A stretch of 64,000 bases of DNA from contig WHVA01000135.1 in NCBI GenBank assembly GCA_015179125.1, forward strand, positions 1 through 64,000, written 5' to 3'. The notes under the pieces are model-generated. The model was not told the DNA's origin. It ran no database searches and worked only from the letters and a program-made list of their open reading frames with translations. Shown piece after piece: positions 1 through 64,000 of the stretch. Both the position numbers and the translations under genes were made by a program. Numbering within the stretch: the stretch's first letter is position 1; the number at the start of each line of letters is the position of its first letter. The DNA comes from Gautieria morchelliformis. Lineage: Eukaryota > Basidiomycota > Agaricomycetes > Gomphales > Gomphaceae.

Positions 1-1
1 C

Positions 2-1735
2 CCTGACAATAACAGGACTGACATTGCAGCCCTAGCCACAGCCCTCGAGACCTTCGGAGATTTCAAGCGAGGCATCACCTGGAATGTCGGCAAGGAGGGC
101 ACCATGCAGCTCATCGCCATAACTAGGCTAATGCTGGAGGCTTCTCTCCTCTATGGTGTCAACAGGCTCGCGACCAACAACGACCTGCAAAAGATGACTG
201 CTGAAATCAAAGAGGCAATCTCCTCCAGCCCCAGTCTATGCCACCCCCTCCCTGCCACCTCCTACACCGCAGCAGCAAAAAGGGGGCTGGGAGGAGCTCC
301 AAACCAGGCTGCGTCACAGAAACAAAAGCTGTCGGCCAAACTCCGGCAAAAACAAGTCTTCATCTCAACAAAAGACATATCGAGGGATGTCCCCTTCCTC
401 AATTGGGAGCCTGCGATAGTAACAAGGTATTGTAATGACATCATTACTAACTTCTTCGAGCAGAACCCAGGCATGGTGCCCCTGGTGGCCCAGGCTGTCA
501 GGGGAATCGTCTGCTGCTGGAAACATCACTCTCACCTTCAAGACATTGAAGATGCCAACAAGGCCAGGGCCCTCATGGACAAGTGGGTCAGACATGTCAA
601 CCTGAAGGCCACAACCCCACAGAGATCCTTCGCTGTAGTTGCCCACAACACACTGGCTGAATTGTGGTCGGACTCAGTGTTGGGTGCATTTATGCTCCTG
701 CACCAAAATCAAGCCAAATAAATTCCACCATTTGTATTTCTTTACAATGTCTTTTCAGATTGTTCTACTATGATCACTTTATGTTCCAGAATTTTTCCGA
801 AATTTTCTATCAAAGATTTGTACTTCTATTTCGATTTTTTTTCTCCTTTTTACCACCGGCACCCTTATGTAATCATTTCAACGTGTGCTGCCATGGGCGC
901 TAAAGGGCCAGGTGGTAGTATATGCACAGTGAGACACAATTCACTGAGAGAGGCAAGGAAATTAGTCGTATTTTTTTTTGATTTGTTGACCCAGAAATCC
1001 TGTAGTGAATTGATTTCTAGTCTATTTTTTTGAACACCAAGTCCAGTCCTACTGCCTATAATTCCTGTCCTCTACACTCAGAGGATCTAGCCACCACCAT
1101 AGACAGCCTCGAAGCTGACAACCCCTGTGATACGCAAGAGGGTCATCAGATAGCAAACCTGGCTTGGCTCAACAGCTCAGAGATCTGCAAAAAAACCAAG
1201 TGTGGACCCTTACTGCTTAGCTACAGAACTAAAGCTGCAGTGAACAATGCAATCGAGAACGGTCTGGTGATTGATGGGATTATCTGCAGCATCCGCATAT
1301 ATATCCCGAGACCCCCACAATGCTTCAAGTGCCAAGACTGGGGCCACAGAGTGACGGGGTGTTCCAGGGAGGCAGGCTGTGGTCACTGTCACTGTGCAGG
1401 ACCCCATGCCACTGCAGACCACACTTGTGCCCACGAACACCCATGCCCCACCGGCGAAAAATGCGACACAGACAAAAGTGTGCAAACTGCAATGGTAACC
1501 ACGCCAGCTGGACATGCACCTGCCCTGCAGCAAGGGCCGCCGTTGATACACAGATGATGAAAGAGGAATATGTGAGGGGAAAATTTGAAGCCTACACCCC
1601 GTTCACCTTCGCAGACATTGAATACACCTTGGGAAAGCACTCTGGAACATGCCCACAATCCCCCCTGCCCCACGCACCACAATCACTGCTACAGATAAAC
1701 TACATTCCCATGACCTCCCCTCTGAGGCCCTATAC
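2..1735 (+). pseudogene. LINE ORF1 (gag-like, zinc knuckles), broken
   Basis: Nucleic-acid-binding ORF1 of the LINE. The frame is open from base 2 up to the solo LTR. The LTR plus one target duplication adds 404 bases, so the same protein continues one frame over from about 1077. The C-terminal part has a CCHC knuckle (CFKCQDWGHRVTGC), then a second Cys/His cluster (CGHCHCAGPHATADHTC). A third cluster (CANCNGNHASWTCTC) lies in another frame, so one frameshift lies near 1455-1480. The last third reads on to about 1735. The start codon is upstream of the window. Confidence 0.75.
678..1076 (+). mobile_element. Solo LTR, family F, short variant
   Basis: Begins TGTTGGGTGCATTTATGC, ends CCTGTCCTCTACA and is flanked by the 5-bp duplication ctcag (673-677 and 1077-1081). 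No internal region is present, so it is a solo LTR left by LTR-LTR recombination. It is about 90 bases shorter than the copy at 15046-15531, which shares both ends. Its insertion into the LINE shows that it is younger than the LINE. Confidence 0.9.
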
Positions 1736-1749
1736 CTGAACAACCGCCG

Positions 1750-2274
1750 CTGAATGCACAGCTCCACATAAAACAACAGAATTGCAAGCACTCAAAAGAC
1801 ATCATCCTTTCCCTCACCAATACCACCCACCCCCTTGACTGGGACCTCGTCCTTATCCAAGACCCGCATGCCTACCCCAACATGTGACTCATGCCGGCCT
1901 CCAACCACTGGTACCTCATGTACCCCACCCTGGAATTGAATGATGATAACCTTCCCTGCTCTCTTATCATGGTTTCTGCCCAGCCAACCTCAAACCGTTT
2001 CAAACAGATAATGATCCCCTCAAACATTGTAACTGCACTCTCGCTCCATCTCAGCGACACGAAAATCGACATCTACAACATATACAATCCCCCAAACACA
2101 GACCTTTCCCTCACCCACCTGCACTCTTGGCTCCTTCAAAACCTGACACCTCCCGACAGCTCTGTCATCTGGGCTGGGGACTTTAATAAGCACAATCCCC
2201 TATGGGCGGGTCCCAACCAGGCCCACAGATGCTGCCACAGCAACACCGACCCCCTCATGCTCCTTCTCGCCCTT
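1750..2274 (+). pseudogene. LINE ORF2, endonuclease domain only
   Basis: N-terminal AP-type endonuclease (exonuclease-endonuclease-phosphatase fold), which nicks the target DNA for retrotransposition. Recognisable stretches are DLVLIQDPHAYPN, then ASNHWYLMYP, IYNIYNPPNT and the diagnostic AGDFNKHNPLWAG with its catalytic Asp and Asn. An in-frame TGA lies at 1885-1887. The domain ends abruptly near 2275 at the junction with LTR1-type sequence, before the final SDH motif and the reverse transcriptase. Confidence 0.75.
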
Positions 2275-3242
2275 TCATACATAGGTGCCTTCGTCCTCTT
2301 TCCTCCCTGACATTTCACATTCGCACTCCTCCTTATTTCTATTGTATATGTGTTTCACCTATTTGTATCCTGACTGCGCACACCTATCCAACCCTGACTC
2401 ATGACGGCCTCTTTCCTATTCGCTGATACCTCATGAGCATTCGATATAAGTAGTTTACATTCGCATGTATATTCCCCAGTTCAATTATCATACATCCATC
2501 TTGTGCAAACTTGACCTCGCTGTGAATATCGTCTTGAGCCTTCTCCTGTAGATTTCTATCTTCGACCAGAAGAACACTTAGGCATCACTGGTGAGTTCTC
2601 ATACTTAATCTTCGTTACCTTAGCCTTTGAACTATTTTCTGTGCTGTCGGCGAAGGGATTGTCACTACTTAGACAACCCTTCTGTGACACCTTGCACGTT
2701 ACATCGTCAAGTGCCATGGGCTATTTTGCTATGACTGTAGATAGGGCGAGCTCCGTTCAGGCAGCCCTCTTACCTTCTGAACATTTATTGGATCACCTTA
2801 TTCACCCAATGGCACACTTATTCGTACAAGCTATTCGGGCATTTGCTGTGTTCACTAATATACGATATTAACGCCTAAAAACCAATCTTGACAGTATAAT
2901 TGAACTAACAACTACAGTGACAGCATTCTTCTACCTCTCATGTTATCTACACAACAAGAAAAACCTCTTGTCCATAGAACTCACTCAACAGGCCCTGTTC
3001 CTACTCCAGCACCACTTCCCCGGAAAACAGCTTCCACCCCTTGCAAAACCCCACTGGAGACATCATCCCGTTCTCCCACTTAGTCGCTATGTCTGCATCT
3101 TGGCCTACACCACATAATCCAGTCCCTGAACACACATCACCACCTCATTTTGTTGTTCAATGCCAGCTAACTCCAGGCAAACAGCACTTCTCCCCTCAGC
3201 GCCCACTTTCGGCCAGTACTCCCATATCTAGCCTCAGGCCTA

Positions 3243-4233
3243 AGATAGAGGACACTCTAATAGGGCACCCTTACATAATCTACTTTAGCCCAATATTTTG
3301 AGCTCAATAGATGTTCACATGGTCACTTTTTCACCACTTTGCCTCCTACAATCCATGCAAGTAACCTCTAGAAATGAGTCCTAGGAAACAGAATATTATT
3401 TGAATAAAAATTGAGCTGTATATAGACAAAAAACTTGAATTTTACAAATGTGCAGGAAATCACTTGTATGATGCAAGGACATGCTCAGAAAATTTTGGGG
3501 CAGGACGATGAAGGAAATTTGGCCGCTTATGTAATCAATCACGTGACCTTAGCGGAGTGTGAAAATTGAAGAAAAGCTGGCTGAACCAACCACATCTCTA
3601 TACCTAGAGCATCCAGCATGGGCTGGAAGTCTAAAGCATCATTGGCATGCCTCAAAAACCTGAGAAAAGGGATGCCCCAAATGACTTTTCTCCAAAATTT
3701 CAGTGTGAGCTCAACTTTATTGAGCAATACTTGGGTGCAGTCAAGTTCCGATACAGGTCAAGTGCACAAACGACAGATATAGATGCCATGGAGCGCAATG
3801 TGATTACTTGCCTTGATGATATCCCATTGATCGAAATTCAGCGGTCAGTGGTTTCCAAGTCCATCATCTGAATATTACTTATTGCTTTTTTTTTTTTTGG
3901 AGTAGCTATGCAAATCAATCTGCAATATTAATTTCAGCATACTCATAAGGGTTTTCTGGCTCAATGGCTGCCTGGGCAAACTGAAAGCAAAGGTATCATG
4001 GACACCAGACTTTGGATGGCTGAGAAAGCAAAGGCTGCCTATGCATAGCACTTCATTATTGATCTGGAGGTACTTGATCCATTACAATACATAGACTATG
4101 AGTGGGGAGGCATCCTTGATGTGAAATCTGATGAGTAGTTTTTTTTTTCAAACTCAACTTCAGGATTTTGGCCACTTTTTAGGGTTAGGGTTAGAGATTA
4201 CATAAGGGTGCCCTATTAGAGCGTCCTCTATCT
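3243..4233 (+). mobile_element. Tc1/mariner-like DNA transposon with 38-bp TIRs
   Basis: About 990 bp bounded by inverted repeats (3243-3280 and 4196-4233) starting AGATAGAGGAC, with only three differences between the arms, and flanked by TA on both sides (3241-3242 and 4234-4235), the target duplication of the Tc1/mariner superfamily. Inside is a transposase remnant at about 3647-3871 with the C-terminal DDE-type motif FSPKFQCELNFIEQY. The preceding transposase parts are unreadable and the element is too short for a full transposase, so it is a defective copy. The strand given is that of the remnant. Confidence 0.8.
3647..3871 (+). pseudogene. Transposase C-terminal remnant (DDE type)
   Basis: About 74 residues resembling the end of DDE transposases abundant in agaricomycetes. 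SPKFQCELNFIEQYLG holds the final acidic catalytic residue (the E of FIEQ), followed by KFRYR and the NVITCLDDIPL segment. The matching catalytic domain upstream is degraded: short homologous words appear in other frames from about 3560. The product cannot be active. Confidence 0.7.
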
Positions 4234-4794
4234 TAGTGCTGATTCTTTACGCCACCTATAGGCCCCTAATTCGCCCGGCGATCGTCCACAGAACCCCAGC
4301 AGCTTTCAAGTGCCTTATCCTTCCAGGATTCCTTGGATTGTTGGTGCCTCAGGACCCTGATCACAATCGGCCTTCGCACGACCCCACTTGCCACTGACTT
4401 CACCTAGTCGTACTCCGAATCCATTTCTTGATATGCACTACGCCCAATGTCCGCCTTATATCCAGCCTAGACCACCTCTCAATACTGGGCACACTACCCC
4501 CATACAAGTGGAATTTCATGCTCACACGCCTGCTTTGCACAACTCTTCATCTCATTAACATCACTCACATGCCTCTTTGCACTATTTTCAGGCTCTTCGC
4601 AGTCCTCACCATTCGGTACACAGCGACCACACTCGAGTTGATTCCCGACAAGGTCTTCCTCCCCAGGTGCCTTTAGCGGATCAGGGACATCATGTTGACC
4701 CTGCACTCAGACAACACCTTGGCTATCCTTTTGGTGGCATGCCTTATTACGATCCAAATGCTGCGCCATTCAGGGGCACCCCACCTCTATTCGC

Positions 4795-5017
4795 GGGACA
4801 ACCTCACCCCTTGGCGGGACAACCTCCCCTGCAACAACCTCCATTACAGACTCCTGCCCCAGATGGCAGGCCTGCGCCTCTTCCATTTGCAGGACAACCT
4901 CACCCCTTCGTGGGACAACCTCCTCAACAGCAACCTATAGCACAGATTCCTGCCACACCTGGCGGGCCTGTGCCTCTTCCATTCACAGGACAACCTCACC
5001 CCTTCACGGGACAACCT
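4795..5017 (+). repeat. 96-bp tandem repeat in gag of fossil A
   Basis: The word ggacaacctcacccctt recurs at about 4795, 4891 and 4987, a 96-base (32-codon) period of about 2.3 units. It encodes a Pro/Gln-rich unit of the type PFAGQPHPFVGQPP. The array is interrupted at 5018 by a family F solo LTR, and related Pro-rich sequence resumes after 5506. Confidence 0.7.
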
Positions 5018-5505
5018 TGTTAGCAACTAGGGGCTATGGCAGGGAAGGTTCGGTAGAGTTCTTAGAAAGCTAGAATCAAATACACTCTCTCAGTGAATTT
5101 ATTGTCACTGTTATATTAATACAATACCTAGAATCAAATACACTACATGATTTTCAGTCAACATGCTATGTAAATATGAAGAATACTACTCACCTCTCTC
5201 AGTGAATTTATTGTCACTGAGAGAGGAGCACTATCCTGTCTCAGAAGGCATATACGTGCACCCGGCCCTTTAGCGCCCATGGGCTCGCACGTCGAAGTCA
5301 TTTCAAACTCCGCTGGGTGCAGCCGCCTGTGAAAATAGAGATAACAAAGTGAAAGGGAGAGATAAGGAGTGACTGGAAAATTTCGAAAATAAGCAGAGAA
5401 GTGAATGCATGGTACAAGAACAATGTGAGAAGAAATTGAAACACCATACAATAAATCGAATATATTATGCTTGATTTTGGTGCAGGAGCATAAATGCACC
5501 CAACA
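5018..5505 (-). mobile_element. Solo LTR, family F
   Basis: 488 bp, inverted relative to the copies at 678 and 15046. It ends GCATAAATGCACCCAACA on the plus strand, starts TGTTAGCAACTAGGGGC, and has the 5-bp duplication aacct on both sides (5013-5017 and 5506-5510). It lies inside gag of fossil A. Its distal end differs from the 678 and 15046 copies, so family F has at least two subtypes. Confidence 0.9.
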
Positions 5506-6972
5506 AACCTCCCCCACAACAACCTCCGGCACAGATTCCTGCCCTACCTGGCATGCCTGCACCTTCTCCTGCACTGCCTTTCGGGCCTCCCGGACCTCCT
5601 GGCCCACCTCAGCCTCCTCGTGGAGGACCTTGGCTGCAACCAGGATTCCCCTGGATCCCCTATTATCCCTTTCCTTCTGCCTACCCTCAGGCTGCCCCTG
5701 ATGGTGATTCTGATGCTGCAAAACCTGACAAATTCACAGGAAAGGAACCTCGCCTTCTCTGAACATTCATCACTAGTTGTATTATGGTCTTTGACAACAA
5801 GCCACGAAAGTTCCAGCAGGAATGACAGCGAGCCTCCTATGCAGCATCCTACCTCAGCGACATTGGCTTGATCTGGTGGCAACCCTGTCTCATTCAGGTC
5901 CCAGAACCTCCCATTCGGAGCAACTGGCTTGCCTTTGTTGATGAACTTAATGGTCTTTTCGGTCAGGCCGACATCATCCAGGTTTCTGAGTGAGCTATTT
6001 GCAAGCTCAAGATGCTCAACACCCATCGTGTCAATCGCCACATGACAACTTTTGCTGAGTTGTCCTCTTACATAGAGTGGAATGATGCCACCCTTTACGA
6101 TGCTTTCTATAATAGCCTTGCTGAGCGTATCAAAGACCACATGCTCTCTTACGAATGTCCCGAAAGCCTCGACGATCTCAAGTGTCAGGCTCTTCACATT
6201 GACAATCGCTACTGGGAGCGTCAAGGTGAAAAGCAGATTACAACTTCCATTTGTCCCCCTTCCTCTTCTGAACCATCCTCCACAACACTTGCTAACACTC
6301 GTCCCAGACCCTCTGCAGCAGCCAAGCCTGACAAACAGAAGGACCTTTCTGGTATCTTTGATGCTACCGGACGTCTTACTGACGCTGAGAAAGAGCGATG
6401 GAAATCCAAAGGCCTCTGTCCTTATTGTGGCAAACCCCCCACACATCATGGGAGGGGGTGCCGCTATCAGGAGCCTGTCTCAACCACTGGCAGGGCTATC
6501 TTCACCCTCAAAGGCAATCCTCAGGTTGCCACTCTCGAAGAGGTTTCTGAAGATAGCAAAGACTCTCCCATGGAAGACTAGCGCGCGATCCCTCTGTGGT
6601 GTTAACAATGGGTCACTCTATTCCTTTGAACACCAATCCTATCCACTCTGTACCATCTGTGTATCTGTTCACTTCTATTAGTTCCCATGCTGACTCATCT
6701 TTCATCGTCTATGTACACCTTCCTGGTCTCTCTAATTCCATTCCTACTCTCATCAACTCTGGTGCCACTTCGAATTTCATTGATAGCTAATTCTCCCCTC
6801 ATCCTGGTTTCTTATTTACATTGCTCTGTTCGCCGATCACTCTCTGCCTTTTTGATAGGAAACCAGCCACCGCTGGTTTTATTCACGAATATCTAGATAC
6901 TAGTCTCATATTCAGCAAGTCCTCTTCACAGGACATTTTGCAACTTGTCACCCCTTCGACTACTCCTATTTT

Positions 6973-7459
6973 CAAATCCTTCTGGTTGCAAACAGACGTT
7001 CGACATGTATGGCAAACCATTACTTCCCTCATAACCCATCCCCGCCATCCTTGGTTTATGTCCTGAACACGGTGATTGGACCACTCTCTTACATCTCGGT
7101 CCCTTCACCAGGTGTCACTTCCGCGCCCACTCCTGTTCCAAATATTTTTGGTTACAAACAGACCTTTGATGTGGATAGCGAACCATTACTTCCATCAGTA
7201 AAGCTTATCGAGAATCACTCCTCTGAGTCCTCTGTATTGCTGCTCAACACTCCTCCCTGCCATCCTTGGGTTACTTCCCGAATGCGGCAATTGGACCACT
7301 GTCTTACATCATGGTCCTTCCACCGGATGTCACTTCTTCACCCATTCCTATTCCAAATCTTTCTGGTTATATACAGACGTTCAATGTGGATGGTGAGCCA
7401 TTACTTCTCTCAACCAAGCCTATTGAGAATCACTCCTCTGAGTCCTCCATATCGCTTCC
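6973..7459 (+). repeat. 216-bp tandem duplication downstream of the protease region
   Basis: Segments starting at about 7064 and 7280 are near copies 216 bases (72 codons) apart, sharing for instance ttggaccact and tcttacatc. A shorter third unit precedes them from about 6973. The duplicated block corresponds to the end of the protease region of fossil A and stops at 7459, where LTR2 begins. Confidence 0.7.
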
Positions 7460-7926
7460 TGTTAAGGTTGTATGTCGTACAGCAGTTCAGCTTTACCAAA
7501 GCTGAACTCGGGTCTCAGGTCGGAGGGCTTGGCTTCAGCCTCATGTGTTCCGCCCACTCAGTGTTCTGCCCTAATTTTGGGAGCAGTCTCGGGTATAAGC
7601 TGAGAAGCGGGTTTTGATATCAAGCAGAGAGGTCTTAGTATGATAAGCTAATTCAATATCTGAACTGGGGAACTATGATACATGGACTGGAAGTCTATAT
7701 AGTAAAGTAGTATGCAGGGTTGCGAAGAGAACATGATCGGATCAACGGTCGGGGGAACAAGGGTCAGGTAAATGGGGAACTACTAGAAAAGGGAATCAGA
7801 AAAAGGGAATCAGGGTCGATGGGAATTGCGAAGGGAAACCTGAAGGAAAGCCGAGAATAACTCGAGGTTCCTGAATGAGAACCGAAGCCAAGGCTTTGGG
7901 TCTGGATTCAGGAATGGATTGTAACA
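7460..7926 (-). mobile_element. 3' LTR2 of fossil B2
   Basis: 467 bp with TGTTA...TAACA ends. The plus-strand bases just right of it (gtacctcccccttat) read as a purine run on the minus strand, the polypurine tract expected immediately before a 3' LTR, which fixes the orientation. A second copy lies at 22327-22787. Confidence 0.8.
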
Positions 7927-8063
7927 GTACCTCCCCCTTATGGCCGAACCAATGAGGCCGTAAGCGAGATCCCGGAGATCACCGGGTTGGGGGGGTTACA
8001 TAAGCTTAGTTTCACATTCTGCTTCTTGCCTTCTCCCTTCATCATCAAAAACTCCAGCAGATC

Positions 8064-9398
8064 ATGTTGGACATTCCTGAAACAAACAGCAACGAGATTG
8101 AGGAGCTCAACGTGGAACTCGCACACGCACAGTGAAAAGCTGAGGAGTGGCTGAAGGCACTGCAAGAAAAGCGGCGACTTGGGCAAGAGCGCAAGGAAGC
8201 TGCGGAGAAGAAACAGCGGGAGGACGAGGAAAAAGCTGAGGTCAAACAGAAGGAGTGGGAGGCACAGGCTGAGGCTGCTCGAAAGGCAAGCCGAAGAGGC
8301 ACAAAAAGCTGAAGAGGCTAGGAAAGCTGAGGAAGCGCAGGAGGCAGAAAAGAAGACCTTCAAGGTGAAAGCTGACAATGCTCGGAAGGAAATGGGGCTG
8401 GCATTTGAATGTCAGTGACAGCGACTTCTCAAATTATTGGAAGCTGAAATGATCCGACAAGCCGATGTGGATCAGAACTACCACATCCCATTGCCCGAGC
8501 CATTCATTGTGGATTCGGCAACCATGCAGGATGGGTTCTTGGCAGCAAAACATGCGGCCAAAAGAAATGTGGCTAAGGCAAAGCTGAAAGCCTCAGGATC
8601 GAAGAAGAGGAAGGTTGCCGAGGAGTCAGACGAGGAGGAGTCAGATGAAGAGGTGAGTCCTTGTGTCAGATTGGTTCGGCTTGACCTATGTTTTTATTTT
8701 CAGCATGAACCTTGTGATGCGTGCAGGTATTGCCAGACCGCAGGAAGAAAACAGCCTGCCAGCAGTGTGTGGACCAAAAGGTCCGGTGCAGTTTCCTGGA
8801 TGGGAAATGGAAGCGAAAGGATGAGGAGGCAACCGAGGGGCTGGGGCCGAAGAAGGCCAAAGTGGCTTTGGTCAAGCAATTGGGAGCCATACCGACGGTG
8901 GACATCCGTGCAGGTCCATTGGGATCGGGAATAAAGGGTTTGAAACCTGATGGATTTTCTGGAGCCGAAGTCTCCATGATGGTGAGGGAGTTGCTGTCCC
9001 GTCAGAATGAGCAGCTGGAGTGGAGCAATCACCTGCTCCGGGGAGTCTTAGACTTTGTGCAGCGGATTGAGTGGCACAACTCCTGGTTAAACAAGTGGCT
9101 CCACTTGGGGACTGCAGCAGCCGAGAACGTGGCCTTGTGGTCGGGTACAAGTTTGGATTGGGGCAGGTTTGATTTGGCTGGGGGTTTGGGTTTGGGTTCG
9201 GGGTGTGTGGAAAGGGAAAAAGGGACAGAGGAAAAAGAGAAAGAAAGAGAGAAAGAGAAAGAGGCAGAGGCAGAGGCAGAGGGAAATGCGGAAGCAGAAG
9301 TGGGGTCGGGTTTGGGTGCAGATGACGGAGACGAGGAAGATGATCGGGATGACGGGGGAAAGGACCCGGATGAGGATGCTACTATGGAGGATAATTAA
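8064..9398 (+). other. Antisense ORF of fossil B2: coiled coil, NLS-like, Cys cluster, acidic tail
   Basis: Coding-like sequence on the strand opposite to pol of B2, between the integrase and the 3' LTR, ending convergently with pol. The proposed start is ATG at 8064 (MLDIPETNSNEIEELN). A Lys/Glu/Ala-rich coiled coil follows, then a stretch with SKKRKV beside an acidic patch (EESDEEESDEE), an intron-like GTGAGT...TTTTCAG interval near 8653-8703, a cysteine-rich zone with CX2CX6C spacing (CQQCVDQKVRC), a hydrophobic helical zone and a Glu/Asp-rich tail ending near 9398. The matching ORF in B1 has the same order. The role is unknown. The half binuclear-cluster pattern suggests DNA binding by analogy only. 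It belongs to the fossil and is not intact. Confidence 0.6.
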
Positions 9399-11739
9399 CA
9401 ATACACATGAAGATACTGTTCCAGATTTTGGTTGACACGTTCGGTTTGACCATCGCCTTTGGGATGATATCCCAAGGTGAAATGCAGTTTCATGTCAAGA
9501 GCCTTACCCAGGGAATGGAAGAAATGCGAGACAAATTCCAAACCTCAGTTGGATGTCACATGGCTAGGGACACCATGTTTCGAGAAAATGTGCAAGATGA
9601 ACAGGCGGGCGAGGTCTGCGGATGTGACCGTGTCGTAGGTCGGGATGAATATGCTCTGCTTGGTTAAGCGGCAAACTACTACAAGGATTGCAGTGAATCC
9701 TGAAGATGCCGGCAACTGCTCAATGAAATCCATGGAGATGGGATTCCAAGGTTGCTCGGGTATCAGAAGCTGCTGCAGGGAGCCGTAAGGCCGATGACGC
9801 TGTGACTTTGAATGCAAGCAAGTGGTGCATGACCTGCAGAAGTCAATGATGAAAGACTGAAGTGCAGGCCATGTACATTCCCGTTGGATGAGTTCTAAGG
9901 TCTTGTTTTGGCTGAAGTGTGCCGAGAGTACATGGTCATGTTTGTACTGGAGTACTCAGTACTCTAAGCCAGAGATTGTCAGCATTGGGAATGTATATGC
10001 AGCCATCGAGGCAGAGGAAGCCATCCTCGGTTTGCATCCATCTTGGGTCGGAACTATCACCAAGATGCCGGGAGGCTATGGGATGGGATGCCAGGTTGGC
10101 TAAGATGTCAGCATGGAGCTTCTCAGAGTCCATCACAGTGCTTGCTTGGAGAACAGTTGCAAGCAAGTAAGTTGCCTGGAGGGATTCTGACAATTGTTGA
10201 CTAGTGAAGATCAGTTGGAGATTCTGCGGGTTGACTGAGCTGTAGTCATTACCTCCCTCTTTAAGGTAGACATCCCATTGTCTAGTTAGAGCATTGGGTT
10301 TTGTACTGAGCTTTCTGGGACGGAAGTGAATAATGAGGTTAAATTGCAAGAGGAATTCGGACCAGTGGGCCTGTCATCGGGTTAGCAACTTTGTGGTGGC
10401 AAAATACTCCAAGTTATTGTGATCAGTGACAACATCAATAGGGGAACTGTAGCCCTCCAAATAGTGTCTCCAACTGTGAAATGCTTCAAAAATTGCCAGT
10501 AGCTCCTTATCATGGACTTTGTAATTTTGTTTGGCACCGGAAAATGTTCAGGAGTGGAAAGTGACTGGGTGCAGGACGCCTTCATCATCAAACAGGGACA
10601 GGAGTGCACCGAGGGCATAGTCCGAGCCTTCAGTTTCCATGACCATAGGCCGGTTGGGAACCCAATGTGACAGAATCGGGGCCGAAGTGAAAGCCTCCTT
10701 GAGGTAATTGAATGACTTTTGGCATTCTTCGGTAAATGCCCACGGGTGCCTTTATGAGTTAGCCGAGTAAGGGGAACCGTGATGTCGGAATAGTTGTAGA
10801 TGAAGCGGTGATAGAAGTTGGCAAAGCTGAGGAAGGACTGAATATCCTTACCTTCCAAGACTTGGGTCAATCATGGATGGTCTGGACTTTGTCTTCAGAC
10901 ATTGTAAAGCCATTGGCAGAGAGCATATACCCAAGGAATTCCACAGAATCATGGTGCCATTCACATTTGTCAGGTTTGGCATAGAGACTGTGTTTCTGAA
11001 GATGCCACAACACTTCACAGACATGTTCCCTGTGTTTGACCAGGTTGTGAGAGTAGATGAGTATGTCGTCAAGATACACAACAATGCATACATCAAGCAT
11101 ATCTCCAAAGACGTCATTCATGAAATGTTGAAAAACCATGGGACCATTGGTCAAGCGAACAGCATGACTAGCCATTCAAAAGAGCTGTAATGGGTCTGGA
11201 AACCTGTTTTCCACTCATCGCCTTTGGCGACTTGGACAAGATGGAAGGCAAGCCGAAGGTTGATCTTGGCATAAATCCGAGCCTTTTGTGGTGCATCTAA
11301 CAAGTCAGTAATCAATGGGAGTGGATAGGGGTTCTTCTTCGTAACCTTATATAGTGCTCAGAAGTCCACCCAGAGCTGAAGTTCGCTGCTCTTCTTTTGA
11401 CAAAGAGAGGATAGGGGCTCCATGGGAGGACCTAGTGGGCTGAATGTAACCCAGATTCAAGTGCTCATCAATGAATCCTTGGAGTGTGGCAAGCTCCAAG
11501 GTAGAGAGCAAATATAATGGAGGTTGAGGAGGAGTAGCACCATCCTTGAGCACCATCTTTAGATCATAGGGTCGGTGGGGAGCCATGGAATCACCTTTGG
11601 ACTTGCTAAAGACATCTGTGAAGCCATGGTACTCAGTTGGGACATCCTTGAGATCCACTGGTTCGGAATGCACAGAAGCCAAGCGGGCCAAAGTCTTGGA
11701 TTCAGGTTGTGCCAGATTTAGCTGGAAACATCAGAACCC

Positions 11740-12852
11740 CTCTACTTTGCAGGCACAGAAAAATCCTGCCGCATTCAGGAGAGCTGTTACATATCGAGAT
11801 TTCCGCAAGTTGGAACTAGGACAAGCAGAAATGTGACGCAGCCGCAAAGAAAGCTGCGGAGGAAAAGGCTGCCCCGGAGGAGGCAGAAAACAATCAGGTG
11901 AGTTGGAAAAGGTCCTGCCAAAAATTGCTAAAACAAATTTCCATCTAGAAAACCTATGAATACGAATCTGAGACCGAGTCGAAATTGTTGGTGGAAAATA
12001 TGCTAGTTCCTGAGGGCAAAGGAAAACAAAAGGCCATGCCTTCCTCTTGGAACCTGGTGGAGGAATGGAAACTCCGGGTGGACAATTTCCAGAGGGCAAG
12101 GGCCGAGAAGGCCAGACGGATGTTGGAGCTGAGGGAGCTGGAGCCTGGGGTTGCGACAGCAATCCTCGGGAAGTGGAAAATGCGGGATGAGGATGACGTC
12201 TATATCAAGAACAATGGGGCTCTGTGTGACTCTTGCGAGGCGTGGGGCCTTAGGTGCATTTGGTCGACCAATCCCTGGGAGTCCTCATGCAAGAGGTGTT
12301 GGGGATATAAGGAAGTGATGTGTGGTCGATGGGTGCTAGGCTAGGATTGAATGCAAGAAATGCCAGAAAACTGCCAAGGGGGTCCCTAAGGCAAAGGGAG
12401 GTCCTGGCGGTAGCGGAAAAGGGGCGGATGGATTTCTGGTGGCAGGAATGTCAGAGACAGCGGTACTCAACTGCTTCTCTATGGCGTCGCCCCTCCTGGA
12501 CATCGCTAGTACAATGCTGGACATGAGGGACCAACAAGTGGAAATCAAGGAGCTCTTGGCTGATCAAAACAGCCTGCAGCAGCATCTCGTACTGACGCTG
12601 TATAATCAGCTCAGTGTCATGTTGGCCGTCCTCAAACAGACCATGCAGGAGATGCGGTGGCAGAACACCTTGGTGAAGGCCCAAATGGAGGCGACGGTGG
12701 AAAGAAATGGGGAGGCGGGCCCCAGTGGAAGGGCGAAAAGAGTTACAGAAGTGGAAAAAGAGGCTGAAGTTGAGCAGGGAGAGGCGGAGGAAGTGGAAAA
12801 GGCAGCAGAAGCGGAGAAAATGGGCGGCAAGGAAATTATCAGGGAGGAGTAA
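11740..12852 (+). other. Antisense ORF of fossil B1 with Zn2Cys6-like cysteine spacing
   Basis: Counterpart of the ORF at 8064-9398, also opposite to pol and convergent with it. A region near 12220-12330 reads CDSC...C...CKRC...C with spacing CX2CX6CX10CX2CX7C, which falls inside the fungal Zn2Cys6 binuclear-cluster consensus (CX2CX6CX5-12CX2CX6-8C). A leucine-rich helical zone (about 12480-12680) and a Glu/Ala-rich tail ending IIREE at 12852 follow. An intron-like GTGAGT...CTAG interval lies near 11898-11951. The usual basic residues between the first cysteines of Gal4-type fingers are not obvious, so the DNA-binding role is inference. Its beginning is not present. Confidence 0.6.
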
Positions 12853-13175
12853 GGGGTCGAAGTGACTTGTATATAGTTTCTTGAAGCGTAGGAAAACATA
12901 GTGTAGTGGAAATGTAATTGGGATTAAACTTGTGACTTGAGCAATGTAAGAATCAATGAGAGTGTCGGAACTGGGGTCGGAAATGACTAAGGCGTGGAAA
13001 TGGGGCCAGGCTTGGTGGGGTATGCCTTGTGGAAATCAGAGATGAGTTCAGAGGTGTGGTTGAGTTCCGTAGCGGAAATCCATGAAGTCTCTTTGTCGGT
13101 GTTTTCGTAGCCCGCCCACTTGACCATGTACTGGAGTTGGCAGTGGTAATGTCTGTCGAGCTTGGAGATGAGAAT

Positions 13176-14413
13176 TGTCAAGATTGGTTTTTAGGCATTA
13201 ATATCGTGTATTAGTGAACACAGCAAATGCCCAAATAACTTGTGCAAATAAGTATGCCATTCAGCAAAGAGGGTGAACCAATAAATGTTCACAAGATAAG
13301 GGGGCTGCCCGAACGGAGCTCGCCCTATCTACAGTCATAGTGAAATAGCCCATGGCACTTGACGATGTAATGTGCAAGGTGTCACGGAAGGGTTGTCTAA
13401 GTAGTGACAATCCCTTTGCCGACAGCACAGAGAATAGTTCAAAGGCTAAGGTAACGAAGATGAAGTATGAGAACTCACCAGTGATGCCTAAGTCTTCTTC
13501 TGGTCAAAGATAGAAATCTACAGGAGAAGGCTCAAGACGATATTCACAGCAAGGTCAAGTTTGCACAAGATGGACGTATGATAATTGAACTGGGGAATAT
13601 ACATGCAAATGTAAACTACTTATATCGAATGCTTGTAAGGTATCAGCGAATAGGAAAGAGGCCATCATGAGTCAGGGTTGGATAGGGGTATGCAGTCACG
13701 ATACAAATAGATGAAATAAACATACAATAGAGTGAGAGAGGAGTGCGAACATGAAACAACAGAGGGGAAAGAGGGCGAAGGCACCTCCTATGTATGAAAA
13801 CACACCTTAGGACCTGCATATACACCACCCTGCATGGACTCTTGTTTGCTGGGTTGATACCGCACAATCTACGGTTAGGATGTCCCGCGAATGCATCCCA
13901 GCCATATGAACACCTAAAGGGGTTGCATTAGGAAGGTGATGGGGCCAGTGATGAACCATCATGCAGGGCAGGGGATGTCGATCGTGTTTTGATGGTGTGC
14001 CTGCTGGCGAATGATGCGAGCAGCAAATGGTCGTTCGGTGAATGTGACGAAGGGCAAACAGAGAGAACAAAGAGGAGGAGTGGTTGAGGGGAGGGGCGAA
14101 GCCAAGCGAACACAGAGAAGGAGTGATGAAAGGGGAAACAGGGATATCTGTGTGTAGGAAATATACGAGGCATGCTAACCCGACCATAGGAATATTGAAA
14201 GGTGTTTGAGCCGGGGAGGTGATAGGGACAGTGATGAACACTATGCTGGACCAAGGGCATTGATCATTCTTTGATGGTGTGGCTGTAGCAAATGATGCGA
14301 ACAGCGAAGACAAATCGTTGAACTCGGCGAAGGGTGATTGGAATGAACATAGAGGCGTAGTGAGGAGTGGGAGGACAGAGTGACATGGTATAGGAAATAA
14401 ACGCGTCATGACA
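13176..14413 (-). mobile_element. Solo LTR1 inside the B1 chromodomain
   Basis: 1238 bp with inverted ends TGTCA...TGACA and the 5-bp duplication agaat on both sides (13171-13175 and 14414-14418). The chromodomain coding sequence of B1 continues on either side. Related copies are at 2275-2893 and 21588-22310, both on the plus strand. Orientation is set minus because it is the reverse of the copy that heads fossil A. Confidence 0.9.
13930..14400 (-). repeat. About 238-bp duplicated unit inside LTR1
   Basis: Two adjacent segments of LTR1 (about 13930-14160 and 14170-14400) share an order of similar words, such as the gtgatg-aac-at block followed by ttttgatggtgt or ctttgatggtgt and atgatgcgaaca/gca. 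The copy at 21588-22310 has only one unit, which accounts for its being about 240 bp shorter over the comparable span. Confidence 0.65.
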
Positions 14414-15045
14414 AGAATTTCCGATATTTCATATTCCGGTTCTCCATTGATGATGACTGGCAGAGACAGAGGTTGTTCACAATTTGGAATAGTATTTGGA
14501 ACTGAGGGCTCAAGCATGGAGACATGGAATACCGGGTGTACTGCACACATATTGTCAGGGAGTCTGAGAGTGAAAGAACAACTGCCAGCCTTAGCGATGG
14601 GTTTGTAAGGACCAAGGTATTTTTCAGAGAGCTTCTTCAAAGGGAAAGTGGTGTGGAAGTTTTCAGCTTTGATGAAGACTTTGTCGCCTATCTCGGATGC
14701 CGGCTGCAGAAGATGTTTCCAATCAGCGGAAGTTTGGTATCTCTTTTGGGCAGTGGAAATGTTCTCTCGGAGGTGTTGGTGAAGGTTGTCGAGTTCCACA
14801 ACGAAGTCTTGGGCTCTGGCAGAGGCGAGAGCACATTCAGGGTGGATGGTGAGATTCAGGTGGTAGCCCTTGTTGGTGGCGGAAGGCGCATTGTTGTAAG
14901 CAAATTCTGCGAGCAGGAAGAAGGTCAGACCAGTTGCTGTGTTGGTAGTTGCAATAGACGCAGAGGTACTGCTCAAGGGTCTGATCAGTACATTCTGTTT
15001 AGCCATCATCTTCAGGCTGATAACCGGAAGTACAGTGGAGCTTCA

Positions 15046-15531
15046 TGTTGGGTGCATTTATGCTCCTGCACCAAAATCAAGCCAAATAGGTTCCACCATA
15101 CATATTTCCTTCCAATTTCTTTTCAGATTGTTCTACTATGATCAATCTATTTTTCAGAGTTTTTCCGAAATTTTCTATCAAAGATTTGTACTTCTATTTC
15201 GATTTGTTTTTCTTCTTTTCACCACCGGCATCCATACGTAATCATTTCGACGCGTGCTGCCATGGGTACTAAAGGGCCGGGTGGTAGTATATGCACAGTG
15301 AGACACATTCCCCCCCTCTCTCAGTGACAGCTAAATTCACTGAGAGAGGCAAGTAAGTTAGTCTTATTTTCCTTCTATTTGTTGACCCAGAAATCCTGTA
15401 GTGACATGATTTCTAGGTAGTGTATAATATTAACAGTGACAACTAAATTCACTGAGAGAGTGAATTGATTTCTAGTCCATTCTTTTGAGTATCAAGTCCG
15501 AACCTACTGCCTATAATTCCTGTCCTCTACA
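15046..15531 (+). mobile_element. Solo LTR, family F, full-length variant
   Basis: 486 bp, TGTTGGGTGCA...CCTCTACA, flanked by cttca on both sides (15041-15045 and 15532-15536), inserted in the integrase of B1. The uninterrupted homologous site near 29725-29740 confirms the insertion point. The phrase ttcactgagagag occurs inside more than once. Confidence 0.92.
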
Positions 15532-15675
15532 CTTCATGTTAAGAGCCTTGCCAAGTGTGCGGAAAAAGGAGGACATGAATTCTGATCCACGGTTGGAAGT
15601 GACATGGGAAGGGATTCTGTGCTTGGAAAATACGTGGAGCACGAAGAGCTGTGCAAGCTGGGTGAAAGTGATAGC

Positions 15676-16101
15676 TGTAAGGGCAACCCTGGCTGGTTGT
15701 GGAGATCACACTACCACTCACCTGACATGGGGAAATCCAAAGAGAAAAGTCTAAGGACCCCCAATGTCAGCGAGCCTGTATTATACTACGCTGCGCAGCC
15801 AGGGACAACACTTGGCACCCGCCATCAACCCTGCACCTCCCTGACCACCCTGACCCTTGATCGACCCTTGATGCCACCTATTACACGAGTCGCTTGATTT
15901 CCGACACTGTTCCGAGAGTGGAAGTCGGAAATTGGAGTGGAACTGGCAAGGTGAACAGAACTGGTGGAAGTTCTCCCAGAAGCGGAATCATTTCCGAAAG
16001 CGGAGGCGGAGATGGGATTGGAACCGGAAGCGGAGTCGGAAATGGTGTCGGAACTGGGTGTGGTGTCGGAACTGGAAATGGAAAACAGGGTGTCCCTGAC
16101 A
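15676..16101 (-). mobile_element. Solo LTR, family C
   Basis: 426 bp, reverse complement of the C-type LTR (TGTCAGGG... to ...GCCCTTACA). Flanks are atagc and atagt, a 5-bp duplication with one mismatch. It lies in the integrase of B1 only 144 bp from the family F solo LTR. It holds an expanded GGAANN hexamer array. Confidence 0.85.
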
Positions 16102-16808
16102 ATAGTGTTGTAAGTTGGAATAATGATAGACTGCTTTTTAAGGCGGTCAACAATAACTAGAATGGTATCATAGCCAGATGACTTAGGAAGTTTCTCGATG
16201 AAGTCCATGGATATTGAATTCCAGGGTTGTTCCAGAATCGAAAGTTGCTTCAGGAGGCTGTAGGGTTTGTGGCATTGGGGCTTGGCGCGCATACAGGTGG
16301 TGTATGACTTGCAGTAGTCTTGGACCATCGTGCGGAGGAGTGGCCAAGTATAGGTATGTCGGATGGTGTCGAGGGTCTTGTTTTGGCCTTGGTGTCCTGA
16401 GAGTGGATGATCATGGCTTTGCTGGAGTACACGTAGTTGTAGATCATTGATATCCGGAACATAGATTCAGGACTTGTAGCGGAGGAATCGGTCAGAATCA
16501 AGGGACCATCCAGGACTGGTTGGGTTATCGAGGTGGGTTGCAGGGATGGGGTCGGAATGGAGTGCGGAACAGATGTCGGAATGGAGAGACTGGGTGTCCA
16601 TGATGATAGAGGCATGGAGTAGTGGAAATTGCAATGCTGTGGCATGCAGGCACAATGCCAGCTGCTCGGTCGAGAATACCGGGTGGAAGTTGTGCGGATT
16701 TATGCTGGCATAGTTGCTACTTCCCTCTTTTGGGTAGACGTTCCAACGTCTAGTGAGCATGTCGGGTTTTGAGCTTTCAAGGTTTTTATGATCCGTGACA
16801 ACGTCAAT

Positions 16809-19800
16809 TATATAAGTGTAAATAATCTGTATATGTACACTAGTTATTACATAATCCTGGTGGGCCCCTTATGGACCCACTGTATAGTTCATGCGTGGGA
16901 ACCAGCCAGTGGTTCCCATCACATCTTACTCTTACCTGTCACTATGTAGCATTCAGAATACCACACCTTGGTCAAGTTCTGCTGTGCCCTTGTGATAAAA
17001 GGCTTAAGATCGACATCTTTACACCTTTTTGAACTATCCTGCGGTTGATCGCCACGCGACCAACCGATTGTGGATTCAAAGCAATCTTGAAAAAGATCGC
17101 TGTGTCGACGACTAAACATCATTGAGGCCCTCCAGTAGACCCTCTATTGTCGGCTGCAAGCGTGATGATTCCACGCAGTCCAAGACGGACACAAGCCACA
17201 AGCTCGCGGTCCACACCACAGGCGCAGCCCAGTGACACGACGGCTGATGCTACCCTGGACCAAGAGTCCAGGACACCAGAAGACGGAGAGATCATAGATC
17301 TCACCGCCCTCGTCCCCCCAATTGAGGACAAGGGAAACCCCGACCACGTCTTACTGAGTGTGGTCGAGCATGAGACATCTCCAGGCAACAAGCCCGTGCC
17401 AACCCCCCAATCCCCTCTGCCCGGAGACACAGGAAGGGGTAGAGAAGTCTCGCCATCGTCAGATGGCAGAGCATCAATATCGAGACGGGCACAAAGCCGA
17501 GATTCGAATCACCACTCACAAAGTAGAGCGACTACGATCATCCCCAAAGGAGGATGAAGACAAAAAAGAAGAGCCCCCAACAACGGTCAGGGCTTGGAAT
17601 ACTCGAGCTCAAGTCGCAAGAGCTCAAGGACACACACCATCGACAACGAGACAGCTGAGGCAATGAACAAACAGGTGCAGGATGCATTGCACCAGAACAC
17701 CCTCACGGGCAACAAGCACGATCATATCACATTGCAGCTTGATATCATTGCCGTTGCTTTCATGGAGGTTGACAAAGAGCTCCGCCATTTCGAGGAGATC
17801 AGGCAACAAGACGCCGCCACACTGGAGGACATCCACACGGCCCTCCGCTCATGCAGGGAATGCAGGATGCCATGTCAAAGCTTGCCACAGTCCACAGCCA
17901 GCGAACGTGGCCACGACGCGGGAGACCTATGGCGAAAGGAACAGGACCAGCAGCGAATGCCACCGCCAGCTTCCCCGGTTGAACAAGATGTGCGGTTCAG
18001 AAATGAACCCCAAGGAGAGCCGGCTGCCCCCACGGGCAGCTGTAAGATGATCCAACAGATCGTCAGAGAGCAAGTTGCCTCAGAGCCTGACTCTGAAGCA
18101 ATGATGGAGAGCTTGGAGCTCGAAGCCGTGCACTGGCAGTGAAAAGAGGCTGCAGCTGCACGCTGCCATATGCGGGCCCTCAAGCTGCTAGCGAAGAAGC
18201 GGTGACCCAAAGCCACACTGCTCAGCAGCCAGACGAGCAGCTCACGCGTGCCGTGCAGGATGCATGACAAGCACATGCAGCCTACAACAGCAGGCTGCGG
18301 ATACGCAACGCGGGGATGACGGGGGACACCAGGCACAAAACACCCCCGGATACGAGAGCACAAAATGATCCTGATCCCGAGCCCGACCCTGGCCTGGGGC
18401 CCATCAGGGCATACAACAGCCTGCCCTGCGTGGCATCATATCCACGCAAACAATCAATGGCCCTGACAGAGGGCCAGGGAATACTGGATCAGGCTGACGT
18501 CGTACCGCTGGAGCCATATGACGGGATCACACAGATGATCCATGTGGCGTTAGCAGATGCCGCCGACACAGACCCAGAAAGGTCTGTGCTTGCAAAAGCC
18601 GGCGTGAAGCTGGCTCACCCCAAGCCATATGCCGGGGGATCTGACCTTGAAGAGTTTGAAATCTTCGTTGCAGCCATATTACCATGGCTGAAAATGAACT
18701 GCCTCCTGGGGCTGACCAGCATAGACATGCAGGTCGGCTACGTGGGTACTCGCCTGACCGGTGAAGCCCAGGAGTGGTTCCTTCGAAACGTGGAACACTT
18801 CGACCGCCAGGTCCACAATTGGACCCTGGAAACAGTGATGCAGGGCCTTCAAAAAAGGTTCCTACACACACTGACATACCACCACGTGTCGAATAAATTC
18901 AACGTGGTCATGCAGAGCACAAAGACTGTTCAGGAGTTGCTGAACGAGCTCACAAAATACGTGGTGCGTATGATACAGCCACCAGATGACTACACGTTCT
19001 GGAGATGGTTCATGTTAGCACTGCATGAGACGCTGCACAATGAAGTCCTCAAAAAGGGCTGTAACTCCGAGAGCAGCTTGATAGAGCAGCTCTTCAAGAT
19101 GGCCCACATGATCGAGAAGGCATCCCGATATAATATGGGGATGCGCCATGCAGACAGTGCAGCGGCAACAGAAAGCCAGTGACACAGACAGGCCTGACCA
19201 GACCTAGCCTGTTCCCGAGGAGTGGAGTGGTGCAGCGACCGCCGCCCCCATGCCCAGCTCAAGCTGGACGCCCGCCTGAAGCCAAACAGCCTCAAGCATC
19301 AGGATTGTCACTGCGACCTGCCCCACCGACGAAAGTGTCGGGCTGACCTAATGATCGGCCCAACGGTGGCCAAAGCAGCACTACGTGCTTTGAATGCAGC
19401 CAGCCTGGCCACAAAAAAGTGGAGTGCCCCCAGCTTAGGTCTGGTATACGGACAGCGGCCGCAAGGCATGAGGATGAGAATGAGGATCTGGATGCGGATC
19501 TCAGACAAAATTCTCTTCAACAGATTGATGAAGAGGGGGAGGGTGATCCCCAACCCAATGAATCTCCAGACAACGGAGATGTGCCCGCTGAAGAGTGGGA
19601 TCCCGAACCATCCCAATACTATGAATGGGACAAAGAGGCGGAAGACACCGCCTACAGGTACAGCGTGATAAGGATCGCACTGAAAGACAATGCTGCCATG
19701 AAAGTCATGGCAGAATGCACGTCGGGAACGCCAGACAAAGCGGCCCAGCCAGTGTATCACCACCAAAGCAAGCACAGGATGCAGCCAACGCACCCACACA

Positions 19801-21587
19801 GTGAAAACCCTACCCTGTCCGGGTACTGGGAAATAAACAGTGTGAAAGCCAACTGCCTGCTGGATAGTGGGAGTGAAGGGGTACTATTATCCCCTGAATT
19901 CACGCGAGCCACAGGGATAAAGACATTCGCTCTGGAGCAGCCAATCGTGCTGCAGCTAGCCTGCATAGGCAGCCGTTCCACTATTAATTATGGAACAAAC
20001 ACGACCATCAAATTTGGTTGTGAAATATATGACAAATACTTCAACGTAGCAAACATCGAATATTCCGGCGCGATCTTAGGGACACCGTTCCTGAGAATAT
20101 TCGGCATCACCCTGGACTTCTCAAGCCCAGGGATGATCGGTAAGGGGAACGAAATAATCCCCACCGGCAAGGTATCGTTCAACGATAATGAGTCGATGAA
20201 TCAAGGCAAGGGGCCAAGGGTGAGCAGGTTCACCGTGGCGCCGAAGCCAAACCTGGCTCATTGAAGCCAGGAGGACGAGTTGCATAACAACTCGTCCTCG
20301 AACTCCCCCTACAACCGTTGGGAGAGGCACTCTCACCTGATGGTGAAAGCGATGGGGGAAAGAAAGGTGGTCCCGTGAACCGCGGGACCTAATAGACGCA
20401 CACAGCGCCTAATGGCTTCTAAGCCAACCACCACGGTCATCCTCACAGATGACGACATCCCTCGCCTCCACGAGGAATGGATGGAGAGAATCACTGACCT
20501 AGTCAGTGGAATCCCATTAGAACTCCCGCCGCTGCGGGAGATAAACCATGAGATAAATCTCATTGACCCCAACAAACACATGTGGTATCGACTACCGAAG
20601 TGCCCCGAACATTTCCGAGAGGAACTGTCTGCGAAGATAGAACACTACACCACTGCAAAGTGGTGGGTCCTGGCAGTTGCACAACAGGCTGTACCCATGC
20701 TGTGCATGCTGAAGAAGAATGGTATGCTGAGAACCATCTTCAATCCGTGCCAGCAGAATGAGAACACTGTGAAGGATGTTACACCCTTCCCAGATCAGGA
20801 TATCATCTGCAGCGACATGGCTCGCTGTCGGTATCGCACGAAACTCGATATGTCCAAAGCATACGAGCAGATCCGGATTCATCTGGATCACGTACCAAAG
20901 ACTGCCTTTGCTGCGATCCTTGGCACCTTCAGGAGCCAGGTGATACAGATGGGAGACTGCAACGCCCCATCAACATTCCAACAGCTGATGACAGCCATCT
21001 TCCATGACTGCATAGGTTGCTTTGTCCATGTCTACATGGATGATATATTCATTTTCTCTCTCTCGATACGAGAACACAAGGAGCACCTCTACATTGTCTT
21101 CAATAGAGTGAGGAAGAACCACCTTTTTCTGAACAAGAAAAAGGTTGATCTCTATTCTCTCCGAATGGAGTGCCTCCACCACATCATTGATGGCCAAGGC
21201 ATACAAGCCGACGAGGATAAGATGCAATACATTTGCGAGTGGCAAAGGCCGCAGACATTCAACGACGTCTGGCATTTCCTTGGGCGAGTACAATACCTGG
21301 CACATTATATGCCAGATTTTAGTGCATACACAACCCCTTTGTTGGGCTGTGCGCATAACAATCATCCATTCGAATGGACCCCACTTCTAGACAAATGCTG
21401 GCGAAGCATTAAGGCGTTGGCCTGTAAGGCCCCAATCCTGCGCCCAATTGATGCACAGTGCCCAGAGCCAATCTGGGTTATCACCAACATGTCAAAAGCC
21501 GGCGTCGGTGCAGTCTATGGCCAGGGCCCCGACTGGAAAACCTGTTGGCCAGCCAGCTTCTTGTCAAAGAAGTTCAATGTTGCTCAG
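16809..21587 (+). mobile_element. Ty3/gypsy fossil E: leader/LTR, gag, protease, RT
   Basis: Plus-strand element of a family not seen elsewhere in the window. Parts: a probable 5' LTR/leader (about 16809-17118, unprovable without a second copy), gag (about 17147-19182, including a retrotransposon-gag domain near 18600-19150), a zinc knuckle CFECSQPGHKKVEC near 19390, an aspartic protease (about 19840-20110, motif LLDSGSEGVLL), and a reverse transcriptase (20412 to about 21400) with the catalytic VYMDDIFIF and flanking LDMSKAYEQIRI. RNase H starts, and then an LTR1 copy begins at 21588. Long stretches are still open, with roughly four breaks, so it is younger than B1 or A by appearance. No chromodomain or 3' LTR is present. 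Confidence 0.75.
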
Positions 21588-22310
21588 TGTCATGACCTGT
21601 CTATTTTTCCCTTACACCGCTATCTCTCTGTTCCCCCTCGTCACTCCCCCTGCATATTCACCTGAGTTCACTCCACCCTTCAACCATTCTTCCTCTACGT
21701 TTGCTTCATTTGCTGTTCGCCCCATTCTCCAAATGACTATTCGCTGCTCGCATCATTCACCAGCAGGCATACCATCAAACACAATCGACACCATTTACCG
21801 GTGTGATGGTTCATCACTGGCCCCATCACCTTCTTGATCCAACCCCTTTAGGTGTTCATATGGCTGGGATGCATTCGCGGGAGGTCCTACCTGTAGGTTG
21901 TGTGGGATCAACCCAGCAGACAAAGAGTCCGTGCTGGGTGGTGTATATGTGGGTCCCAAGGCATATTTCCGTACATAGATGCCTTCGCCCTCTTTCCTCT
22001 CCATTGTTTCATGTTTGCACCCCTCTTTTGTTCTATTGTATGTTTATTCCATCTATTTGTATGATGACTGCGCTCCCCTATCCAACCCTGACTCATGATG
22101 GCCTCTTTCCTATTCACTGTTACCATATGAGCATTCAGTATAAGTAGTTTACATTCACATGTATATTCTCCAGTTCAATTATCATATGTCCATCTTGTGC
22201 AAAAACTTGACCTTGCTGTGACTATTGTCTTGAGCCTTCTCCTGTAGATTTCTATCTTCAACCAGAGGAAGACTTAGGAATCACTGGTGAGTTTCCATAC
22301 TTCATCTGTA
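21588..22310 (+). mobile_element. Partial LTR1 with one internal unit
   Basis: Begins with the true LTR1 end TGTCATGACC directly within the RNase H of E and follows LTR1 to about 22310, then loses similarity shortly before LTR2 at 22327. The other end (TTGACA) is absent. It carries a single copy of the roughly 238-bp unit that is duplicated in 13176-14413. Confidence 0.75.
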
Positions 22311-22326
22311 GAGAGTTCAGATATAC

Positions 22327-22787
22327 TGTTAAGACTATGTGTCGTACTAAGGGGTTCGGCTCTAAACCAGAGCCAAACCGGGATTTTGGCACAGAGGGCT
22401 TGGCTTCAACCTTGTGGGTTGCGCCCACTCAGTGTTCCGCCTTAATTTCAGGAACAGGTTCAGCTATAAGCCGAGAATCAGGAACAGTATCAGGCAGGAG
22501 AGTTTAGTGTACGAGGAGCTAAGTTGATATCTGAACTGAGGAACTATGATACAAGATTGGGGGGTTTATATATAGTAAAGTAGTATGCAGGGTCAGGGGG
22601 GTCAATGATCAGAAATAGCGGACAAGGGGAACAAAGGGTTGAACATATGGGGAACTGACTAAGAAGGGGAATCAGGGGTGATGGAAAGGTATGAAGAGAA
22701 CCCGAGAAAAGCCAAGTGAAACCTGAGGTTCCCAAGCGAGTACCAAAGCTGAGGCTTCGGGACCAAACTCAGGAATGGATCATAACA
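22327..22787 (+). mobile_element. LTR2 copy
   Basis: 461 bp, TGTTAAGAC...CATAACA, matching the B2 LTR at 7460-7926 along its length (for example gaactgaggaactatgata and tagtaaagtagtatgcaggg). The flanks (tatac and actgc) do not match, so either the target duplication is lost or this is one LTR of an element whose rest is gone. Strand means same reading as the plus strand of the 7460 copy. Confidence 0.75.
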
Positions 22788-22839
22788 ACTGCTATGAATG
22801 TAGGGCACATTCTGTCCCATGACACATGTCCATGCTCAT

Positions 22840-23311
22840 TACAATCCATGCATCAGAACTTTCTGCTTTCTGGACAATTTCCCAACCCAGTAAATCTTCA
22901 GGAAATCATTTAGATCTTGTGCATTTCCTGCTCCTAGAAATTAAATATTTAATATAATTTTGTCAGGAAACCATAGAGAAATATAAGAATTTCCCAAGAT
23001 TTCATGGCAAGTTTTGCACAATTTCCTACAATTTTCCTGTACCAGAAAACCCTGAGGAAATTTAGAATTTACTCATGATTTCCTTAGATAGGAAATCATG
23101 GTTAAACTGTCAGTTTCTAGAGGCCATTTCCTGACAATGTCCTGGATGATATTTTTACAATTTTTATACAATTTCCTGAACATCAGAAACTGTTATAAAA
23201 CATTGAACTTTCTTTAAATTTCCTATCTCAGGAAACTCTCAACAAATGTGGAATTTCCGTAGGATTTTTTAGAGGGTTTCCTGACTAGAGCAATTTACCA
23301 TGCCCCCAGTG
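22840..23311 (-). mobile_element. Decayed CACTG-ended foldback relative
   Basis: AT-rich stretch with many aggaaat/atttcct words, ending GCCCCCAGTG at 23311. Its reverse complement starts CACTGGGGGCATGG and continues with words shared with the foldback element at 43142-43695. The left end is not recognisable, so the start is approximate. It is a DNA-type repeat without coding capacity. Confidence 0.4.
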
Positions 23312-25756
23312 TAGCTACATATGAAATGAATATACATTTTTATCGAAAAGATTGGTTAGTCCCGGGTAACAGGAGGTATCTCCTCGAACTCCACCACCTT
23401 TGTTATAGAAATTCCTGATTCAATATCGCGCCTGCCATGGTCACGCGCAACACCGTTATCACTCCGATTTTGAAGTTCAAGCGCAGCTACAGAATACTAA
23501 TAATAACATCGATTTGGTCAGGCCACATAACAACAGAGGAGTGGAAGCACTAACAACGTTGCTGCGTTCGCCAGCGGGGTGCTGCTGTGCAGAGAAATTA
23601 TGAAACGGTACGAGAAAAAAGCGAAAGGTTCATACGTTCCCGCCAGAGGCTACGAACGTCGCCTCCCCGAAAAGAACATTATCGCGATACAGTTGATCGC
23701 CGGTGAGGTTATTCCACCCTGCACGAGCGTTAAGGGTTGACAGCAACGAGTTAGTATACAGCTTGGAGAGCGAAAAATCTGAGATGAAGTTTCTATGGAT
23801 TTTGTTCGATGGTTAGTATTATCTAGAGTTACTACGTTACCCACAAGGATGTGCCCTGAAATACCGCGACGTCAGAGAGGACCTTGCCAAAATGGGGACA
23901 GCGCTTACTGGTGCCGCTAAGAAAAGCACCACATCCAGTGTGGCTGATATGGCAGTGATTGCACCAGTTTGAAGCGTTACTGAATGGCTATGGATATGGG
24001 GTGGAACTTTACCCTACAATGAAAGACTCACGTCGAATCAGCTTATTCAGGAGATCATCTGTGGCTGAATACCCCGTTCTGCGTTTATGCTAATTGAGGC
24101 AGTGCTTCACTAAAACAGCCAACTCTGCTAGTACCTCTGCCTTACCAAAGACCATACGAGGCAACCCGTGATACAGATATCAGCAGCAGCTGAAGATGCC
24201 AGCCATGTGACGACCGCCCCGTCGTATTGATGTTCTTGGGCAAACTCGTGGAAAATAGAAGCCGCAACAGTAGTTGATATACCTCCAACTAAATAAAGAG
24301 TCCAACGAGTTCATTGATGAATTCGCTAATCTGAGCACGGATGCGTGGGCGGACATACCGAGCGAAGATAGTGCCAAGGCACAGATGATTGCAGGCAGCA
24401 GCCTTGAACCGCTGAGCGTCTTAATACGCCAACCCATGAAGAGCTGCACTGGAGTGGATATGAATACCTTAAAGAAGAAGGTTAGCAGCTAAGCCGTCTC
24501 TGAAGTTCTATGTTTAACCGTCATGATGGGATCTAGCACAGAACATTTTTCAGACGTGTGCCCTATGGGAAATTTGAGAAAACGTACCAGCCACAAGCAC
24601 TGAAGTGCGGCGTAAAATTGAGCTCTCTGGCACGCGAAGGAGATCAAACGACTCACTAATGGGAAGGATGGTAGTTGCGTGAGGGGTCGCTGATAGCACG
24701 GAGAAATAGGTGAACTGGGCATTCTCACCGTGAAGTCGTTGACCTACCATATCTTAGTACAAGGGGCTCGTACATCATGCCGATATCGAAGCCCGTGGCC
24801 AGAGTTTCGCAGATGACGAGATATAAAATCTAGAGGGGCGTGAATAACGTCTATGTAAACAATTAGCAGAGCTTACAAAGTATCTGATCCAGGTAGAATC
24901 TCTGGTGACAAAATGACATTAGATGTTGTGTCACCACGACCACAATCGTACAGCAGACCTCTTATATGTCTGATAGTAGATAAACGCCTGTCCAAAAACC
25001 AGCTGTTTGTAACTCTCATAAAAGATTGCAAGGGAACACGGACCTGTACAACAACAACCTGTTGAAAGGGTCAGTACTCAGAGTTCAGCGTATATAAAAG
25101 CAGTTCTTACTCCATAGAGAATTGTGCTGAAGAACGTACCGATCAGCATAGGCCCAAATCTGGGCAGTCTTGTAAATAGAGGGGAGACAAATAATTTGCT
25201 TGACTTACAAGAGCTGGACACTGTCCGTGGGGACGCGAGACATGGCGACGACTGCCAAAGGACGTGGGACGTTACAGTTGCTATTGGTCTGATAACTGAC
25301 GAGAACATTTATAAGGTGAAAGTATTTGAAGGTGACGGGGCTATCCGAGCTTCGAAATGATGCGAGAAAGATTACACGATCCATTCCACAGCCTTTCGTG
25401 ATCCCGTGATCAGCATCAACATTCAACTCAAGCAAGTACCCTGGGTACTTGGCACATCCACGACCGGACTTCTGATATGAGCCCTAAGGCACCGTGGAAA
25501 GCGGTGTAAGCGGAAGGCAAAGCTTGATGGCCGGCTAAATATATCACTGAAACCGTGTGAGATGATTGACTGAAAATCCTGACAATCACTGGTCATTGGA
25601 AAATCCCTTAAGGCCGTGAGTTGCCATGGGTACCGTGCGCCAAAGTTCGATACACTCCGAGGAGCTAGTCAGCGGAGTTGTCGCGCCCGTGGGATGATAC
25701 CCGGGAGGTCAGACATTAGGCGCTCAACGTTTCTTTCCACAAAGTGTGGATCTGTC
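23312..25756. other. Unidentified stretch with short coding-like segments
   Basis: No family was recognised over 2.4 kb. Base composition is even and unlike the neighbouring transposons. Several frames hold short peptide-like runs, for instance at 23560-23740, 24270-24490 and 25124-25360 on the plus strand, but none forms a continuous gene. It could be a decayed host gene, an old integrated viral sequence or chance. I see no terminal repeats. Confidence 0.3.
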
Positions 25757-26460
25757 AAACTTTGTGGACCTCACTCAGACCTCCTTGCATATTGAATTGG
25801 CTTCTATATCGTTCAATCCTATTTGGTGGAACGTCGTCGCTCAAAACGGTGAAGCACAGCTTTAAAGCCTTCCGTGCATTATTGCATACGTGGCGACCTG
25901 GTCACTGACCAGATGGAAGTAGGATGATAACACGCCTCCTATGAGTGAATGCGCATCTTGGATGTCGCTGTCTAGCCGTGGCGATCTTTACCTTGGGAGT
26001 TTTTAGGGAGACACTGTTTGTGCAGCTGTTGCGTCAAAGAAAACAACATTTGAAATCCTAGACAAGTACCCGCGGGCTCTTAAAGATCAGCCTAACTACC
26101 CGCTACGTCCTCCCCTATACGCCACTCTTGTCACTGTGCTTCTTTTCTCCATAGGCCAAACCTTCGTGAAGTTCTACATGGGCGCTCGGAATAACAGGGA
26201 CATTTCTAGGAGAGTATTTTGGGATTTTGCTAGATGATCGGGTTTAGGGATTCCCTTTTAACGTCGTCGAGAAACCCATGTATATTGGTAGCACTCTCTG
26301 CTTTGCGGCTGGAGCCTTGTGGTAGGTGGTCGATTGTGTCATTCGTCTTCATTCACCATTATACTAACTATGGCTCTCTCCAGGTATGAAAAACCCGCAG
26401 GACTCCTAATAACAGCATATGTGTATATTGTGTATAGCTTTGCGCTTCGATACGAAGGGT
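25757..26460 (+). pseudogene. OPI3: Phospholipid N-methyltransferase (OPI3/PEM2 type) pseudogene
   Basis: Remnant of the integral ER-membrane enzyme that methylates phosphatidylethanolamine derivatives to phosphatidylcholine. Family landmarks occur in order: FVDLTQTSL and FNPIWWNVVAQN at the N terminus (25757-25850), LAVAIFTLGVFRETL (about 25975), ALKDQPNYPL (about 26080), STWALGITGTFLGEYFG (about 26175), GFPFNVVEKPMYIGSTL (26248-26300) and, after a 62-nt intron (26322-26383, branch site ctaac at 26364-26368), YEKPAGLLITAYVYIVY. Breaks visible: no ATG before FVDL, a shift near 26170 and a TAG at 26245-26247. The last exon fades after RYEG. The intron shows it descends from the chromosomal gene and not from a processed copy. 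Confidence 0.75.
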
Positions 26461-28213
26461 GTGTTCAATTTGGTTGAACCAGCGTCATTATCCTTTCTCA
26501 TACGTCATGTCATAGACCGTTCACGGAAATGATATATGCATCGCGAGGTAATGGCATCTGCAAAAAAGGACCTGTAATGGACTTCTCGAGCTTGGCCTGA
26601 GTTCATGTCCATAATGTTTCTGTTGTGACCCTCTACTTCAACTCGGACAACCATGCCTGTGCGATACTGGTTCCGTTGATAGAAAAATCTGCCCATCAAG
26701 CATGCAGTGGGAGTTTCATGAAGGACATTCTTTAGAGTAATAGCTTGTTTCAAGTAAAATCTCGGGCTTATACACGGCGAAGTACTGGAGGCAGGGGCAT
26801 TCTGCACAGGGTGAGTAACAGCATGCTGATGGTCTATGCATAGACACTAGCAAGACGGTCGAGGTATGTATGCAATGGCTTGGTTTATCCTATCTTGAGA
26901 ATAGTGTTTTCCAAGTCTCGGTTAAAGCCCCGGCCAGCCCGACCCGGACAAAGTCCGACCCGGGCCGGCGTCAGTAATACACGGTTCACTGAGGCCGGTG
27001 CCGCGCACAAACCGCCGCTGACTTTCGGCCGTCAACGGTGGCAATTACCCCTTTGAGCACTCGCAGCCACTCCCACCCACTCGATCTGCACCCCGCACGC
27101 ATCACGCATCGGCAATCTTTGCCACTACATCACTGCTCTCCACCGCTTGATCCACCGGTGAAAAGTTGAGTTACCGTGCGCAGTCTCTGCTGTGGACATT
27201 CAGACTACGAGGCTCACTGAATATTATCCCGTAATCAACGCTGCAGAAGCTCGCCCATCTACATCATCCCCGGAGCGGATCTCCACTCAATGCACCACGC
27301 CTCGCACATGGCTTACCAAAGTTCCATCCCCACCATCAACCCTACGTGAGCAGATCTCCACCTGTCCCAATGCACCGCGCCTCGTGATTGGCTAACTCCT
27401 CTTCCGTTCCATCAACCTCCAAGTCGCTCAGCCGAATTACCCAATCAACCCCCGAATACGCTGCTGCAGCAGGCTAACTAACAATAGCACCGTGCGTATG
27501 CGTATGGAGGGCCTCGGGCCCGGATTCGATTTTGTATCGCGGGCATCTGCGCGCTGGGCACACGGTCTACGGAACTCATGGCTGGACGCGTTGGCGTTTT
27601 GAAACTCTGGCTGCGAAACGGTGAGGGAGGCACTCAGGCCTGCGCCTGGGGCCGCGACGATTGCAGGGCGAAGAGGGCGCGGTAAGCGGCGTCCGCGGCT
27701 GCGCTGTGCACTACTTGCAGAGGGTAGGACGGCGAGGTACGGGGAGACTGACTTGGTGAGGAGGTGGGGATGACTGGGCTTGTGAGGATGCGCGTGTGCA
27801 GACGGGTTGGGTGCGGTGCCGCTGTGGGGGAATTTGCGGAAGAGACGCCCCTCGATACCGACGGGGAGAGTGGGTGGGTGCCGAGGGTGACCCGATTGGA
27901 CCTGGGGAGCCTATTGTAACGTGGAACACAATGCTTGGCTGATTTCTTTCCATCCCTCAGTGGAATCCCCTTGCTCGTCAAGGGCTCTGGGAAGTCGAAA
28001 ATCGTGGGAATTATGACACTTTAGCCGACAATTCTCCGTGCTTTGTGCTAAGTATAGATTATCATGCATCGCTCGTTGAATTAACGCATGTGATGCCTGC
28101 TCTTAAGTGAGACATGGCGTAAGTCTTTGCTGGGCCTCTGAACTTTGACCTCTTTCTAGCCGCTCCCTCTAACCTCTCCCTTGACGTGTGTATATATCCC
28201 GTTCTATGTCTTT
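26461..28213. other. No recognised gene; GC-rich stretch
   Basis: A minus-strand ORF at 26505-26807 (100 codons) has no recognised motif. Around 26930-26970 there is a GC-rich segment with repeated gacccgg words and a small ggac-aaa-gtcc hairpin. From about 27600 to 27950 the sequence is very GC-rich with only low-complexity Ser/Pro/Thr frames. I see no terminal repeats and make no call. Confidence 0.4.
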
Positions 28214-28774
28214 CTACCGCTCTCTGGTCTCTGCGCCGTAGCTCCTGTACGTCTTCTTTACTTGTTGACCTGTTTGTCCCATCTCATTGAGACGAGCATA
28301 GAGGTCTTGGGCCTTGTCCAAGTGATCTCTCAAGTCTCCATCCTCAGGACACCTCATACTGCGAAGCTGTCTCTGTAGGTTGGTGAGGACCATCTTGGGC
28401 TTTTTGGTCATCTCATTGACCAATGCATCCCAGACTTCTTTTGCTGTATGTCTCTTCTGTAGCATCAGAGCTAGTGACTCTGACACTGAGACGATTATTT
28501 GGGTTTTGGCCTGTCCTTCTCTGGCAAGATACTTCTCCAGCTTCTCCTCAGCCTTCTCAATCTGAGTTTCCTCAGCTTCTGTGAGAATATGGCCTGGGGG
28601 CATGACTGGAGGATCAGGAGGTCGAATGGCTCTCCCTTCTATATGCCTGAGTAGATTTTTGGACTCAAAATAACTTGTAAGAGTAGCTCGCCACAGAGGC
28701 CAATTACTTCCATCTGTTGCAAGCTTCTCCACACCCAAAAGCTTCTGTGAAGTGTCTGCGGGGCCCATAACCCT
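28214..28774 (-). mobile_element. Ty1/copia gag fragment
   Basis: Minus-strand fossil piece of a copia-type gag. Near its start it has LLGVEKLATDGSNWPLWR and YFESKNLLRHIEGR, followed by the KEVWDAL and DLYARLNEMG segments typical of the UBN2/gag domain. Only gag is present and it ends at the family F LTR on its 5' side. No copia pol or LTR can be assigned to it. Confidence 0.65.
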
Positions 28775-29262
28775 TGTTGGCAACTAGGGGCTATGGCAGG
28801 GAAGGTTCGGTAGAGTTCTTAGAAAGCTAGAATCAAATATACTCTCTCAGTGAATTTATTGTCACTGATGTATTAATACAATACCTAGAATCAAATATAC
28901 TACATGATTTTCAGTCAACATGGTATGTAAATATGAAGAATACTACTCGCCTCTCTCAGTGAATTTATTGTCACTGAGAGAGGAGTGTAATCCTGTCTCA
29001 GAAGGCATATACTTGCACCCGGCCCTTTAGCGCCCAAGGGCTCGCGCGTCGAAGTCATTTCAAACTCCGCTGGGTGCAGCCGCCTGTGAAAGTAGAAATA
29101 ACAGAATGAAATGGAGAGATAGAGAGTGACTGGAAAATTTCGAAAATAAGCAGAGAAATGGATGCATGGTACAAGAACAGTATGAGAAAATATTGAAACA
29201 CCACACAATAAATTGAATATATTATGCTTGATTTTGGTGCAGGAGCATAAATGCACCCAACA
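28775..29262 (-). mobile_element. Family F LTR with unlike flanks
   Basis: 488 bp, TGTTGGCAACTAGGGGC...GCACCCAACA, nearly the same as 5018-5505. One flank is copia gag and the other is gypsy B integrase, and the adjacent 5-mers (accct and gatga) do not match. This suggests recombination between two F insertions, or loss of one flank. Confidence 0.8.
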
Positions 29263-30029
29263 GATGATCTCGTAAGGACCAAGGTATTTCTCAGAGAGCT
29301 TCTTCGAGGGGCGAGTGGTGCGGAAGTTTTCAGCTTTGACGAAGACTTTGTCGCCTATCTCGAATGCCAGTTGCGGAAGGCGTTTCCGATCGGCGGAAGT
29401 TTGATATCTCTTCTGGGCAGCGGTAATGTTTTCTCGGAGGTGCTGGTGAAGGTCGTCAAGTTCCACAACGAAATCTCGGGCTCTTGCAGAGGCGAGGTCA
29501 CGTTCGGGGTGGATGGCGAGATTTGGGTGGTAGCCCTTGTTGGTGTAAAAGGGTGAAATTCCGGTGGTAGCGGAAGGCGCATTGTTGTAGGCAAATTCCG
29601 CGAGCGGAAGGAGGTCGGACCAATTGCTATGTTGGTAGTTGCAATAGACGCGGAGATACTGCTCAAGGGTCTGATTAGTACGTTCCGTTTGTCCGTCTCC
29701 TTCGGGATGATAACTGGAAGTGAAGTGGAGCTTCATGTCGAGGGCCTTGCCGAGTGTGCGGAAAAAGGATGACACGAATTCGGAACCACGGTCGGAAGTG
29801 ACATGGGAAGGGATTCTGTGCTTGGAAAAGACGTGGAGCACGAAGAGTTGGGCGAGTTGGGTGGAAGTGATGGTGTTGTAGGTCGGAATAAAGATGGACT
29901 GCTTTGTAAGGCGGTCACCAATTACTAGAATGGTATCATAGCCAGATGACTTAGGAAGTTTCTCAATGAAATCCATGGATATCGAATTCCACGGTTGTTC
30001 TGGGATCGGAAGTTGCTTCAGGAGGCCGT
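29263..30029 (-). mobile_element. Gypsy B integrase fragment (B3)
   Basis: Minus-strand fossil piece with integrase core and C-terminal region of the B family (IPEQPWNSISMDFIEKLPK, the DRGSEFVSSFF zone, YHPEGDGQTERTNQ, LPLAEFAYNNAPS, KKLSEKYLGPYE). It is well preserved and supplies the uninterrupted reference for the insertion sites in B1. It is cut by the F LTR on one side and element C on the other. Confidence 0.8.
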
Positions 30030-30491
30030 TGTCAGGGGACACCCTGTTTTCCATTTCCAGTTCCGACTCCATTTCCGACTCCGCTTCCGGTTCCGATTCC
30101 ATCTCCGCATCCGCTTTCGGGAACGATTCCGCTTCTGGGAGAACTTCCACCAGTTCCGTTCGCCTTGCCAGTTCCACTCCAATTTCCGACTTCCGCCCCG
30201 GAACAGTGTCGGAAATCAAGCGACTCGCATAATAGGTGGCATCAAGGGTCGATCAAGGGTCAGGGGGATGCAGGGTTGATGGCGGGTGCCAAGCGTTGTC
30301 CCTGGCTGCGCAGCGTAGTATAATACGGGCTCGCTGACATTGGGGGTCCTTAGACTTTTCTCTTTGGATTTCCCCTTGTCAGGTGAGAACCCCCTCTCTT
30401 GTATGCTCTGTTCATTTATACATACTTTGGATTTCCCCTTGTCAGTTGTGTGGTAGTGTGATCTCCACGACTAGCCAGGGTTGCCCTTACA
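30030..30491 (+). repeat. 5' LTR of element C
   Basis: Starts TGTCAGGGGACACCC and ends GGTTGCCCTTACA. It matches 35765-36226 base for base except about three positions. The word tttggatttccccttgtcag occurs twice inside it. Confidence 0.92.
30047..30136 (+). repeat. Hexamer array (NNYTCC)n in the C-type LTR
   Basis: About thirteen consecutive six-base units ending mostly in TTCC or CTCC, kept in strict phase. The same array is in the 3' LTR (about 35782-35871) and in the C-type LTRs at 15676-16101, 36562-36985 and 46452-46722, with differing unit numbers. It lies near the outer end of the LTR, where U3 promoter elements are expected. Confidence 0.8.
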
Positions 30492-33400
30492 GCAGAAAAG
30501 TCTCTCCCCTAGAGGACCGGCGGTCGTACTGCGCGTTGCATTCGCCATAGGTGCGTTCGGAATCGGAGACAGCGACTCGGATATCGCAACCTCTTCCGCA
30601 CACACAGCATACAACAGCCCCTCTTCTTACATCGAGCTCCCAACCCCGGAAATCCCGTCCCATATTTCTCCTTCCAACATGGATCCGGACGATCGTCTTC
30701 GGAATATGGAGGAGGAATTGACGCGGAACCGGATGAAGACCGACGCGATTGAAACAGCCTTACAAGCGATTTTGGCTAAGTTAGATATTCCACAAGGTGG
30801 TGGAAATGAAATGCTGGATGATCCGGATTTCGGAAAAGCGGAACTAGCGGAAAAGAGGATGTCCGCGAAGTTAGCAAAGGTCAAACCCGCAACTCCGGCG
30901 GACTTTGACGGAGATCGGGAGAAGGGACGCGCATTCTTCAACACATGCAGCATCTACTTCGCAATTGTCGGAGACCTCTTTCCGAACGACCAGGCTCGGA
31001 TTCACTGGACGTTGTCCTTTTTCAAATCGGACCGCGCAGCCCGTTTTGCAAACAAGGTGATCCGACATGAAGCAAAGGGCAAGGGGAACTACTTCCGGGA
31101 CTGGGACGCGTTCGAGAAAACATTTTCCGACCAGTTCTGCCCGAAAAACGAGCAGCTCACAGCCCTTACAAAGCTCGAGGGGACGAGCTGGTACCAGGCC
31201 AAAGATCCGGTCGATGACTACATCGATCGCTTCCAGGAGCTCATCGACCTTGCGGAATATGACGACGACAAGACGATCGTCATCAAATTCCGACGAGGAC
31301 TTGATCCGACGCTCCAGAACCAAGTTGCGCTGCTTGGGGATGGAGCTCCGGATTTTGATGACCCGGAAGGGTGGTACCAAGCTGCGCAGAAGGTTTCTCG
31401 GAACAGGGAGGCAAATGAGGCCTTCGTGGAGACGAGTCGGAACACGACATGCAGTTCCGCTCGTCCTACTCAACCTGTGCCAAAACCCGGAAGCGCATTC
31501 ATTCCCACACGGAAATTATTTCCGATGCTTGCTCCGCCTGCTCCTATTAGGAACCATAGCCCTCCTCCCTCGAAGAGTGGCCCTGCCCCGATGGATGTTG
31601 ACCGCATGCGCGGAAAGGCCACGGAACTATCACCTGCTTCCGCTGCCGACAACCAGGCCACTACGCTCGCGAGTGCCCCCAAGCCTTTGATATCCGGCTT
31701 ATGACCACAGAGGAGAAACTCGAGATCCTTCCAGAGTTCCTCGCGCTTGCAGACATAAACGGAGTGCCCACTGCGGAAGAGCTTTCCGAAAATGCGGAAC
31801 ATGGTCTACCGGAAGCGGAAGATGCGTCGGATTTTGTGACACGCAGCGGGTGAGATGTGTGCCCCTGCTGCCTGTACATAACCGGTTTGCCTGTCTTGAA
31901 GTAGAGAATGAAAAGCCCCCACTCCCCTCACTTCGTACAGACCCACCGGATAAAGTCACACAAAAACCAAATCTGACACCCCATCCATCCCGCATCCGCC
32001 CTTGGGAGAGACGCCTTCCGAAGCGCTATGTTGTTGCTGCCACCCCTGGCCCCAAGTCACTAGTCATTAAGGTGGAGATCCAGACGACAGATACGGCGGA
32101 AGTCAAATCCGGACCCGCCCTTGTCGATTGCGGGGCCACTGGTCAGTTTATGGACCGGGACTATGTGGAACGGAACCGACTGACCACGCGGAAGTTGCAA
32201 CGTGCAATCCCGGTGTTCAATGTGGATGGAAGCCCCAATGAGGCAGGGTCCATCACGGAGATAGTAGACACAATTCTCCGCTACGATGGACACTCAGAAC
32301 GCACTTCCTTTGCAGTCACCAGCCTGGGGAAGCAGGACATCATCCTCGGGTTTACCTGGCTTCAGGAGCACAACCCGGAGATCAATTGGCAGACTCGGAA
32401 GGTACTGATGAGTCGATGTCCAGCCAAGTGTCACATGTGCAGGTCGGAACTGCGGAAGGAGCGCCAGGAGCAGCGGAAGACCGAACGGCTCATACAGACA
32501 TGTCGTTCTGGCCCCCATCCACTGCTTGCAGAAGAAGACTCGGAAGCGGAATTTGAACCGGATCCCACTTCCGATTCCGATTCCGATTCCGACTCCGACG
32601 TCATCCGACTCGGCCCGGAAGACACTCTGGCGGAAGGGGAGCGCTTGCTGTAGTAAACCTTCCCCGGAAGCGGAACACATCCGCGCCACCGGAAATATTT
32701 CGCAACGCCTTGCTGAAGCCTCCAAGAGGCATGATAGAGTAGAGGCGGAAATTCCGGAGTACCTGCGAGAGTTCGAGGACGTCTTTTCCAAGGAGTCGTT
32801 TGATACCCTGCCTCCACGGAAGCTGTGGGACCACGCCATCGAGTTGGAGCCTGGGTCAAAGCCCACCAACTGCAAGGTCTACCCGCTGTCACCCAAGGAG
32901 CAGGTAGAGCTCGATGCGTTCCTTGCGGAAAACCTCCGTACAGGGAGGATCCGCCCCTCCAAGTCACCCATGGCATCTCCGGTGTTCTTCATCAAGAAGA
33001 AGGATGGCTCGCTCAGACTTGTGCAGGACTACCGGGCCTTGAATGCGATCACGATCAAGAACCGGTACCCATTCCACTCATTTCCGAACTGATCACACAA
33101 CTCCGCGGGGCGAGGTACTTCACTAAGCTGGATGTCCGCTGGGGCTTCAACAATGTCCGGATCCGGGAGGGAGACGAGTGGAAGGCCGCATTCCGCACCA
33201 ATCGAGGACTCTTTGAGCCACAGGTCATGTTCTTTGGCCTCACCAACAGTCCCGCCACATTCCAGACGATGATGAATGACATTTTCCGTGACATGATAGC
33301 AGAAGGGGTTGTCTGCGTCTACCTCGATGACATCCTCATTTTCACGAAAACAATGTCCGAACATCGGGAATCGTGCGGAGAGTGCTGGAACGGCTCCGGG

Positions 33401-35764
33401 AGTACAACCTGTGTCTCAAGCCGGAAAAGTGCGAATTTGAGCGGACGCGGATAGAGTATCTTGGGGTGATTGTGTCGGAAGGAAAGGTGGAAATGGACCC
33501 AGTCAAAGTTTCCGGTGTATCGGATTGGCCCGTGCCGCGAAACAAGAAGGAGGTCCAGTCCTTCATTGGGTTTGTCAATTTCTACCAGCGGTTCATCAAG
33601 GACTTCTCCTGCCACGCCCGTGCCCTCTTCGACCTCACCAAGAAGGAGGTTGGATGGCGGTGGGGAGAGCCGGAACAGACTTCCTTTGACAAACTCAAGG
33701 AGCTGATCACTTCCGCCCCGGTCCTGATCTTTCCCGACGACTCTCGCCCTTATCGAGTCGAGGCGGATCTTCCGACGCAGCTACCGGAGCGGTCTTGTCA
33801 CAGCAGTCATCGGAGATGGTGGGGGGTGGCATCCGATTGCCTTCTTCTCTAAGAGCCTTAGTCCGGTCGAGCGGAACTATGAGATCCATGACAAGGAATG
33901 CTGGCAATCATCCGAGCGCTGGAGGAGTGGCGACACTTCCTCGAGGGTGCTCTATGCCCTTTTGAGATCTGGACAGACCACAAGAACCTCGAGTATTTCC
34001 GCACGGCTAAGAAGCTGAACCGACGACAAGCACGGTGGTCCCTACACCTGTCCCGGTTTGACTTCATGCTCCACCACCGCCCCGGCCGCACCATGGGCAA
34101 GCCCGATGCCCTATCCCGCCGCGCGGATCACGGAAGCGGAAGTGGAGACAACGCGGATATGACACTGCTCCGCCCAAGTCTCTTTGCAATCCGTGCCCTA
34201 GAAGGAGTAACTGCAGTTGGGGCGGAAGCGGAAATGCTCCGGGATATCCGGAGGCAGTACCGGAATGGTGAGAAGGAGGAGTCGGTGGTGAAGGCAGTGG
34301 AGGAACTCCGGAAGGGGCACTCACGGTCTGTACGGGCAGCGGAATGGTCGGAACGTGATGGACTGCTCCACTTCAGAGGCAAGGTCTATGTTCCGGGTGG
34401 GGCGGACCTCCGCCGTCGCATCGTGTCCCAGCACCATGACACACGGGTCGCTGGGCATGCTGGCAGGTGGAAGACGCTGGAGTTAGTGGCTCGGAATTAC
34501 TGGTGGCCTCAGATGTCCCGCTACATCGGACAGTACGTGAAGACGTGTGACCTTTGTCTCCGAACCAAAGCGCAACGACGTCCGCCCGTCGGAGAACTTG
34601 TTCCGCTCCCGATTCCCGAATCCCGCTGGGACACCATCAGTGTCGACTTCATCGTTGAACTCCCAGAGTCTCATGGCTACGATGCGATCATGAACGTCGT
34701 GGATTCGGTGAGCAAGGTGTCCCACTTCATTCCGACACACACGACGATCACAGCCCTCGGAGCGGCCCGCCTGTTCCTTGCACATGTCTGGAAGTTGCAT
34801 GGGCTCCCGAAGCAAGTCGTTTCCGACCGAGGTCCGCAGTTTGTCGCGGAACTGACTCGGGAGCTCTACCGCCTGCTCGGCATAAAGCTGGCTACCACCA
34901 CAGCGTACCATCTGCAGGGTGACGGACAGACGGAATGGGTCAATCAGGAGTTGGAGCAATATCTCCGCCTCTTTGTCAATGAGAGGCAGGATGACTGGGA
35001 TGAGTTACTTCCGCTGGCGGAATTCCAATACAACAACCATGTCCATTCCGCCACGCAACAGACTCCCTTCATGCTTGACTCCGGACGACACCCGCGGATG
35101 GGCTTCGAACCACGCCAGGCTGACTCCCGACTCGAGACGGTCAATGAGTTCCGAGACCGCATGGACTCCACCCTTTCGGAAGCCAAGTCGGCCCTTGCGA
35201 AGGCCAAGGATGACATGGCAAGGTACTACAACCAACGCCGGGTTCCTGCCCCAGAGTACCAAGTTGGAGACAAGGTGTACCTAGATGCAAGTGACATCCG
35301 CACCACACGCCCTTCGCAGAAGCTTGCCCACCGCTACCTTGGGCCCTTCACAGTGACGCGGAGGGTTGGACGGAATGCATACCGCCTCCGACTTCCGATG
35401 TCCATGTCCCGCCTCCACCCTGTCTTCAATGTGGTGAAGTTACTCCCTATGCTTGAGGACCCAATTCCACGTCGGAAGGCTCATCCGCCACCTCCGCCAG
35501 AAATTGTAGATGGGGAAGAGCACTACATGGTAGAACGGATCCTGGACAGCCGGTTTGTGCGAGGACGACTCCAATTCCTCGTGAAATGGGAAGGGTATGG
35601 GTACGAGGAGAATTCGTGGGTCCCGGAGCAAGATGTTTCCGCTCCTGACAAACTCCGGCAGTTCTACAGGACACATCCAGGTGCCCCTCGCCGAATCCGC
35701 TCGCTGGCATTTCAATCCCTCGTGTCCCGTGCTTCGAGGACGCAGCACGCTAGAGGGGGGGTGA

Positions 35765-36226
35765 TGTCAGGGGACACCCTGTTTTCCATTTCCAGTTCCG
35801 ACTCCATTTCCGACTCCGCTTCCGGTTCCGATTCCATCTCCGCATCCGCTTTCGGGAACAATTCCGCTTCTGGGAGAACTTCCACCAGTTCCGTTCGCCT
35901 TGCCAGTTCCACTCCCATTTCCGACTTCCGCCCCGGAACAGTGTCGGAAATCAAGCGACTCGCATAATAGGTGGCATCAAGGGTCGATCAAGGGTCAGGG
36001 GGATGCAGGGTTGATGGCGGGTGCTAAGCGTTGTCCCTGGCTGCGCAGCGTAGTATAATACGGGCTCGCTGACATTGGGGGTCCTTAGACTTTTCTCTTT
36101 GGATTTCCCCTTGTCAGGTGAGAACCCCCTCTCTTGTATGCTCTGTTCATTTATACATACTTTGGATTTCCCCTTGTCAGTTGTGTGGTAGTGTGATCTC
36201 CACGACTAGCCAGGGTTGCCCTTACA
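35765..36226 (+). repeat. 3' LTR of element C
   Basis: Same sequence as the 5' LTR apart from about three substitutions. The last pol frame of C stays open across the polypurine tract into this LTR and closes near 35967, adding a Ser/Asp-rich tail encoded by the hexamer array. Confidence 0.92.
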
Positions 36227-36561
36227 GACCAGCAAATCATGCGAGTAATCGGCAAGATGAGCCCATACAAAACTCCAGGGCCTTCTGTACTCTCCAACGC
36301 AGTACTAACCCACTGTGCAGACCTGCTAACCCTCCATCTAGGGTGTATCTACCACGGGACGTTCCACCTCGACATATACCCCAAGCAATGGAGAACTACC
36401 ACCATTGCCGCTTTAAGGAAGCCAGGAAAGCCCGACTACACACTGGCAAAAGCTTACCGCCCCATTACACTGATGGACACCTTAGCCAAGCCACTCTCAG
36501 GGTGTGTAGCTGAGACGCTAACCTACTATGCCGAAGCACTCCAACTAGTGTTGCTGCCAGC
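36227..36561 (+). pseudogene. LINE reverse transcriptase fragment
   Basis: Start of a Tad-like LINE reverse transcriptase. KMSPYKTPGPSVLSNAVL is the motif before RT block 1, then ALRKPGKPDYTLAKAYRPI and TLMDTLAKPLS (block 2). About 110 residues are open, then element D begins at 36562. The catalytic FADD-type block is not present. The downstream LINE piece at 40196-41291 has the same orientation and may be the other end of the same insertion, with the middle missing. Confidence 0.75.
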
Positions 36562-36985
36562 TGTAAGGGCAACCCTGGCTGGTTGTGGATCACACTACAC
36601 ACAACTGACAAGGGGAAATCCAAAGAGCAAAGTCTAAGGACCCCCAATGTCAGCGAGCCCGTATTATACTACGCTGCGCAGCCAGGGACAACACTTGGCA
36701 CCCACCATCAACCCTGCATCCTCCTGACCTCCCTGACCCTTGATCGACCCTTGATGCCACCTATTACGCGAGTCGCTTGATTTCCGACACTGTTCCGAGA
36801 GTGGAAGCCGGAAATTGGAGTGGAACTGGCAAAGCGAACAGAACTGGTGGAAGTTCTCCCAGAAGCGGAATCATTTCTGAAAGCGGAGGCGGAGATGGAA
36901 TCGGAACCGGAAGCGGAGTTGGAAATGGAGTCGGAACTGGGTGTGGTGTCGGAACTGGAAATGGAAAACAGGGTGTCCCCTGACA
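36562..36985 (-). repeat. 3' LTR of fossil D
   Basis: 424 bp, reverse complement of the C-type LTR, directly following the purine tract of D on the minus strand. Its hexamer array has extra units relative to C (a gtgtcggaactgg repeat). Confidence 0.85.
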
Positions 36986-38031
36986 TCACCCCCCTCTAGT
37001 GTGCTGCGTCCTCGAAGCACGGGACACGAGGGATTGAAATGCCAGCAAGCGGATTCGGCGAGGGGCACCGGGGTGTGTCCTATAGAACTCATGGAGTTTG
37101 TCTGGAGGGGAGACATCTTGCTCTGGGACCCACGAATTCTCCTCATACCCATACCCTTCCCATTTCACGAGGAATTGGAGTCATCCTCGCACAAACCGGC
37201 TGTCCAGGATCCATTCCACCACATAGTGCTCTTCCCCATCTACAATTTCTGGTGGAGGTGGCGGACGAGCCTTCTGACCTGGAATTGGGTCCTCAAGCGT
37301 AGGGAGTAACTTCACCATGTTGAAGACGGGGTGGAGGCGGGACATGGACATCGGAAGTCGGACGCGGTATGCATTCCGTCCAACCCTCCGCATCACTGTG
37401 AAGGGCCCAAGGTAGAGGTGGGCAAGCTTCTGTGAAGGGCGTGTGGTGCGGATGTCACTTGCATCTAGATACACCTTGTCTCCAACTTGGTACTCCGGGG
37501 CAGGAACCCGGCGTTGGTTGTAGTACCTTGCCATGTCATCCTTGGCCTTTGCAAGGGCGGACTTGGCTTCCGAAAGGGTGGAGTCCATGCGGTCTCGGAA
37601 CTCATTGACCGTCTCGAGTCGGGAGTCAGCCTGGCGTGGTTCGAAGCCCATCCGCGGGTGTCGTCCGGAGTCAAGCATGAAGGGAGTCTGTTGTGTGGCG
37701 GAATGTACATGGTTGTTGTATTGGAATTCCGCCAGTGGAAGTAACTCATCCCAGTCATCCTGCCTCTCATTGACAAAGAGGCGGAGACATTGCTCCAACT
37801 CCTGATTGACCCGTTCCATCTGTCCGTCACCCTGTGGATGGTACGCTGTGGTGGTAGCCAGCTTTATGCCGAGCAGGCGGTAGACTCGGTCGGAAACAAC
37901 TTGCTTTGGGAGCCCATGCAACTTCCAGACATGTGCAAGGAACAGGCGGGCCGCTCCGAGGGCTGTGATCGTCGTGTGCATCGGAATGAAGTGGGACACC
38001 TTGCTTACCGAGTCCACGACATTCATGATCA

Positions 38032-38461
38032 TGTTAGCAACTTGGGGTTATGGCAGGGAAAGTTCGGTAGAGTTCTTAGAAAGCTAGAATCAAATACACT
38101 ACATGATTGTCAGTCAACATGCTATGTAAATATGAAAGATACTACTCGCCTATCTCAGTGAATTTATTGTCACTGAGAGAGGAGTACAATCCTGTCTCAG
38201 AAGGCATATACATGCACCCGGCCCTTTAGCGCCCAAGGGCTCGCGCGTCGAAGTCATTTCAAACTCCGCTGGGTGCAGCCGCCTGTGAAAATAGGAATAA
38301 CAGAATGAGCTGGAGAGATAGGGAGTGACTGGAAATTTTCGAAAATAATCAGAGAAATGAATGCATGGTACAAGAACAATGTGAGAAAGAATTGGAACAC
38401 CATACAGTAAATCGAACACATTATGCTTGATTTTGGTGCAGGAGCATAAATGCACCCAACA
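38032..38461 (-). mobile_element. Solo LTR, family F, in fossil D
   Basis: 430 bp, TGTTAGCAACTTGGGG...GCACCCAACA, inserted in the integrase of D. Flanks gatca (38027-38031) and gatcg (38462-38466) are a 5-bp duplication with one mismatch. The undisturbed site in C near 34685 supports the insertion point. Confidence 0.88.
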
Positions 38462-40195
38462 GATCGCGTCCTAGCCATGAGACTCTGGGAGTTCAACGAT
38501 GAAGTTGACACTGATGGTGTCCCAGTGGGATTTGGGAATCAGGAGTGGAACAAGTTCTCCGACGGGCGGATGTCGTTGCGCTTTGGTTCGGAGACAAAGG
38601 TCACATGTCTTCACGTACTGTCCAATGTAGCAGGACATCTGAGGCCACCAGTAATTCTGAGCCACTAACTCCAGCGTCTTCCACCTGCCAGCATGCCCAG
38701 CGACCCATGTGTCATGGTGCTGGGACACGATGCGGCAGCGGAGGTCCGCCCCACCTGGAACGTAGACCTTGCCTCTGAAATGGAGCAGTCCATCACGTTC
38801 CGACCATTCCGCTGCCCGTACAGACTGTGAGTGCCCTTTCCGAAGTTCCTCCACCGCCTTCACCACCGACTCCTCCTTCTCTCCATTCCGGTACTGCCTC
38901 CGGATGTCCCGGAGCATTTCCACTTCCGCCCCAACTGCAGTCACTCCCTCTAGGGCGCGGATTGCAAAGAGACTTGGGTGGAGCAGTGTCATATCCGCGT
39001 TGTCTCCACTTCCGCTTCCATGATCCGCATGGCGGGATAGGGCATCGGGCTTGCCCATGGTGCGGCCGGGGCGGTGGTGGAGCATGAAGTCGAACCGGGA
39101 CAGGTGTAGGGACCACCGTTCTTGTCGTCGATTCAACTTCTTAGATGTGCGGAAATACTCGAGGTTCTTGTGGTCTGTCCAGATCTCAAACCGGCATAGA
39201 GCACCCTCGAGGAAGTGTCGCCACTCCTCCAGCGCTCGGATGATTGCCAGCATCTCCTTGTCGTGGATCTCATAGTTCCACTCAACCGGACTAAGGCTTT
39301 TAGAGAAGAAGGCAATCGGATGCCATCCCCCATCATCTTCCGATGACTGTTGTGACAAGCCCGCTCTGGTAGCTGTGTCGGAAGAATCCGCCTCGACTCA
39401 ATAAGGGCGAGAGTCGTCGGGAAAGATCAGGACCGGGGCAGAAGTGATCAGCTCTTTGAGTTTGTCAAAGGAGGCCCTGGCTCTCCCCACTGCCATCCAA
39501 CCTCCTTCTTGGTGAGGTCAAAGAGGGCACGAGCATGGCAGGAGAAGTCCTTGATGAACTCCCGGTAGAAATTGACAAACCCAATGAAGGACTGGACCTC
39601 CTTCTTGCTCTGCGGCACAGGCCAATCCGATACACCCGAAACTTTGACCGGGTCCATTTCCACCTTTCCTTCCGACACAATCACCCCAAGGTACTCTATC
39701 CGCATCCGCTCAAATTCGCACTTTTCCGGCTTGAGACACAGGTTGTGCTCCCGGAGCCGTTCCAGCACTCTCCACACAACCTCCCGATGTTCCAACATTG
39801 TTTTTGTGAAGATGAGGGTGTCATTGAGGTAGACGCAGACAACCCCTTCTGCTATCATGTCACGGAAGATGTCATTCATCATCGTCTGGAACGTGGCGGG
39901 ACTATTGGTGAGGCCAAAGAACATGACCTGTGGCTCAAAGAGTCCTCGGTTGGTGGGGAATGTGGCCTTCCACTCATCTCCCTCCCGGATCTGAACATTA
40001 TTGAAGCCCCAGCGGACATCCAGCTTAGTGAAGTACCTTGCCCCATGGAGTTGTGTGATCAGTTCAGAAATGAGTGGAATGGGGTACCGGTTCTTGATGG
40101 TGATCGCATTCAAGGCCCGGTAATCCTGCACAAGTCTGAGTGAGCCGTCCTTCTTCTTGATGAAGAACACCGGAGATGCCATGGGTGACTTCACC

Positions 40196-41291
40196 AACTG
40201 ACCTACTTGATGTTCACGCTGACTTATTGCCAATCCAGCTAGCGCTAGACAAGCACACTTGCAGCGCTACCCTGCGGATGCTCACGCTGCCATCCCTCCA
40301 CCCACTACATGCACGCTTGCACAAGACCTCAAAACAGGCACGGCAACATCGCTCACCGTTGCACAACCTGCTCCGATCCCACAGCCTGACAGTTGGTGAA
40401 GTTGAAGTCATCCAGCTGACCCGACATGAGCCATCATGGATCCCACCAGTGCACACACACATAGCCAAGGATGACAAGGAGGCAATCAGGTACGACAAGG
40501 GGAACACAGCTTCAATCAAAATCTACGCAGACGGATCAAGCTATGAAGGAGGTGTTGGAGCCGCCGCCGTGCTCTTCGTCAATGGCGCACAGGGGCACGA
40601 ACTGCAACACCACTTGGGCGCTGACACATCTCACACAGTCTATGAAGCTGAAATCATCAGACTAATCCTCGCCACCACCATGCTGCAGGAACACAATTTC
40701 TTGGATGGAGTCGCCATCGCGATTGATACCCAAGCCACAATCAAAGCATTGAGCAGCCGCAAAAGCGGCCCTGGTCAACATCTCATTGACTACTTTCACA
40801 AACAGATGCAGCGAGTGACGGAAGCACACCCTGGAGTGCCCCTCAACATTCACTGGGTGCCTGGACACAAGGGAGTCAAAGGGAATGAGAGGGCCAATGA
40901 GCTGGCCAAAGAAGCGGTGAAGGGACACAGCAGCCTGGCCCCAGCCCTCCCCAGGAAACTGCAGTCACCACTACCAAGCAGCAGGTCAGCCCTCAACACC
41001 ACTTACAAAAAGCAACTGAAGATAATGGTGAGACAACTGTTTACCGAGTCCCCGAGGTATCAAAGGTTCCACGCAATCGACCCACAAGCACCATCTTCCA
41101 ACTACCGCGAGATGGTGAGCCATCAGCCACGCTTACAATCGAACATACTCATACAGTTACGGACAGGCCATGTTCAGCTCCATCGACACCTGCACAAGAT
41201 GGGCTCCAGCACCACCCCAATGTGCCCAGCTTGCCACCGGCATGAAGAGACAGTCCAACACTATCTGCTTTCTTGTATCGCATTGTCGTGA
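40196..41291 (+). pseudogene. LINE ORF2 C-terminal part with RNase H domain
   Basis: Open for about 365 codons from the D junction. RNase H domain, which removes RNA from the RNA-DNA hybrid: YADGSSYEGGVGAA (first Asp), VYEAEIIRL (Glu), AIDTQATIKAL (second Asp) and HWVPGHKGVKGNERANELA (His and last Asp/Glu zone), so all catalytic positions are visible. The C-terminal zinc-like end MCPACHRHEETVQHYLL follows. A TGA at 41289-41291 cuts it just after LLSC, where related ORFs continue, so a late frameshift is likely. The reverse transcriptase that should precede it is missing. Confidence 0.85.
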
Positions 41292-43141
41292 GGAAAGACT
41301 TATCAGCTGCGGATTCCTGTTTGACTCCATTTATCTCATGACTTCCCGCACACGAATAATGACCGTAATGTCCATTACAACGATTTCTATTCACGATTGC
41401 TCTTGTTCTAACGATCTCCCCCTTACTACCCAATCTTACTCCAAGCACCACAAGACACATGCACACACAGCCGAGCCTACAAGCCCCTCATCGAGTCCGA
41501 GCCAAGTCACACTCACCGAGTCGAGCCAAGTACAACACACCACCGCCGAGTTCCTTAGATCCCACGAGTCGAGTCGAGACATGAGTACAATTGACGAGCC
41601 GAGTACCAGGATAAACCAAGTCGATCCCATATCACGATCAGGGCGCACGACATATATTCTCCATCACCTTCGAGCCGCGTACATTATTCCTATTCAGTCA
41701 CTTTTGGGAATAATATATCAGATATATCAGGACAGATATATTTGATGACTCAGGGAGTGGGGACTCTTCGTGCACCCCTGTGCACGGTATATGCGCGAGC
41801 TGACTAAGCTCTGTGGGGTGAGTGCGTCACTGATTGATGTAGGTCACGTGACCGAGTCGAGGAAGAAACAGGTGAGAACAGAGGAACAAGGGGTCCGAAG
41901 CTTTCGCTTTCGGAACAGTGTAGTGTAGCCAGTTATAGTAGACTCTCAGCAAAGAATTAGAGAAATCTATGAAGAGATAAGCTCTGTAGCTATCAAACAA
42001 GTCTACAGTTACTTCAGGAGGTGAAACAGCAATTCTGGATTGTTCTGGATAATATTCTGGATGTTTTGTTCGTACATTTATGGTAGCTACTTATACTAAA
42101 ATAGTAGTGACTACCAGTGTTCAAGATAGTGATAGAATGGGTCAGGATAATATGGAAATGCTCCACAGGCTGCATACAGCTGTGGAGCAGGAACAATGAT
42201 GGGGATACTTGTCCTACTGACAAGTATCTAAGCTGGGACCTTGGAGCAATGTACAAAGCCCCTTTCAACATGTAATACAGCTCGTAATCAGTGTATCTGG
42301 TCAGGGGAATAGAATAGAATAGAAAACTTGTGTGTCCTGTGCTGTGTGCCTACAGCAGCCTTGGCAAGGCATTTGCCATCTCTGTACCTCTCTCCTGAGG
42401 TAGCTATTCAGTACGTCCATAGATAGGACTGTATACTGAAATCTCCATCGTGTCTGATGTCCCTGTATGGGACTATTAGTCCCATAGCAATATCTCTTCT
42501 GACCAGGGCCCAGGTGCCTGCTTTCCAGGGCAGGCACTGCTACTGGTGCATGGATTATTTCTCCCAGATGTTAGCTCAGTTAGACGATTGTATAGACCTT
42601 AGAATAATGTTTGATATAGCTATCCATTTATTTTAACAGTCACATCTACCACCCCGCCTCATCTTTTGAGCCACCACACAAGGATGTTCCCTTCCGCCTC
42701 ATGCCTAGGCCAGACCGAACAAGCGATCTGCAGCGCGGATACACGGTAGCGGCGGTACGTACGCACCTACCATACGCACAACCCTATTGCCCCCGTCGCC
42801 CATTCCTACGCACCGAGACCCCTATCCGAGTAGCTATAAGTAGTATGCCATGTACGACTGAAACAAGCACGAACCTTTCCACACTTTGTTTGACTTCGAG
42901 TTATTAGTCGAATCTCGAGCTACCTTCATCTCTTGCATCTCTATACCGAACTCAGCCTCGAGTCAAAGGCCACACCCTTACTCTATTCGAAACTTATCAT
43001 TCTGTCACGCATATGCCCGATATCAACAACCCATGATAAATATCCTCAGACGAGACGCACTTGACCTATCGAAGCTCCTTTCTGACCCCACCAGCGTAGA
43101 TTACATGTTAGATTATGTAAATGCCACCAAATGCTTCCACC
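41292..43141. other. No gene; possible single LTR at 41919-42638
   Basis: 41460-41640 is a degenerate run of cgagtc/gagcc words. The block 41919-42638 has TGTAG...TAACA ends, and next to its right end the minus strand reads gaggcggggtggtagatgtgac, which resembles a polypurine tract before a 3' LTR. No second copy and no target duplication are present, so this is only a candidate. A short (gaata)n run sits near 42308. 42650-43141 shows no recognisable gene. Confidence 0.3.
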
Positions 43142-43695
43142 CACTGGAGACATGGCAAAATTTCCTGACTTTGAAAATCAGCTGGAAATTCTGAGGATAT
43201 TCCAAATTTCTTCAAATTTCCCAGTTCAGGAAAATTTAATGTTTTGTCAAAGTTTTTTGGCTGCAGGAAATCCGTCAAAATTTTTAAAATTATCACCTAA
43301 AAATCTTGAAGAGACTGAGGAAATATTGAATTTCCTCTTCCATGAAACTAAATATTTAATAAAATTTCACCAGTTTGGAAATTCTACTGATTTCTACAAA
43401 GTTTCCCTATCAAATAATCAGGAAATCAACATTTTCATAGAATTTGCAAACTGAGGAAACCTTATTAATTATTTAGTTTCATAGAGGAGGAAATTCAATG
43501 TTTCCTGAGAGTTTCTTGAAGATTTTGAGGTGATAATTTTACAATTTTTGAAGGATTTCCTGAAGTCAACAAACTCTGACAAAACAATAAATTTTCATCC
43601 AATTTCATGAACTGGGAAATTTTGAAGAAATGTGGAATGTCCTTAGGATTTCCCATAGATTTCCAAAGTCCGGAAATTTTGCTATGTCTCCAGTG
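43142..43695. mobile_element. Foldback element with CACTG ends
   Basis: 554 bp, almost entirely two inverted arms of about 250 bp. The left end CACTGGAGACATGGCAAAA mirrors the right end, and inner words such as aaaattatcacct and gaaactaaata also recur inverted. Flanked by acc on both sides (43139-43141 and 43696-43698). CACTR termini plus a 3-bp duplication are the hallmark of CACTA/CMC elements, so this is probably a non-autonomous, MITE-like member. There is no coding capacity. Confidence 0.8.
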
Positions 43696-44340
43696 ACCCC
43701 CCCCCCCTCCCCCAACCTCCGCACCCTGATCTCCCTCTCCTCCCCAATGACCCTTAGCCCCCAGTAAGATACACATGAGCATGCATTGCTAACAGAATAG
43801 CTCTCCCCACAGGTCCTCCTGTCACACCCAGCCCGGATCCCGTCGTCGATGCACACCTGCGCGCATGCCTGTCATGCACCACGCTAGCACCCCTGAGCAC
43901 AGCCATCCGCATCAGCCCGCTCCTCCCCCGCCTCTGCTCAGAAGGAGGCCACACAGTTCCTTTTTACCTCTCTTTGTTTCTTTTCAAACGGTCTTTTTTG
44001 TACATAGACAAGACAAATCATGGGCACATTCGCACGTGTTTTGGAACATGCCCACACACCTTACTCCTTTGCTTTTTAACTATACTACAGTGAATAATCT
44101 TCAGGGGAAGTTAGTCCAGATTGGGACCTCCTTGCCTTAGGGCGTATGTTTTGTTTCATGGCCATGGACACTCGCTAGTTACATGGCTTGTATTATCCTA
44201 CATGAGCTATGGCTCAATGGATAACAATGGATTTAAAAATAAAAATAAAATAAAAAATAAAATAAAAAAAAAAGAGAAAAAAGAAAGTATCATATCTTCC
44301 CACCATGAACGCGTCAGTTCGCTCGACTTGCAACTTGTTA
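43696..44340. other. Poly-C tract and A-rich tail, no gene
   Basis: A run of about 13 C starts after the foldback element. 44230-44290 is an (aaaat)n/poly-A-like tract following non-coding sequence, which would fit the 3' tail of a plus-strand non-LTR element, but no target duplication or coding region ties it to one. Confidence 0.35.
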
Positions 44341-44344
44341 TTTG

Positions 44345-44975
44345 AAGGATGCTCACCAACCACACCCAGAACTTCTCCCAGGCATTATTGGGTGGGGGCT
44401 CGTCGTAACTGATGCAACGTCACCAGACTATGGCTTCCCAAACATAATCGTCACGACTGTACTTATGTATTGGCTTCAATCACATCCAGTCCTGCGACGA
44501 AGTCCATGTCCTGGGGCGATATAGGGCCTTGCTTGTACCACAGCTGGGCGCCGATGTACAGGACAGGAAACAGCATAAGGGTGAGGTAATTGGTTATGAA
44601 AATGTCCGTTTCCCATGCTATGGGTGCATGATGAGTGCAGTCATATATGTCTCCCACGAACAGTCACCTACCGCCTTTGAAAAATACTGCATTACCACTG
44701 AAGAAGCAGATCATGAAAGTAGCGATCATGGAATACCACACAGCATACGGCTGTAACCGCGATGCAAAAAGAAGGTTTTCCTGGGGAATGCCTTGGGTCT
44801 TGAGACCAGTGTAGAAACAAAGGTAGGTCAAACTAATGCTGAACCACGTCATCAAGCCCGCCACGGTAGTCTGCGTCAAACAGATTGAGTGGATCAAGGT
44901 TGACAATTGGTTTATGAGGATTGGTGTACCAGGTTTGCAAACCAACGAAACACTTTTCCGGACTCCGTCTTGATA
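44345..44975 (-). pseudogene. Amino-acid permease, C-terminal remnant
   Basis: End of an AAT/YAT-type amino-acid permease (12-TM plasma-membrane importer). In order on the minus strand: SGKVFRWFANL, then an intron (gtacac...gcag, ending at 44875), TTVAGLMTWFSISLTYLCF with the GLKTQGI and SRLQPYAVWYS segment, a second intron (gtaggtgact...cccatag, about 44675-44616), ETDIFITNYLTLMLFPVLY and MDFVAGLDVIEA, and finally YDEPPPNNAWEKFW. The last exon junction does not keep frame and the N-terminal two thirds is absent, so it is a truncated pseudogene. Confidence 0.75.
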
Positions 44976-44989
44976 CCCATATATGGTGG

Positions 44990-45514
44990 GGGAGGGTCAA
45001 TTATATTCAGTGACCTAAATGATGCAGACTTACAAAGGAAGCTGAAAGAAGCACTGAATGTCACAGATGCTACAGGAAGCCCACTCTTCAAGGTATAGGT
45101 AAAGCAGCTTGGGGCATTTTCAGATAAGGCCAAACCATCTTTCGGGCGATCAACTGTCCATCCTAGGAAAAATTAAAGACAGCAGCATACAAAGTGCACA
45201 GGAGCTAGTGAAAATATCACTGGACGCTGCCGACCAGGCGGAAGTAAGCAGACAAGCATTGATGACAGAGGGAAGACCTGTAATGCCAGCTCTTGAAATG
45301 CTGACATATCAGTAGGAAAGATGTATGGTTCAATAAAGATACATGGAGCTAGAACAAAGATTAGATAGGCGGACTTTCTCACGCCTACCACCACATCCAA
45401 CAATCCAAAGAACCCTTTTCCTAGCCACACGATCATCCAAACACCTCCCAGCTAATGGCTGACCACAGTCAGCGATAGCATCCAGCTTCCTCAAAAGAAG
45501 AAGCGACCAAAACG
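44990..45514. other. Unassigned; possible LINE 5' leader
   Basis: Plus-strand coding-like bits (about 44993-45100 and 45109-45315) match nothing I recognise. The last 180 bases run into the LINE ORF1 start at 45515 and may be its 5' leader. Confidence 0.3.
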
Positions 45515-46451
45515 ATGCCTCCGAGCGTCGAGCCCCAAGCGCCTGCCACATCACAAGGCCGCACAAGAGTGAGCACCATGCAGCAGGTGAACAACAAGAC
45601 CAGAGCAGAGCTGCTACTAGAGCCAAATACGTCAGTACGGATGAGGGAACAAGCTCAGCAGTACCTCGACAAACACGGATACTATGCAAAAGAAGACCCG
45701 TTGTCAGCAGAACAGCTCAGCTACGCCCTGCTGTCCCTAGCGCACAATGTCAGCGGCAAGACCTTGCAAGAGGGAGTTAGAGTGGTAGCGGTCCTGATGA
45801 TGGAGGAAGCGGCGAAAACAGTGGGGGCGGCAGTGATGAGACACGTCGAGAGAAACTTGGAGCATACCCTCATCAAGGTAGAAAGGGCAGCTGACGACGC
45901 GAGAGACCCCGCAGAGAATGCAAAGGAGGTGACAGAAGGGGCCAGCAATGTCATCGAGCACCTGAATAACATGAGACAGCAAGGAACACAGGAGGGAGAG
46001 AACGGGACCAAAGGGAATACCTATGCAGCCACACTCAGAGGTAACATACCATTGTCGCATCTAAATAACCTAGCAAAAGCAAAAGCAAAAGCTAGACAGA
46101 TACTGATAGATGCAGACCCACAAGGGGAGCAGGACACCCTATCCAAGTTGACAGAACAGGAACTAGTAGCAAAGGCGAACGAAGCAGTCAGCAATCTCGA
46201 GGAGGACCACGAATGAACAGACATAGCCTTCATCGGGGCCAAGAAATTAGCGAACAGTGGGATAGTATTCAACCTAGAAACGGAGAATGCAGCGAAGTGG
46301 GTCCAGAATAACAGAAGAACCTTTTTGAGCAAGTTCAGCGGATCGGCCACCATAAAGGATCAAGCGCTGTTGGTGATAGTCAAATACATACCGCTGAGTC
46401 ACTCACCCGACGCGATGGCGGAGATGAGGAAAATAGAGCGAGACTCGAAGC
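45515..46451 (+). pseudogene. LINE ORF1 (gag-like), second LINE
   Basis: N-terminal part of a Tad-like ORF1. ATG at 45515 (MPPSVEPQAPATSQGR), then a helical region with SAEQLSYALLSLAHNV, long Glu/Ala-rich coiled coil (EHTLIKVERAADDAR...), the TYAATLRGNIPLSHLN segment and the KAKAKARQILIDADPQ helix. A TGA at 46214-46216 interrupts it, and the same frame then continues (DIAFIGAKKLANSGI) to the LTR fragment at 46452. It resembles the ORF1 at 2-1735 in layout but covers the earlier part. Zinc knuckles are not reached. Confidence 0.75.
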
Positions 46452-46722
46452 TGTCAGGGGACACCCTGTTTTCCATTCCCAGTTCCGACTCCATTTCCGA
46501 CTCCGGTTCCGGTTCCAATTTCATCTCTGCCTCCGCTTTCGGAAATGATTCCGCTTCTGGGAGAACTTCCACCAGTTCTGTTCGCCTTGCCAGTTCCACT
46601 CCAATTTCCAACTTCCGCTCTCCGAACAGTGTCGGAAATCAAGCGACTCGCGTAATAGGTGGCATCAAGGGTCGATCAAGGGTCAGGGAGGTCAGGGGGA
46701 TGCAGGGTTGATGGCGGGTGCC
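46452..46722 (+). mobile_element. Partial C-type LTR
   Basis: First 271 bp of the C-type LTR, starting exactly at TGTCAGGGGACACC and stopping after gatggcgggtgcc. It cuts the LINE ORF1. The sequence on the right is unrelated to ORF1, so no target duplication can be read. Confidence 0.8.
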
Positions 46723-47650
46723 ATCCATACACACGCACAGCCGCCTGCATGCCGCCACGCATGCCCTCGCTACCCTAGTCGCCGCAACCCGCACGCCAAC
46801 TCGTGAGAACGCTACCCAGATGAACGACATCACGGCACGGACCTGCAAGACGACGGGGACAAAGAAGAAAGGGACGAGGAAGAGAGATAGGGACAGAACA
46901 GGGAAGACAGACCAACGAGGATGCAACATACGCTCTGAGGCTTTTCTCTGAGTAGATGATGACTTTGACCAGGCAGCCCAACTACTTTACCAACAGTTCG
47001 GTTCTCCCCCTGTCATAGCATTATCCGCATGGGATCTATTCATGGCCATGGTGCCAGCGTTGCAGGATATGTATGGGGAAGAATAGACACAAAGGACTTG
47101 TCAAATTAAGTTTGCGCGAAGGACAGGAATATAGTACCGTGGAAAGAAGGTTGAAGAACACAATTGTGAGAATTGAGATCTTGCTGGTCAAGGAGAAGGT
47201 CAATGGCCCCAGTGTTCTGAGGGCCAGGGTGGATATCTGACGTGGAGTATCATGTGCTTCTCAATACAATCACAGAGTTATATAAGTACGTACTGTGCAG
47301 TTTGCTGCGAGCCACCTCCACAAGTTGTCCATCCAATCCCGAGAGGTAACGGGAGTCCTTTCATGAGGCTGCACACGCTCTATCCTGCGCACTTCAACAC
47401 CAAATCTGTCAATAATCTTCACGAACCCCCACAACTAGTAGCATATTCCACTATGTGCCGCTAAAGAGAGAAAATGGCCCATTTACCTTGCCCAATACTC
47501 CGGACTGCTTTGAAGTAGCCCCCGCTCCCAACTCCTCTATCGCTGCATCCTCTGCGCCCTCGAGGCCACTGGTGCTGCGCTCAAGGTCACTAATGTTTTT
47601 TTCATTGTATGGGACGCATCACTTCGTTAATTGTCGGGAACCCCAGCTTC
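46723..47650. other. No recognised gene
   Basis: 46950-47090 on the plus strand can encode a short acidic peptide (MVPALQDMYGEE-type end) that I do not recognise. Around 47270-47300 there is a tatataag-like motif without an assignable gene. Nothing else is supported. Confidence 0.3.
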
Positions 47651-48402
47651 TCACACCGGTGCCCCACATCCAAATGAGGTTGCAGATCCATTCATGGTGA
47701 AGGTAGTGATAATACCTTCAATGCTCGAAAACGCCCCAAGGCCGGCTGTGGCAAGCACCGCGAGGAACAAAAGAATGTTGAAAGTGTTGAGCCACCAACG
47801 GTTAGCAAAGCCTCGCTGCCAGCATGACCAAGAGTGCCAGGTATCGCGATGCAATGTCTCAACTGCAGTACCAGGTGTGTACTCGATCTGTCCCTCGATG
47901 GCGTCCTTCTGCATCGTGAAACTGACATACAAAATCGGAGGGAAAGTATAAGTGAACTGCAGAATGCAGATGGCAGCTTTCCATATTCCATGACCTCAGA
48001 TCTGTGCATGATCGTGGGTAGTTAGATGCACTTACCAACAATGGCTGCATCAGACACAGGGTCGTCAGCAACCGGACAAAGCATGATTTATATGAACTGA
48101 CCTGAAATATTAGAGAATTGAGGGATGGCTGAACCGACGATAAACGCGAATGCCCAGTATCCAATCACCAGGCCTATCCAAATAAATCGACGTTTCCGGC
48201 TGATGAGAGCGGGTCCATTGAAAAGATCTTCTACAATGTTGATGTAGATGACCTAAACCCCATGACGCAGTTAGTCAAAGTGAATAGCTTCTGAGTCGAA
48301 AACCGACCTTTATACCGATGTTCCCATAGAGACCTGCGGCAATGAGATCAGAAACTAATGATATAGCATTCTTTGCAGTCTGAAGCCCAAAGCTGGAGAT
48401 TC
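47651..48402 (-). pseudogene. Neutral amino-acid transporter (Aa_trans/Mtr type) remnant
   Basis: C-terminal half of an amino-acid transporter of the AAAP/Aa_trans family, different from the permease at 44345. Minus-strand exons: 48402-48308 (GLQTAKNAISLVSDL), a GT-AG intron, 48252-48102 (VIYINIVEDLFNGP, WIGLVIGYWAFAFIVG, IPQFSNIS), then FTYTFPPILYVSFTMQKDA and, after the loop, WWLNTFNILLFLAVLATAG, SSIEGIITTF and SFGCGAPV at the end. The exon joining the second block to FTYTFPP is not recoverable and the N-terminal half is missing. An ORF at 48497-48739 may be a trace of the N terminus. Confidence 0.7.
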
Positions 48403-48937
48403 CTGGAAAAAATACATGATATAAATAAATTCCTTTGATGAAGTGGGGGCGAGGGCCCGCTTGACCTACCTTGGTTGGCAGGGTATGTAACTGGCCCTAC
48501 CGAACCAATTGACTATCGAGAATCATATTGCCCAGATGGCTGAATAGTGGCTTACCACCTTCATCATATCCAATAAGTCCAGGCTGCACCAAGAAGTCAG
48601 GCCATAGAGTAAGCATTGTGATACTGATTGAAGGTGTCAGCTTAGCTAGAAAGTGGCATAATCCGTCCTTATTATTGATTTTTCCCGCTGTGTGATTTGC
48701 ATGTAAGAGTATTTGTACAGTATACCAGTCAACTACCATGTATGAAATCTAGATTGTCTAACAAACGTATAGAATACCAGTTATATATGGCCGGAGACCT
48801 GGAGTCAAAATGCAAATCGTGAAATCGAAGCGCGACCATCCGGCCAACCTCACCAGGGTCCCAGTGCTTGGACTGCATCAAACTGGTTTGCTGTGAACTA
48901 TTGAAAAGTGGCACTTGTAGATGTGTGGGTCCAACCC

Positions 48938-49125
48938 CTCGCCCTACTTTAGACTGGACGTCTGGATGTGCTTCGTAAGGAAGCTAGAGAGATCTTGATG
49001 TAAAAGAGAATATAAGAGTACTTCAACTTGAAGCTAGAAAATCGAGTCTTCATTCTGATTGCTGCAGCAAGGTGTCATGTGACTCGTGAGCTAGCATAGC
49101 TTCCTCCCCGCTCTCTGACAGACAC
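48938..49125. repeat. Direct repeat, copy 1
   Basis: About 180 bp (agactggacgtctgga... to ...catagcttcctc) recurring at 50795-50975 in the same orientation with roughly 85 percent identity by eye. Family unknown. Confidence 0.65.
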
Positions 49126-49975
49126 CAAATGAGACTCCAATCTGTGAAAATTGAGTACCTTGGATGACAATGCTGATCTGACCTTTTCTCACCCTGAGCT
49201 ATTTGCAATCCATGCGGTTGAAGCATCACAGCTGTGGGGGAGGCAGCCAACATCTTCTGGGACATCCATCAGGGCAGATGCTCACAACTTTTTATTCCAT
49301 GTAGCTTCACCCAATTTTTTTCTCAGATTATAAAAAAGAAGAGGGTGAGAGTATATGGAAATTTTGTTGCAGGGAAATAAATAATCCTTATTTTGTACTT
49401 CCTGAGTGGTGCCTCCACTGATGAGAAATCCATATATTCGTATTTCTACCAACTTTTAATATAAACCATATTAGTGTTACTATACAGTTAGTACTATACC
49501 CTGTCATACATATCATATTATATATACATATATTCTATATACTATATGCTCCTTTTATGTATTCTAAGTGTCTATCAATCTTCTGTCTCTCACTGTAATA
49601 TTCTGATATATCTTTTCAACTGAGATGAACAAACTCATACAGAAGTTTTATACATATTGGTGTTTTCTATCAACCCAATATAATGATATTCTCATATATT
49701 AGAAATAGTAGTTATGCAATGTATATTAAGTAGGTTCATATCTTGTAGTACATAGACTTTATGAATAACCTCCCAGGGTTTCCGAGATGAAAAAACAGAG
49801 GAGTTGGTGGTCAAGGCAGCAGAGGACCTTTGGAAAGGGCATTCTGGCTTGGTGTGAAGTGCTGAGTGGTCACAAAGAGATGGGCTGCTACAGTTCCAGG
49901 GTAAGATCTACATCCTGAATGTGTCAGACCTTCAGCACTGATTCATGTCTCAGCACCACCTTTACACTGACCTCT
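49126..49975 (+). mobile_element. Gypsy pol scrap split by AT-rich sequence
   Basis: Two short pieces of a C-like gypsy RNase H/integrase junction (49160-49245, DNADLTFSHPELFAIHAVEA; 49786-49975, KAAEDLWKGHS and SQRDGLLQFQGKIYI) are separated by about 540 bp of very AT-rich sequence (49246-49785) lacking in elements C and D. It is an old, much-decayed fossil. The AT-rich block has no recognisable ends. Confidence 0.6.
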
Positions 49976-51162
49976 GGGGTATTCTATAATTTCATGGTTA
50001 TATATGTGAAAGGCTAAGAGTTGTTGATAGTAGAATGGATAGTGAGTTGGATTCAGACTTCTATTAGAAGTCGAATCAAGTAGGGTTGTAAAGGCAGAAA
50101 TATAGAGAAAACACAGTGTGTGGATTCTCCCCAGTGATAACTACGCAAGACTGTGCGTCGCAAAATACCAAAATAATTCGAAAGGTGAGTTCTAATTGAC
50201 TAAGGTTTTTGGATGTACAAGCTGAGGTATTTATCTAGCTACGCGCTGTGCTGCGGTGCAAGGAGTGGAGGAGTGATGTGTGGGTGTACTCGAATGACTG
50301 GACTCGGGGGAACGGTGGTCCAGATGCAGCGGTAACTAGGAGGCTCGTCTATCAAATGAGAGGGAGTGTAGGTACTCATGTGTATCAGAAATGTGGAGTG
50401 TAGTCAGAAAGAAAGAAAGAAAGAAATATGTAAGGAATGTAGACAAGTGGCTAAACGTAGTCTCTCCGTGGATCAGCATGCGTCGGGCTCGGGCTTCGTC
50501 TCGGATTGGGATGGGTCCGCGGGTACTGGATCAGGGTCGAGTCTGCGGGGTGATGGAGTCATCGGGGTGTGTCGTGCGGACGTGTGTGGGCTCGGATGGT
50601 CCTGGTTGATGCGTGTGGAGGCGAGTAGGCGGCGTGGGATGGCATATATGCGGTTATGGGGCGTTTTGGCTGGGTGTGTAGTAGTGGTGATGGGCTCACT
50701 AGTGCTTTTTATGACACAATCCACATCCACAGGCATTGGAGGTGTTATCAGCAGAATACCGACCAGTGATAATGACCATCATTGGCGATCATTTTGCCTA
50801 CCGACCACTTAAGACTGGACGTCTGGACGTGATTCGCAAGGAAGAGATCTTGATGTAGAAGAGAATGTAGGAGCACTTCAACTTGAAGCTAGAAAATCGA
50901 ATCTTTATTCTGATTACGGCAGCAAGGCGACCCGTGACTCGTGAGCTTGCATAGCTTCCTCACGCTCTCTTTTGTTTTAGGGATTTCGAGCATGCAAAAG
51001 CTGGGTATACCGTATGGGTGGATAATCAATGGGAGGCAACCTCTGAGCATGCGGCACGCGTACACTGACACGAATGTCGGAGTCAGCTGAAGCCGGCACC
51101 TTGTGATTTCAATTGCTCATGGTGCGCTCCAGCGACTCGCATCTGTGTCAGGTTCTCAAATT
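49976..51162. other. No recognised gene; microsatellite
   Basis: Contains a (gaaa)n microsatellite at about 50408-50428, a GC-rich stretch to 50700 with no recognisable product, and the second direct repeat. No gene is supported. Confidence 0.35.
50795..50975. repeat. Direct repeat, copy 2
   Basis: Second copy of the 48938-49125 repeat, including tcaacttgaagctagaaaat and gactcgtgagctt/agcatagcttcctc. The interval between the copies is 1.67 kb and holds the gypsy scrap. Confidence 0.65.
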
Positions 51163-51567
51163 TTAACGAGTGCATGCTTGGTATGGGATGCGTTCCTTCT
51201 GCCAGCACATGATTTTCACTAGATGTAGGGCCGCGGTGCCCTTGCTCGGGTATTGCAACATATGCGGAGAAATATCGGCAAAGGTTTCGCACATACCAAG
51301 TGCCCTTGAGGAACAAGGGGATTTCACGTGGTCCAACTGTCTCTCATCGATAAACGTGAAACGCTCATGAAGTTCATAGATTCTCCTTGACGTTTTGCCT
51401 CTGAATGTGAAGGATTTTTCAACCAAGGCATCGATTACTTTGTCATTGATGAGTACCAGACCAGTCCGACTCCCCCCTATGCCCCATTGTGTTGCGGTGT
51501 TTGCAGTTCCACGGGATGTCGCCGGATTACATTTCCGGGAGTACATCCTGGGTTGATTGTATGCCAT
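51163..51567 (-). pseudogene. Unrecognised gene family, copy 1
   Basis: Minus-strand ORF of 134 codons that I cannot assign. It is homologous to 58140-58400 at both DNA and protein level: DKVIDALVEKSF here against DKDIDALATKAF there, RQ-LDHVK against RQ-LAHVK, and the gaaaatcatgtgct word followed by a cccatac word in both. In this copy extra sequence separates the HVK and KIMCW parts, possibly an intron. Short length and missing ends suggest a fragment. Confidence 0.5.
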
Positions 51568-52638
51568 GCATCCGTTGGGGCGCTTAGCCTTTGTCTTGAC
51601 TTTTGTTGGTGCCAGCTATGTCCGCCAACCCATCCTCAAGCCGTTTGTGCGTCATGTTCGCCGTTGCTGCGCAGACCTCGCCGCATCCGTTACTCAGACA
51701 GCATCGGTGAGAGTGTCGTGCCATCTCCGTACGTGCTACCAGTTGGTCCTATCGCCGTGAACACTCTCTGAGGACTCGGGTAATTGGCTTGGACTAGGCG
51801 AGTCGGGTACTGGATCTGGCTGCAGAGCCAGTGATCCCGCCCTCTCCAACCCGGCCACATTTGCTGCCGGTGGGGTGGCCGTGGTGGTCCACGCCACCCC
51901 CTGGTTGTAATCAGATTGTTGAGTCATGGGAGGTAAACCTTGGGTTGACGGTTCCCAGAGTGAGTCGGCCGGTCATGTGCTTTTGTTGGGCCACCCATCT
52001 GACTTGCTAACGTGGCCCCGTCCTCGCAGCGGCCATGCGCGACTTTGCGCTTGCACAGGATAAATGGTACTCCACGTGGCCGACGAATCCGGAGGACCGC
52101 GCGATGGTCATGTACGTTCTTGCTCACTCGCTGTCTTCGCAGTCTCCTTTCCTCGCCGTCCTCGGTCCGCTGATTCTCCCACCTCTACAGAGACTATGTC
52201 AAGATGTGGCAACTCTGCTGAGTACCGACTCCAGAGTCCACACGCCACTCCGCCCGACTGCTTGGTCGAAGCACTATTTATTCTTCACATCCACGGATGA
52301 TGGGCCTGTAGCATGCGTCAGGGTTATGTCTTTGTATGTCGAACACAGCGAAGCCACGCACATGTTCTGCCCACCATCTGGATAATCGTCACCTCCGCTG
52401 TCATAAAGGTGGTTCCCTGATACGGTGGTGCGCCATTGTCTTGGTATGGCGTGTTTTCTTGCGGTAGAGACATATCTCCAGTCTTGACCGCTTACGAACT
52501 GGGTCAGATATGTCCTATTGCACAAAAAATTATCTGCCTATCTGAAATATTCCATGAGGGTTGAATACGACGGAGCCGTCCGGTGTATCTGACCGCTACT
52601 AGGAGCCGCGCTGCACGACATCATAGAGCTTACATGTC
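51568..52638. other. No recognised gene
   Basis: Frames at 52035-52385 (plus) and 52274-52525 (minus) show no motif I know. No repeats or terminal structures were noticed in this interval. Confidence 0.35.
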
Positions 52639-52649
52639 AAAAACGCTGA

Positions 52650-52708
52650 ATTGTTTTTTTTTAATCCAATTTATCGTCTTTTGGGGCGAGGCCCTATGTA
52701 AGACGCTA
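52650..52708 (-). mobile_element. 5'-truncated LINE or SINE tail with 11-bp target duplication
   Basis: 59-bp insertion that on the minus strand reads a short 3' end (cgtcttacatagggcc...cccaaaagacgataaattgg) followed by an A-run. The 11-bp duplication AAAAACGCTGA flanks it (52639-52649 and 52709-52719). A long, variable duplication plus poly-A is the signature of target-primed reverse transcription. The same tail appears at 63921-63970. Confidence 0.75.
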
Positions 52709-52719
52709 AAAAACGCTGA

Positions 52720-53627
52720 TACCTGATGGCATCCAAGGCAGTGTTCAGCCGATGCGTCTGAGAAACATGGACCGCATATCACAGGACAAGACACCTGGGG
52801 TAAGCGGTTGGATTTCAAATACAATGCTGTCAACAATCCAAATAGAGACGACAGAATCAGAGAAGAGGAAGGGCAGTGACGCACTTGATCCACTCCTATT
52901 CAGTAGACACGCCTCTTCCCATGCCCTCGATTGCGCGATCCCTGGTGTCATTCTGCAAACTCAGTGTTTTGATGTAAGTCACTTCCCAGTGCCCAAGGTG
53001 TCAGGCCTTCAGGGAGCAGTCAAACGTTGACCAAGTTCAGATCGATCCTGTCGAGTCGCAATAACGTGTGCCTGACATTATAACCACGATGCGTAAACGC
53101 TAGCTTCTAGCCAAGAATATCTAACCATGTTTTGAGCAATCGCAGCAGCCGAGATTGAAAGCTGTACATGAGCGCCAAAGGCCCAAAGTGCCATCGGGGT
53201 TTAAAAACGTTTCGTGGCAGTGCCTCTATTTACGGACGTGGAAGGATGGCGCTGCCGAGGACAGCTTCGACCTGTGGAGGGTGAAGGCTTGCAAGTAGCA
53301 CCTGTCTGTTGTATTCCGGGAAGCGAGTGCCGCATGGAGTGCGTGCCTATCATCAGGAAAAACTGGGGATATTACGGAATGGTACGTACTCCACGTAGGG
53401 CTTGTAGGGGTGTAGGATCCCCCCCTATTATAACGTGCTCCGTAGGGCTGGCCCTATTTTGTAGTGGGCCGTAGGTCCACGTAGCCGCGCCCCGGTGTCT
53501 ACGGTGGGCGACGTCCCAGGGTATATATGGTCAAGGTGAGATGTAATGCCCGTTCAGGGTCTGGTAGGCATTAAAATCATTTGGTAGTTAGGTATTGGTC
53601 TATATACATGGGGGATAAATTTGCTAT
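52720..53627. other. No recognised gene
   Basis: A plus-strand ORF at 52752-53030 is unassigned. 53375-53500 is rich in cgtagg/ctacg words that could form hairpins. The 3' flank of the DUF6532 gene begins at 53627. Confidence 0.35.
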
Positions 53628-55224
53628 TTATTCTTCGTCGGAGGCGTCGCGAATCACGGCCGCTGCTCGTGCGAGCTTGGCATTGTCGAAACGTGAGTTC
53701 ACGCGTTCCGGAACATTGTGAAACCCGGCTCTAGATCTGTGAGGCGTTCCAGCCAGTGAGATATCGAATGTAACAGTATAAGAGTTTGAGGTGTAACGCA
53801 CCGTCCATAGCTGTATAAACGTTGCTGGTGACGGGCCAGAGCTTGAGCGGTTCGTGTGCTGAAGTTACGCCATTGCTCCAAGCCATTGAGATGACGCTTG
53901 TACACATCATGGTAGTCTGCCTCACTGAATTGGGATCCACTGACAAGAAGCCCGGATGCCCACTGTGTAATCGCATACTCCACCTATGTATTTCGTGAAT
54001 TGCGGGGGCATAGACCGAGTTGAAGTGACCTACCGCAGTGAAGACGAGCGCAATCACAGGGTCTGGGATTGGGTTGAATGAGGCACCAAACACTATGCCG
54101 TCAGACTTCTTTTTTTTACTGAACCACTGGGCATTGATAACATCCTGAAGGATAGGATGCTCATACATTCCCATGCTTGTGGCGGCATCCTGTGTGTGCG
54201 TTGATACGTAGCTGTAGTATAGAGCTTGGGTACGCACCTCGAAAATATATCCATCGTCTCCTAAGAGCTTCCCGGCGAGTTCTTTGTTTGCTTTCAGTTG
54301 GCGCTGTCCGAACTTGGCGCTGACCGGAGGGGATTGGTGCGCTCACTGCAATACAGTGCCGGTTCCCATGAGGTTGGGTGGGGTGAGTGATGGAGGAAGG
54401 CTCGCGAAAGCCTCCCTGGGGGCCAGGGGATGATCGCGTCGCTGTCTCTGCAGAGACAGCGATGACTTTGCGCTGACTGGAGGATATTGGTGAGCTGGCC
54501 GCAATAGGGTGCGGTTTCACGTGACGTTGAGTGGGGAGTTTCCTTTCAGACTCGCGAGGGACCGTGAACTGCAAGGGAGAGGAAAGGTAAGCCATGTCGA
54601 ATCATATATTGGGACATACCTCGCTTTGCAGGGCTGCTTCGTGTATAGACATGGGCTCTATGACCAAGTATTCCAGTTATATTTCGCCCAAAACAGCGGA
54701 GAAACCACGTACAATTATCCTCGGCCTCCTCTTCATCGTCCTCCTCCCCCATCTCATATTCGTCATCACCCCCATGCCGCACAGCCGGAGCGTTCGTCTC
54801 CAGGTATTTAGTAGCACGGGAAGGAGGTATTACTTCTTCATCTGAGGGCTGATCAATTTGTTGTCTGCGCACGTCACCATCCGCAGACCGACCTTGGGAC
54901 GGGGCATGTTTGCGTTTGTGGGCTGCTTGGGCCGCTTTCTTCCGTTGGTTATGCTCACGTCTCTCTTTTTCCTCGGCTAGTTGCTGTCCTGCAAGGCAAA
55001 TGTACATAGTGAGCTTTATGAGCAAAGGGAGACATACTATATTCCCGTCCTTTTTCTGTCAGTCCATCCTTAACTTGGATGCGTTCGCGGGTGCGTGAAG
55101 TCGGCACAGCCGCCTGGTGCTCTGAGATTACAGACTTCGGTTTTGCTGTCACATTGCTTGTGGATACCTTGGTTTTCTGTCGCTGTAGGAGGTGGATTTC
55201 CTTGAGTGGGCATCGAGTGGGCAT
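53628..55224 (-). CDS. DUF6532 protein, eight exons, 403 aa
   Basis: The only complete host gene I can read. Proposed exons on the minus strand: 55224-55038, 54988-54713, 54633-54620 (a 14-nt microexon), 54568-54347, 54303-54238, 54189-54034, 53983-53802 and 53736-53628. All seven introns are GT-AG, 45-79 nt, and the sum is 404 codons including TAA. The start is MPTRCPLKEIHLL at 55224. The N-terminal third is basic then acidic and disordered (RKKAAQAAHKRKHAP; GEEDDEEEAED). The DUF6532 core has KLLGDDGYIFE, EHPILQDVINAQWF, FNPIPDPVIALVFTA, EYAITQWASG and YHDVYKRHLNGLEQW, and the C terminus is SRAGFHNVPERVNSRF. DUF6532 is abundant in agaricomycetes and has no established function. Neighbours suggest no operon-like link. 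Confidence 0.75.
54326..54545 (-). repeat. Tandem duplication of about 145-bp period in the DUF6532 gene
   Basis: Two similar segments, cgctgac(c/t)ggagg...attggtg...gc..caata...gtgc(c)ggtt, begin at about 54326 and 54471. The copy at higher coordinates is wholly exonic. The lower one contains the proposed intron 54304-54346, whose donor gtgagc is absent from the exonic copy. Confidence 0.6.
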
Positions 55225-55520
55225 GGTAGGAGCGTGATGGTATGAGAACAAGAACGAACAAAGGAGCGAGGCCGAAACCGGTCACATGGCCAGTGAACCC
55301 CGGGGATGCAAGGCCGACTCTGACAGGCAAGACACATCCTGGTCGAGTAGAACTTGGTGGACTCGATAACGGGCCACGGGATAATACTAATATGTCCCTT
55401 ATGCAATCGAGTAATGAAGTTTGAATCTTGCTCCTCCATCACAATACGATGTAATTTTTCAGAGAACCTGTGACAGACATGTCGGAGCGACCGCCTGCTA
55501 GCTCCTCCAGCCGTCTAGCG
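55225..55520. other. Spacer upstream of the DUF6532 gene
   Basis: About 300 bp between the DUF6532 start codon and the remains of the monooxygenase 3' end. It should hold the DUF6532 promoter, but I see no clear TATA box or other site. Confidence 0.3.
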
Positions 55521-56827
55521 TCACTGTCTCCAATAGCGAGTCGGGAACCGTGTGGCTGGGTACGTCCGACTCGCTACCGCAGCAGTGAGTGCAACATTCA
55601 CGATATAGTGAACGGGACTGATGTTTCCAGCCACGCCCGACTCGCTGCCGCGACAATCGCGACAAAGCTGACGTGTCTCGCGTGCAGTAGCATGTCCGAG
55701 CGATATCACATTACACAGCCCGAGATTCAGTCCTTGCCCTCCCGGTGCACATGCGCTGCATCCCCGACTAGCAGGATATTTCCAGTTCCCAGTTTTTCAA
55801 AGAATGTGCTCGCAACTGCCGAACGCACACGGTATGTCGCAGCCTGTGTCGTTTTCACCACATGTAAGCGTTGCTTCCACGGGTTGCGTTTTGCAACTTC
55901 TGCTTGTATATATTCAAGGCTCGGGTGCTGCGGTGTTGTCGTACCAATTGGGACTACCATAGCTGTGCGCCAGTATGACGTGGGCGGCGCTCCAGGCTCT
56001 GGGCCACCCCTTGCTGGTCGTAAAAGAGGACAAAAGAGGATGCGGTTGTTCAGGTGCCACGAGACGGCGTCTCGAAGTATGGTTGGAGTAAGGGGCTCCT
56101 CAAGGTAAATATCGGCGAGGATAATTTGAAGCGCAGAACTAGGGAAAGCGTTGGCATCATAGGGAACGCCAGTGTCGGGGTCTCGAAAATCTACCTTGGA
56201 GAGGCGTCGAACCTTGGATATCCCCTAGCTGAGCACGCGAAAACACAAAAACCTTAAGGAAAACATGACGAACCGTGGACTGTGATCCATCGGCGCCGAT
56301 GACATATTGCGCGACAACACTACTTCCGTCTTCCAGACTCACTTCCACACCTCGGACGTTGCTTGCCATGCATACCACTTTCCAGATCACATTTACCCCT
56401 TCTCTCTTGAGTCTGTCCTCGAATATGCTCTCTACGTCACTCTGCGAGATAAGCAGCGTGGTGGGAAACCGGGTAAGCTTGTATAATTTGCTGACGTCTA
56501 CAGCTATGAGAGTGTCTGTATCTCCGTGGAAGGTAACACCTTTAGAACTGATCCCGTTGTCGAGCAATGGCTGTGCAAGACCAACTGTGTCCAATTCCTG
56601 CCATTAGTGGAGGTATGAGCGAACTCATTGCAAGTTCCATATCTCAGACGTACTTCTAAAGTGCGCGGATAGACAAGGGACGAACGGGATTCGTACCTGT
56701 CTCGAGAAAGTGCATCTACGATGGTCACCTGCAGCCCGAGCGCTTTGAGCGTGATTGCGCACGCCATGCCATTCGGACCCGCTCCAACGACGAGGATTTG
56801 TGTTTCTGTAGGCAGAGACATTGACAT
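55521..56827 (-). pseudogene. FAD-dependent monooxygenase (PF01494 type), one frame break
   Basis: Flavoprotein hydroxylase of the UbiH/phenol-hydroxylase-like class. Exon 1 (56827-56654) starts MSMSLPTETQ and has the dinucleotide-binding motif ILVVGAGPNGMACAITL. A 56-nt intron follows. Exon 2 (56597-56265) runs from ELDTVGLAQPLL to GADGSQSTVRH, the DG motif. A proposed 40-nt intron (56264-56225, short for this group) leads to exon 3 with VDFRDPDTGVPYD, PPTSYWRTAMVVPIGTT, ATYRVRSAVASTFFEK and the FAD-ribityl motif LLVGDAAHVH. There one base is missing near 55742: GGQGLNLGLCNVISLGHA continues in the next frame. Beyond that the usual C-terminal region is not recognisable. Substrate unknown. A sequencing error at 55742 is possible. 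Confidence 0.75.
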
Positions 56828-57300
56828 TACACGCGAAGCCGAATATGATTTAGAGTTCTAGTCGCGTCATTGAAATAGTAATCTAGTTCCCTCGGTCAAC
56901 ATACGGATGCCTGGCTCGCAGTGCCTCGAATGATGGTTCTCGTCACAGATCATTGATCTTCAGATATCTCGACACGGTCTCACGATCGTTATCTCATGCG
57001 CGACTGACTAGGATGCATTGCTGATGTCGCTCCCGTTTGCAGCCTCAGTCCAGACCGACGCCTCCGAGTCATAACGCGGCTTCAGGAAGAGGAGGCCAGC
57101 ATATCAGAGACCGAAAAAAAGGTTCGTGAGCGGCCCGCGGGGTGAAGAGACTCGGAGGGCACGAATGGACTCACGCAGACGGTTCTAGGAGGGTGGACGC
57201 CGAGGGGAAGTGGATCAGCGGGCTTGTCAAGGTTGGGGAAGGTGGAGGGGCACTAGAGGCCTAGTAGAAAGCCGTAGGTCTACCTAGTGCGCGCTGCGCG
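56828..57300. other. No recognised gene
   Basis: Upstream region of the monooxygenase followed by GC-rich, purine-rich sequence to 57260. No motif or ORF is supported. Confidence 0.3.
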
Positions 57301-57319
57301 CCACGGAACCATTTGTAGA

Positions 57320-57792
57320 GCTACGTCGAACCCAGCGCAGCTACGTAGTTGACGTGACCTGCCAGTAGCGCCGGTGGCGCTGTGTAAATATGGCCGAATT
57401 ACAAGCCGGAATCGGCCGTTCCTGATGTATGATGCTGAACAACGGGGTGGGGTGTGACGATGCGAGCGCATCCCCGGTGCGGCGGTGCCGACGGCCCAAG
57501 CTGCTAGAGTAGTGCGTGTAGCTGCTACACGCACTACCGTTAACGACGTCCCCGGTAACTGCCTCAGCGCCATCTTTTCCCTTCCAGCAATCTGGAGTAC
57601 ACCAGTCCCCAGGATGACTTGTATGAGCCACAGCCATCATTGACAGGTCTGAGTGAATATCCGGCTCTTCACACAGGACCAAAGAGTTAGCATTCTTCTC
57701 AAGGTTGCGATGTACGCGGCTAACAATGTTTGTGGGTCGACAGGTGCATCCTGCTGAACGTGATCTACAGCCGCATAATATAGGGTGGCGTA
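57320..57792 (-). pseudogene. Unrecognised coding-like segment, divergent to 57802
   Basis: On the minus strand the left arm of the inverted repeat encodes YYAAVDHVQQDAPVDPQ, and coding-like sequence continues (VHRNLEKNANSLVLCEE, AVAHTSHPGDWCTPDCW) but in shifting frames. The peptide from the arm is nearly identical to that on the plus strand from 57802. No family was recognised. Confidence 0.4.
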
Positions 57793-57864
57793 CCGGCCCC
57801 ATACGCCACCCCGTATTATGCGGCTGTAGATCACGTTCAGCATGACGCACCTGTTGACCCACAA
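57730..57864. repeat. Inverted repeat, 63-bp arms, 9-bp loop
   Basis: Arms 57730-57792 and 57802-57864 are reverse complements with about five mismatches. They end ttgtgggtc/gacccacaa outside and flank the loop ccggcccca. Such a length can form a strong hairpin in RNA or DNA. Confidence 0.9.
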
Positions 57865-58400
57865 GCATGCCTGTCGGAGTATACGCCAGAGCAGCTTGTT
57901 GGAAATGTGTCAGTTGGCACCTCGGTCACCCCAGATTGGATTGGTAACGCCGGTAAACCTTCTGAGTACGTTTTCTCCATGTTCTGTCAGCGTGAAGAAA
58001 AGCTCACTGGCTCACACACAGAAATGCGCCGCTTCTGACGGCAGACGGGTTCGTTCCACAGGTTCTACCATGTGTTGCCGGTGGATCAGTCGCCCACGCA
58101 GAATTTCAACCAGGGACCAGCGGAGTGGCGTGGAATATGTTCCAGTCCGATGGAACATGTGCCATGCCCCAATGGACGGGTGCACACAATATGGTGTGCC
58201 GACGACGTACGCCCGGAAAGCTCATCTCTGGCGACATCCGGGGCAGACGTGCTGGAAGCCTGTCGACGACAAAGATATAGATGCCTTGGCCACAAAGGCC
58301 TTCTCATGCAGAGGCCAGAGGTTGCAGAGAACATGAGGGTTTTCAACGAGAGACAGTTGGCCCATGTGAAATTGTAACTTGAAAATCATGTGCTCGTAGA
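57802..58400 (+). pseudogene. Unrecognised gene family, copy 2
   Basis: Plus-strand coding-like sequence starting in the right arm of the inverted repeat (YYAAVDHVQHDAPVDPQ), continuing with TPEQLVGNVSVGTSVTPDW and, near 58270-58380, DKDIDALATKAFSCRG and, in another frame, RVFNERQLAHVKL. The latter part is homologous to 51163-51567. Shifts between segments suggest decay or unrecognised introns. Function unknown. Confidence 0.5.
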
Positions 58401-60980
58401 AGGCACCCCTCCCATACTTACCAAGCATTGAAATGAGAAGGTGCCGCCGCCCTTGAGCGGGCATATGCGGCATGCCGGCGAATGCCGCGCTGGTCGTCAC
58501 TGACATGCGTCACGTGTGACGCATTTGCGTTCCCTCTGAACGATCCACCCCCACCTTTAATCGGTTTGCCGCAGAGGACGTCGTATACAGAGCCTATGAC
58601 AGCATCCCTAACGGGGATATCCATGGTACCTCACTGCTGCTGACTCCGTCTCGCTTCGTGCAGCACACCCTTATTCCCATATAAAACTGATCATATTTAC
58701 CTGAATGCACACACATTATCCGTCATACTCTAATCCCCGCGTTGCGGGAGCAGCATGGTCAATTTCTAAATTCCTATGCGACCTTAATTACTGTGCGGAC
58801 TTGACTTTCTCCGGATGTCTACTTATACCACGGTTCTCATTGACGATTCGACCCGAAAGGCACACTTAATTTCCATGCCTGAATACATACAGAATTTGCG
58901 CAATAGAGACTTGAGTACGATGGTAAATATCGCACAATTACCGAAGGAAGCACAACGGCGCAGTCGCTCTCCGACTGACCCCTCTAATTCTTGCATCCCG
59001 GCTAAATGCCGACAAACGTATACCTGGCGGCTGTCCCAGCATTCCAGTTTGCTTCGAACCATGGTGGGAGAGAGACATCCACCAACAATTTCCTCCATTA
59101 CATTTTCCACATCTCTTTGTCCAACACGGGGATACTAAGCTGATGGACCGCATTGACCATCCATCTCACACGGTAAGAAAGTACGACGCTTCTGCTTGAT
59201 TTTCAAGTCGGTCTTGACAGTTAATTGGATTTCATTATTATCAGCTCCCAATCGCTAATCGCATTGTAGCACGTCCTGTCAATGATCTCGGCCTTGACAA
59301 GCGGTGCGGTGCGTTGGTTATGCAACATGGCGCACTCAAACGCTAATTTCTCAGACACCTACGTCCGCCCCTGCTTCCTCAGCCTTTCAAAGTTTGACTG
59401 AGTACCCGCAAGCAGTTGGGGGTCTCGATGGGACTGGCCGCGGGATATCCATTCCTATGAGTCTACGACTTTGCGTTTGGACCGGTTCTTATTTGAACAT
59501 GCGGTGTAGCACAATCCTCTATACATCGAGATGTCATATATATTTACAAGGCTGTCGAAGAGTGCTGTTGGGTCAAAAGTCGCTTTTACACTTCCGAGTC
59601 TAGAACATACAGTCTAGAGGTGTCTCGTTGTGGTGTCGCTGCGGGAAAGAGCATCGACAGTCACGGTACTCTCTTGGCGGGCGTTATATAACTGGATCAC
59701 GGAACTCCACGCGTCATCCTCCCTCTTACACCTGCAGTAAAATAAGTAACAGAGCACCAGAAGGAGAACAGAGACTGACCAATCAGTAAGTCGCAACGCG
59801 CTTGAGATTCCTGAGGGTCTGCTAGTGTGGCTTCACCCTGGGTCTGTTCCATGGTGCCTGCGTGTTTGTCTGCGCTCGATCTAATGGGCCGATACTAGGA
59901 GTCTAGGACACAGGGCACTAGGTGCCACAAGGACACGATACATACCGTGCACATCCCGCGCAGCCACCCTCGTCATCTCGCACCTTGTCCTCGCCCTCTG
60001 CACACGCCCTGCCATATCGCATTCCTACCACACAACACGCCAGCACCCGCGTGCTCTCTCACAACACCAGCACCCGCATCAACACCCAATCTCACACACG
60101 CTCCCGATACAGCTCCTCCACGCGTATCAGCTGTCACCGCCGCCACACACTCACCTGTCTACACACCCGCCACCTCCACATGCACAGCGCGCCGCATTCC
60201 AGATCGACGAGTACCACACCAGTGCACAGGAGATGGGGTACTGTGGCGGTGGGTCGTGCGTGCTGCTGTGTGCACGCGTCCTCTAACGGTCTTGCTGCGT
60301 GCTCCCTCTTGGCCCCTGCGCACAGACCCCCTCCCCAAGCGCGAGACCACATCCGCACTGCCGCCCCACAACGCCACGACCCATTCCCCACATACTGCGC
60401 TGTCGCCCCATAATCCCGGTTCCGGCGGGCTCTCTGGCACTGATGTAGCACATGGGACGTCGTCTGTGGGGTTTGGGTATCAGGAGCAGCAGCATGCCGA
60501 AATTGCTCGACGACGGTGGAGGAGATGGAATTCGGGAGGTTGGCGCTGACGAGGTGCCGTCTTACTCATGCGGTTTTTGTACTCCCTTTGTTCCTGCGCG
60601 CGCTTCTTTCACGCTTCTTGCGCGCTTCTTCCGAGCTTCTTTCACGCTTCTTTCTGCTCATCCCTCTTAAAACAGCAGTGATGCTAACCCCGCCTCCCAT
60701 CCACAGATAATAGGACACTCCAACATTATGTGCGACTTCGCGAACCACTCCGTCTCCCGCTCCTCTGCGCACGCTCACGCGCACGCCACCGTCGACGTCG
60801 CAAGCTCCCGACCGCCCTGCCAACCCCGCCCCGCAGCCCCACGCCCTCCGAGGTCGCGGAGATGGTGCACCGTCCGGAGCTCATGTTCCTGTTGGTGGAG
60901 CATTGTGGGGGTCCCGCGGGGGGGGAAGGGGGGGCGCTGGCGGAGGGGGTGGGGTGGGTGTCCGTGTCGGGGCGGGGACG
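58401..60980. other. Mostly unassigned; few candidate exons
   Basis: A plus-strand ORF at 58815-59138 (MSTYTTVLIDDSTRK...) and a possible minus-strand start at 59852 (MEQTQGEATLADPQESQ, followed by a GT...AG interval) are coding-like but unassigned. 59920-60450 is C-rich and low in complexity, so long frames there are not evidence of genes. 60595-60660 is a degenerate tandem run of gcttctttcacgc/gcgcgcttctt. 60720-60980 is GC-rich and unassigned. Confidence 0.35.
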
Positions 60981-61285
60981 CACTGGAGGCATATAAAGAT
61001 TTTCTGGTCTGAAAAACTGTTCAAAAAATTGTAAAGATATTCCAAATTTTTTTAGTGTTTTTAATGTAAAAAAATTTAAAGTTTTTTGCAGGGTTTTTCA
61101 TGTCTTTTTATAAGTTTCTTTGTGAAAACACAAAGAAACACATAAAAAACCCTGAAAAAAACTTTGAATTTTTTTACAATTTTCTCGCTCAACAAATTCT
61201 AATAAAAACACTAAAAATATTTGGAAAATCTTTACAGTTTTTTCAACTGTTTTTCAGACAAGAAAAATTTTATAAGCCGGCAGTG
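60981..61285. mobile_element. CACTG-terminated MITE, copy 1
   Basis: 305 bp, CACTGGAGGCATATAAAG...CCGGCAGTG, with imperfect terminal inverted repeats of about 60 bp (ctggtctgaaaaactgttc mirrored at the other end) and a central palindrome around ctttgtgaaaacacaaag. The 3-bp flanks (acg and gat) do not match. No coding capacity. Confidence 0.8.
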
Positions 61286-61658
61286 GATGGGGGTAAAGGA
61301 AGTGAAGTTGGCGCCTGGAGAGGCGGGGTGAGGGGGCGGAGAGTGGTGGGAGGGGGATGGAAAGGGTGGAGTGAAGAGGTGGGGAGAGGAATCGTGAGGA
61401 TATGGAGTGATGGCTACATGCGCGAGGGGGAGAGGTGAGGGATAGCGGACCGATAGGGATGTGGAGCGGGAGAGGGAGATGGAGCATAGGATTTGATTCG
61501 ATGGGGTAAGGTATGCATTGCAAATGCTGGGGACAAGATACATGCCAGATGTGCAATAAGCGAGGCTCAAGAGAAAACAACATGTGATGCATCATTTGTC
61601 CATGTATGTAAGGTTCATTTTATTCATCTAAACCTTGCTAAGGTCATAATATGAAATA
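61286..61658. other. Purine-rich spacer
   Basis: G/A-rich stretch (ggagagg, ggggag words) to about 61500, then unassigned sequence. No gene seen. Confidence 0.35.
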
Positions 61659-62063
61659 ATGTGTTGGTTATTTCAGTGCACACTCATGGTTGTGAACAAC
61701 CAGCACAGCCCTGGTCATCCCCCTCAAGTCCGGCAAATATTTTACAGCCAGTTAGAAGCAATTTACGACCTTGTACTCCCCCCCTCACACCGGCTCAATC
61801 TTGAGCAACCCACCTGGTTTCTGCTGGCCCTGGTCACACCATGTTCAACCAGAGGTAAGGATGCCACACACGAGGTCACAATGTATGGGAACTCGACAAC
61901 TTTGATCATCATCGACCTGCAGACAGTACAGACTGTTGCCAGGACCTTTTTTAAGTGCAAAAGCACACTTTTTTGCCTTGATGGTCTATATGCAAGTGCC
62001 AGCCCACAGGGGAGAGTGGAAGGATCAATTCTATGTGTAAGTGCTGAATATAATATAGTCTAA
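61659..62063 (+). pseudogene. CACTA/Plavaka-associated protein remnant
   Basis: ORF of 134 codons whose middle, WFLLALVTPCSTRGKDATHE followed by IIIDLQTVQTVARTFF, resembles the C-terminal module that accompanies Plavaka-type CACTA transposases in agaricomycetes (pattern LLAL.TPC.T.G.DAT... then a V/I-I-D-L/I-..V..VVGR segment). It lies between CACTG-ended elements, which fits. The ORF is short and lacks any transposase, so it is a remnant. The assignment rests on pattern memory and is tentative. Confidence 0.45.
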
Positions 62064-62551
62064 ATAATAATTCTGGAATACACCTGCACTACATACCCCA
62101 TATGTTCTGTATGACCACCGTACCTGTATTGCTGAGTGTTCCAGCAGCCAACATATGGTGGAATTAAGATACATTACAGTTGAGACCATAATGTAGCTGT
62201 ACATGTTCTTACTCTTCAAAAATGATCATCAATATTACTATAAGTCCAGCAGATAAGACACACACACCTTAAAGGATATCCTATGGCTAGTCATTGTCAT
62301 CCTCCACATCTACGAACACAGTCTGAGTGATGTTGGTGCTGCAGTCAATTATACCCCACTCATTTCCACATTGGACTCGCCCCACCCCAAAAAGAAAAAA
62401 AAGAATTTTTATTTTTCTTGAGGTCTAATTGGTACTGAAAATAAGTTCTATATTTTCAGAAAATCTGGAACACTATAACAGTATGAACTGGAACTGATAT
62501 TTGGGGCAAGTGCATTGGGCGTGTATTTTAAGTTCTGATCTTCCTTACAGT

Positions 62552-62952
62552 CACTGGATGCATGTAAAATTTTTCTGGTCTGAAAAACTGTTCAAAAAAC
62601 TGTGAAGATATTCCAATTTTTGTTAGTGTTTGTAATGTAAAAAAAATTAACAAAGTTTTGTGGTTTCATTAAAATTTGTTGAGCAAAAAAATTCTAAAAA
62701 AGTTTAAAGTTTTTTGCAGGGTTTTTTATGTCTTTTTATAAGTTTCTTTGTGAAAACACAAAGAAACTCATAAAAAAACCCCGAAAAAAATTTGAAATTT
62801 TTTTACAATTTTCTTGCTCAACAAATCCTAATAAAAACACAAAATTTTATTATCGTTTTTTTATAAAAAAAAAAACACTAAAAATACTTGGAAAATATTT
62901 ACAGTTTTTGGAACAGTTTTTCAGGCAAGAAATTTTTTCTATGCCTGCAGTG
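62552..62952. mobile_element. CACTG-terminated MITE, copy 2
   Basis: 401 bp, CACTGGATGCATGTAAAA...GCCTGCAGTG, flanked by agt on both sides (62549-62551 and 62953-62955). Terminal inverted repeats of about 65 bp match those of copies 1 and 3. The central palindrome is present. Very T/A-rich. Confidence 0.9.
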
Positions 62953-62998
62953 AGTGGTGAGGTGCGTGCTGATTGGTGAGATGTATGGCACTTGCAGC

Positions 62999-63339
62999 CA
63001 CTGGAGGCATATAAATATTTTCTGGTCTGAAAAACTGTTCACAAAATTGTAAAGATATTCCAACTTTTTTTATTGTTTTTAATGTAAAACAACTTTCACA
63101 AAATTTTATGTTTTTGTTAGAATTTGTTGAGCAAGAAAATTGTAAAAAAGGTTAAAGTTTTTTGCAAGGTTTTTTATGTCTATTTATAAGTTTCTTTGTG
63201 AAAACACAGAGAAACCCATAAAAAAACCTGAAAAAACCTTGAATTTTTTTTACATAAAGAGACACTAAAAATATTTGGAAAATCTTTACAGTTTTTTCAA
63301 CAGTTTTTCAGACAAGAAAACTTTTATATGCCTGCAGTG
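62999..63339. mobile_element. CACTG-terminated MITE, copy 3
   Basis: 341 bp, CACTGGAGGCATATAAAT...GCCTGCAGTG, flanked by agc on both sides (62996-62998 and 63340-63342). It lies only 46 bp from copy 2, in the same reading orientation, so two separate insertions occurred close together. Confidence 0.9.
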
Positions 63340-63920
63340 AGCATGCGAACACGCTTCTAGTAATATGATGGCTTGAAATAATGATGTTGCTCAGGCCTGT
63401 ATTAACTCATGCTTTCTACTGGAAAAATCAACCAAAGTTACACCCCCCAGCTTTGTAAGGGATGTATCCTCAGCAGGTGGAGCTCAGTCATCCTGATTGC
63501 AGGCTTCTGAGATGTAGCAGGGGAAATACTGAGTGATAGGATTGTTTACAATGGTCATTGTTAGTTGTCGACATAGATAGTGAGCTCACAAGATGTAGCT
63601 AAGGTGTGGTGAGCTGTCTATGATGCTTTTCTACTCTGAGTATTGTCTTGAAATATGTTGATGATGCCCTGATTGGATGGTTTATATACGTTGTACTATG
63701 GCTTTCTGAGTGGCAATTGAATTAGTAAGTTTACTGACACTCAAACATCACAAAGGACCGCAAGGACCATGGTGGCACCCAAGTGATCTTATATTGAAAG
63801 GATCTGTTACTGCGAGTGTGCCTGGTGTTGGCCGCCTTGGTCCTCGCCATGTGGTTGGGCCTGTATCACCGAACATGTGAGCTGTTGCTGGGCCAGCCGT
63901 GGGACACCAGCAGGGCTGCA
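63340..63920. other. No recognised gene
   Basis: Unassigned sequence; no ORF of note, no terminal repeats seen. Confidence 0.35.
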
Positions 63921-63970
63921 GTCAAAAAAAATTTTTTTTTTTTTCCAATTTATCGTCTTTTGGGGCCGTG
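63921..63970 (-). mobile_element. LINE or SINE tail at the window end
   Basis: Same tail as 52650-52708: on the minus strand cgtcttacatagggc...ccaaaagacgataaattgg followed by a run of A. The rest, if any, and one flank are too close to the window end to judge. Confidence 0.6.
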
Positions 63971-64000
63971 CCCTATGTAAGACGGTGTATACATGTTTCG

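Follow-up and report, generated by a model that had tools for sequence, protein, structure and literature searches.

An antisense gene with a cysteine zone, exchanged as a cassette between chromodomain Ty3/gypsy elements of Gautieria morchelliformis

Introduction

Reports of antisense genes in LTR retrotransposons go back to the 1990s (Grande, via PMC7264820), and the function of these genes is termed unknown in the excerpt of that article. In plants, the aORF-3R class includes gene23 of Grande, RIRE2, Retand with its TRP28 and PvRetro13. According to excerpts of PMC7264820 and PMC11963269, most copies of a family have such an ORF on the antisense strand, placed after pol and before the 3' LTR; a regulatory role has been proposed for these ORFs and DNA binding is predicted for TRP28. 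The family reported here is similarly arranged, whereas the plant elements described in those excerpts are not chromodomain elements of fungi. The terms intron and zinc are absent from PMC7264820, as are intron and zinc finger from PMC11963269, and the excerpts of both make no mention of an exchange of types. The TRP28 domain of Retand (PF04195) had no match in the antisense proteins of our family at E values up to 10.

Among fungal elements, Boty / BcGypsy1 of Botrytis cinerea carries the antisense gene brtn (excerpts of PMC7264820, PMC8365987 and PMC4227169). Compared by description only, it resembles our family as a fungal Ty3/gypsy element with a chromodomain pol and an extra antisense gene; it differs in being an ascomycete element, and the excerpts of these three articles mention neither intron nor exchange. 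No spliced, zinc-cluster-like or exchanged antisense gene at this place was found in the literature searched.

Results

Two antisense genes, W1 and W2, were analyzed in the window, the whole 64-kb stretch of DNA under study. Both belong to decayed copies of a family that is present at high copy number in the 122-Mb genome from which the window comes, and both adjoin pol pieces on the - strand. The position, strand and repetition in two copies that a sequence-only reading had reported were found again in the sequence, and the case proved stronger than that reading had put it. W1 belongs to the upper element, which directly abuts the pol of W2 (lower element) at 11784/11785, as if it had been inserted into it. 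The 3' LTR of W2 ends with ...TGTAACA at 7926, and its edge GTAACAGTATCTCCCTTCT also occurs in family loci; a polypurine-tract-like stretch (7927-7945, no strand assigned) lies just inside it. The W2 gene itself (8064-9398, + strand) consists of an exon 1 with a Lys/Glu coil (8064-8652, read from sequence, with an in-frame TGA at 8133), a 51-nt intron-like GTGAGT...TTTCAG stretch (8653-8703; L057 has GTGAGT...TTAG at the matching place) and an exon 2 (8704-9398, frame 8721-9398) in which a cysteine zone broken by a frameshift is followed by a leucine-rich helix and an acidic tail. This exon 2 is 36% identical to that of L057 over 155 aa. The W2 pol remnant (9398-11784, - strand) was recovered as four tblastn pieces that extend from the integrase core to the region preceding RT, with an RVT_1 match at E 1.3e-16; pol residues after 1010 were not found by tblastn in this interval.

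The W1 LTR is reduced to 41 nt (11785-11825, no strand assigned; 83-86% identity to family LTRs). It is followed on the + strand by the tail of exon 1 (11826-11897, read from sequence), a 51-nt intron-like GTGAGT...TCTAG stretch at the same place as the family intron (11898-11948), the first part of exon 2 (11949-12344; 45% identity to L034 protein residues 123-230) and, in another frame, the remainder of exon 2 with the leucine-rich coil and the acidic tail (12340-12852; 50% identity to L034 residues 233-365). The intron-like stretches of W1 and W2 were absent from the sequence-only reading. The W1 pol C-terminus, residues 1193-1257, lies at 12990-13184 (- strand, 78% identity) and the next pieces, residues 962-1197, at 14413-15097 (- strand, 79% and 66% identity); the gap between them is an insert (13185-14412, no strand assigned), overlapped by repeat I3, whose 13176-13786 copy recurs inverted at 2283-2893.

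The + frame 11985-12344 of W1 holds CDSCEAWGLRCIWSTNPWESSCKRCWGYKEVMC from 12225, and the cysteine zone (12225-12323) reads CX2CX6CX10CX2CX7C, within the Gal4-type consensus as originally noted. It is the sole stop-free match to C-2-C-6-C-5..12-C-2-C-6..8-C in the six frames of the window, and 60 Markov resamples of the window gave 0 matches. The window exon had no Pfam match. Of the layout described as common to both copies, W2 has the coil, the leucine-rich helix and the acidic tail, and its cysteine zone is disrupted by the frameshift. The last gap X7 is peculiar to W1 (39 of the 40 family pattern matches have X6 and L008 has X5).

Complete relatives of these copies are about 8 kb long, with LTR pairs (present in 15 of 20 loci) that are 93.8-100% identical. 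Pfam analysis of L034 gave gag, then protease, RT, RNase H, integrase and chromodomain, as in chromodomain Ty3/gypsy elements. Between pol and the 3' LTR, the complete relatives carry an antisense gene of about 375-424 codons, and the protein consists in order of a Lys/Glu coil, CX2CX6CX10CX2CX6C, a leucine-rich coil and an acidic tail. Intact frames were found in complete elements; as the 20 family loci had been selected for long ORF frames, intact ORFs there are by choice. Twelve loci were chosen from the pol list blind to the ORF, non-randomly. A cassette or its remnant adjoins 71/71 pol copies at identities of at least 99% (the rows at 99-100% identity out of 143 pol rows), and it is opposite in strand to pol in 64/64 typed among the matches listed; in the remaining 7, the cassette or remnant was read individually in the sequence.

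In 13 of the 14 copies examined a GT-AG intron occupies a common position, and its removal leaves a single frame. Several donor and acceptor sites were tried by script and stop-free readings were kept; the other copy, L052, could be accommodated only by assuming a 41-nt intron together with a shift of the first exon, and was left out of the 13. This intron is readable only in the antisense direction. In exon 2, dN/dS was 0.07-0.33 in 78 of 78 pairs (13 representatives; NG86 only, YN00 having given values for part of the pairs). When five pairs were tested, the + frame alone was stop-free and had the lowest ratio (0.12-0.24), while the other frames contained stops with ratios of at least 0.85, except for the antiparallel frame sharing third positions (0.23-0.42, 2-5 stops). 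The codons thus read show that the antisense gene is under purifying selection. The sequence-only reading had named absence of the ORF from intact relatives and neutral codon change as what would speak against it; the ORF is present in intact relatives and its codons are not neutral. Its view of the gene as element-encoded is strongly supported by the pol association, the single orientation, the selection and the fixed intron place.

The six-cysteine pattern CX2CX6CX5-12CX2CX6-8C was matched by 40 of 53 sequences (52 loci and the window copy), 39 with X6 and the decayed L008 with X5. The zone of L057 reads CX2CX6CX7CX2CX6C, and all types read, F included, retain a six-cysteine zone. PF00172 (Zn_clus) was weakly matched by 9/9 members scanned, all below the cut-off, the best score being 19.2 bits against a curated cut-off of 21 bits; no Zn_clus match was obtained for L057. 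The same model gave 33 matches in a whole-genome search. In Gal4, the basic recognition stretch lies in the first cysteine half, whereas the basic run CRDKKRRC of the family lies in the second half; Pfam aligns the basic stretch of L045 (residues 110-122) to Zn_clus model positions 1-13, that is to the first half. The family resembles Gal4-type Zn2Cys6 proteins in its six cysteines in an allowed spacing, its basic residues and its coils, and differs from them in scoring below the Pfam cut-off and in having the basic half second. A PDB sequence search gave no zinc-cluster match, the best matches of a PDB profile search were to the coil of V-ATP synthase subunit D (E 0.0026), and a PDB search with a single antisense protein gave nothing under E 0.2. 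Scans of viral contigs with the antisense protein and with pol detected no relatives.

The cassettes of types A and B differ by a mean distance of 25.2% (dS 0.93), whereas gag and pol differ by 1.1-1.5% and the LTR by 2.4%, about the within-type level; segments <40% of reference length were left out of this comparison (gag n=16, RT part n=19, others 20/20). In two A-B pairs tested, pol dS was 0.028-0.039. Within type A the cassette varies by 1.96% and the LTR by 2.08%, and within type B by 1.95% and 1.85% respectively. Near-identical pol is found next to all of types A, B, C, D and F; among the matches listed, A, B, C and D are each represented at least 7 times in this setting. The cut-offs of these types, likewise among the matches listed, are of our own choice: A, 89-100% to L034; B, 94-100% to L021; and, relative to L044, C, 95-100%, D, 84-86% (the L045 group) and X, 80% and 89%. 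L043, considered as a new type (56% protein identity), was rejected and assigned to type A, with 93.7% DNA identity and 53 gap openings. The exchanged segment spans from the 3' LTR edge to the end of pol, and the same limits are marked by fixed linked sites in ten copies of each of types A and B. In the pol tree, built without the misaligned L031, a well-supported sister pair carries different cassettes, and a single clade of type A is rejected by the AU test (p 0.014). Types are partly clustered on this tree (3 type changes vs 5.5 in shuffles), hence exchange is not free. Together, these sequence comparisons show that the antisense gene is a cassette exchanged between otherwise almost identical elements, which is new here. 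The sequence-only reading had missed this larger fact and the existence of several deeply diverged types.

CGGAA is found 15-18 times per LTR vs 1.6-1.8 in shuffles (0/1000 as high). This motif is strand-biased across the whole element (117 vs 30), so the LTR array may reflect composition; because this bias weakens the shuffle excess, the CGG array is not taken as proof, and the CGG-rich LTR edge is at most a hint that the protein may bind CGG DNA. The LTR-edge variant follows type loosely: L041 and L043 are exceptions, and C has the form of B.

Discussion

In our judgment the best explanation, which we hold to be reasonably probable, is that this chromodomain Ty3/gypsy lineage has its own spliced, exchanged antisense gene for a DNA-binding regulator. 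Place, strand, intron, purifying selection, pol association and module exchange are all read from the DNA itself; we infer expression, DNA binding and regulation, the product being most likely an element-encoded regulator with an action like that of HBZ of HTLV-1. The gene would be transcribed from the LTR side and its mRNA spliced. The sense genomic RNA would hold only the complement of the intron, which would therefore survive retrotransposition. The protein would enter the nucleus, dimerise and bind DNA, perhaps at the CGG-rich repeats of the LTR edge, and would tune how the element is transcribed or silenced. The exchange would be most simply explained by template switching between co-packaged RNAs. 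Several old types persist on a single young backbone, which suggests that diversity is selected for.

We find it scarcely credible that there is no antisense gene and that the open antisense frame just mirrors a sense-strand gene or the base composition: stop-to-stop sense-strand frames of 320 and 254 aa do exist inside type A cassettes, as does a 272-aa antisense frame inside gag, but the five-pair test, with the + frame as the sole stop-free one at the lowest ratios, and the intron that reads only antisense together already contradict it. If the function lay in the antisense RNA itself (as double-stranded RNA or in silencing), with the protein as a by-product, as the RNA-based roles raised for plant antisense ORFs in the PMC7264820 excerpt could suggest, amino acids would not be kept at dN/dS near 0.2, nor would a frame-restoring intron; as a sole role this is very unlikely. 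Accessory genes can evolve fast and the cassette is the one differing region, which would suit a cassette that is not exchanged and simply has a far higher rate of mutation or evolution than the other regions. We give this hardly any credence, since variation of the cassette within a type is as low as that of the LTR, most of the change that separates types is synonymous (high dS beside the low pol dS) and no A-B intermediates on the same backbone were seen among the matches listed and copies fetched. Assembly chimeras between collapsed repeats could also simulate swaps, and several family loci do stop at contig ends, repeats break assembly and L043 is full of single-base gaps; however, the recurrence of A, B, C and D each at no fewer than 7 places beside near-identical pol, and the linked fixed sites with the same boundaries in the A and B copies, make this highly improbable.

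Two other readings accept the exchanged and selected gene. The protein might not be a transcriptional regulator and might serve instead in integration targeting, in nuclear import of the pre-integration complex or in anti-silencing. Its anatomy suits any nuclear accessory protein, and plant antisense proteins are nuclear with a role given as unknown (PMC7264820, in excerpt); the six-cysteine zone kept in all types read and the adjoining CGG-rich LTR edge argue against this possibility, neither of them decisively, and we regard it as a serious though doubtful alternative to the regulator. It is more doubtful still, and on balance unlikely, that what is exchanged amounts to an 'immunity region' specific to each type, in which an antisense regulator is paired with a CGG-rich target in the LTR edge and represses copies of its own type; rare types would then spread, and several old types would therefore be kept on one young backbone.

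Among antisense genes of LTR retrotransposons, the present family provides selected codons and a strand-fixing intron at the sequence level, and its protein resembles a class of fungal transcription factors. The natural swaps on a near-identical backbone constitute a ready-made comparison of the effect of the gene.

Like HBZ and APH of the HTLV viruses, which are spliced antisense genes on the 3' LTR side (PMC3185765, in excerpt), the gene described here is predicted from sequence to be spliced and antisense at that side. HBZ is, according to the same excerpt, a nuclear regulator with a bZIP domain acting through CREB and p300. The antisense proteins of our family had no match to bZIP families at E values up to 10; the likeness carries no claim of homology, and the LTR origin of the family transcript is inferred only. 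Heteroimmune lambdoid phages are near-identical and differ in one exchanged segment that bears the regulator. Our elements, unlike these phages, have an LTR-edge variant that follows type loosely, and immunity is used here as an analogy only; they are like them in being near-identical, with one exchanged segment that would carry the regulator. Self-regulation of the types, should it occur, would give fungal genomes a retrotransposon equivalent of the immunity groups of phages.

Results

A sequence-only reading had claimed an antisense ORF with Zn2Cys6-like spacing in two family copies, and both frames are present on the + strand. In the upper copy, W1, the spacing CX2CX6CX10CX2CX7C was confirmed in a zone that begins at 12225. 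This is the sole stop-free match to the general six-cysteine pattern in the six frames of the 64 kb, and the pattern was absent from 60 Markov resamples of the window. The layout recurs in the lower copy, W2 (8064–9398, + strand), with coil, leucine-rich helix and acidic tail, although here a frameshift breaks the cysteine zone. Its first exon also contains a stop. Each gene meets pieces of − strand pol in tail-to-tail orientation, and both contain a 51-nt GTGAGT...AG stretch that the earlier reading lacked. The W1 edge is directly contiguous with W2 pol (zero gap), as if W1 had been inserted into it; just 41 nt of the W1 LTR are left and its pol is interrupted by other sequence.

Elsewhere in the window, an integrase fragment (29260–30027, − strand) shows 96% identity to the young family's pol, indicating that a young copy or fragment is also present. 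At 5688–6551 (+ strand) lies a remote gag relative from another gypsy lineage, with 28% identity to the gag of L034, a type A reference locus. Two arms (32961–35760 and 36989–40191) with a 1.2-kb spacer form a long inverted arrangement matching piecewise at 93–96%, and AT-rich stretches occur in three repeats at 60981–63341, some inverted as well.

The window's own genome (122.07 Mb, 1113 contigs) was searched. The W1 exon gave 412 first-look candidates, a loose upper count; all 150 that were scored, a lower bound, matched at E up to 10. The intact antisense protein gave 1071 candidates (loose upper count) and 103 scored (lower bound). Twenty loci taken for their long frames, and thus selected by their ORF, share the plan LTR, antisense ORF, gap, pol, gag, LTR. 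Their LTRs measure about 660–700 bp, the antisense ORF starts about 122 nt inside the LTR and a spacer of about 120–150 nt separates it from pol. Where open, pol has 1257 codons and gag 497; an LTR pair was recovered in 15 of the 20 loci (identity 93.8–100%). The L034 pol contains protease, RT, RNase H, integrase and chromodomain, and gag matches capsid and zinc-knuckle.

Because these loci had been chosen by their ORF, the integrase/chromodomain part of pol was used as query in a reverse test. Among 143 rows listed, the 71 at 99–100% identity were analysed. The cassette, i.e. the antisense gene between pol and 3' LTR, adjoins pol in 64 of them, as taken from the antisense-protein and cassette matches listed, always on the opposite strand (64/64). 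The gap is 129–152 nt in 48 of the 64; wider gaps are mostly partial matches or the longer type D. The remaining seven copies were typed by reading each locus. Three (L041, L047 and L056; pol identity 99–100%) are type B cassettes with internal deletions; either the element can spread after gene loss or the gene was lost recently. L043 belongs to type A and has numerous single-base gaps. Only the 3' part of an A cassette is retained in L053, and L054 and L055 represent a new type F. Together, these data place the gene or a remnant beside all 71 near-identical pol copies; the ORF is also present in intact family members. It was likewise found, as gene or remnant, in 12/12 loci picked from the pol list blind to the ORF, seven of which also belong to the 71.

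The comparison of synonymous with non-synonymous change proposed earlier showed that the codons do not change neutrally: for exon 2 of 13 representatives, NG86 ratios fell within 0.07–0.33 in 78/78 pairs, with dS of 0.92–1.19 among types A, B and C and 0.38–0.40 between C and D. In five pairs the + frame was the sole stop-free one (ratio 0.12–0.24); the others contain stops and have ratios of at least 0.85, except the antiparallel frame, which shares third positions (ratio 0.23–0.42, 2–5 stops). Of 14 copies, 13 (members of types A, B, C, D and F as well as older ones) have a GT-AG stretch of 47–57 nt at a single common site, and removing this stretch leaves a single frame of 375–424 codons; for type F the intron is one of three possible readings. 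The fourteenth copy, the older L052, can be read in this way only if its first exon is shifted. The 51-nt type A intron leaves the frame open spliced or unspliced (384 or 401 codons), so that L031–L040 may have, besides the 384-codon form, one of 401 codons that keeps the intron. We consider it nearly certain that the antisense gene is real. Lying antisense to the genomic RNA, the intron cannot be removed when that RNA is spliced, and this orientation would explain its survival through retrotransposition.

Among the 71 copies, types A, B, C, D and F number 31, 19, 10, 7 and 2, with two further variants. In the type D cassette (L045) an A-like acidic tail comes after a C-like one, which may be a visible hybrid or a tandem tail. 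Type F, whose other copies are mostly older, has the same cysteine spacing as A and shares 31% identity with it where exon 2 could be aligned. W2 and L057 belong to an even more distant branch; hhalign linked the L057 cysteine zone to alignment A1 (92.6% probability, E 4.6e-7). In the cysteine zone of the older L008–L020, inspection by eye shows Trp or Gln at places where young copies have Arg, a pattern that C-to-T decay at CG would be expected to leave.

L021 (type B) and L034 (type A) are 91–100% identical in every 400-nt window outside the ORF and 73–76% inside. Mean distances (A-A/B-B/A-B, in %) among ten A and ten B copies were 1.39/0.96/1.19 for gag (16 copies), 1.22/0.90/1.08 for the RT part (19 copies), 1.57/0.90/1.54 for the integrase part, 2.08/1.85/2.38 for the LTR and 1.96/1.95/25.23 for the cassette. 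The A-B dS was 0.93 in the cassette, while in pol it was 0.028 and 0.039 in two A-B pairs and 0.035 in one A-A pair. Simple faster mutation of the cassette was rejected because copies of one type differ there by as much as they do in the LTR. In a pol tree of 16 copies, A as a single clade was rejected (AU p 0.014) and the sole starred pair, L036 + L021 (99/94), joins one A and one B; types are partly clustered (3 changes vs 5.5 in shuffles). This mixed pair and the partial clustering indicate that exchange was repeated but not free. In L034 numbering, type-linked sites lie at 1910–1937 (LTR edge) and then from 2071 through the ORF, the rightmost at 3440, at the pol stop; none were found in the next 800 nt of pol, barring columns at the alignment end. 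The gene has very probably been exchanged as a module.

Discussion

The first 28 residues of the protein are its most conserved part; variation is greatest in the middle, the second coil and the tail. Zn_clus matched weakly in 9/9 members (best 19.2 bits, below the cut-off of 21), and no such match was found in L057. Basic stretches in alignment A1 suggest nuclear import. CGG is the half-site of zinc-cluster proteins, and CGGAA occurs 15–18 times in each of three full LTRs vs 1.6–1.8 in shuffles (0/1000 as high), clustered at the LTR edge adjoining the gene and near the other LTR end. The array is only a hint, because the strand bias of CGGAA (117 vs 30) extends over the entire element. The type-linked LTR sites fall within the edge array; type C has the form of B, and two loci depart from their type: L041, a B remnant, shows the A form, and L043, of type A, shows that of B. 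The protein is more likely than not a DNA-binding regulator of its own element.

Plant elements and Boty of Botrytis are known to carry antisense ORFs between pol and the 3' LTR (PMC7264820, PMC11963269, PMC8365987, PMC4227169), and HBZ of HTLV-1 is a well-studied spliced antisense regulator (PMC3185765). A literature search covering few subscription papers found no fungal LTR element whose antisense gene was reported as zinc-cluster-like, spliced or exchanged. The family described here shares with the plant elements and Boty the place of the ORF; within the literature searched, what is new is that a fungal LTR element carries there a zinc-cluster-like gene, predicted to be spliced and very probably exchanged.
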